Virus record (IMG/VR): IMGVR_UViG_3300031758_006345
Coordinates: 1-34,492 of that record
DNA from: a virus
Length of the DNA: 34,492 nucleotides
Strand: one strand, 5' to 3'
The position numbers and the translations under genes are program-made. The notes below the pieces were generated by a model. That model had not been told where the DNA came from. It was given only the letters and a program-made list of their open reading frames with translations, and searched no databases. Positions 1-34,492 of this stretch are shown in pieces (the stretch's first letter is position 1; each line of letters begins with the position of its first letter).

Positions 1-1
1 C

Positions 2-2038
2 CCAGCAAACAAAGAAATAGTTAACGTTACAAGTTTTGGATTTAATGGACAAAATTTATTAGATTTAGATTATTTCGTAGGCGACGGAAGTACTATAGAA
101 TTTATTACGAACGCTCCATGGGATCAAGCACAGTCATCATTAGTAACAGTTTCCGGCGAAGTAGTGAATTATATTTTATTTAGGACTGATAACAGTTATG
201 ACAGTCTTAATAGAGTTGGTATAAGATTCGGTTCTCCACCAGGAGAGGGAGACGTTGTTCAATACCTAATTTCTTCTTCTGAAGATAGGACTTATAGCAT
301 TGTTACTACTGAAACATTGACAGCGGATGGCAGTACATCCGTATATCCTTTAACTGTCACAATAGGTAATAAACTACCATTTGAAGCTAATGTTATTGTT
401 AGAAAAGATAATCAAATATTACAAGGCCCAGATAATTTATATTATACTCTTAGTAATAATGTGTTGACATATTCTATCCCTTCTTATAAATTCTCTTCTG
501 GTATTACAACAAATGATGATATTGTTGTATATTTGAGTGGAAGAAAATTACAAATCATGGTAGATTATACTATTGATCTGTTGTTAGGATCAGTATCAAT
601 CACATCTGAAAATTATGTTAATCAAGCAGATTTAATTATTTCAATAATTACTAATTCTGAATATTTTATTGATAACGGGAATATAGAATTTGTATCAACA
701 CCGTTGATTGGTGATGTTTATAAAATTACTTCAATGTTTAATCATGATGTTTTAGATATTAAAACAACTGATTATGAAATTAAATCTACAATATCATTAA
801 CTGCGGACTCTTTCGAATACCTATCTTATAATTTGACTAAGGGCGGTAGAATAAAATTAGACAGGGAAGTTATCGATGACAGCTATGTTTGGGTAATAAA
901 AAATAAAACCTTACTTACACATAGTATTGATTACAAACTTTTAGGTAATAAAAGAGAAATAAAGTTGACAGATAAGCCTGCGGTAAATGATGTGTTTGTA
1001 GTTATGACATATTCAAATAATATTGTAAAATCTAATTTAAGCTATATGCAGTTCAAAGACATGCTTAATAGAGATCATTACAAGAGAATGTCGAAGAACA
1101 GACAAACGGTATTATTTAAAGATTTGAAATACTCTGATAAGGTAATTTACGTAGAAAACCCTGAAGTTTTATCAGAACCAAATAGATTAAAAAATATTCC
1201 TGGCGCCATATATTTGAACGGTGAAAGAATTGAATATTTTGTTAAAGATGGTAATGAACTTAGACAATTAAGAAGAGGCACATTAGGTACAGGAATACCA
1301 CAAGTCCATGTATCTGGTCTGACTTTACTTGATATTGGCGTGTCGGAAACCATGCCTTATAAAGATGACTTCATTATCGATACTAACTTTTATGATGGTA
1401 GTACAAATGTAATACCGTTACAATACGTTCCAACACTATTAGATAGCAGTCTTACAGATGAAGATTGGACTAGAACTGATATACCAAGCACTTACGGACA
1501 ATGCGATGAGATTGAAGTTTTTGTTGGCGGGTACAACTTAAGGGGTGCCTGGGAAACAGATACTGAATATAGTGTGGGTGAAATAATTTTGTATGGCACT
1601 TATACATATCGCTGTATAGCTGATCATAGGAGTGGATCATTTATAGATGATAGAAATAAGTGGGAATTTTTTGTAGGCAATCAACGATTGAAGAAACACC
1701 CATATAAAGTACATAACTCTGAAATACACTATGAAAGTCCTGAAGGTGATGTAGAGTTTGAAGCAGATTTTTCAGTCAATGGTACAACAGCCGCTGTTAG
1801 ATTAACCAACAGTTTATCAACAGGAACAAAAATAATAACTATTAAAAAGATTGGCAAGATTTGGAATGATCCTGGTAGTGACCTAGCAAACTCTAACAAT
1901 GCTATTGTTAACTTCTTATTTGCTGAAGAAGGAGCAACACCGATCACAAAGAAATCTAATTTAAATTTAATTGATACAAGTTTTGATAACGAATCGCTGA
2001 CTTTTGACTCAGGTGATTTAACATTTGATAAAGGATAA
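2..2038 (+). CDS. Large virion structural protein, 5' end cut by window edge
   Basis: The frame is open from base 2, so the gene begins left of the window. The GTG at 164 lies inside this frame and should not be taken as the start. About 679 residues are visible. They contain several degenerate beta-rich modules of the form 'V.V..NG..L....DY...G..I.L....A..D.V.V', for example around 500-620 and 840-1020, typical of long phage baseplate, fibre or neck proteins. Near 1543-1671 there is a stretch resembling a CBM5/12 chitin-binding-type domain (W, TxY, G, Y-x-C, H-x-SG and a final W). The C terminus repeats a short SLTFD/DLTFD motif. It is followed after 5 nt by another fibre-type gene, so it belongs to the late structural operon. 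A virion role is likely; the exact position in the particle is unknown. Confidence 0.7.
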   Translation, partial: PANKEIVNVTSFGFNGQNLLDLDYFVGDGSTIEFITNAPWDQAQSSLVTVSGEVVNYILFRTDNSYDSLNRVGIRFGSPPGEGDVVQYLISSSEDRTYSIVTTETLTADGSTSVYPLTVTIGNKLPFEANVIVRKDNQILQGPDNLYYTLSNNVLTYSIPSYKFSSGITTNDDIVVYLSGRKLQIMVDYTIDLLLGSVSITSENYVNQADLIISIITNSEYFIDNGNIEFVSTPLIGDVYKITSMFNHDVLDIKTTDYEIKSTISLTADSFEYLSYNLTKGGRIKLDREVIDDSYVWVIKNKTLLTHSIDYKLLGNKREIKLTDKPAVNDVFVVMTYSNNIVKSNLSYMQFKDMLNRDHYKRMSKNRQTVLFKDLKYSDKVIYVENPEVLSEPNRLKNIPGAIYLNGERIEYFVKDGNELRQLRRGTLGTGIPQVHVSGLTLLDIGVSETMPYKDDFIIDTNFYDGSTNVIPLQYVPTLLDSSLTDEDWTRTDIPSTYGQCDEIEVFVGGYNLRGAWETDTEYSVGEIILYGTYTYRCIADHRSGSFIDDRNKWEFFVGNQRLKKHPYKVHNSEIHYESPEGDVEFEADFSVNGTTAAVRLTNSLSTGTKIITIKKIGKIWNDPGSDLANSNNAIVNFLFAEEGATPITKKSNLNLIDTSFDNESLTFDSGDLTFDKG

Positions 2039-2043
2039 GAAAA

Positions 2044-3492
2044 ATGGCAATACAAATTATTAATGTTGGCCAAATACCTAATGATGGTACCGGCGATTCG
2101 CTGAGATCAGCAGGTAACAAAATTAATGACAATTTTACTGAACTATATACGGCCTTAGGTTCAACCAGTGGCCGATTAAGTTTAGTTAGTGGTATTACAG
2201 CAGCTAATGGCGTTGCTGTGGATTCCGAAACTGGTAATGTGACGATCACTGGTGTAATAGCATCGCCGACACGTTTCGGTGTAATTAAAGTCGGTAATAA
2301 TTTAACAATAAGTTCAGAAGGAGTATTATCAGCTAATCCAGGAAACTATACACTCCCTACAGCAAGTGAAACTGTGTTGGGTGGCGTTAAAGTTGGGGCA
2401 AATTTATCCATTAATGGGTCGGGAGTATTATCTGCGGCCCAGTATGTGTTACCTACAGCAACGGTTTCTACTTTAGGTGGAATCAGGGTAGGTGCAAGAT
2501 TAACTATAGATCCTAACGGAATATTAAGTGCCGATGAACCAATAATTCCAGTTGCAACTACTACTGTATTAGGTGGCGTTAAGGTCGATGGAACTAGTAT
2601 AACTATTACAAATCAAGTTATTAGTGTTTCTACAGACTATGTTAAAGGACCTAGTTCGGCAACATCAAATTCTATTGCAAGATACGACAATACTACAGGA
2701 AAACTTATTAAAAATAGTTTAGTCACAGTTAGTGATGTAGGATTAATAACTGCACCGGTTGTTGGAAATATAATTCCTTTCTATTATGCAGATCAAACAG
2801 CCTTTCCAAATGCTTCGACTTATGAAGGGACCCTAGCATTTAGTGATGCTGATAATAGATTATTTTATTCATCTGATGGCAATTGGGTAAGCATTGCAAG
2901 AAGTGATGAAATAAATGTAGATACAAATACAACTTACACTATAAGTGCTGCTGATGGTACTGCTGGCAAGAAAATTATACGGCTAACTGCCGGTGGCAGT
3001 GGTAGTGGAAATGATGATGTTACACTTGTTGCAGGCACAAATGTAACTTTGGATAGAGTCGGTGACGAAATTACTATCAATTCTACAGCTACTGGCGGAT
3101 CCGGAACTGGATTAGGATCAAGAGTTGATGCTCAAGCCACAACTTCAAACATTGCAGCCGGAGCAACAGCAAACATAACAATTACAGGATTCAAAGGTTA
3201 TGTGTTATATAAAGTTTCCACATCTGATGCTGCATGGGTAAGGATTTATTCTAGCAGTTCTGCAAGAACTAGTGACATTAGTAGATCTGAAGGCACAGAT
3301 CCAGCACCCGGATCTGGAGTTATTGCTGAAGTTATCACGACTGGTAGCCAAACAATTTTAATGACACCTGCTGTTTTTGGTTTTAATAATGAAACAGTTC
3401 CCACCACAGATATTCAATTGGCAGTTACAAACAAAGGTGCCATTAGTACAACAATAACAGTTACTCTTACAATTGTACAACTAGAGGATTAA
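2044..3492 (+). CDS. Tail-fibre-like structural protein with LGGVKVG repeats
   Basis: This is a 482-residue protein. Residues 6-38 (NVGQIPNDGTGDSLRSAGNK, then INDNFTEL) match an N-terminal motif common in fibre and structural proteins of T4-like cyanophages and pelagiphages. Residues 77-194 carry four units of about 33 residues, each with a G-G-V-K-V-G-type turn followed by 'L.I...G.LSA', which suggests a repetitive beta-structured shaft. The C-terminal ~125 residues form a separate Ser/Thr/Gly-rich domain, including the segment RTSDISRSEGTDPAPGSGV, likely a receptor-facing or trimerising tip. The start at 2044 follows the previous stop after 5 nt, and the next gene begins 4 nt after its stop. 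The fibre assignment comes from composition and motifs; the receptor is unknown. Confidence 0.65.
   Translation: MAIQIINVGQIPNDGTGDSLRSAGNKINDNFTELYTALGSTSGRLSLVSGITAANGVAVDSETGNVTITGVIASPTRFGVIKVGNNLTISSEGVLSANPGNYTLPTASETVLGGVKVGANLSINGSGVLSAAQYVLPTATVSTLGGIRVGARLTIDPNGILSADEPIIPVATTTVLGGVKVDGTSITITNQVISVSTDYVKGPSSATSNSIARYDNTTGKLIKNSLVTVSDVGLITAPVVGNIIPFYYADQTAFPNASTYEGTLAFSDADNRLFYSSDGNWVSIARSDEINVDTNTTYTISAADGTAGKKIIRLTAGGSGSGNDDVTLVAGTNVTLDRVGDEITINSTATGGSGTGLGSRVDAQATTSNIAAGATANITITGFKGYVLYKVSTSDAAWVRIYSSSSARTSDISRSEGTDPAPGSGVIAEVITTGSQTILMTPAVFGFNNETVPTTDIQLAVTNKGAISTTITVTLTIVQLED
2272..2625 (+). repeat. Four in-frame ~33-codon repeats in the fibre gene
   Basis: Four imperfect units start at residues 77, 111, 143 and 175 of the fibre protein, 32-34 codons apart. 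Each begins (R/V/T)(F/L)G(V/G)(I/V)(K/R)V and ends in a G(V/I)LSA-type strand; the last unit is divergent. The DNA has drifted, so this is a protein-level repeat and not a recent tandem duplication. Confidence 0.7.
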
Positions 3493-3496
3493 TAAT

Positions 3497-6175
3497 ATGT
3501 CAATGATCGATTATGTAGGTGTAAAAAGATATATTGTGACACTCCATGATTTTGAGATGATGGAAAGTTTGCATAACGATCTCGAAACTGATGGCATCGC
3601 GCCTCCTGGAACTGACATACTTAGAGCAGTTATCTGTGTAAACAAACGCCCAGTCAGTAGAAATTCTGAATTTATGCTTACAGCATGGGAGGTTGAAGAG
3701 TTAAAAAAAGATACTAGAGTAAAAAATATCGAACTAATTCCCAGCGAATTAGGAATTTCTGCAGGTGAATTTTCAATATCACAAACAAGCACTAACTGGA
3801 ATAAAAGTGGAAGTAGTGCCACAGACATGAACAATTGGGGCTTGTTACGATGCGTTGAGGGATCTCAAAGAGCCAATTGGGGAGGACTAGGATTTGATGG
3901 AACTGGAACTGGTAATCCAATTGCATCTGGAACAATAAAACTTGCTCAAACAGGAAAAAATGTTGATGTAGTCATCATTGATGGAAATGGCATTACCTTT
4001 AATCATCCAGAATATGCAGTAAATTCAAATGGAACTGGTGGCTCTAGGGCAGTGCAATACAATTGGCTTCAACACGATCCTGTGGTTAGGGGTCTGCCAC
4101 CAGGAAATTACGTTTATTCTACTAGTGACCATGCTACACACGTTGCTGGAACAGTGGCAGGTAATACTCAAGGCTGGGCAAGAGCAGCTAATATATACAA
4201 CATTTACTATTATGCTGGTGATGAAGGAAATGCACTTTTTCCCTATGTTATGGACTATGTAAGAGAATTTCATAGAACTAAGACAGTGAACCCGGCTACT
4301 GGTAGAAAAAATCCAACTATTTGTAACAACAGTTGGGGCATGAGTATTTTTCCTGGAGAATGGAGTTTTGCCGATATAACTGCTGTGACGTATCGAGGAA
4401 CTAGATATGAAGCTCCTGGTGGAACTACAAATTATACAGGGCTATCTGGAGTATATAGTTCTAATTCTTTACTGTCTTTTTTCACTAATGATCCTGAAAA
4501 TATATCTCAAAGAATCATTACAACTGGTTCACAAGCAGGAACACCTAACACAGTTACATTTAATTCAATTCCTGGGACTTGGGTACAAGAAGGTGCCCAA
4601 TGCTATTTTAATTCTTTTGTCCAGCCGAACACAACTTATCAACTAACATTTTCTATAACACAACCAGTTAGTTTCGAAATTTTAAGCAATGTGGCTGTGG
4701 GTTCAACAACTGGGCCAATAATTTTGACTTCTGAAGTAACAATAACAGATCCCAACAGTGTTGTTACAACATATACGGATACAATTTCTGGAAGTCAAAT
4801 TGAAACGCTCATTGAAGAAACAGTATCATTGACGGTTACTGGACAATACACAGTCACTTATACTACAACAGTGGATTTGCAATCGTCAACTGATCCAGTT
4901 TTTGCATCGCTAATGAGTTTGATTAGCAAATCTACAGGCGGAAACGCCAGCGCCACAGTTGAGAGTTTAATTGGTGCATCCATCGGAACTACTTCTGGAT
5001 TAACGTCCTCGACAACACCTTCATCAGGTTCAAATGACGATGGATTCTGGCAAATAAATTTACCATTCAATGTTACATACTTGTCTGTGGATTATACAGC
5101 AGTTTATGTGGGCACTAATACATATTTGACTTTTGGTTCGGGTTCTGCAAATTATTCAGGATTATCAGCGTCTAATCCCCCGTTACCGAAGATTATGATT
5201 AGCTCTGCTGACAATTCTGTTCAAAGAATATATCATGGAGTTGAAGGCATCGCACCAAATAGAACTTATAGAGTGATAGTAGAAGGAAATGCAAATACAA
5301 GTGGGACATTAGGTAGCCCAAACATGCGATATCAATATACATTTTATGAAGCATATCCTGCAAGGATTGACATTAGCATTGCACAAAATAATAGAAAAAC
5401 AATTGTAGGTGGTGGGTTTAGTTCAAATCAACTCAATCAATGGGGGTTCATAGCTAATCAAAGAATACCAGTTCGTGTAGGTCCGTTAGATGCAGATTTA
5501 GAAGATGCTATTGATGAAGGAATACTTTTTGTTGGAGCCGCAGGGAACGGCCGATGGAAACACGATATACCGGGCGGCCCAGATTGGGATAATACTTTTG
5601 AAATGGCTATTCGGTATCCAGGTAGTGTAGCTCAACCTTATTATTACATGAGAGGAACAAGCCCCACAGCTAATGATGATACGGTTAATGGTGACTATGA
5701 TATTCCTAATATCTGTGTTGGTGCTGTTGATTCTATTCAACTAGATCAAAAAGTAACGTTTAGTGATTGTGGTCCTGGTGTTGATATTTTTGCTCCAGGA
5801 ACACATATTTTAAGCGCAGTTCCTTCAGGCGGAGCTCCTGACCCCAGGAATTCTTCCTTTAGAATTAATAAAAATTCTGGAACTAGCATGGCAAGTCCAC
5901 AAGTTTGTGGAGTATTAGCATGTGCCTTGGAAACATACCCAACAATGAGGCAAGAACAAGCTAAACATTATATTTTAGGATATTCAAAGACTGGGCAACT
6001 TACTACTACAAACGGCGGCCCCACTGATGGACGAGACTTGCAAGGAGCACCAAACAAGTATCTGTATTATTATGTTGAAAGAAGATTTGAGGGAAATGTA
6101 TTTCCTAAAATAAATGTAAGTTCGAGGCCATCATCTGGTGCTGTGTTCCCTAGAACACGCATTAGACGTTCTTGA
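3497..6175 (+). CDS. Subtilisin-like serine protease (S8) with large central insertion
   Basis: An 892-residue protein with all the catalytic elements of the subtilisin (peptidase S8) family. These are Asp162 in VVIIDGNG, His212 in DHATHVAGT, the oxyanion Asn684 in VGAAGN, and Ser797 in NSGTSMASPQVCG. Residues 1-95 could be a propeptide-like domain. About 370 residues between the DHATHVAG and GAAGN blocks are inserted relative to a minimal subtilisin. They include a Ser/Thr-rich stretch and a beta-rich domain (about residues 510-650, 'DDGFWQINLPFNVTYLSVDY'). No obvious signal peptide is present, and the gene sits inside the fibre cluster, so a virion-bound protease is more likely than a secreted one. 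It could act in virion maturation or on host surface proteins; the sequence does not decide. Confidence 0.85.
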   Translation: MSMIDYVGVKRYIVTLHDFEMMESLHNDLETDGIAPPGTDILRAVICVNKRPVSRNSEFMLTAWEVEELKKDTRVKNIELIPSELGISAGEFSISQTSTNWNKSGSSATDMNNWGLLRCVEGSQRANWGGLGFDGTGTGNPIASGTIKLAQTGKNVDVVIIDGNGITFNHPEYAVNSNGTGGSRAVQYNWLQHDPVVRGLPPGNYVYSTSDHATHVAGTVAGNTQGWARAANIYNIYYYAGDEGNALFPYVMDYVREFHRTKTVNPATGRKNPTICNNSWGMSIFPGEWSFADITAVTYRGTRYEAPGGTTNYTGLSGVYSSNSLLSFFTNDPENISQRIITTGSQAGTPNTVTFNSIPGTWVQEGAQCYFNSFVQPNTTYQLTFSITQPVSFEILSNVAVGSTTGPIILTSEVTITDPNSVVTTYTDTISGSQIETLIEETVSLTVTGQYTVTYTTTVDLQSSTDPVFASLMSLISKSTGGNASATVESLIGASIGTTSGLTSSTTPSSGSNDDGFWQINLPFNVTYLSVDYTAVYVGTNTYLTFGSGSANYSGLSASNPPLPKIMISSADNSVQRIYHGVEGIAPNRTYRVIVEGNANTSGTLGSPNMRYQYTFYEAYPARIDISIAQNNRKTIVGGGFSSNQLNQWGFIANQRIPVRVGPLDADLEDAIDEGILFVGAAGNGRWKHDIPGGPDWDNTFEMAIRYPGSVAQPYYYMRGTSPTANDDTVNGDYDIPNICVGAVDSIQLDQKVTFSDCGPGVDIFAPGTHILSAVPSGGAPDPRNSSFRINKNSGTSMASPQVCGVLACALETYPTMRQEQAKHYILGYSKTGQLTTTNGGPTDGRDLQGAPNKYLYYYVERRFEGNVFPKINVSSRPSSGAVFPRTRIRRS

Positions 6176-6244
6176 AAAACCATTCAAATCATAAAACTAA
6201 CACATTATGAAAGCAGATAAATAATAAAATAATGCGAGATAACC
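6176..6244 (+). other. 69-nt leader before a virion gene
   Basis: This is one of the few non-coding gaps in the structural block. It is very AT-rich and holds the GATAAATA motif at 6216-6223. I see no tRNA and no clear hairpin. Confidence 0.5.
6216..6223 (+). promoter_or_regulatory. T4-type late promoter-like motif GATAAATA
   Basis: The motif resembles the T4 late promoter TATAAATA and ends 21 nt before the start codon at 6245. Similar motifs sit at nearly the same distance before the genes at 10282 and 11786. Late-promoter function is inferred from the motif and its spacing only. Confidence 0.45.
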
Positions 6245-6853
6245 ATGCAAAATAGAGATTTAACCGGAATACATGTAGAAGGGCATATAAAAATTTGGGA
6301 TCCCGAGTCCCAGAAAATATATGTTAATAAACGAAATGCAATTCATTATGAAAATATGAGTATAGCTCTTGCCGAAAGTATTTCAAATTCTGGTCAAGGG
6401 TTTATATATGAGATGGCATTTGGTAATGGAGGAACAGCGGTCGATCCTACAGGTATCATCACGTACCTTACACCAAACAGCACTGGTATTAATGCCAGTC
6501 TTTATAATGAACGTTATGCCAAAGTTGTTGATGACAGATCAATATCAAACGTAGACCCAACTAGGAATTTTATCGAATCTAGGCACGTAACTGGCACTAA
6601 CTATACAGATGTTTTCATTACATGTCTTTTAGATTATGGCGATGCTGCAGGGCAACAAGCATTTGATAATTCAAATAGCAATGAAGGAAATTTTGTTTTT
6701 GATGAGTTGGGTCTTAAATCTTATAGTTCTTCAGGAAACAGTAAATTATTAACTCATGTAATTTTTCACCCAGTGCAAAAATCTTTGAATAGATTAATTC
6801 AAATAGACTATACAGTTAGAATACAGAGTTTAACTGGATTGAACGGAGCATAA
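6245..6853 (+). CDS. Conserved-type phage virion protein, function unknown
   Basis: A 202-residue protein with no signal peptide or membrane segment. The N-terminal part (HVEGHIKIWDPESQKIYVNK) and the Gly-rich 'MAFGNGG' segment are reminiscent of small structural proteins that accompany fibre genes in marine T4-like phages, but I recognise no enzymatic motif. It has its own leader with a late-promoter-like motif, and its stop lies 1 nt before the next fibre gene, so it is probably co-expressed with the fibres. An adaptor or baseplate role is a guess from context. Confidence 0.6.
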   Translation: MQNRDLTGIHVEGHIKIWDPESQKIYVNKRNAIHYENMSIALAESISNSGQGFIYEMAFGNGGTAVDPTGIITYLTPNSTGINASLYNERYAKVVDDRSISNVDPTRNFIESRHVTGTNYTDVFITCLLDYGDAAGQQAFDNSNSNEGNFVFDELGLKSYSSSGNSKLLTHVIFHPVQKSLNRLIQIDYTVRIQSLTGLNGA

Positions 6854-6854
6854 T

Positions 6855-8969
6855 ATGAGTTATCAAGTTAAGTTTAGCGACACAACAAAAACGCCAATAA
6901 CAGTTAACGATCAGACTCTTAATCAAGATAGAAGTGTTGCATTTATTGGAAAAAATTATGCTGGATACAGTCAAGCGATTGCTGAAAATTTTTTACATCT
7001 TTTAGAAAATTTCGCAAAAAGTACTGAACCGACAAATCCAGTAACTGGACAACTGTGGTATGATACTACTGTAGGTGAAAATAATCAGTTAAAATTGTTT
7101 GATGGTTCAAGATGGGTAGCAGCAGGTAACGTTAAAAAAGCAACAACATCACCAGTAACATCTGTAATTGGTGATCTATGGGTTGATACAGATAATCAAC
7201 AACTTTTTCTTTACAACGGATCTACATGGGTACTAGTTGGTCCACAATATAGTACAGGTCAAAGGACAGGTGCAGAAGTAGAATTAATATCTGACACGTT
7301 AGGTAATGAAGTTAGACCGGTTGTAACCTTGTTTGTAAAGGATGAAAGAGTAGCAATAATCAGTGAAAGACAGTTCACACCGAAATCAGCAATAGAGGGA
7401 TTTACTACACTAAAACAGGGTATTAATTTATCATCTAAAAACTTTAACAGTACAACGTTAGGTAATAAATTTTGGGGTGTTGCTGAAAAAGCAGATGCGC
7501 TAGTAATAGGGTCTTCTACAGTTGCAGCATCAAACTTTCTAAGATCAGATCAACCAAGCGTAACTAATTTTGGTCTAAGTGTTAGAAACAATGCCGGTAT
7601 CAATATCGGAGGAGACTCTTCGTTAAGTATAGCTATTGATAGTAATTCGGCTTTGATCTTTAATAAAATTTCTGGATCAAGTATAGATTTTAAACTCAAA
7701 TCTTCATCTGGTACTCCAACAGTATTAAGAATTGACAGCAGTCAAAAAGTAGGAATTAATAAAACAAACCCCGATGAAAGTTTAGATGTAGTTGGAAATA
7801 TAAAAACAAACGGAAAACTTATTGTAGCCAATACTGAAAACTCTACCGGAATAAACACCGGATCAATAATGACTACTGGTGGTGCAAGTATTAATAAAAG
7901 ATTATTTGTTGGTGAAAATTTAGAAGTCGATGGGAATTCAAACCTTAAAACAATTTTACCAAAAACTGATAACTCTTTTAATTTAGGATCAGCCGCAGTT
8001 AGGTGGAATAACATTTTTGCTAATAGGGTCGGGCAACCAGAAAGCGAACTAGCAGGAAAACCTGCTACAACATTTTTTGGCAATTTCAATGGATTTTTAA
8101 CTGGTAATATTTCTGGAACTGCTTCGGGACTAACATCGACTACAGTGTTTAGTCTTGGTGATCGGGTTGATTCGTTTGGTTCTGTATTACAAGCAAGTGA
8201 TATTGTTAGTACAGGGGTTAATTTTAATGGATCAACATCGACCAACACTGTGACATTAACTGGAATTATTAGTCCGTCATTTATAACAAATAAGCCACAA
8301 GCGACAGATTCTCAGGCAAGTGATGAATTTTTAACAAGTCGAGCTGGAGTTTTAAGCAGAGTAAGTAAAGCAACTATTCTTAGAAATGTTCCTTTAGTAC
8401 CTACTGGGGCAATTTTCCCCTTTGCCGGTGCAGTAGTTCCTATCGGATATTTGCTTTGCGATGGTAGTGAGCAACTTATTGCCTCATACCCGGAATTATT
8501 CGCAGTCATTGAGTACAGATATAAACCATTGAGTCTCTTAACAGGAGTTGCCACTTTCGGATTACCGGATTTGAGAGGAAGATTTCCTCTTGGTAAAGAT
8601 AACATGTCGAATTCGGGCGCAACCCCAGGACCTAATAGGGTTCCAGATGTTGCAGCTGATGAATTGGGCGGTGTAGGTGGTGTTGCAGAAATACAATTGA
8701 CACGTAATAATTTGCCACAACACGTACATGATTTAAAAGGAAATGCAGGAAGCCAATTTTATGCGTTTAAACCAGCGACAGGCACACCTCCGGATACGAA
8801 CGCAGAAGGTTCAAATGGCCTCACTGCAACTGGACAAGGCCAACTTATGGTAGACAGTGGTGGCATATTCATGGACGACTTGCCATCAAGTTCCTTAGCA
8901 GTGCCTTTTTCTATCACAAATAATTATCAAACAATTAATTATATCATATTTACAGGTAGGATAGCTTAA
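6855..8969 (+). CDS. Tail-fibre protein with phage tail collar domain
   Basis: A 704-residue fibre protein. Residues 1-250 form the module shared with the next two fibre genes: 'FIGKNYAGY', 'ENFLHLLENFA', 'GQLWYDTT', then a second 'GDLWVDT' and 'YNGSTWVLVGPQ'. The middle has typical fibre motifs (NKTNPDESLDVVGNI; FNLGSAAVRWNNIF). Residues about 515-600 match the phage tail collar domain found in T4 gp12-type short tail fibres: GAIFPFAG, then GYLLCDGS, then LPDLRGRFPLG. The C terminus contains a His-rich 'NLPQHVHDLKG' segment like those in collar fibres, where His residues can bind metal. Its stop overlaps the next start (TAATG). It is likely a receptor-binding short fibre; the receptor is unknown. 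Confidence 0.8.
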   Translation: MSYQVKFSDTTKTPITVNDQTLNQDRSVAFIGKNYAGYSQAIAENFLHLLENFAKSTEPTNPVTGQLWYDTTVGENNQLKLFDGSRWVAAGNVKKATTSPVTSVIGDLWVDTDNQQLFLYNGSTWVLVGPQYSTGQRTGAEVELISDTLGNEVRPVVTLFVKDERVAIISERQFTPKSAIEGFTTLKQGINLSSKNFNSTTLGNKFWGVAEKADALVIGSSTVAASNFLRSDQPSVTNFGLSVRNNAGINIGGDSSLSIAIDSNSALIFNKISGSSIDFKLKSSSGTPTVLRIDSSQKVGINKTNPDESLDVVGNIKTNGKLIVANTENSTGINTGSIMTTGGASINKRLFVGENLEVDGNSNLKTILPKTDNSFNLGSAAVRWNNIFANRVGQPESELAGKPATTFFGNFNGFLTGNISGTASGLTSTTVFSLGDRVDSFGSVLQASDIVSTGVNFNGSTSTNTVTLTGIISPSFITNKPQATDSQASDEFLTSRAGVLSRVSKATILRNVPLVPTGAIFPFAGAVVPIGYLLCDGSEQLIASYPELFAVIEYRYKPLSLLTGVATFGLPDLRGRFPLGKDNMSNSGATPGPNRVPDVAADELGGVGGVAEIQLTRNNLPQHVHDLKGNAGSQFYAFKPATGTPPDTNAEGSNGLTATGQGQLMVDSGGIFMDDLPSSSLAVPFSITNNYQTINYIIFTGRIA

Positions 8970-10255
8970 TGGCATACATTATTAATAAAACTGATGGTTC
9001 AGAATTAACCGAACTACTTGATAAAACTATAGATCAAACTAGCACTGATCTCACGCTAGTTGGTAAAAATACCAGTAATTATGGTGAATTACTAAATGAA
9101 AATTTTATAAAGTTATTAGAAAATTTTGCCAGTTCGACTCCACCAAATTTTCCTATCAGAGGACAGATATGGTACGACTCTAATGAAAATAGATTAAAGA
9201 TATATGATGGCACACAGTTTAAAACTAGTGGTGGTCCTATAATTGCATCAAGTAGACCGACTACACTTGTTCAAGGTGACATATGGATTAATAATGCATC
9301 TAATCAAATGTTTTTTTATGATGGACAAGATACAGTACTAGCTGGGCCTTTATATACTGCTGAACAAGGTATATCTGGTCCTGAAGTCGTCAGTGTATCC
9401 GACGTCAGCGGAAATTTAAGATCGATTGTAAAACTTTGGGCAGGCCAAAGTTTATTAGGAATTTTTAGTAAAGATGAATTCACTCCGTCCACTAGAGACG
9501 CACTAGATTTGACTAGTGAAGGATTTACTGGTGTTATTAGAAAGGGATTCACCCAAGCTAATGACAGTCAAATAAAATTTTATGTCACTGCATCTAAAGC
9601 CGATGCATTGCTTGATGGATTGGGGAATTTAAAGGGTGTCAGTAGTTTTTTAAGTACAGAAACTGATTCCACTACTATTGGACAAATAAGAATACAGAAC
9701 GCAGTGCCGTTAGTTCTTGGCCCGACACAAAATAATGAATTTAGGATAGACAATTTAACATTTGCCATAGCTAGTAATAGATCAGGGCAAGATTTTAAAT
9801 TAATTGTAAGAAATGCAACAGTTGAGGTTGAAGCGATAACTGTAAAGACCACTACTTCTAGGATAGGAATTTTCAATAGTAATCCAGAACAAACCCTTCA
9901 TGTTGGCGGTTCTGCTAAAATTTCTGGAAATTTAGAAGTTACAGGAACTGTAAAATCATCTTGGATTTCTAAGTCAGCAAATTATACAGCTCAACCTAAT
10001 GAAAAAATATTATTGGCTGCAGATGTTTCACCGTTTACAATAACACTGCCAGCAAGTCCGGTAATAGGGGATTTTGTATCATTTATTGACGCTTCAATTC
10101 AGGGTTTGGATTTTAATCCAGTAACTATTGATAGAAACGGTCAAAAAATCAACGGAGCCGCATCAAATGTCGTAGTATCTACGGAAGCTGCTGCGTTTAC
10201 ATTGGTTTATACAGGAACAAATAGAGGCTGGGCATATGATAATGTACCAGTTTAA
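8969..10255 (+). CDS. Tail-fibre paralogue, second of three
   Basis: A 428-residue protein whose N-terminal ~250 residues align with those of the two flanking fibre genes ('VGKNTSNYGELLNENFIKLL', 'GQIWYDSNENRLKIYDG', then 'GDIWINN' and 'AGPLYTAEQG'). The C-terminal ~100 residues are different: after 'NSNPEQTLHVGGSAKISGNL' comes a beta-rich tip with 'TLPASPVIGDFVSFIDAS', a pattern frequent at fibre tips. The start codon overlaps the stop of the previous gene by one base (TAATG), so the two are probably translationally coupled. No collar domain is seen. A fibre role is well supported by paralogy. Confidence 0.75.
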   Translation: MAYIINKTDGSELTELLDKTIDQTSTDLTLVGKNTSNYGELLNENFIKLLENFASSTPPNFPIRGQIWYDSNENRLKIYDGTQFKTSGGPIIASSRPTTLVQGDIWINNASNQMFFYDGQDTVLAGPLYTAEQGISGPEVVSVSDVSGNLRSIVKLWAGQSLLGIFSKDEFTPSTRDALDLTSEGFTGVIRKGFTQANDSQIKFYVTASKADALLDGLGNLKGVSSFLSTETDSTTIGQIRIQNAVPLVLGPTQNNEFRIDNLTFAIASNRSGQDFKLIVRNATVEVEAITVKTTTSRIGIFNSNPEQTLHVGGSAKISGNLEVTGTVKSSWISKSANYTAQPNEKILLAADVSPFTITLPASPVIGDFVSFIDASIQGLDFNPVTIDRNGQKINGAASNVVVSTEAAAFTLVYTGTNRGWAYDNVPV

Positions 10256-10262
10256 ATAAATA
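10251..10262 (+). promoter_or_regulatory. T4-type late promoter-like motif TTTAAATAAATA
   Basis: This AT-rich element overlaps the stop codon of the previous fibre gene and ends 19 nt before the start at 10282. An AAGGGG ribosome-binding site (10268-10273) lies between. It matches the T4 late motif TATAAATA only partly; function is inferred. Confidence 0.4.
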
Positions 10263-10281
10263 TAGAAAAGGGGTTTAGGGA

Positions 10282-11757
10282 ATGCCTTATAACATTAATA
10301 GATATAACGGAACACTAGTCAGCGTAGTTGAAGATGGGACCGTCGATAATACGCTTGATATCAAGCTAATTGGAAAAAATTATGCAGGATATGGTGAAGT
10401 TCAGAATGAGAACTTTGTACATCTTCTAGAAAATTTCGCTGGAACCTCTGAACCAACTAGAAAGATTTCTGGTCAGATTTGGTATGATAGCGGAACTAAA
10501 AAACTAAAGTTCTATGATGGTACTAAATTTAGAACAACTGGCGGCGCCGAAATAGGTGCTTCCGAGCCAGTGGGGTTGACTACTGGTGATTTTTGGTATA
10601 ATACAAATACCAATCAATTATATGCTTGGAGTGGATCGGAATTTATATTAGTTGGTCCACAAGCAGTGGCCAATGCTGAAACCACACAATTAAGATCTAG
10701 AAGTGTTGTAGATACTACCAGCGCCACACACGCTATTGTTGAAGCAGTGGTTAATGGCGTAGTTGTTTATATTATTTCTTCGGATGAATTTACTCTTAAT
10801 GCAGCAATCAATCCTATTACAGGATACAGCGTAATTAAAAAGGGCATTACCTTAGTCAATACACCGAGTGTTACGCTTGGGCCAGATGTCGAAGGTGTAA
10901 CGTCCACAGATCATAGATTTTGGGGAACATCATCAAACGCTTTAAAATTGGGCGGCGTAGATGCAACCAAGTTTGTTAGAAATGATATCTCTTCATTGCC
11001 AACAGTTGCTATAAGATTCAGTGATTTAGGTTTTACTGTAGGTAACGACGATGATTTGTCTGTGTTTATTGATGGCACAACTCCAACAATACAAAACGTC
11101 CTAAGTGACACTATTGTTTTTAAAACAAATACAGGTACAGTTCAAACTCCTTTAAAAATTATAGGTGCTAACACATTGCCGGGCAGTAACAATGTAAGTA
11201 ATTTAGGTTCTAGCTCATTCAAGTTTGCAACAGTTTTTGCAACATCTTTTAATGGAGTAGCCACGCAGGCAGATACACTTAATCTTGGCGGGTCATACGT
11301 GTCTGCTAGTTTAACAGCTACACCATCAACTATCGCAGCAAGAGATAGTTCTGGTGATATATATGCAAATCGTTTTGAAGGAACTGCTGCTGAAGCAGAA
11401 TATGCTGACCTTGCTGAAAAATATCTAACAGATGCAGACTATGATGTCGGCACTGTAGTAACAGTTGGTGGCGAAGCCGAAGTTAGGGCAGCAATATTTG
11501 GAGATAGAGCGATTGGGGTCATTTCAGCTCACCCGGCCTATCTTATGAATAGTGCATCCAATGGTCAGGCTGTGGCCTTAAAAGGCCGAGTACCAGTAAA
11601 AGTTACTGGAGCTATTAAAAAGGGAGATAGATTAATTGCAGCCGATAATGGTTGTGCCGTTCATGCAGGGTTTCATCAATATCAAGATGTGTTTGCCATA
11701 GCATTGGAAACAAACAATGATGTTGGAATAAAGTTAGTAGAAGCAATCGTTCTATAA
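10282..11757 (+). CDS. Tail-fibre paralogue, third of three, with distinct C-terminal domain
   Basis: A 491-residue protein with the shared N-terminal module ('LIGKNYAGYGEVQNENFVHL', 'GQIWYDSGTKKLKFYDG', 'GDFWYNTNTNQLYAWSGSEF'). The middle has the fibre signature VSNLGSSSFKFATVFA. The last ~125 residues (YADLAEKYLTDADYDVGTVV, then 'GDRAIGVISAHPAYLMN' and 'GRVPVKVTGAIKKGDRLIA') form a conserved C-terminal domain I associate with cyanophage fibres; it resembles neither the collar domain nor the tip of the previous gene. A good ribosome-binding site (AAGGGG) supports the start. It is likely a fibre or a fibre-associated protein that assembles with the two paralogues or replaces one of them. Confidence 0.75.
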   Translation: MPYNINRYNGTLVSVVEDGTVDNTLDIKLIGKNYAGYGEVQNENFVHLLENFAGTSEPTRKISGQIWYDSGTKKLKFYDGTKFRTTGGAEIGASEPVGLTTGDFWYNTNTNQLYAWSGSEFILVGPQAVANAETTQLRSRSVVDTTSATHAIVEAVVNGVVVYIISSDEFTLNAAINPITGYSVIKKGITLVNTPSVTLGPDVEGVTSTDHRFWGTSSNALKLGGVDATKFVRNDISSLPTVAIRFSDLGFTVGNDDDLSVFIDGTTPTIQNVLSDTIVFKTNTGTVQTPLKIIGANTLPGSNNVSNLGSSSFKFATVFATSFNGVATQADTLNLGGSYVSASLTATPSTIAARDSSGDIYANRFEGTAAEAEYADLAEKYLTDADYDVGTVVTVGGEAEVRAAIFGDRAIGVISAHPAYLMNSASNGQAVALKGRVPVKVTGAIKKGDRLIAADNGCAVHAGFHQYQDVFAIALETNNDVGIKLVEAIVL

Positions 11758-11765
11758 CTAAATAA
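11758..11765 (+). promoter_or_regulatory. T4-type late promoter-like motif CTAAATAA
   Basis: It lies directly after the fibre stop codon and ends 20 nt before the start at 11786, the same spacing as the other two candidate late promoters in this block. An AAAGAGA purine stretch before the start may serve as a ribosome-binding site. Confidence 0.4.
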
Positions 11766-11785
11766 CACAAAATAAAGAGAACGTT

Positions 11786-12781
11786 ATGTCAGGATCACCA
11801 GGTATTTTTCCAAAAATTGATGGCAACACCATATATGCAGAAGACTATAACAATATTCAGAGCACTGCTGAATTTCTATTAGGTACTGGATTATCAGATG
11901 CTGGATACGGCCAAGTAGTATCATCAGCAATTGTATCCGGACAACCAGCTCCAGACTTAATTACAGTTGCCCAATGGAACAGTTTACGAAATGATTTACT
12001 TAAAGTTCGTCAGCACCAGACAGGAGTAGATGAAGGTCCAAATTTAGATATTCCATCTGATAGTACATTGATCACTAATGAATTTGTTAACCAATATAAA
12101 ACATTTGCAACAACATGTCAGGTCGATAGATTGACTATTGCATTTAATCAAGGAACTGAACAGAATTTAGTTTCCCCTAGCATTAGAGCAACCAATTGGA
12201 GTGGTACGTTGACGCAAGTTCTTACTGTTACATTTCCGACAGGCGACGCTGCTCGACATTTTTTCAATGCAGGCGGTCAAATAAGATTTAGTGCATCATT
12301 AGTTCACAGTCTTTCAGTTTCTGATCCTTCTTATACTAAAACTGAAAAATGGAAAGATCTTCTCAATGATATGGCAACAATATCTTTTGGTTCTACTGGA
12401 ACAACGTATTCTGGAACTGGCGCAGCCGGAGGATATCCAAAAACAGATTTAGGTTGGTATTCTATAACTACAACCCCACAAACAATTTTCATAAAGCCAG
12501 CAGTTGCTGGAGTATATGCTGAAAACGACTACAATATTTCAGTAAGTAAAGATGATGTTAGTGTCGCAAATGGTCGAATTCTTACAGTTACGATACAATT
12601 TAGAGATGATGACAGCGGGGATCCACCAATCTTGCCATTACCAAAAGGTGCTGCACCTGGCGGCGTTGATGAGCCAGTCAAAGGAACACTGACTAGTTCA
12701 ATTAAGGCTTTTGTACCCACAGGCACTAACGTCAACTTACCACTACCTCCTGCAACAATCAATAATACAGGTTTTAATTAA
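11786..12781 (+). CDS. Virion-type structural protein, function unknown
   Basis: A 331-residue protein that is acidic and rich in Ser, Thr and Gly, with no membrane segment. The N terminus (IDGNTIYAEDYNNIQSTAEF and the following LLGTG) and the central beta-rich part ('HFFNAGGQIRFSASLVHSLS') resemble proteins found next to fibres in marine T4-like phages. The C terminus has an Ig-like strand pattern ('VANGRILTVTIQFRDDDSGD') followed by a Pro-rich tail. It is the last gene of the structural block; a hairpin and a new promoter follow. A role as a fibre-attached decoration or a fibre tip is an inference. Confidence 0.6.
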   Translation: MSGSPGIFPKIDGNTIYAEDYNNIQSTAEFLLGTGLSDAGYGQVVSSAIVSGQPAPDLITVAQWNSLRNDLLKVRQHQTGVDEGPNLDIPSDSTLITNEFVNQYKTFATTCQVDRLTIAFNQGTEQNLVSPSIRATNWSGTLTQVLTVTFPTGDAARHFFNAGGQIRFSASLVHSLSVSDPSYTKTEKWKDLLNDMATISFGSTGTTYSGTGAAGGYPKTDLGWYSITTTPQTIFIKPAVAGVYAENDYNISVSKDDVSVANGRILTVTIQFRDDDSGDPPILPLPKGAAPGGVDEPVKGTLTSSIKAFVPTGTNVNLPLPPATINNTGFN

Positions 12782-12799
12782 CCAAAATCTAAAAATTCA

Positions 12800-12828
12800 T
12801 TGACATTTGTCCTGAAAGATTATATAGT
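12800..12828 (+). promoter_or_regulatory. Sigma70-like promoter TTGACA-17-TATAGT before the 19-gene chain
   Basis: The -35 is TTGACA (12800-12805) and the -10 is TATAGT (12823-12828), separated by exactly 17 nt. Transcription would start near 12835 and lead to an AGGA ribosome-binding site (12843-12846) and the ATG at 12853. The hexamers match the consensus at 11 of 12 positions. This separates the modification genes from late control and suggests they are read by host RNA polymerase. The -10 lies inside the hairpin at 12811-12845. Confidence 0.7.
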
Positions 12829-12845
12829 TTACTATACCTTTCAGG
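12811..12845 (+). terminator. Hairpin with T-run at end of structural block, overlapping a promoter
   Basis: The arms CCTGAAAG (12811-12818) and CTTTCAGG (12838-12845) pair perfectly. An inner TATAG/CTATA pair (12823-12827, 12832-12836) extends the stem after a small bulge. A run of Ts (12847-12852) follows, as in a Rho-independent terminator. Because the -10 hexamer lies inside the stem, the palindrome could also serve as an operator. Confidence 0.6.
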
Positions 12846-12852
12846 ATTTTTT

Positions 12853-13200
12853 ATGGACGACACAGTAAAAAAAGCATTCGAAATATCTAATTTTATGTCT
12901 GCATTAGCAGAGCAAAAAAGAGTACTCTTAGAAGAGTACCATCAAAATTCCATATATTTTTTCAATGGCACAGTGTTTAAAGTTGATAAAGAGCTTATCA
13001 ATTTTGTTAAAACTTTGATTGACTTAGGGCAAGATTCGTTTGTCCTTATTGATAACAACAACACACCGGTAGATATACAAAATCCAAAGAAATTTCTACA
13101 AGAATTGCTCGACAAGTATTTCTTTGCATCAAACGCATATAATACTAAGTTTCAAAAATTAAAATCTAGCAGATCGGTAGAAAGTTTATTAGATATATGA
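12853..13200 (+). CDS. Small protein of unknown function, first gene of the 19-gene chain
   Basis: A 115-residue, mostly helical and charged protein (HEYHQNS-type segment, Lys-rich C terminus) with no recognised motif, signal peptide or membrane segment. The ATG at 12853 is set by an AGGA six bases upstream. The stop overlaps the next start as ATGA. It is the first gene behind the strong promoter, so it is probably expressed together with the glycosyltransferase-like and radical SAM genes that follow. It could be a small regulator or a structural accessory; the sequence does not decide. Confidence 0.6.
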   Translation: MDDTVKKAFEISNFMSALAEQKRVLLEEYHQNSIYFFNGTVFKVDKELINFVKTLIDLGQDSFVLIDNNNTPVDIQNPKKFLQELLDKYFFASNAYNTKFQKLKSSRSVESLLDI

Positions 13201-14018
13201 ATCGTGGTATACTAATTTTTGCCTACAACAATCAAGAAATTGATTATGTAAAGATGGCAGTTTTTGCTGCCAGGCGTGCTACTGAACATTTAAATCTCCC
13301 AGTTACTCTAATTACAGACAAAGATATAACATCTGAAGATGTAATATCTGTATTTGAAAAGATCATTGTTGTTACAGATAACAGTAATCAAAATAAAAGA
13401 TTTTATGATGGCGATTCTGATTTCAAATTACTTAACTGGAAAAACTATACTAGAAATACTGCTTATGACTTGACACCTTATGATGAGACCTTGGTCATAG
13501 ATTCTGATTTTATCATCAACTCGAATTTTTTAAGGTATTGTTGGACTCAAAAAAATGATTTTTTAATTTACAAAGATTCCTTTGATTTATCTAGTAGTAG
13601 AGAAACATCTGAGTTTACATTTATCAGTGATTTAGGCATTCCATTTTATTGGGCTACAGTTTTCTTTTTTAGAAAAACTGAAAGGATAAAAGTGTTTTTT
13701 CATCTTTTAGGAAAGATTAAAGAAAATTGGGACTATTATTCTAAAGTGTTTTACCTCCCAACTAAAAAATTTAGAAATGATTTTGCATTTAGTATGGCTA
13801 TTCATATGATGAATGGGTTGACTGAGGGGGATTTTGCAACATCGATGCCTAACAAATTATGGTTTATTACTGATAAGGATATTTTATTAGAATATTCAAA
13901 CACAAGAATGACATTTTTAATACAATCTAAAGATAGACGATATATCCCAGTGGCCATTAATAAAAAAGACATTCATGTTATGAATAAATTTAGTTTAATG
14001 AGAGTAATCAATGTCTAA
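13197..14018 (+). CDS. Glycosyltransferase-like protein (GT-A type, DxD)
   Basis: A 273-residue protein with the outline of a nucleotide-sugar transferase. It opens with a beta strand (GILIFAYNNQ), has a second one at 'LPVTLITDKD', and carries a D-S-D motif (102-104, in ETLVIDSDFI) like the metal/UDP-sugar-binding DxD of GT-A folds. The next gene has the same layout, so the two are probably distant paralogues. It overlaps the previous gene by 4 nt and the next by 8 nt. Likely roles are glycosylation of virion or host surface glycans, or of DNA; the donor and acceptor sugars cannot be told from the sequence. Confidence 0.55.
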   Translation: MNRGILIFAYNNQEIDYVKMAVFAARRATEHLNLPVTLITDKDITSEDVISVFEKIIVVTDNSNQNKRFYDGDSDFKLLNWKNYTRNTAYDLTPYDETLVIDSDFIINSNFLRYCWTQKNDFLIYKDSFDLSSSRETSEFTFISDLGIPFYWATVFFFRKTERIKVFFHLLGKIKENWDYYSKVFYLPTKKFRNDFAFSMAIHMMNGLTEGDFATSMPNKLWFITDKDILLEYSNTRMTFLIQSKDRRYIPVAINKKDIHVMNKFSLMRVINV

Positions 14019-14841
14019 AGGCCATGTTTTTTTAGCACAAAATTCTAAAACTGATTATGTATTTCAAGCATATATGCTTGCCTTAACGATAAAAAAACAT
14101 AATAAAAGGCATAATCAGACATGTTTAATAACTAACGATGCAGTTCCAGATAGGTACAAGCACGTATTTGACAACATCGTTGAGATTCCTTGGAATGATT
14201 CTGCAGAAAACAACGAATGGAAAATTGAAAATCGTTGGAAGATCATCCATGTTTCGCCTTTTAAAGAGAATCTAGTTTATGATACTGATATGTTACTGAT
14301 GTCATCAAATGATCATTGGTGGGATTTCTTAGCTAACAAAGATGTTGTTCTTACTAGTGAAGTTCGTACATATAGAGATAAAATAGTAACAAGTGACTTT
14401 TATAGAAAAGCATTTACTGATAACAATTTGCCCAATGTTTATATGGGCGTTCACTATTTTAAAAAGAATCGACAATCATATGAGTTTTATAAATGGTTAG
14501 AAATTATCACAAACAATTATAATGAATTTTATGACAAATTTTTGATAAAATCAAAACAAAAATTTTGTAGCATGGATATAAATGCCGCATTAGCTGTCAA
14601 ATTTATGGGCGCAGAAGAACAATTTTTGATTAGTGGTTCTATTCCCAGCTTTACACACATGAAACCAGCAGTGCAGGGCTGGGTAAAAACTCCACATAAA
14701 TGGCAAGATATATTAATGACCACCTATGATGATAACTTAATTATAGGTAATTATCTACAAACGGGAATATTTCATTATACAGAAGATGACTTTTTAAATT
14801 CAGAAATAGTAAAGGCAATTGTGGAGTCGTATAATGACTGA
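14011..14841 (+). CDS. Glycosyltransferase-like protein (GT-A type, DxD), second copy
   Basis: A 276-residue protein built like its upstream neighbour: an N-terminal strand with an Asn-rich loop (GHVFLAQNSKTDYVFQAYML), 'NQTCLITNDAVPD', and a D-T-D motif at 91-93 after 'FKENLVY'. A 'WRII..SPF' -type helix precedes the DxD, and 'NVYMGVHYFKK' follows in the place where acceptor-side residues lie in GT8-like enzymes. A late His in 'GIFHYTEDD' could be a metal ligand. It overlaps its neighbours by 8 nt on both sides. Enzymatic activity is inferred from fold-level resemblance; the family assignment is uncertain. Confidence 0.55.
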   Translation: MSKGHVFLAQNSKTDYVFQAYMLALTIKKHNKRHNQTCLITNDAVPDRYKHVFDNIVEIPWNDSAENNEWKIENRWKIIHVSPFKENLVYDTDMLLMSSNDHWWDFLANKDVVLTSEVRTYRDKIVTSDFYRKAFTDNNLPNVYMGVHYFKKNRQSYEFYKWLEIITNNYNEFYDKFLIKSKQKFCSMDINAALAVKFMGAEEQFLISGSIPSFTHMKPAVQGWVKTPHKWQDILMTTYDDNLIIGNYLQTGIFHYTEDDFLNSEIVKAIVESYND

Positions 14842-15406
14842 TCGCCTCAGTGAAGAAGCAGTGAAAAAAGCTCAACAGCCTTATGTAGTAAATTCTATGT
14901 ATGTGCATTACGATGAGAATGGTCAAGTTGTTGCCATTTCAAATAGTAAAACATTTTCAGATAGATACTATGAAGTTCCGGCTAAAAGGGTCGAATCTTT
15001 TATGTTAGGAAAAAAAGATTTTACTGGGCTAACTTATGATTATTTTAAGTTTGATAAAGAAGTTATTAATGCAGATAAAAAGAGTATCAATGCCAATGTT
15101 CTTTATATGATTCCCTCTACATTTGAAGAAAATGTAGACTGTAAAATTTTAATTGATAAAAATAAAAAACAATTAAGATTTTTATTAACAGATCAAGCCA
15201 AAAAAGAAATTTTTTCTAGAAATTTAACAGATACTTATAAATTTTATTTTACTAAGAAGAATAATCAACATTTTTTATATAATGAATTTCTCATGTCTGG
15301 TGAAAAATTATTAGCAAATTCTTTTTTTGACATTGAACAATTACCAGAAAAGTTTAGTATCTATACAATACCGGTCTTCAATTCTTATGGTGTGATTTTA
15401 AAATGA
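14834..15406 (+). CDS. Protein of unknown function between glycosyltransferase-like genes
   Basis: A 190-residue protein. I chose the ATG at 14834 over a TTG at 14819 because GGAG (14823-14826) lies 7 nt before it and because the resulting 8-nt overlap (ATGACTGA) is the style used throughout this gene chain. The N-terminal half has 'YVHYDENGQVVAISNSK' followed by a Tyr/Phe-rich beta-type sequence; the C-terminal half is Lys-rich. No catalytic motif, signal or membrane segment is seen. Its setting suggests a partner in the same surface-modification pathway or a small structural protein. Confidence 0.55.
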   Translation: MTDRLSEEAVKKAQQPYVVNSMYVHYDENGQVVAISNSKTFSDRYYEVPAKRVESFMLGKKDFTGLTYDYFKFDKEVINADKKSINANVLYMIPSTFEENVDCKILIDKNKKQLRFLLTDQAKKEIFSRNLTDTYKFYFTKKNNQHFLYNEFLMSGEKLLANSFFDIEQLPEKFSIYTIPVFNSYGVILK

Positions 15407-16329
15407 GTAAAACTATTAAAATTATAGATTGTGATGTGATTTATCTCAGCTATGATGAACCTAATGCAGAAGAAAACTATGCAGACTTGGTGACTAAAGT
15501 GCCGTGGGCTAAACGTGTTCATGGTATATACGGGAGTGATGCTGCTCACAAAGCCTGTGCAAAAATTGCCGACACTGAACGAGTAGTCATTGTTGATGGC
15601 GATAACATTGTTAAACCTAATTTGATAGAACAACGTGTTTCTTTTAAAGATGATACAGTTGATATGAACAAAGTAGTAATTAGTTGGGGAGCAAAGAACA
15701 TTATCAATGGTTTGATATATGGCAATGGTGGGATTAAATGCTGGCCAACTCAACTTATATTAGATATGAAAACTCATGAAAATGCTGACCCCAACAATCC
15801 AAAAACACAAGTTGATTTTTGTTGGGATATTAATTATACTCAAATAGATGAGTGTATGAGCGATGTCTATAATAATGCTAGTCCACAGCAAGCCTGGCGT
15901 GCAGGATTTCGTGAAGGTGTCAAAATGAGTTTGCTTGAGGGGTCCAAGTTGGCAGATTCAGGGCAACTAGCAAAATTAATTCATTGGAAAAATTTTCATA
16001 GATTGATGATATGGATGCACATAGGCAATGACGTCGATAATGGTCTATGGGCAATGTATGGTGCAAGACAAGGCTGTTATCTAACTAATTGTACCGATTG
16101 GGATCTTTTAAACGTCAGGGATTTCAAGTGGCTTAATGAATATTGGAAACAATACGTAAATCAAGATGAAAACAACTTAATGATAGAGGTTGAGAAACTC
16201 GGGGAAAAATTAAAGTCTGGTATCGGTTTAGATATGGCTGATGTTTTTACTTCAGCGCAGAGTAAAATGTTTAAAGCTATGTATACTAATCCTCCTAGGA
16301 TGAAAAATAATGCAGTCGTGAGTAATTAA
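15403..16329 (+). CDS. Glycosyltransferase-like protein with DGD motif
   Basis: A 308-residue protein. The start is 'DVIYLSYDEPNAEENYADL', followed by 'WAKRVHGIYG' and the D-G-D motif at 65-67 (VVIVDGDNIV), which sits where GT-A enzymes hold their DxD. Further conserved blocks shared with the next gene are 'INGLIYGNGGIKCWP', 'AWRAGFREGVK' and 'NGLWAMYGARQG'. The family is widespread in marine T4-like phages to my knowledge, but its substrate is not established here. It overlaps the previous gene by 4 nt and the next by one base. Confidence is moderate for a nucleotide-sugar-dependent activity. Confidence 0.55.
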   Translation: MSKTIKIIDCDVIYLSYDEPNAEENYADLVTKVPWAKRVHGIYGSDAAHKACAKIADTERVVIVDGDNIVKPNLIEQRVSFKDDTVDMNKVVISWGAKNIINGLIYGNGGIKCWPTQLILDMKTHENADPNNPKTQVDFCWDINYTQIDECMSDVYNNASPQQAWRAGFREGVKMSLLEGSKLADSGQLAKLIHWKNFHRLMIWMHIGNDVDNGLWAMYGARQGCYLTNCTDWDLLNVRDFKWLNEYWKQYVNQDENNLMIEVEKLGEKLKSGIGLDMADVFTSAQSKMFKAMYTNPPRMKNNAVVSN

Positions 16330-17003
16330 TGTACGATATAATTTTTATTAGTTATAATGAACCCAATGCTGATAAAAATTGGTTAGCATTGAAATCTAGA
16401 TTTCCTATGGCTAAACGTGTACATGGAATCAAAGGAATACATCAGGCGCATATCCATGCCGCTAAACAATGCTTTACTAATATGATATGGGTCGTTGATG
16501 GTGACGCCGTTATTCTTGACAGTTTTAATTTTGATTTTATTGCAGATAGAGAGGATTTTGTCTATGTTTGGAGAAGTAAAAATCCCATCAATGCTTTGGA
16601 ATATGGCTATGGCGGAGTCAAATTGTTTCCTAGACTAGCAACAATTAATATGGATACATCTAAACCAGATATGACTACAAGTATTAGTAATCATTTTAAA
16701 CCGATGCCACAAATTAGTAACATCACTGCATTTAATACTGATCCCTTTAATACATGGAAAAGCGCATTTAGGGAGTGTGTTAAATTATCTAGTAAAGTTA
16801 TTGATAGGCAAAAGAATGACGAAACTGATATTAGACTACGTATTTGGACCACTGTTGGGGAAGATAAAGACTATGGCAAATTCGCAGTTCTTGGTGCTCG
16901 AGCCGGTGTGGAATTTGGTATTAGTAATAAAAATAATTTTTCTGAGCTTAAAAAAATTAATGACTTTGAGTGGCTCAAAAATAAATTTGATAAAGGCGAA
17001 TAA
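16329..17003 (+). CDS. Shorter paralogue of the upstream glycosyltransferase-like protein
   Basis: A 224-residue protein clearly related to its upstream neighbour. It shares 'ISYNEPNADKNWLALK', 'MAKRVHGIKG', the D-G-D motif (57-59), 'INALEYGYGGVKLFP', 'TWKSAFRECVK' and 'YGKFAVLGARAG'. It is about 85 residues shorter, mainly at the C terminus and in the middle. The two therefore form a tandem duplicate that has diverged and may act on different positions of one glycan. The start overlaps the stop of the previous gene by one base (TAATG), and its own stop overlaps the next start in the same way. Confidence 0.55.
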   Translation: MYDIIFISYNEPNADKNWLALKSRFPMAKRVHGIKGIHQAHIHAAKQCFTNMIWVVDGDAVILDSFNFDFIADREDFVYVWRSKNPINALEYGYGGVKLFPRLATINMDTSKPDMTTSISNHFKPMPQISNITAFNTDPFNTWKSAFRECVKLSSKVIDRQKNDETDIRLRIWTTVGEDKDYGKFAVLGARAGVEFGISNKNNFSELKKINDFEWLKNKFDKGE

Positions 17004-17950
17004 TGGAAAGTAATGTAAACAGTGTTAGTTGGCTACACGGTCTAGAAGATTATTTTAGATTTAAACAACAGCATCAAGTGGCGGATCACTGCGCTAGATT
17101 TCTAAAAGTTCTTTATTCAGAAAATAAAGGACACAGTTTAAAAAATGTCTTTATGGAGGCATTACCCAATAACTTTAATAGAGATGATGTACAGCATCTA
17201 ATAAATTTTTATGCTCATACTGCTAATTCTAACGATAATTTAAAACTTAAAGAGATTAGTTCTACATTGAGCAAAATTTTTGCTGATTATAAACTTTTTA
17301 AAACAATTAATAAGTGTTATAATGGAACAATAGAAAATTTAGAAATTTGTGATGCATTTAGTAGAGGTCAAGTACAAAGTAAAATATGGATGACTAAAGA
17401 ATTAAGAAAAATTAATATCTTTTTTGATAATATTTTAGTTATTGGTAGTTGGTATGGACAAATAGTTTTTTATTTTGATGATATACTTGATGATATCGGA
17501 TATAAAAAAATTCGTTTATTAGATATAGATAAAACAGCTTGCCAAGTCAGTGATACGTTTTTTAATTATGATAAACTTGCAGAATATTCAGTAAAATCTG
17601 TAGTTTCCGATATTAATGAAACTGTATTACATAAAAACGGATATGAGTTGCCTATAGAAAATTTTAAAACAGGGGCAACATTTACTGAAAAATTTTTACC
17701 TAACTTAGTTATAAATTCAAGTTCTGAACATATGACAGAAGATTGGTTTAATAGGATAAGACATAAGAGCATGGATTCTCCGCCTATAGTTGCTATACAA
17801 AGTAATAATTTATTTGATATTCCTGAACATGTTAATTGTGTACATAGTATAGATCATATGAAAAAAAAGTTTCCTATGAAAGAAATATTATTTGAAGGGG
17901 AACTGCAACTTTCAGGATATAAACGTGTTATGCTAATAGGTAAACCATGA
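17003..17950 (+). CDS. SAM-dependent methyltransferase-like protein (Rossmann type)
   Basis: A 315-residue protein. The N-terminal ~135 residues are helical and of unknown role. From residue 142 there is a class I methyltransferase-like Rossmann pattern: 'NILVIGSWYGQIVFYF' (motif I position, with G-S-W-Y-G replacing the usual GxGxG), 'IRLLDIDKTAC' with the acidic end of strand 2 (D174/D176), then 'LVINSSSEHM' and a C-terminal strand 'YKRVMLIGKP'. It lies between glycosyltransferase-like and radical SAM genes with 1-nt and 4-nt overlaps, so a methylation step in the same pathway is plausible. The glycine loop is unusual, so activity is not certain. Confidence 0.55.
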   Translation: MESNVNSVSWLHGLEDYFRFKQQHQVADHCARFLKVLYSENKGHSLKNVFMEALPNNFNRDDVQHLINFYAHTANSNDNLKLKEISSTLSKIFADYKLFKTINKCYNGTIENLEICDAFSRGQVQSKIWMTKELRKINIFFDNILVIGSWYGQIVFYFDDILDDIGYKKIRLLDIDKTACQVSDTFFNYDKLAEYSVKSVVSDINETVLHKNGYELPIENFKTGATFTEKFLPNLVINSSSEHMTEDWFNRIRHKSMDSPPIVAIQSNNLFDIPEHVNCVHSIDHMKKKFPMKEILFEGELQLSGYKRVMLIGKP

Positions 17951-18171
17951 TTGATCTGGATAATATGGAAATGCGCGAGTTACAAAAAGAAAGTGCTAGA
18001 GCTTTGGCCACTATGGAGGCCACGAATAATAATATCAGCCGTTTTAATAAGGAAGCACATCATAATAGTCAAAATTGGTACAAAGCAGTTATTAGTTGGT
18101 ATATCAATGAATACGGCGGACTTCCGAGTTCTATAGGCCCAGGCAAAGACATTAAATTAATTTTAGAATGA
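17947..18171 (+). CDS. Small 74-residue protein directly before the radical SAM run
   Basis: A short protein with a helical, charged first half (MIDLDNMEMRELQKESARAL) and an aromatic second half (NWYKAVISWYINEYGG) ending in 'LPSSIGPGKDIKLILE'. It overlaps the gene before and the gene after by ATGA, so it is a true member of the chain. No known family is recognised. Because it is small and sits just before the first radical SAM gene, it could be a pathway substrate or carrier, but nothing in it matches a known precursor peptide. It could equally be a small accessory subunit. Confidence 0.6.
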   Translation: MIDLDNMEMRELQKESARALATMEATNNNISRFNKEAHHNSQNWYKAVISWYINEYGGLPSSIGPGKDIKLILE

Positions 18172-19340
18172 TTTATAGATACAACGAAATCAAAACAGTA
18201 CATTTAGAAATTACAGAACGTTGTAATGCTAGTTGTCCAATGTGTGCAAGGAATATTAATGGTGGCGAGGAAAATCCACATTTGAGCGATCATGAGCTCA
18301 GTCTCGAGGATTGCAAAAAAATATTTACACCGTCTTTTATACAACAGTTAGACAGAATGTATATGTGCGGAAATTTTGGGGACCCAGTCGCAGCCGTAGA
18401 TACATTAGAGGTCTTTGAATATTTTAGATCAAATAATCCCAAAATGAATCTAACTATGTACACTAACGGCAGTGCCAAAAAAACTGATTGGTGGCAGAAG
18501 TTAGCAAAAATTTTAGGAAAGAATGCATATGTGGTTTTTAGTATTGATGGATTAGAAGATACAAATCATTTATATCGACAAAATACCGTATGGTCTAAAA
18601 TAATGGAGAACGCCCAAGCATTTATTGATGCAGGCGGACGAGCAAGATGGGATTACATTGTATTTGCTCATAACGAACATCAAGTTGAAGAAGCAGAAGC
18701 TTTAAGTAAACAATTGGGGTTTGAAAAATTTCAGTACAAAAAGAGTGCAAGATTTTTTAGCAACGCCAGCGGGGTTACTAAAGAGATGCATCAAGCAGTG
18801 AATAGAAAAGGCGTCAGTACAACACTACTGCAAGCACCCACGAATCCAAAATATAGGAATAGTGTGTTAGATCAAATTAGTAAAGTTGTGGGCAAAGAGG
18901 AAAAAATAAAATTTCTACCGTCAAAAAAGTCCGAAGCATTAGGTATTCAAGGCAGTCAAAAATTTAATAATGATCCGTCCCTTAAAACCAAATTAGAAAA
19001 AGAGTTAGATAGTGCTATCATAAAATGCAAGGTGTCAGAAGAAAAATCGCTATATATAAGTGCAGAGGGAATAGTACAACCTTGTTGTTGGACAGCGGGT
19101 CAAATGTATGTTTGGTATTATAGACCCGAATCATCTCAAATTTGGCAGGCAATTAATGTTGTAGGAAAAGATAAAATTAACGCAAAATTAAACAATTTAG
19201 AAAATATAGTTGATGGATTATATTTCCAATCAGTTATTCCTGATAGTTGGAATAAATCTAGCTGTGCTGATGGAAAATTGGCAGTGTGTGCTAAAACATG
19301 CGGTACAAAATATGATGCATTTTCAGAACAGTTTAAATGA
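18168..19340 (+). CDS. Radical SAM protein with C-terminal SPASM-like cysteines
   Basis: A 390-residue protein. The radical SAM [4Fe-4S] motif CxxxCxxC is at C19, C23 and C26 (ITERCNASCPMCARN). The usual GGEP is replaced by 'CGNFGDP', a variant seen in SPASM-type enzymes. The C-terminal third has the cysteines of an auxiliary cluster: 'KCKVSEEKSLYISAEG' then 'IVQPCCW', and 'CADGKLAVCAKTCG' near the end. Enzymes of this layout often modify peptides or proteins by radical chemistry. The next gene is a paralogue. It begins with an ATGA overlap; arginine codons are mixed. Substrate unknown. Confidence 0.85.
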   Translation: MIYRYNEIKTVHLEITERCNASCPMCARNINGGEENPHLSDHELSLEDCKKIFTPSFIQQLDRMYMCGNFGDPVAAVDTLEVFEYFRSNNPKMNLTMYTNGSAKKTDWWQKLAKILGKNAYVVFSIDGLEDTNHLYRQNTVWSKIMENAQAFIDAGGRARWDYIVFAHNEHQVEEAEALSKQLGFEKFQYKKSARFFSNASGVTKEMHQAVNRKGVSTTLLQAPTNPKYRNSVLDQISKVVGKEEKIKFLPSKKSEALGIQGSQKFNNDPSLKTKLEKELDSAIIKCKVSEEKSLYISAEGIVQPCCWTAGQMYVWYYRPESSQIWQAINVVGKDKINAKLNNLENIVDGLYFQSVIPDSWNKSSCADGKLAVCAKTCGTKYDAFSEQFK

Positions 19341-20386
19341 ACATTGATAATATTAAAAAAATTGAATTAGAAATTACAAGTAACTGTAATGCTGCCTGTC
19401 CTGGTTGTGCTAGGACACAAAACCCTGACATACTTAAAATCCACAGTATTACTTTAGATGATATTAAGCGAATATTTCCTAATTCTAAATATATTAAAGG
19501 AAAACAATTTAAATTTTGTGGGGTGCTGGGCGACCCAGCATTTAATAGTGAATGTGTTGACATGGTAGAATATCTAACATCTTTTGGAGGATACTGTCAA
19601 CTTAGTACTAATGGTGGAATACAGACAGCAGATTGGTGGAGCCGTTTAGGCGCATTAAGTAACAGAACAAGAAAAGTAGATGTAGTGTTCTGTGTTGATG
19701 GTTATAAAGAAACCAATCACATATATCGAGTAAACACAGTGTTTGATGTTATAGAACGTAACATGGACTCTTATGCAAGAGCTGGTGGAACCGGTACCTG
19801 GATGTTTATTATTTTTGATCATAATGAATACGAATTACCATTAGCTGAAAATCATGCTAAAAGTTTAGGATTTAAATTTGCTACTAGAACAGGTATGAGA
19901 AATAGTATACATGATTGGACAGCAATAGTTCGTAAAAAAACTGAAGGCAGAATGGTTAAAGAACAAGTAATTATAACTACTACTGGTGAAAAAGAACATA
20001 GTAAAAAACAAGAAATAGTCGAACTACAAAAATTTATTGATAATCCAAAACAAGAACAAAAACAAGAAATTTTAAATTCAATAGTTTGTAAATTGATACA
20101 TGAAGGTGAAATTTTTATTGCGGCTGATCAAACTATGTGGCCTTGTTGTTTTTTATGGGACAGCTATTTTAAAAACAAAGAAAATATTAGAGAAAAACTT
20201 GAAGAATATGGCCAAGATTGGAATTGTTTAACGGATAAATCTATAAATGATGTATTACAAAATAACTGGTTTGACGAAGTATTAGCACTAAGCTGGGATC
20301 CAATACATAATAAACATTTAGATAGATGTATTCGAACATGTGCAAAAAATAAAGCATATCAAAATGAGATTAAATTTACAAAATGA
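19337..20386 (+). CDS. Radical SAM protein, SPASM-like, paralogue of the upstream gene
   Basis: A 349-residue protein with CxxxCxxC at C17, C21 and C24 (ITSNCNAACPGCART) and 'CGVLGDP' in place of GGEP. The middle aligns with the upstream gene: 'VDGYKETNHIYRVNTV' against 'IDGLEDTNHLYRQNTV', and 'AGGTGTWMFIIFDHNE' against 'AGGRARWDYIVFAHNE'. The C-terminal cysteines 'CKLIHEGEIFIAADQTMW' and 'PCCF', with 'CIRTCAKN' at the end, fit an auxiliary Fe-S cluster. It is the product of an old tandem duplication; the pair may act in succession or as a complex. It overlaps both neighbours by 4 nt. Confidence 0.85.
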   Translation: MNIDNIKKIELEITSNCNAACPGCARTQNPDILKIHSITLDDIKRIFPNSKYIKGKQFKFCGVLGDPAFNSECVDMVEYLTSFGGYCQLSTNGGIQTADWWSRLGALSNRTRKVDVVFCVDGYKETNHIYRVNTVFDVIERNMDSYARAGGTGTWMFIIFDHNEYELPLAENHAKSLGFKFATRTGMRNSIHDWTAIVRKKTEGRMVKEQVIITTTGEKEHSKKQEIVELQKFIDNPKQEQKQEILNSIVCKLIHEGEIFIAADQTMWPCCFLWDSYFKNKENIREKLEEYGQDWNCLTDKSINDVLQNNWFDEVLALSWDPIHNKHLDRCIRTCAKNKAYQNEIKFTK

Positions 20387-21789
20387 CAACACCTAAATTA
20401 CCGTCAGAAACTTTTTGCATATTGCCGTGGGTACATTTAAGTACACGACCAGACGGCAGTATGCGTGTATGTTGTACTGCTAACGCTAGTAGTGTTGGAC
20501 CAACTAATGATAAAAAACACGGCGGAATGGTCGGCATTCTAAAAACAGATGAAGGCAAACCAGCTAACTTAAATGTAAGCGATTTTCAATCTAGTTGGAA
20601 TAGTACTTATATGCGAAACGTTCGTAAGCAAATGCTTAACGGAGAACAACCGCCTAGCTGTATTAAATGCTATAAAGAAGAAGCCGCAGGACACAATAGC
20701 AAACGTATGTGGGAAACTGCCTATTGGAGTGAACGTACTGATTTAGAAAAGTTGATTGCAGACACAGCTGAAGATGGATCAGTCCCACCACAGTTAAACT
20801 ATATTGATTTACGTTTTGGTACAAAGTGCCAGCTAGCCTGTATAATGTGCAGTCCGCATGACAGTAGCGGTTGGATTAAAGACTGGCAAGCAATACATCC
20901 TAAAATTGAAAACCCAACATTAAAGCAAACAACATTGTGGGCTAACAAGGGCAGTACTAACGGCAGTAGTTATAACTGGCATAAAAACAATCCAGTATTT
21001 TGGCAACAGTTCTACGAACAAATCCCAAATATGCAACAGCTATATTTTGCAGGTGGTGAAAGTCTTATTATTGAAGAACACTACGAAATTTTAGAAGAGT
21101 GCATTCGGCAAGGTCATGCAAAAAATCTTGAATTACGTTATAACAGTAATGGCGTAGAGTGGAGAGATGATTTATTTGACTTGTGGAAACAATTCAAACT
21201 TGTACGTTTTCATTATAGCGTAGACAGTATTGAAGATATGAATGATTACATTCGCTATCCTAGTAAGTGGGAACGAACTGCTGAAGTGTTTCATATTTTA
21301 GATACACAAACACCAGCTAACACAGAAGTTACTGTAGCATGTGCTGTACAGGCTTTAAACATCTACTACATTCCAGATTTTATTAAATGGAAATTAGAGC
21401 AAGGCTTTAAGAAAATCAACATGTGGCCGTTTGGCGCAGGCGGAGTAAATTATCACTTTGTTTATCACCCGCCTCACTTGAACGTTAAAGTTTTACCTAA
21501 ATGGTTTAAAGAAGAATGCCGTAAGAAATATCAGGCATTTTATCCATGGTGGGAAGCTAACTGGGAAAAGGGTGTACCAGATTGGCACAAAGGAAAAGTA
21601 ACGTATGAACAGTGGCGTGATGCAGGGTATGGTATTAAACGTTTAGAAGGAATGTTGCAATTTATGGAAAGTGAAGATTGGAGTATTAGATTGCCAGAGA
21701 TGAAGGAATTTTTAGAAATTTGTGATAAGCAACGCAACATTAGTTTTTATGAAACGTTTCCAGATATGAAGGATATTTTTAATGTCTAA
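20383..21789 (+). CDS. Radical SAM protein with N-terminal twitch-type cysteine set (A)
   Basis: A 468-residue protein. Before the core lies a cluster-binding region: C12 in FCILPW, C30/C31 in SMRVCCTAN, and C93/C96 in PPSCIKCYKEE. This is the N-terminal twitch layout of a radical SAM family frequent in marine phages. The core CxxxCxxC is C149, C153, C156 (TKCQLACIMCSP), and 'FAGGESLI' replaces GGEP. It closely resembles the gene at 23986 (compare 'HPPHLNVKVLP' with 'HPKHLNIRVLP'). Arginine is encoded mostly by CGN (about 14 of 16), unlike the next gene. Substrate unknown. Confidence 0.85.
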   Translation: MTTPKLPSETFCILPWVHLSTRPDGSMRVCCTANASSVGPTNDKKHGGMVGILKTDEGKPANLNVSDFQSSWNSTYMRNVRKQMLNGEQPPSCIKCYKEEAAGHNSKRMWETAYWSERTDLEKLIADTAEDGSVPPQLNYIDLRFGTKCQLACIMCSPHDSSGWIKDWQAIHPKIENPTLKQTTLWANKGSTNGSSYNWHKNNPVFWQQFYEQIPNMQQLYFAGGESLIIEEHYEILEECIRQGHAKNLELRYNSNGVEWRDDLFDLWKQFKLVRFHYSVDSIEDMNDYIRYPSKWERTAEVFHILDTQTPANTEVTVACAVQALNIYYIPDFIKWKLEQGFKKINMWPFGAGGVNYHFVYHPPHLNVKVLPKWFKEECRKKYQAFYPWWEANWEKGVPDWHKGKVTYEQWRDAGYGIKRLEGMLQFMESEDWSIRLPEMKEFLEICDKQRNISFYETFPDMKDIFNV

Positions 21790-23122
21790 GGAACCAATAG
21801 TCTGTTATTATGCACTTGGAGCCATCAATTATAAAAATGGCTATGTAACCAGTTGCCCTCAACAGTCAGATCAGTTACATCTTTATAAAGACACTAAAAT
21901 TTTAAAACCTTCTGAAATTATAAATTCTGAAAATTTTAAGAAACACAGAAAAGAATTAATGAGCGGCACATGGAGTCAAGGGTGCCATCTGTGTAAAGAA
22001 GCTGAGGAAATCGGTGCAAAATCTATGAGACAAGATTTTGCCATCAAAGACGATGAATTAAAACATTATAATCATGAAACTGGTGAAATTGATTTTGCAT
22101 TAGTTAAACACGTCGAGTTAAGGTTTAGTAATGCATGTAATATGGCATGTCTACATTGTAGCGATGTTTATTCTAGTGGTTGGATGAGCAAATTAAAAAA
22201 TTATGTACCGGATAAAGATGATTGGGACAAAAAATTGGTACAATTAACTAGAACTTTTCATAAATCTTCACAAAATGAGGATTTATCTATATCAATATCT
22301 ATAGAAGAAATGGAAGTTATTGTTGATGATTTAATTTTAAATTTTCCTAATCTAAAAAGGGTAGATTTTGCTGGTGGAGAAGTATTGTATCAAAAACAAT
22401 TTTTTCCTTGTTTAAAAAAATTAGCAGATCACCCGAACATTAAAAATATGGGAATTTCATTCCATACAAATTTTAATGCAAAATTCGATCCTGAAGAATT
22501 GGCTAGATTATTAAAACCTTTTAAGAAGGCCAATATTTCAATGTCTTTAGACGCAGGCACAAACATTTATTCATATTTTAGAACAGGTGATTGGGAAGTT
22601 CTTAAAAAAAATATTGAAAAATTTAGATCTGTTGATAATACAACGATAATGGCAATTAAATGTACAACTAGCGTTTATCAAATTATGGATTTAGAAAATA
22701 TTTTTAAATCGTTTTTCACTCTCGATGTTGATAGGATTGATTCGGCGATTGTTTATACACCGAGATATTTAAACCCAGCAGTGCTAAATTTGTACTTCAA
22801 AGATTATGTTTATGAAGATATTCAAAAAACATATAAAATTATTAGTGAAGAAAATATTAGAAGACGTGCTAATATGGAATTAAATTCCAAAAGGAGATCA
22901 TGGAATCAACTTGAAAATAGATTTACTGATATTTCTAGTGCGGTAACTGCATTAAAAGATATAGAGAAATTTGTATTAAATCACCAAAGAAGTGAAAGTG
23001 AGTATAATTCTTTTATTGCCTATATTGAAAAAACAGATAAAATTTGGCAAAGAAATTTTAATGATTATATGAAAAAATATAAAATTATTAACGGAAAACT
23101 TGAAAGGATTCGTCATGCATGA
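21782..23122 (+). CDS. Radical SAM protein with divergent N-terminal twitch (B)
   Basis: A 446-residue protein with core CxxxCxxC at C119, C123, C126 (SNACNMACLHCSD) and 'DFAGGEVLY' for GGEP. The N-terminal cysteine set is reduced: C8, a single C25 (TSCPQQ) where the relatives have CC, and C68/C71 (GCHLCKEA), which still offers four ligands. A long Lys/Arg-rich helical tail follows the barrel. Arginine codons are almost all AGA/AGG (about 18 of 20), in contrast to the genes at 20383 and 23986. It overlaps both neighbours by 8 nt. The different terminal parts suggest a different partner or substrate. Confidence 0.8.
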   Translation: MSKEPIVCYYALGAINYKNGYVTSCPQQSDQLHLYKDTKILKPSEIINSENFKKHRKELMSGTWSQGCHLCKEAEEIGAKSMRQDFAIKDDELKHYNHETGEIDFALVKHVELRFSNACNMACLHCSDVYSSGWMSKLKNYVPDKDDWDKKLVQLTRTFHKSSQNEDLSISISIEEMEVIVDDLILNFPNLKRVDFAGGEVLYQKQFFPCLKKLADHPNIKNMGISFHTNFNAKFDPEELARLLKPFKKANISMSLDAGTNIYSYFRTGDWEVLKKNIEKFRSVDNTTIMAIKCTTSVYQIMDLENIFKSFFTLDVDRIDSAIVYTPRYLNPAVLNLYFKDYVYEDIQKTYKIISEENIRRRANMELNSKRRSWNQLENRFTDISSAVTALKDIEKFVLNHQRSESEYNSFIAYIEKTDKIWQRNFNDYMKKYKIINGKLERIRHA

Positions 23123-23993
23123 TATTTCCAATAGCATTTATAGAGATTTATCGGCTTTAGAAAAAATAATAAGGGATGAAGCTGAAATAAAACTTTTTAA
23201 TTATAATGGATTAGACATTCCTTTTAGTGGTAAATGGAGGAAAATAGCAATTAATTTATCGGGCGGTGCAGATAGTGCTTGTCTGACCTATTTACTTTGT
23301 AAAATAATTACTGAAAATAATTTTAATTGTAAAATCGATGTTATTACACATGTACGCTGCTGGACTACAAGGCCTTGGCAGCAGCCAATAAGTGTAAAGA
23401 TTTTTACGAAATTAAAAAATATGTTCCCTGATATTATTAATCAAAGATACGAAAATTTTATAGCCCCTCAAATAGAACATGGTGTTATTGGATACATTTA
23501 TAAAGATTTAGAAACTGGAGAAGATAGGAGCGGCGATCAGCTACAAGTTAGCGAATTTAATATTTACTGTGCTTATAAACATCGCTATAATGCAATTTTT
23601 AATGCAACATCTATGAATCCTCCACAGACTGATTTTCCAAAAAAAATGAAAGACAGAGAAAAACAGCCGGAACATGGAGCGTTGCGTGATTTAATTTTGC
23701 ATGTGACTGATGATGGTAATGACGATTTATTTTTATGCCATCCTTTTAGATTTGTTGACAAATCATGGATTGTTGCTCAATATTACAAATACAATATTTT
23801 AGATTTGTTTGAATTAACAAGAAGTTGTGAAGGTGATGTTACTCATGAAAATATAAAAAGTGTTGTACCTGATTTTATATCATATTCTTCCGATCAAGTT
23901 GTTCCTGAATGCGGCACTTGTTTTTGGTGTCTGGAAAGAAACTGGGCACTTAGTAATGTGAATGAAGTTTTAGAAAAAATTAAAGATGTCTAA
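23115..23993 (+). CDS. QueC-like PP-loop ATP pyrophosphatase
   Basis: A 292-residue protein. The start is ATG 23115, with AAAGGA upstream and an 8-nt overlap (ATGCATGA), rather than a TTG at 23100. The PP-loop SGGADS is at residues 49-54 (AINLSGGADSACLTYLL), which in this superfamily binds ATP and adenylates the substrate. The C terminus has a zinc-type Cys set: C in 'LTRSCEG' and 'PECGTCFWCLERNWAL', as in QueC/ExsB (7-cyano-7-deazaguanine synthase). No FolE, QueD, QueE or DpdA homologue is seen in the window, so deazaguanine synthesis is not shown. It may instead catalyse an ATP-dependent amidation or ligation in the radical SAM pathway. Confidence 0.75.
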   Translation: MHDISNSIYRDLSALEKIIRDEAEIKLFNYNGLDIPFSGKWRKIAINLSGGADSACLTYLLCKIITENNFNCKIDVITHVRCWTTRPWQQPISVKIFTKLKNMFPDIINQRYENFIAPQIEHGVIGYIYKDLETGEDRSGDQLQVSEFNIYCAYKHRYNAIFNATSMNPPQTDFPKKMKDREKQPEHGALRDLILHVTDDGNDDLFLCHPFRFVDKSWIVAQYYKYNILDLFELTRSCEGDVTHENIKSVVPDFISYSSDQVVPECGTCFWCLERNWALSNVNEVLEKIKDV

Positions 23994-25290
23994 TACTTTT
24001 TGTCCTATTCCTTGGAACTTTCAGGCTATACGTGCTAACGGTGATATGCGTGTATGTTGTCAAGCCAACGTAACAAAAAATCAAGGAGTAATACGTAAAT
24101 CTGATGGTACTGCATTTAACGCAGGTCGCGACGTACTAGTGGATGCTAGAAACAATGATATGATGAAAGCCATGCGTGTTAATATGCTTAATGGGGTTTG
24201 GAGTGACGAATGCGGTCGCTGTCGTAATGAAGAAGCGACCGGACTTGTAAGTCGCCGTACCTATGAAAACGAACAATGGCAAATGAGCATTGAAGAAGTC
24301 AGAAGCAAAACAAAAGCTGACGGAAGTATAGACCCGACTGATTTTCCTGTAGTTTATTATGATTTACGTTTTGGTAATTTTTGTAATTTAAAATGTCGTA
24401 TGTGCGGCCCAACGGATAGTAATGCTTGGTATGACGATTGGATCAAATTAACTGGTACTAACAAATTTAAAGATACTAGCGGAGTAATGGAAATTGTGGA
24501 CGGAAATGTTGATGCATTTAACTGGCCAGAGTACGAACCTTTTTGGGAACAATTAGAAGCAAACATTCATAATATTCAGCATGTTTATTTTGCTGGCGGT
24601 GAGCCAATGCTTATTGAAAGACACTATGATTTTTTAGAACGTTGTGTAGAAAAAGGCGCAGCCAGTCATATTGTTATTGAGTATAACACTAACATGAGTA
24701 CTTTGCCCACTAGGGTCACCGAGTTATGGAAGCACTTTAAACAAGTTCGTGTAGGTGCTAGTGTTGATGGAATGGGTAGTATGCAAGAATATCAGCGCAG
24801 TCCGGCTAAGTGGGAAAAGACATTAAACAATTTGCGTAAAATTGATCAACTGCCAGATAATATTTTTGGTTGGTTAGCGTTCACAGTTACAGCATATAAC
24901 GTTAATCATATGATTGATTTTATGAAATGGAAATTAAAAGATGCAAATTTTAGAAAAATTAATTTCACTAACAAGCGGCCAATCATTACACATCATGTAG
25001 CACATCATCCAAAACATTTAAACATTAGAGTACTGCCGCCAAAGTATAAGGAAGAACTTACAAAAAGTTTTGAAGATTTTGTTTGGTGGGTAAAAGATAA
25101 TGGATTTAATGAACATGTTGTAAAACAAGCAGAGGCAATTTCTAAAGGTATTATTAGCTACATGAATAGCGATAATTATTATGATACGCATTGGGTTGAG
25201 TTTGTAAATTATACGAATAAGTTGGATCAGATACGAGGCGAAAGTTTGATCGATGTTGAACCCAAATTTAAGGAATATTTGAATGGCTAG
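23986..25290 (+). CDS. Radical SAM protein with N-terminal twitch-type cysteine set (C)
   Basis: A 434-residue protein with the same architecture as the gene at 20383. The N-terminal set is C6 (FCPIPW), C24/C25 (DMRVCCQAN) and C76/C79 (DECGRCRNEE). The core CxxxCxxC is C133, C137, C140 (GNFCNLKCRMCGP), with a complete 'FAGGEPM'. CGN codons make up most arginines (about 17 of 23). It follows the QueC-like gene and precedes the split radical SAM pair, overlapping both by 8 nt. The close paralogy of A and C, with other genes between them, suggests duplication followed by insertion or shuffling. Confidence 0.85.
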   Translation: MSNTFCPIPWNFQAIRANGDMRVCCQANVTKNQGVIRKSDGTAFNAGRDVLVDARNNDMMKAMRVNMLNGVWSDECGRCRNEEATGLVSRRTYENEQWQMSIEEVRSKTKADGSIDPTDFPVVYYDLRFGNFCNLKCRMCGPTDSNAWYDDWIKLTGTNKFKDTSGVMEIVDGNVDAFNWPEYEPFWEQLEANIHNIQHVYFAGGEPMLIERHYDFLERCVEKGAASHIVIEYNTNMSTLPTRVTELWKHFKQVRVGASVDGMGSMQEYQRSPAKWEKTLNNLRKIDQLPDNIFGWLAFTVTAYNVNHMIDFMKWKLKDANFRKINFTNKRPIITHHVAHHPKHLNIRVLPPKYKEELTKSFEDFVWWVKDNGFNEHVVKQAEAISKGIISYMNSDNYYDTHWVEFVNYTNKLDQIRGESLIDVEPKFKEYLNG

Positions 25291-25993
25291 TTTTGATACT
25301 GTTGATTTATTAGACGGTAACGTTTTTCAAGTTACTTGGGATCTAGGCCGCCGATGTAATTACGATTGCAGTTATTGTCCAACACACAGGCATGATAATT
25401 TTAGCCCACATGCTAGTTTAGAAGACTTAATCAAGAATAGTGATTTTGTTCTTGAATATATTAACTTGTACATGACTTATAGAAATTATAAAAGAGCTAG
25501 TATAAGTTTTACTGGCGGGGAACCGACTGTTAATCCAAATTTTATTCCATTTATAAAATATTTAAAAGATACATATAACGAAAAATACAAGGACAAATAT
25601 GACTGCACCTTTGCTTTGACAAGTAATGGGGCTATGAGTGAAAAAATGGCAAATCAAATTATGGATAACTTAAATCATATTACTATTAGTTACCATGCAG
25701 AAGCAGATGATTATTTAAAAAATCAAGTCAAGGATAGAATGGTACAGTTTGCAACATTCGGGCCAGAAAAGAAATGCACTCTAAGCATTAATGTTATGTT
25801 TCATGCGGGATATTTTGATGAATGTAAAGACGTATGTTCATTTTTAGATAGTAAAAATATAAAATATGTGCCTAGAATTATAGGTGAAGAACCAGATAGT
25901 CGAAGTAATTTTGCACACAAATATACAGAACAACAAATTACATGGATGAAAAACTATTGGGACAATAATACTAAAAAGGTACAACAGCAATGA
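25283..25993 (+). CDS. Radical SAM core protein, N-terminal half of a split enzyme
   Basis: A 236-residue protein with CxxxCxxC at C25, C29, C32 (LGRRCNYDCSYCPTH) and 'SFTGGEPTVNP'. It ends soon after the barrel and lacks any C-terminal cluster domain. The gene at 28778 has the same start motif (W-x-LGR-x-CNY-x-CSYC) plus a C-terminal cysteine domain; the product of the next gene matches that missing domain. The stop overlaps the next start as ATGA, so both halves are probably made together. A frameshift error in the sequence is possible but less likely, since the second half has its own proper start. Confidence 0.8.
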   Translation: MASFDTVDLLDGNVFQVTWDLGRRCNYDCSYCPTHRHDNFSPHASLEDLIKNSDFVLEYINLYMTYRNYKRASISFTGGEPTVNPNFIPFIKYLKDTYNEKYKDKYDCTFALTSNGAMSEKMANQIMDNLNHITISYHAEADDYLKNQVKDRMVQFATFGPEKKCTLSINVMFHAGYFDECKDVCSFLDSKNIKYVPRIIGEEPDSRSNFAHKYTEQQITWMKNYWDNNTKKVQQQ

Positions 25994-26451
25994 GTGAAGA
26001 AAATAAAGAGTTAGGTCTTAAAATAGGAAGACCTTGCTGTGGTAGTAGGACAATGTGCCTTAGTAAAGATGGTGAAGATCGTAAAAGTAAGTTTGTTGAC
26101 TACAGAGAATTTAAAGGATGGTACTGTAGTGTCAATTGGTTCTTCATGCATATTGAACAACAGACTGATAGTGTGTTTCATCATCAAACCTGTCAAGCAC
26201 AATTTGGACAAACACGTGGTCCGATAGGAAAATTAAGTGAAGGTGATAAAATTCTTGCTGAGTTAAAACAACGCTTAGAAAGCGGAACTATGCCAACTAT
26301 TGTTTGTCCAAAACATACATGTGGATGTGGTCTTTGCGCACCAAAAAGCATGTATAAAGAAAATTATCAACGTGTGTTATTCAATCATGTTGATAAAACG
26401 GTATTTGCAAATTCAATGAATGAGGACAACGGTAAAAATTTAAATGATTAA
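25990..26451 (+). CDS. Cysteine-rich protein, C-terminal cluster half of a split radical SAM enzyme
   Basis: A 153-residue protein with nine cysteines (16, 17, 23, 46, 68, 106, 111, 113, 116). 'FKGWYCSVNW' aligns with 'FKDWECSSGY' (C311) of the fused gene at 28778; 'HHQTCQA', 'GPIGKLSEGDKI' and 'TIVCPKHTCGCGLCAPKS' align with 'SYSCHDA', 'LGNIETGFKL' and 'KSCITNSCVSSADSK'. The two halves total 389 residues against 386 for the fused paralogue. I infer an auxiliary Fe-S subunit that completes the upstream radical SAM core. It is connected to the next gene by an 8-nt overlap. Confidence 0.7.
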   Translation: MSEENKELGLKIGRPCCGSRTMCLSKDGEDRKSKFVDYREFKGWYCSVNWFFMHIEQQTDSVFHHQTCQAQFGQTRGPIGKLSEGDKILAELKQRLESGTMPTIVCPKHTCGCGLCAPKSMYKENYQRVLFNHVDKTVFANSMNEDNGKNLND

Positions 26452-27673
26452 TTCAAAGACATATTGCAAATATCCGTTTAAACAAATAGCTATAAAAGAT
26501 TTTGAGAATGACAAACTTAGAACTTTTTGGCCTTGTTGTATGATGGGTAATCATATAGATGATGAGTCTTCTAATAGACTTGGGATTGAAAATGTGCATC
26601 TATTAACACCGGATGAAATGTATAATCATCCTAGAATGGCTGAATTAAGAAATAACCTATCAACTGGAATCAAAGACCTTGCTTGTAAAGTATGTTGGCA
26701 ACAGGAAGAAAAAGGCTTAAAATCTTTTAGAGAATTTAGTCATGATGATGAAATGCCTGAGGGAGATGGGTTATCTATGATTGATATTTCAGCATCAAAC
26801 ATATGTAATCTTCAATGCAGAATGTGTACACCAGGTGCAAGCCATCAGTTAATGAAAGACTATAATTATTTTGAAAAAAATGGTCTAATGCCAATAGTTA
26901 ATAGTTCTATTAACAGATTTAGTAAAAGTGACGTCCTAAGAATCACTGAAAGTCCGCAATGGAATTGGTTGATGAATAACACTCATCAGATTAAATTAAT
27001 TAGAGCATCAGGTGGTGAACCTTTTTATGATAATAAAGTCATGCAACTGTTAAAAAAATATGTTGAAACTGGTGCTGCAAAAGATACAATTTTACATTTT
27101 CATACAAATGCAACACAATTTACTGATGAAGTTGTTGATATTTTAAAAGAATTTAAAAGTAATAAACATGCATTTAGTGTTGATGGATATGGAAAAATTT
27201 ACGAATACATTCGATATCCTGCAACATTTGAGCAATTACAAAATAGTATATCAAATTATATTAACAAATTAACTAATTATGATTCTATTTTAAATTTTAC
27301 AATGGTAGTCAACGCCTACAATGTTTTAAACATACAGGATTATGCATTTTGGACACAGGGGATTTCTAGTAAACCATCTGTAGTTTATGGTGAATGTTAC
27401 CCTTTAGATCGAGGGATATCGTTAATACATATGCCAATTAAGTTACTAACGATAGCTAAAGATAGAGTAATGTATGTTTTAAAAAACTCCGTAAATTTAA
27501 ATAATGGTCACTTAGAAAATTTGATAACTCAGATAGATTTTGCAATTAATAATAATAAAGAAAATAAGAAAAAAATGCTTGATGAAATCACATTATTTGA
27601 TTTGTCAAGAAATCAAAGCTATAAAAATTTCTTAGATCCACTTTTAATAGAGTGGCTGAATGAGGTTGATTAA
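26444..27673 (+). CDS. Radical SAM protein with N-terminal twitch-type cysteine set (D)
   Basis: A 409-residue protein with the N-terminal set C8 (TYCKYPF), C31/C32 (WPCCMMG) and C81/C84 (ACKVCWQQEE), and the core CxxxCxxC at C111, C115, C118 (SNICNLQCRMCTPG). 'RASGGEPFYD' provides the GGEP. Eleven of about 13 arginines use AGA, so it differs in codon style from genes A and C. The end of the protein is Asn/Lys-rich. It overlaps the Cys-rich gene by 8 nt and the next gene by one base. Likely part of the same pathway; substrate unknown. Confidence 0.85.
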   Translation: MINSKTYCKYPFKQIAIKDFENDKLRTFWPCCMMGNHIDDESSNRLGIENVHLLTPDEMYNHPRMAELRNNLSTGIKDLACKVCWQQEEKGLKSFREFSHDDEMPEGDGLSMIDISASNICNLQCRMCTPGASHQLMKDYNYFEKNGLMPIVNSSINRFSKSDVLRITESPQWNWLMNNTHQIKLIRASGGEPFYDNKVMQLLKKYVETGAAKDTILHFHTNATQFTDEVVDILKEFKSNKHAFSVDGYGKIYEYIRYPATFEQLQNSISNYINKLTNYDSILNFTMVVNAYNVLNIQDYAFWTQGISSKPSVVYGECYPLDRGISLIHMPIKLLTIAKDRVMYVLKNSVNLNNGHLENLITQIDFAINNNKENKKKMLDEITLFDLSRNQSYKNFLDPLLIEWLNEVD

Positions 27674-28785
27674 TGAGTAAATTTTGCCCGCTACCTTTTA
27701 ATCATATGGCCATTAGACCTAATGGACGAGTATACCCGTGCTGCATATTTCGTTGGGATAATGTTCCTGAAGATTTACATTTAGATCATCCTGATGTTTT
27801 TCATCATCCTTTTTTAGAAGATATTAGAAATCAAATGAGACGTGGAGAAATTGTAGATGGATGTAAAACATGTCATTTAAATGAAGAACAGTTTGGATCT
27901 AGTATGAGGACGTTCGTTTTAAAGCATATACATAAAATAGGTGGATCGTTAGAACCGATAGATGAACCGAAAATTACTTACTTAGATCTTGCTTTGAGCA
28001 ATGCCTGCAATAATAAATGCAGGATGTGTAATCCAGAATTAAGTACTAGTTGGTACAGTGATTGGAAAGCATTGGGAAATTCTATACCTAAAGGATTGTT
28101 ACAAAAACCGCAAAATAATTTGGATAAAATTAATTTTAGTAATTTACGATTCTTAAAATTAATTGGTGGTGAGCCCTTAATGGAGCAAGAAAAGTTTATT
28201 GATATATTATCTAAATGTGATCGTAAAAACTTATCTGTGTTATTAACCACCAATGTAACTTTGAAACCAAATGAAGAATTATTTAGATTAATGAAAGAAT
28301 GTAAATCGTGTAATATAAATTTAAGTATTGATGCATACGGGGTATTAAATGATTTTTTAAGAAAAGGCAGTAATTGGCAAATTATTACTGAAAATATAAA
28401 ATGGTTTTATGATAATTTTAATGATGGTCTTGGGGTACATTCAGTAGTAAGCATTTATAATATTAATCATTTAGATATTCTTAGAAATTTTTTAAAAGAA
28501 AAATTTTCTAAGATACATCACGAGCACGTACTTGTTGATGGTCCTGATTGGATGCGTCCTAGACATTTGCCTGAAAATATTAAATTAAAAATTAAGGATT
28601 TATTTAGACTGTGGTCACAAGATAGTGATTGGCCGTTTTTGAAAATATTAGAAGATGAATTATCAAAAACAGGTGATTTTAATATTTTTATGAAAAACGA
28701 TAAAAAGTTAAGTGATATTAGAAATGAAAATTGGGCGTATGCAAATCCAGAACTTTATGAAATGGTAAAAAGTTATTATGAGTAA
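27673..28785 (+). CDS. Radical SAM protein with N-terminal twitch-type cysteine set (E)
   Basis: A 370-residue protein, the shortest of the twitch group. N-terminal cysteines are C5 (FCPLPF), C23/C24 (VYPCCIF) and C64/C67 (DGCKTCHLNEE). The core CxxxCxxC is C112, C116, C119 (SNACNNKCRMCNPE) and 'KLIGGEPLME' follows. Arginine codons are mixed (about 6 CGN and 11 AGR). The start overlaps the previous stop by one base (TAATG), and the stop overlaps the next start by 8 nt. Its N-terminal set and core are closest in outline to gene C, but the middle has diverged. Confidence 0.85.
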   Translation: MSKFCPLPFNHMAIRPNGRVYPCCIFRWDNVPEDLHLDHPDVFHHPFLEDIRNQMRRGEIVDGCKTCHLNEEQFGSSMRTFVLKHIHKIGGSLEPIDEPKITYLDLALSNACNNKCRMCNPELSTSWYSDWKALGNSIPKGLLQKPQNNLDKINFSNLRFLKLIGGEPLMEQEKFIDILSKCDRKNLSVLLTTNVTLKPNEELFRLMKECKSCNINLSIDAYGVLNDFLRKGSNWQIITENIKWFYDNFNDGLGVHSVVSIYNINHLDILRNFLKEKFSKIHHEHVLVDGPDWMRPRHLPENIKLKIKDLFRLWSQDSDWPFLKILEDELSKTGDFNIFMKNDKKLSDIRNENWAYANPELYEMVKSYYE

Positions 28786-29938
28786 TTTAGCAAAATCTGC
28801 TTACGACTTCACGAAAATACCATATGAAGACATTGTGCGTGTGGGTCAACGTACAATGCTATATCGAGATTTATTTACAGTAAGTTGGTTGTTGGGCCGA
28901 TTTTGTAATTATAAATGCAGTTATTGTTGGCCATATGCACGTAGTGATAAAAAAGATCACAGACCAACTGAGTTGTGTTTAAAGACAGTAAATGAAATAA
29001 AACGACAAGCACGTGAACGTGGATTTAACAGTTTTCATTTTAGTCTTAGTGGCGGTGAGCCAACATTTCATCCGGGCTATATTGATATTTTAAATCATCT
29101 AAATAATGATGTGGCTAATACAAACTATACTAGTGTTCATATGACTACAAATATGAGCCGTAGTTTGAAATGGCATAAGGATGAATATTGTCCAGCAGTT
29201 AGTAAATTTCATCGTGCTAGTATTACTGCAAGTTTGCATACCGAACACGTTAATACAAAAGAAAAAATGCAAGATTTTGCAGATAAACTAATTTTGTGTC
29301 AAGAACATGACGTGCAAGTGACTATTAATATGGTCATGGTTCCAGAATGGTTTGATCGTGATTACGAAAATGCAATGTTTTTTCATGAACACGGTATTAA
29401 CGTAACGCTAAAGCCGCAAAGTGATCCAACAGCAAGTCGAGTAGTAGATGGATATACTCCTGAAATGCTCAAAGTATTGCATAACGGAATGCCTCAAAGA
29501 GCCTATACGGAACAAAAAGCCGCACTCGCCAAACTAGTTGATAGACCTGAACCTAAATTTAAAAAGACTCCTGATCCTATATACTCTCAAGATTCAATAC
29601 CACAACATTTTCAAGTTGAGTTTGTAGATAAAAACAAAAAAGTTTGGTATATGGATCAAGCTGAAAGATTTAATGCCTTCAATTTTAATCGATTTAAAGA
29701 TTGGGAATGTTCAAGTGGGTATCGTAGTATAATTATTAGAGAACCGGATGGTAGTATAAAGCGTAGTTACAGTTGTCATGATGCCCCATTGGGAAATATT
29801 GAAACTGGGTTTAAATTATTTGAAGGTCCGAAGTCATGCATTACAAACAGTTGCGTTAGTAGTGCAGATTCTAAGATTCCAAAAAGAGCCCCGGATACAA
29901 AGTTACCTCTATGGCCCGGGGATAGTACGTTTAATTAA
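28778..29938 (+). CDS. Radical SAM protein with fused C-terminal cysteine domain
   Basis: A 386-residue protein with core CxxxCxxC at C43, C47, C50 (LGRFCNYKCSYCWPY) and 'SLSGGEPTFHP'. The C-terminal domain (from about residue 300) has C311 in 'FKDWECSSG', then 'SYSCHDAPLGNI' and 'KSCITNSCVSSADSK', forming a probable auxiliary Fe-S site. It is the fused counterpart of the split pair at 25283/25990. Arginine is mostly CGN. It is the last gene of the chain; its TAA stop lies within TTAATTAA, which also holds the stop of the opposing thyX gene. Confidence 0.85.
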   Translation: MSNLAKSAYDFTKIPYEDIVRVGQRTMLYRDLFTVSWLLGRFCNYKCSYCWPYARSDKKDHRPTELCLKTVNEIKRQARERGFNSFHFSLSGGEPTFHPGYIDILNHLNNDVANTNYTSVHMTTNMSRSLKWHKDEYCPAVSKFHRASITASLHTEHVNTKEKMQDFADKLILCQEHDVQVTINMVMVPEWFDRDYENAMFFHEHGINVTLKPQSDPTASRVVDGYTPEMLKVLHNGMPQRAYTEQKAALAKLVDRPEPKFKKTPDPIYSQDSIPQHFQVEFVDKNKKVWYMDQAERFNAFNFNRFKDWECSSGYRSIIIREPDGSIKRSYSCHDAPLGNIETGFKLFEGPKSCITNSCVSSADSKIPKRAPDTKLPLWPGDSTFN

Positions 29939-30596
29939 TGTGATTTTCAATCATTGGGAATACGGCAGCAATAGCACAAGCACATTCTTTAGCAACAAGT
30001 TGATGCTCTAATTGTGTTCCATTATCACTACGTAATTGAATAAAGTGTACCCAACTGCGCAATGTACCATTCATATATAAACGACTTACTGTATTTCCTT
30101 CTGGTAAAACAGATCTTGCCTGTTCCTTAGCAATGCCGTTTTCAATTGCCCATTTGTATGCTTCTCGAGCAGCGGCAATAACGTTTATTTGTTTAATTTT
30201 CCACTCGTGTTCGAGTTCTTTATCTTCAGTAACAACACTATTTTGTCTATTTTTTGGATCTTGTAATCTTGCTTCTCTTAGTTCAAAATCAAGATCTTTA
30301 GTGGGATCAGCGTACCTTTGACTAAATTCCTGAAAACTAAAACTTCTATGTCGAAGAATCTGTCGAGCTATGTCCCTAGTCGTTTCAATTTCCAAACAAG
30401 CAGAGACCATTTCTAATGGACTCCAATGCTGATGTTTAATCAAATAATTAATTAGTTTTTCACTAGTTTCAGTGTTAAATTGATTTGATGGATTACTAAC
30501 ACGAGCACAATACGCAATTAATTCTTGGGCATCATTAATGCCCTTTTCAGCGAAATCTTCTGTAGGTTGGCTATATGATACTAATTTGACTTTCAC
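29931..30596 (-). CDS. thyX: Flavin-dependent thymidylate synthase ThyX
   Basis: A 221-residue protein with the ThyX signature RHRSFSFQEFSQRY at residues 82-95, which contacts FAD and dUMP, and the C-terminal 'SWVHFIQLRSDNGTQLEHQ' block of the family. The enzyme makes dTMP from dUMP using methylene-tetrahydrofolate, FAD and NADPH, and so supplies thymidine nucleotides for phage DNA replication. The length is normal. The start is a GTG that overlaps the upstream stop (GTGA). It converges with the radical SAM chain and overlaps its last gene by 8 nt. No active-site residue appears missing. Confidence 0.95.
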   Translation of the reverse strand: MKVKLVSYSQPTEDFAEKGINDAQELIAYCARVSNPSNQFNTETSEKLINYLIKHQHWSPLEMVSACLEIETTRDIARQILRHRSFSFQEFSQRYADPTKDLDFELREARLQDPKNRQNSVVTEDKELEHEWKIKQINVIAAAREAYKWAIENGIAKEQARSVLPEGNTVSRLYMNGTLRSWVHFIQLRSDNGTQLEHQLVAKECACAIAAVFPMIENHIN

Positions 30597-30907
30597 TGCA
30601 ACTTCCTCTTTTTTAGAAATTTATTGGTTTCTTTAATAATATCTTTTTTAATTCTATCAGTGTCTAATTTAAAATCTACATTGTCGATATTTTCTTGATA
30701 GGTAACAAAAATTTCGTGTAGTTGTTTTTCTACACCGTCCCAGTCAGTATCTCTACGTCTACTGATTTCAATATTCCATACTTTGCTGTCTTTGAATTTA
30801 ACCTGTACAGAGTGTAGGTACTTTAATGGTACCACATTAAGATTTATTTCCTCAAATACTTCCGGCCAACGTTCAATGACATCCTTTGAAAGCTTCTTCG
30901 ATGTCAT
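30593..30907 (-). CDS. Small conserved-type phage protein, function unknown
   Basis: A 104-residue basic protein with a Lys-rich helical C terminus ending in KKRKLQ. Segments such as 'VQVKFKDSKVWNIEISRRRD' suggest a small alpha/beta fold, but no known motif is seen. It overlaps the upstream gene by one base and thyX by 4 nt (GTGA), so it is translated together with thyX. Small proteins like this flank thyX or nucleotide genes in marine T4-like phages; a role in nucleotide or DNA metabolism is only suggested by context. Confidence 0.55.
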   Translation of the reverse strand: MTSKKLSKDVIERWPEVFEEINLNVVPLKYLHSVQVKFKDSKVWNIEISRRRDTDWDGVEKQLHEIFVTYQENIDNVDFKLDTDRIKKDIIKETNKFLKKRKLQ

Positions 30908-31536
30908 TACTTTTTCTTAGTTGGAACTAAATCCTCTGCTTTTCTACGAAATTCAGCTGCTTGTTTTGATAGCTTATCAGCTTGGCTTCGATAAAATCTA
31001 GCTTCTGCTTCTACTGTTTCAAATGTAGTAACCGCAGTTTCGTTAATGTTTGCTGATGTAGTTTTGGTAACATCAGCATTCTCTGTAGGAACTTCTTTTA
31101 CAGTGGCAACTTCCTTTACTTCTGTATCATTGTTCTTAATTTTTCTTGGATCAGAAATAGACAAGTCGTCAATGGAAACACCTAACTGCTGTGCGATCAT
31201 TGCATTGAGTTCTGATAATAAAACTCTTGTTTGAAAATTTGGAATCATTTCTACTTGATCTGTAGGCACCTTAATCAGTTTTCCGTTGACATGAAGATTT
31301 GCTAACATGGTACTACCATCTGAAAAAGATGATCTAGCCAATACTTCTGCAAATTCATTTGCGTCTTGAGCAGCAGGTGATTCAACAAGTTGAATCAATG
31401 AATTATGCTGATCATCAGTTAAGTTTTCTGTTTGTACTACAAGACAGTTATACGCATCGCCCGGTAGTGATCTGTATGCAACCAAACACTTTCTACCATT
31501 CGTGACGAATCTGCCAACATGTTTTAAATTAACCAT
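30907..31536 (-). CDS. Conserved-type phage protein with C-terminal coiled-coil-like tail
   Basis: A 209-residue protein in three parts. Residues 1-130 are a compact domain (GRFVTNGRKCLVAYRSLPGD, then 'SSFSDGSTMLANLHVNGKLI' and 'LNAMIAQQLGVSIDDL'). A Val/Thr/Glu-rich linker of about 45 residues follows. The C terminus (RFYRSQADKLSKQAAEFRRK) is a predicted charged coiled coil. No enzyme motif is visible. It overlaps the small gene before it by 8 nt (ATGGTTAA) and the one after by one base. Similar proteins occur in T4-like marine phages as far as I know, but the function is not known to me. Confidence 0.6.
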   Translation of the reverse strand: MVNLKHVGRFVTNGRKCLVAYRSLPGDAYNCLVVQTENLTDDQHNSLIQLVESPAAQDANEFAEVLARSSFSDGSTMLANLHVNGKLIKVPTDQVEMIPNFQTRVLLSELNAMIAQQLGVSIDDLSISDPRKIKNNDTEVKEVATVKEVPTENADVTKTTSANINETAVTTFETVEAEARFYRSQADKLSKQAAEFRRKAEDLVPTKKK

Positions 31537-31762
31537 TTTGTTGTCCTTTTGTGGCTACTTGTGCCAAGAAGTTAGATAGCTTGTTATAAACACGACCCAC
31601 AGCCTCCATTTCAGAAGCTTTAAATGCTCCTCTTGAGCTGGCAGCATCGATAATCTGTTTCATAGCGTTTAGATCACTAATATTCAAATCAGTGTCTGGA
31701 GGTGCTGTAGGTTGTTCTACTTCTTTAGCTTGTTCTTGAATTTTTTCAGCTTCAGTGGTCAT
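31529..31762 (-). CDS. Small conserved-type phage protein, function unknown
   Basis: A 77-residue protein. The first 25 residues are Glu/Gln/Pro-rich and probably disordered; the rest is helical ('DLNAMKQIIDAASSRGAFKA' then 'EMEAVGRVYNKLSNFL'), a pattern I associate with small proteins of T4-like cyanophages. The start is set by a strong AAGGAG site (complement of 31769-31774), 6 nt before the ATG. It is the first gene of the thyX group and overlaps the next gene by 8 nt. No function is inferred. Confidence 0.6.
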   Translation of the reverse strand: MTTEAEKIQEQAKEVEQPTAPPDTDLNISDLNAMKQIIDAASSRGAFKASEMEAVGRVYNKLSNFLAQVATKGQQNG

Positions 31763-31791
31763 AGTCTACTCCTTAATAAATGAATGACTAC

Positions 31792-31797
31792 ATTATA
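31792..31797 (-). promoter_or_regulatory. Possible -10 hexamer TATAAT before the thyX group
   Basis: A perfect TATAAT on the minus strand lies in the 57-nt gap (31763-31819) before the small gene at 31762. No good -35 hexamer is found 16-18 nt upstream (AGTATT at 17 nt), so this is a weak or activator-dependent promoter candidate at best. The gap holds nothing else apart from the AAGGAG ribosome-binding site. Confidence 0.35.
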
Positions 31798-31819
31798 TAG
31801 CCGTATTATTTCTTAATAC

Positions 31820-32098
31820 TCACAGATTTGAATATGAAATTAGAAAAAAACTTAGTTCTTTCTTCTGTTCAAAACCAATTTTAGTAACATAAGAAATCGT
31901 ATTAGTCCCATCTAATTCTAAAGATTGGCCAACATAATACCTGCCATTTAAATTGTGATATATCCAATTATCTACATTTTTCACTGTAGATGGATTGTAT
32001 CTAGGAATTGTAACAAAATGAAAATGGCGGGCCGGAAACTGCACCCGCCTAATACCAAGATAATTTAATGGGTTCGGTTTTCCATTCTTAATAGGCAT
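31820..32098 (-). CDS. Small protein of unknown function after the VWA gene
   Basis: A 92-residue basic protein (MPIKNGKPNPLNYLGIRRVQ, then 'FPARHFHFVTIPRY'), rich in aromatic residues and probably a small beta-type fold. It has no membrane segment or known motif. Its start overlaps the stop of the metallopeptidase/VWA gene by one base, so the two are coupled in translation. It might assist the MoxR/VWA system, but this is context only. Confidence 0.55.
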   Translation of the reverse strand: MPIKNGKPNPLNYLGIRRVQFPARHFHFVTIPRYNPSTVKNVDNWIYHNLNGRYYVGQSLELDGTNTISYVTKIGFEQKKELSFFLISYSNL

Positions 32099-33273
32099 TA
32101 CTTATTTTCTTCGTAGTATGCATAGTTACCAAAAGGAGGTACTATAGTATCGTTTCCATGAATAATAAAAAGTGTGTCGCAGTAATCTTCTTCACCCCAA
32201 CTGTCCCAAGGATAACCATCTGTAAACATGATAAACTTTTTAGGTTGGATGTCATTGTCTTTCATATAGACCCAATTGGCCATAAAATCAGTACCGCCAC
32301 CACCTTTAATTTCATAGGTCATGATGTCATCATTATACCCATCATAGTCAGCTTCATTATAGACTTGTGTATCAAAGCACCACAATTTAATTTTGTAGTC
32401 TTTGTATTCTTCCATAATACCTTTAACTTCACTAAGGAAGTCTTTGGCCTGTGCATCACCAATACTACCACTCATATCAATGGCAATACATACATCGATA
32501 GTTTCGTCATTTTTAAGACCTGGAAGAACGGCACCCATGTGCCAACCCTTACGGTTGGGACGAGTAAAACTGTAATCGTTTTTAATTAGACTTTGGATTT
32601 GTTGACGCAACAATTCGCGCCAATTCATCTTAGGCTCTGTGAGTTCTTTGATAAGACGTGCAACACTGGCAGGTGTATTTCCAGCACCAGCTGCCTGTGC
32701 AGCCTGCATAGTTGCTTCACGAATTTCGTCACGAATCTTTTTAAGATCTTCTTTAGAATATTGTGGACGATTACCTTTACCTTCTTTTTCCCAATCAATA
32801 TGATCGTCAAGCAGTTGTCCTAATGCAGCCAATTGATCTTCGTCATACTTGCTAAAAATTTCATCATAGATTTGTTCGGCGCTATGTCCGTAATACTTGC
32901 TATCATGAAAAATCTTAATATCTGGAATATTGTGATCACCAATTCTATCACGGACCAATTGACCGTTTACACAATAGTCTGCAGCAACGTTAAAAATTTG
33001 TGGATCACGACTTTCACGACGACTCATGTGATCAAAGACATTGTGTAAAATTTCGTGTGCAATAACAAATTCAACTTGTTTAGTTGAAAGTTTTTCAAAG
33101 AAATCACGATTGTAAAACAAGTGGCGTCCATCAGTGGCCGCAGTAGGACACCAATCAGTGCATTCTTGAATTTTAAGACGTGTGGCCATATTGCCAAAGA
33201 ATGGATGGCGTAATAGCAATCCAACTCTAGCTACAATGATCTTGTCAATAATGGGATCTAGACTATGTTGCAT
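32098..33273 (-). CDS. Putative metallopeptidase with C-terminal VWA-like domain
   Basis: A 391-residue protein. The N-terminal half has the zinc-protease motif H73-E-I-L-H77 (FVIAHEILHNVFDH) and a later 'NVAADYCVNGQL'. A charged helical linker with an Ala-rich part (about 150-205) follows. The C-terminal half is a VWA-like domain with the MIDAS motif D266-M-S-G-S270 ('VCIAIDMSGSIGDA') plus 'GGGGTDF' and 'MFTDGYPW'. This layout matches the DUF2201/VWA-like family, whose members pair with MoxR ATPases. A strong promoter and AGGAG site lie directly upstream. With MoxR it may remodel a protein complex or insert a metal; the target is unknown. Confidence 0.85.
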   Translation of the reverse strand: MQHSLDPIIDKIIVARVGLLLRHPFFGNMATRLKIQECTDWCPTAATDGRHLFYNRDFFEKLSTKQVEFVIAHEILHNVFDHMSRRESRDPQIFNVAADYCVNGQLVRDRIGDHNIPDIKIFHDSKYYGHSAEQIYDEIFSKYDEDQLAALGQLLDDHIDWEKEGKGNRPQYSKEDLKKIRDEIREATMQAAQAAGAGNTPASVARLIKELTEPKMNWRELLRQQIQSLIKNDYSFTRPNRKGWHMGAVLPGLKNDETIDVCIAIDMSGSIGDAQAKDFLSEVKGIMEEYKDYKIKLWCFDTQVYNEADYDGYNDDIMTYEIKGGGGTDFMANWVYMKDNDIQPKKFIMFTDGYPWDSWGEEDYCDTLFIIHGNDTIVPPFGNYAYYEENK

Positions 33274-33299
33274 TTCGGCTCCTGTTTACAATATTTAAT

Positions 33300-33328
33300 A
33301 TTATAACACCGCCCGTGGGCGGTGTCAA
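33300..33328 (-). promoter_or_regulatory. Perfect consensus sigma70 promoter before the VWA gene
   Basis: On the minus strand, TTGACA (complement of 33323-33328) and TATAAT (complement of 33300-33305) are separated by exactly 17 nt. All 12 hexamer positions match. Transcription would start near 33293; AGGAG (33279-33283) then lies 5 nt before the ATG at 33273. The 17-nt spacer is made up almost entirely of the hairpin at 33306-33325. Confidence 0.85.
33306..33325 (-). terminator. GC-rich hairpin between MoxR and VWA genes, inside a promoter spacer
   Basis: A perfect 9-bp inverted repeat, ACACCGCCC and GGGCGGTGT, with a 2-nt centre, lies 8 nt after the moxR-like stop. It stands out in AT-rich DNA. 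The following bases on the minus strand (TATAATATT) are only partly T-rich, so it is a fair but imperfect terminator. It may instead serve as an operator or a promoter-shaping element. Confidence 0.5.
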
Positions 33329-33333
33329 TCTGT

Positions 33334-34425
33334 TTAGCGTTTTTCAGTTGCTGCCGAAATATACTTGCCAAATTTTTCGTGAAACTCGTCGAAACATGCA
33401 ATTTCATCTGGATCCAACGGCAAGTTGTATTGTGTAAGAGCAAGTTTAGTTGCCATAATAACCAATTCAGTTTCAAAATTCTTCATAATAAATTCGAAGA
33501 AACAGTTTACTTGGTCATTCCAATCTTTGGCATTTTTATCGCTGGCATCCCTAAGTTCGTAGCACAGACTAACTGCCAAAGAATACATAGCGGAAATCTC
33601 TTTAGTTTCCATTTTCTTTACTTTGCCCTTAAGGATGTCAGTAGGATTAGGCATTTTGCTGGCATGTTTACGGTGAGCCATAAACTTAATAGCAAGACCT
33701 TCACCAACTGCACCTGAAATAAGGTCAGTAAGAGTACTGTCATCAGTGTCGCCATCTTCTAGCAATTCACTGACAAAAGTCCAAGAACGGGGTGTTGCAA
33801 AAGCACGACTAGAACTCTTAGGATCAAAGTCATACAAGTCCTTCTTAGAGAAGGTCAAATATCCAACTACGTCTTTATGGATACGGTTTTCAGTGGCCCA
33901 AAAACTGTAGTCATCCCAATCAACACGCATTTCCAAATGGATAAAACGATTAGCCAACGGAGCAGGCATGCGATAGGTCACACCTTTGTCCGCTTCACGG
34001 TTACCCGCGGCAACAATGCTTACATTGTCTGGCAAGTAGTAAGTGCCAACACGACGGTTAAGAATAAGTTGATAAGCCGCAGCCTGTACAGCAGGTGGAG
34101 CCGAATTCATCTCATCCAAGAATAGAATAATATGTTTATGTTGTGCTGCCATTTCTGCGTCAGGCAATTCTGACGGAGGAGCCCAAACCATTTTGTTATG
34201 ATTAGAATCAAAGTAGGGAATACCCTTAATGTCAGTGGGTTCCCAAAGACTTAGTCGAACATCAATTACATGAGCACCGAGATCTTCACCCAGTTGCTTG
34301 ACAATATCGGATTTACCAATTCCGGGCGGACCCCAAAGGAAAAGTGGACGACGTTTGGCAAAACCTTTTTGAATTGCCTTTTTAGCAGCCTTGGGGCCTA
34401 CGGTACGAGATACGATTTCGCTCAT
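33334..34425 (-). CDS. MoxR-type AAA+ ATPase
   Basis: A 363-residue protein. Walker A is GPPGIGKS (32-39), Walker B is IILFLDEMNSAPP (D104/E105), and 'VAAGNREADKG' fits sensor 1. This is the MoxR family, which works as a hexameric chaperone with a VWA-domain partner, here the next gene (60 nt away). The start has an AGGAA site (complement of 34432-34436) 6 nt before the ATG. A TACAAT sequence at 34480-34485 (minus strand) might be a -10 element, but the -35 lies beyond the window. The ATPase is about the usual length, with no sign of damage. Confidence 0.9.
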   Translation of the reverse strand: MSEIVSRTVGPKAAKKAIQKGFAKRRPLFLWGPPGIGKSDIVKQLGEDLGAHVIDVRLSLWEPTDIKGIPYFDSNHNKMVWAPPSELPDAEMAAQHKHIILFLDEMNSAPPAVQAAAYQLILNRRVGTYYLPDNVSIVAAGNREADKGVTYRMPAPLANRFIHLEMRVDWDDYSFWATENRIHKDVVGYLTFSKKDLYDFDPKSSSRAFATPRSWTFVSELLEDGDTDDSTLTDLISGAVGEGLAIKFMAHRKHASKMPNPTDILKGKVKKMETKEISAMYSLAVSLCYELRDASDKNAKDWNDQVNCFFEFIMKNFETELVIMATKLALTQYNLPLDPDEIACFDEFHEKFGKYISAATEKR

Positions 34426-34492
34426 TTGCAGTTCCTATCGTTAAGTTAATTAAGCATGGATTTTTGTTACCATACTCGTATTGTACGATAAG
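34426..34492 (-). other. Leader of the MoxR gene at the right edge
   Basis: This is a short AT-rich stretch with the AGGAA ribosome-binding site of the moxR-like gene and an incomplete promoter candidate. No coding frame is supported within it. Confidence 0.4.

Follow-up and report, generated by a model that had tools for sequence, protein, structure and literature searches.

A hypervariable radical SAM gene island beside tail-fibre genes in uncultured T4-like jumbo phages

Clusters of radical SAM (rSAM) genes in phages have already appeared in print. The available text of PMC7029224 describes a hypervariable 'host recognition cluster' (HRC) with rSAM cassettes in pelagimyophages, and reads the glycosyltransferases of such islands as modifying the O-chain against coinfection. 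According to the accessible part of PMC2853527, five clustered rSAM genes form an interchangeable module in the Campylobacter phages CP220 and CPt10, together with an amidinotransferase. PMC5332604 reports 12 rSAM genes in the T4-like marine virus TARA_ERS488813_N000010 as Fe-S-related. A sequence-only reading of the locus considered here knew of no described pathway with this gene set; in view of these three reports, a claim that nothing similar is described is not supported. Within the literature searched, to which most subscription journals did not belong, no account was found of a conserved core, a bacterial counterpart or a domain permutation at such scale.

The window, a 34,492-nucleotide stretch forming IMG/VR virus record IMGVR_UViG_3300031758_006345, contains at 18168-29938 nine rSAM genes, a PP-loop ATPase gene and a gene for a small cysteine domain (g24) in one translationally coupled run (Table 1). 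Open reading frames were called with the analyst's own greedy script, and the start of the PP-loop gene g21 was set by the analyst at ATG 23115 over TTG 23100. All nine rSAM ORFs start where the sequence-only reading had placed them, and each has exactly one CX3CX2C motif, which occurs in none of the 25 remaining ORFs of the window; after shuffling the residues of the nine proteins, only 0.04 would be expected to carry it. As that reading also had it, the genes overlap, by 1-8 nt at 10 of 10 junctions, so that the run is without any gap.

Table 1. Features of the window discussed in the text, with positions in the window.
Gene	Position	Strand	Description
g5-g8	6855..12781	+	tail-fibre-type genes, left flank; PHROG tail matches for g5-g7, none for g8
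g10, g11	13197..14841	+	glycosyltransferase-like by eye only (DxD-like motifs)
g13	15403..16329	+	g14 paralogue; by alignment a GT-A fold protein, conserved DGD
g14	16329..17003	+	predicted GT-A fold glycosyltransferase
g15	17003..17950	+	methyltransferase-like by the analyst's reading (Rossmann-type motif)
g16	17947..18171	+	conserved 74-aa protein; window copy without cysteine; alignment of 33 sequences
g17	18168..19340	+	rSAM, C-terminal cysteines, core member; PF04055 32.9 bits
g18	19337..20386	+	rSAM, C-terminal cysteines; CX3CX2C at residue 17; PF04055 28.7 bits against a cut-off of 29.5
g19	20383..21789	+	rSAM, N-terminal auxiliary domain, core member; NF033640 415 bits
g20	21782..23122	+	rSAM, N-terminal auxiliary domain; NF033640 215 bits
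g21	23115..23993	+	PP-loop ATPase with QueC-like Cys motif
g22	23986..25290	+	rSAM, N-terminal auxiliary domain; NF033640 385 bits
g23	25283..25993	+	bare rSAM core of split enzyme; PF04055 46.8 bits
g24	25990..26451	+	detached C-terminal cysteine domain of g23 enzyme (hhalign)
g25	26444..27673	+	rSAM, N-terminal auxiliary domain, variable; NF033640 217 bits
g26	27673..28785	+	rSAM, N-terminal auxiliary domain, variable; NF033640 245 bits; SPASM PF13186 at residues 5-67
g27	28778..29938	+	rSAM core plus C-terminal cysteine domain; core member, right border

Are these genuine phage genes? An assembly artefact, a possibility that the earlier reading had itself raised, was ruled out because independently assembled contigs keep the same gene order: L008 and L011 over g13-g34, and L010 from g18 on, with copies 60-94% identical at g19 and g21. 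Pseudogenes and chance ORFs were ruled out by retention of the motif and by dN/dS of 0.03-0.34 where computable, values that are indicative only, with dS near saturation and several genes not computable. Among relatives 330 aa or longer, CX3CX2C is present in 557 of 560 proteins of one main rSAM cluster and in 126 of 126 of the other. Phage origin is borne out by the virus record, by tail and baseplate PHROGs upstream of the run and by gp23 capsid protein, above cut-off in 12 of 16 long relatives. The run is part of a hypervariable island that, in T4-like jumbo phages not yet cultured, lies next to the genes for tail fibres.

What kinds of rSAM enzyme are encoded? Eight rSAM proteins were scanned with PF04055, of which seven (g17, g19, g20, g22, g23, g25 and g26) score above its cut-off and g18 below; g19, g20, g22, g25 and g26 exceed the curated cut-off of 170 bits of NCBIfam NF033640, with g17, g18, g23 and g27 below. 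The three architectures proposed from the sequence stand for g17 and g18 (C-terminal cysteines), for g19, g20, g22, g25 and g26 (N-terminal auxiliary domain) and for g27 (core plus C-terminal domain), but not for g23, a bare core whose domain is g24. In hhalign, the g24 family aligns with the C-terminal end of relatives encoded by a single gene (E 8e-55). In 27 of 28 loci, some of them overlapping, g24 comes after g23; the 28th starts at a contig end.

The auxiliary Fe-S (twitch) domain is N-terminal, not C-terminal, in five of the nine rSAM enzymes, and the BtrN-type layout, with this domain C-terminal to the core, was rejected for g19, g20, g22, g25 and g26. Positions 4-77 of a 22-row profile of these five and their relatives match BtrN residues 165-239 (E 2e-4), and cysteines C12, C30, C93 and C96 lie upstream of the rSAM core. 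The likeness to the domain of BtrN is weak, as is that to BlsE, which scores too (E 2e-4 to 5e-5). BtrN and BlsE are sugar-type rSAM enzymes; better PDB matches include the peptide maturase SkfB, a lipid synthase and viperins. The AlphaFold2 model of g19, the only rSAM protein modelled, has the rSAM fold (pLDDT 83.6, pTM 0.86), with VIA-align Z of about 11 to viperin, anSME, SkfB, DesII and BlsE. At 50% identity, 412 proteins of the permuted twitch family from one sample fall into 143 groups.

On the left flank, relatives of g7 and g8 stand before the island in other contigs too. Pfam gave g10 nothing above noise and g15 no match, and NCBIfam had no match for g10 or g11; g11 weakly matches phrog_1903, of unknown function. 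In one Pfam scan 8 of 10 proteins gave nothing useful, and in another 3 of 10 gave nothing. A PDB sequence search with the g13/g14 family gave no match. There is a sub-threshold Pfam match of g13 to Glyco_tranf_2_3, and D57 and D59 (g14 numbering) are invariant in 25 of 25 rows of the g13/g14 alignment (A3). The AlphaFold2 model of g14 (pLDDT 92.8) aligns with GT-A enzymes and cytidylyltransferases at VIA-align Z 9.3-11.9 among the 50 rows listed, mostly over about 130 residues; in Foldseek, the best E is 4e-5 and the rows include WrtF, RmlT, TarS and polypeptide GalNAc transferases. Thus, g14 is predicted to be a GT-A glycosyltransferase, in which the model gives the fold and we infer the activity, because cytidylyltransferases have the same fold. 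Fusions of g13, g14 and g15 relatives form cluster 32 (18 distinct proteins in 21 loci), 14 matching all three and 4 only g13 and g14. No recognised sugar-nucleotide enzyme was found in the window.

The PP-loop protein g21 had been called QueC-like. Its SGGADS and its cysteine motif, which we take to be QueC-like, bear this out only loosely, SGGxDS and C238, C266, C269 and C272 being invariant in the 20 rows of alignment A4, at varying spacing. As QueC itself (7-cyano-7-deazaguanine synthase) it was rejected, with no Pfam match at E 0.01, no NCBIfam QueC match and weak matches only to phrog_1550 (E 2.6e-5) and, below threshold, to TilS in NCBIfam.

How does the island vary among viruses? Across 169 viral loci, 1,247 distinct proteins lie between the first and last rSAM genes, and 807 fall in rSAM clusters, a figure biased towards rSAM since rSAM genes delimit the span. 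These loci overlap (86 groups without a common sampled exact 100-mer), and the counts merge proteins only where they are identical. In 75 of 80 viral loci, a g17 orthologue precedes g19, the nearest one by 1-8 genes; none was found in the other five. Each scan contributed its 80 best relatives, so that how well g19 and g27 are conserved is judged on close matches; a scan finds at least 595 relatives of g27 in viral contigs. The conserved core of the island is g17, g19 and g27, and among the loci listed, gene maps show g20, g25 and g26 to be absent from L097, L098, L100 and L017. The sequence-only reading would have fallen had its genes never clustered in other phages. They do: 15 of the 16 long virus records have their g19-type rSAM genes in clusters (P <=0.022, uncorrected; P 0.073 in the sixteenth), with coordinates from the matches listed, at about 100 bits or more, and with the records drawn from the g19, g27 and g21 scans; G012 and G018 look like one virus. 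Similarly, G122 is the genome of locus L178 and not independent of it. Of 21 related pairs, which are not independent, 15 differ more in the island than in its flank and 6 do not. Among 50,697 phage records, weak matches were found to two for g19 and to four for g17, and to none for g27, g14 and g21. Phage contigs were apparently binned into MAGs, and MAG names are therefore not evidence of host.

The Pfam inventory covered 71 non-rSAM representatives, one from each of 69 of the 91 non-rSAM clusters between rSAM genes (22 left out), plus an AMP-binding protein and a desaturase from the flanks. Among the families listed (25 of 30) are FkbM methyltransferase (5), nitroreductase (3) and carbamoyltransferase, UDP-glucose dehydrogenase and cytidylyltransferase (one each); Asp/Arg hydroxylases are also present. 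The labels SDR, PLP, 2OG, SGNH, QueE and HTTM are the analyst's reading unless backed by Pfam, and a QueE-like gene, recognised by eye, lies elsewhere in relatives.

Judged by sequence similarity, the core enzymes g19 and g27 are common to the phage islands and predatory Bdellovibrionota, whose chromosomes hold both, usually with relatives of g17 and g13-g15. Orthologues of g27 (E <=1e-60) occur in 7 of 7 g19-positive genomes (E <=1e-100), each time close to g19, and in 1 of 137 other Bdellovibrionota genomes; six of the seven had already come from a g19-type profile scan, only G064 being new. In G064 (a 1.62 Mb contig), a g19-g27-g14 run begins 3.9 kb after surface-polysaccharide genes: a nucleotidyltransferase, two Polysacc_synt_2, a UDP-GlcNAc 2-epimerase, a group 1 glycosyltransferase and a bacterial sugar transferase. 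In G008, a dTDP-sugar isomerase, a DegT aminotransferase and a GT2 lie 4.7 kb from the island. Island neighbourhoods were inspected in nine bacterial genomes, and Pfam was run on the polysaccharide candidates of these two. Glycosyltransferases are seen near the island, by eye only, in L193, L229 and L280, and no polysaccharide genes were found in the stretch inspected of L279 and L281.

What might the island make? The conserved core, the coupled genes and a core common to bacterial islands argue for a dedicated pathway and not isolated auxiliary genes; the g14 GT-A fold and two bacterial islands beside surface-polysaccharide genes make a complex glycan plausible. On both points the sequence-only reading has gained support. 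Our tentative explanation, held at somewhat under an even chance, is a glycan-building and glycan-tailoring system in the host-recognition region of a T4-like jumbo phage. From the observed genes, two folds, coupling, conserved core, hypervariability and presence of g19 and g27 in Bdellovibrionota islands, we infer its substrate, reactions, order and purpose. The glycosyltransferases g14, g13 and possibly g10 and g11, with the methyltransferase-like g15, would assemble or attach a sugar structure; the core enzymes g17, g19 and g27 would introduce a common modification, and g18, g20, g22, g23/g24, g25 and g26, with the ATPase g21, strain-specific ones. Known rSAM chemistry suggests dehydrogenation, epimerisation and C-H functionalisation. 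The target would probably be the envelope of the infected host, whose surface polysaccharide may be remodelled during infection, changing the receptor against competing phages. Also in favour are the likeness of the auxiliary domain to the sugar-type enzymes BtrN and BlsE, the families of the Pfam inventory, the variability of the island relative to its flank and the comparable genes of phage Mosig. Carbamoyltransferases, nitroreductases and oxygenases serve other pathways too, which counts against this glycan model, as do the weakness of the BtrN/BlsE likeness next to better PDB matches of other kinds, the want of a recognised sugar-nucleotide enzyme in the window and the position of the Mosig-like genes outside the rSAM span. 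A bolder version is possible, if rather doubtful: in a combinatorial radical chemistry, the fixed three-rSAM core, common to predatory Bdellovibrionota, would make a handle on a surface glycan on which exchangeable permuted-twitch enzymes write strain-specific, otherwise unknown sugar modifications, the tailoring genes being traded among marine phages.

Would the same kind of machinery act instead on the phage's own tail fibres or virion proteins, decorated fibres altering binding or evading defence? The island adjoins tail-fibre and baseplate genes, as does the comparable gene set of phage Mosig with its tail fibres, and polypeptide GalNAc transferases appear in the g14 Foldseek rows, but g19 and g27 are also chromosomal in bacteria, in two islands by polysaccharide genes, and we regard virion glycosylation as unlikely. 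SPASM/twitch enzymes are often peptide maturases. They cross-link, epimerise and oxidise residues, and a RiPP-like or virion-protein modification with hydroxylases and methyltransferases would fit the Asp/Arg hydroxylases and FkbM methyltransferases of the island and sub-threshold profile matches to SkfB and PapB-type models. However, no precursor gene is found in cis (ORFs of at least 45 aa): all window junctions overlap, which leaves no room for one in the run, and only 23 of 1,672 island junctions have gaps of at least 90 nt. The sole small neighbour, g16, is conserved throughout its length without a variable core (33-sequence alignment), and Pfam shows no peptide-recognition domain in the ten proteins scanned, a set outside which g27 lies. 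Peptide modification is still less probable.

Least probable of these readings is that unrelated auxiliary metabolic genes, for cofactor, Fe-S, nucleotide or DNA-base modification, have gathered at a recombination hotspot without a joint product. The hypervariability, the mixed inventory and the QueE-like gene would fit, and phage rSAM genes are read as metabolic boosters or as Fe-S related in the available parts of PMC2853527 and PMC5332604, respectively. Against this, g17 and g19 are kept together in viruses, and g19 and g27 in bacteria, the genes are translationally coupled, and rSAM clusters predominate in the span, a share that its definition by rSAM genes favours.

Phage-driven surface remodelling is known from cases of simple glycosyl or acetyl transfer. 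If the glycan model is true, it would extend such remodelling to radical tailoring, and the island would be an unusually dense collection of uncharacterised rSAM enzymes whose chemistry, product and selective advantage are testable together. The recurrent core with g14 makes a short list for first assays, and a gene pool common to a cultured Pelagibacter phage, together with the Bdellovibrionota core, leads to tractable organisms.

How does the island compare with known systems? For NF033640 (twitch domain-containing radical SAM protein), a subfamily model, the search output names no reaction. The CP220 annotation has two proteins of nucleotide-diphospho-sugar transferase fold alongside the rSAM module, and the CP220/CPt10 module is only 23-29% identical to the marine proteins where matched, and searching the phage collection gave it no match to g27 or g19. 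TARA_ERS488813_N000010 is, from the description in PMC5332604, T4-like and marine and about as rich in rSAM genes. The cultured Pelagibacter phage Mosig EXVC030M (MT647606) has tail-fibre-adjacent rSAM, nitroreductase, hydroxylase, aminotransferase and carbamoyltransferase genes. Four of its genes have relatives at 65-73% identity next to, and not within, the rSAM span of the jumbo phages; immediately after g27 in locus L171, five recur with their relative order kept, three of them at 65-73% identity. The search of the phage collection gave no match of g19 or g27 to Mosig, and two of its three genes annotated as MoaA-like match rSAM clusters at 23-33%. The HRC of pelagimyophages and cyanomyophages, as far as the available text of PMC7029224 describes it, is like this island in being hypervariable and in combining tail fibres and glycosyltransferases in T4-like marine phages, and rSAM cassettes there separate two close genomes; a further mark of an HRC is its place between VrlC and the neck gene gp14. 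By contrast, rSAM genes dominate the span of the present island, which has the recurrent g17/g19/g27 core, and gp23 points to jumbo-type T4 relatives.

ORF calling and translation recovered nine radical SAM (rSAM) ORFs in the 34,492-base IMG/VR record, which is classed as linear. They lie where a sequence-only reading had placed nine such enzymes and a QueC-like ATPase in one overlapping run, and each carries one CX3CX2C motif. The PP-loop ORF is also present, and the overlap was borne out at ten of ten junctions of the run (1-8 nt). When the residues of the nine proteins are shuffled, 0.04 motif holders are expected by chance; the motif occurs in none of the 25 remaining ORFs of the window. 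Five of the proteins (g19, g20, g22, g25, and g26) exceed the cut-off of the NCBIfam model NF033640, which describes twitch domain-containing rSAM proteins, while g17, g18, g23, and g27 reached no NCBIfam cut-off (for g17, g23, and g27, among the best 25 of 31-36 rows).

Does each gene of the run encode a complete enzyme? The rSAM protein g23 and the small cysteine domain g24 are a single enzyme split over two genes: in hhalign, the g24 family aligns to the C-terminal end of relatives that are intact (E 8e-55), and g24 lies directly 3' of g23 in 27 of 28 loci, the 28th of which starts at a contig end.

Positions of features in the window, in related loci, and in a Vibrio phage
Feature	Sequence	Position (strand)	Remarks
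rSAM gene run, g17-g27	window	18168-29938	
g3, subtilisin-like protease among tail genes	window	3497-6175	phrog_3677 protease match
g33, VWA/metallopeptidase-like by eye, beside a MoxR-type ATPase	window	32098-34425 (minus)	g33 falls in PHROG 1314, which bears the label HNH endonuclease
Five Mosig genes in the same relative order, directly after g27	L171	12500-18635 (plus)	identity to Mosig: aminotransferase-like 51%, dioxygenase 71%, methylase 42%, acetyltransferase 65%, hydroxylase 73%
Four main-rSAM-cluster relatives in ~7 kb	Vibrio phage K566 (L252)	161.5-168.3 kb	three annotated rSAM
Three g21-related PP-loop paralogues	L199, Bdellovibrionales island	1228-1995, 5234-6010, 12496-13245 (minus)	
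Cluster 30 protein, QueE-like by eye	L107	18823-19674 (minus-strand flank)	with relatives, 19 distinct proteins in 27 loci

When 22 g19 relatives are aligned, C30, C93, and C96 are invariant, and at least 90% of the rows have C12; these four residues precede the core cysteines C149, C153, and C156. The N-terminal part of the family alignment resembles, in searches against solved structures, the auxiliary domain at the C-terminus of BtrN (E 2e-4 and 9e-5), and the auxiliary domain has therefore been shifted to the N-terminus in the g19 family, in contrast to its C-terminal position in BtrN. The AlphaFold2 model of g19 (pLDDT 83.6, pTM 0.86) has an rSAM fold, with viperin, anSME, SkfB, DesII, and BlsE all tied at a VIA-align Z of ~11. 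In the main rSAM cluster of viral relatives, 426 of 605 motif-bearing proteins have over 80 residues ahead of the motif; clustering the 412 of these with a suitable length at 50% identity gave 143 groups.

Upstream of the run, the AlphaFold2 model of g14 (pLDDT 92.8) has a GT-A type fold. Its VIA-align Z scores range from 9.3 to 11.9 among the 50 rows listed, mostly over ~130 residues, and these rows mix cytidylyltransferases with glycosyltransferases. In Foldseek, the fucosyltransferase WrtF, a mannosyltransferase, and RmlT rank highest (E from 4e-5). Two aspartates of the DGD motif are invariant in all 25 relatives of g13 and g14. Fusions of these parts form a cluster that occurs in 21 loci; of its 18 distinct long proteins, 14 are matched by g13, g14, and g15 and four by g13 and g14.

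How widespread is this arrangement? Viral contigs yielded nine relatives of g21, 219 of g19, and at least 595 of g27, 80 loci being kept from each of the latter two scans; the 169 viral loci fall into 86 groups without any sampled exact 100-mer in common. Among the loci listed, closer relatives have tail-fibre genes with g9-g16 to the left of the rSAM-rich island, and g27 followed by minus-strand genes from thyX to MoxR to its right; up to 14 rSAM-type ORFs occur in 21 kb (L032, L039, and L053, also among the loci listed). With a minimum length of 100 aa, 1,247 distinct proteins are encoded in the spans from first to last rSAM gene; of these, 807 belong to four rSAM clusters and 80 to the PP-loop cluster. 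Among members of at least 330 aa, the motif is kept in 557 of 560 proteins of one rSAM cluster and in 126 of 126 of another. The QueE-like protein in the flank hints at deazaguanine chemistry in the same phages, apart from the island.

Some of these genes are more constant than others. In 75 of 80 loci, g19 is preceded by a g17 orthologue, the nearest one being 1-8 genes away, and in five no such orthologue was found; g13 or g14 is present in 69, and a g27 orthologue in 43, many loci ending at 10 kb or at contig ends. Across 18 genes compared between the window and the viral locus L008, g19 (94%) and g27 (90%) are best conserved, with g34 at 87% and thyX at 78%. By contrast with this core, the set of g20, g25, and g26 is absent in close relatives (L097 and L017, for example). 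A comparison of 40 dereplicated g27-anchored loci gave 21 pairs with at least half of their downstream genes in common; island similarity is below downstream similarity in 15 pairs and not below in six.

Sixteen long virus records (159-400 kb) contain 3-22 g19-type matches each, clustered relative to random placement in 15 (P <= 0.022, uncorrected; P 0.073 in the other, G023). The T4-type capsid protein gp23 is above cut-off in 12 of the 16. In the 400 kb record, gp23 shares 69% identity with its counterparts in Sinorhizobium phage Phosso and Vibrio phage 2.275.O, and 66% with those in Escherichia phages 121Q and PBECO4. These relatives suggest a T4-like jumbo lineage, in which the window, itself without a capsid gene, would be placed via its relatives. 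No match to g27, g14, or g21 was found in 50,697 phage records. Relatives of g33, which adjoins a MoxR-type ATPase (phrog_1297), occur in 767 phage records, the best (47%) in PA5oct-type jumbo phages.

Bacterial genomes also carry these genes. Searching one genome from each of 84,980 species with the g19 profile gave 124 relatives; 46 of the 75 loci kept have Bdellovibrionota-type record titles. Close orthologues (>600 bits) occur in nine loci; three of these (L176, L180, and L195) have g16 as well, and they are probably contigs of phages that were binned with MAGs. These three contigs and L225 belong to MAGs named Neisseriaceae, Rickettsiales, and Gammaproteobacteria; the four contigs carry relatives of g13-g16 or of the tail region and look like phage sequence binned with bacteria. 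Nine genomes searched whole gave 8-27 matches each. Among 144 Bdellovibrionota genomes, g19 was found in seven and g27 in eight; g27 is near g19 in all seven, and the eighth g27 (G120) is on a 5.3 kb contig. Six of the seven were already in the profile scan (G001, G002, G004, G005, G008, and G122, the genome of L178), G064 being the sole new one. A g17 relative above 300 bits lies in the g19/g27 stretch in five (G001, G004, G005, G008, and G122), with weaker ones in G064 and G002.

The neighbourhoods of these bacterial copies were surveyed without a random-neighbourhood control. In G064, a Pfam-confirmed surface-polysaccharide locus is followed, after 3.9 kb, by a g19-g27-g14 run; in G008, the distance between the island and genes for a sugar isomerase, a DegT aminotransferase, and a GT2 is 4.7 kb. 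No surface-polysaccharide genes were found in the stretches examined of L279 (G122) and L281 (G002), and that of L278 is too short for judging the neighbourhood. In four Bdellovibrionota rSAM islands (L179, L193, L199, and L229), one membrane protein looks HTTM/vitamin-K-dependent carboxylase-like by eye; in the first three, a 150-165 aa partner gene adjoins it. Another protein of the L199 island looks by eye like an rSAM enzyme of the B12-binding type.

What might the island make? It is read here, with moderate confidence, as a glycan pathway whose substrate, chemistry, and purpose we infer. The glycosyltransferases and the methyltransferase-like protein would form one part of this pathway, in which the fixed rSAM core and the exchangeable rSAM and other tailoring enzymes would also act; the outcome would probably be a remodelled surface of the infected cell. 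The enzymes might instead serve purely to modify virion proteins, and the copies in bacteria speak against such a role. Modification of a RiPP encoded in cis is likewise argued against, as there is no room for a precursor gene; inside the rSAM spans, 1,309 of 1,672 junctions leave no gap between neighbouring genes (median -4 nt), and in 23 the gap measures at least 90 nt.

How does the proposed glycan island compare with known systems? The literature searched did not contain the g17-g19-g27 core that recurs together with g13-g15, the occurrence of g19 and g27 on chromosomes of Bdellovibrionota, an N-terminal auxiliary domain at such scale, or the g23/g24 split enzyme. In Mosig, a cultured Pelagibacter phage that has neither g19 nor g27, the tail fibres adjoin genes for hydroxylases, nitroreductases, aminotransferases, and a carbamoyltransferase, along with three MoaA-like genes. 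Four Mosig genes (two oxygenase-like, one acetyltransferase-like, and a desaturase) are 65-73% identical to jumbo-phage locus genes, which lie outside the rSAM span. The gene order common to Mosig and the viral locus L171 suggests block exchange between jumbo-type phages and pelagimyophages.

Hypervariable, rSAM-bearing phage islands have already been described. A T4-like marine genome of 183 kb has 12 rSAM genes (PMC5332604), and a hypervariable host recognition cluster combines rSAM cassettes with glycosyltransferases, the latter read as modifying the O-chain (PMC7029224). The published account of the Campylobacter phages CP220 and CPt10 gives 11 and 12 rSAM proteins, respectively, and an interchangeable five-rSAM module (PMC2853527). 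In CP220, five rSAM genes form a single run with an amidinotransferase gene and two genes of the nucleotide-diphospho-sugar transferase fold; where matched, its proteins are 23-29% identical to the marine proteins.
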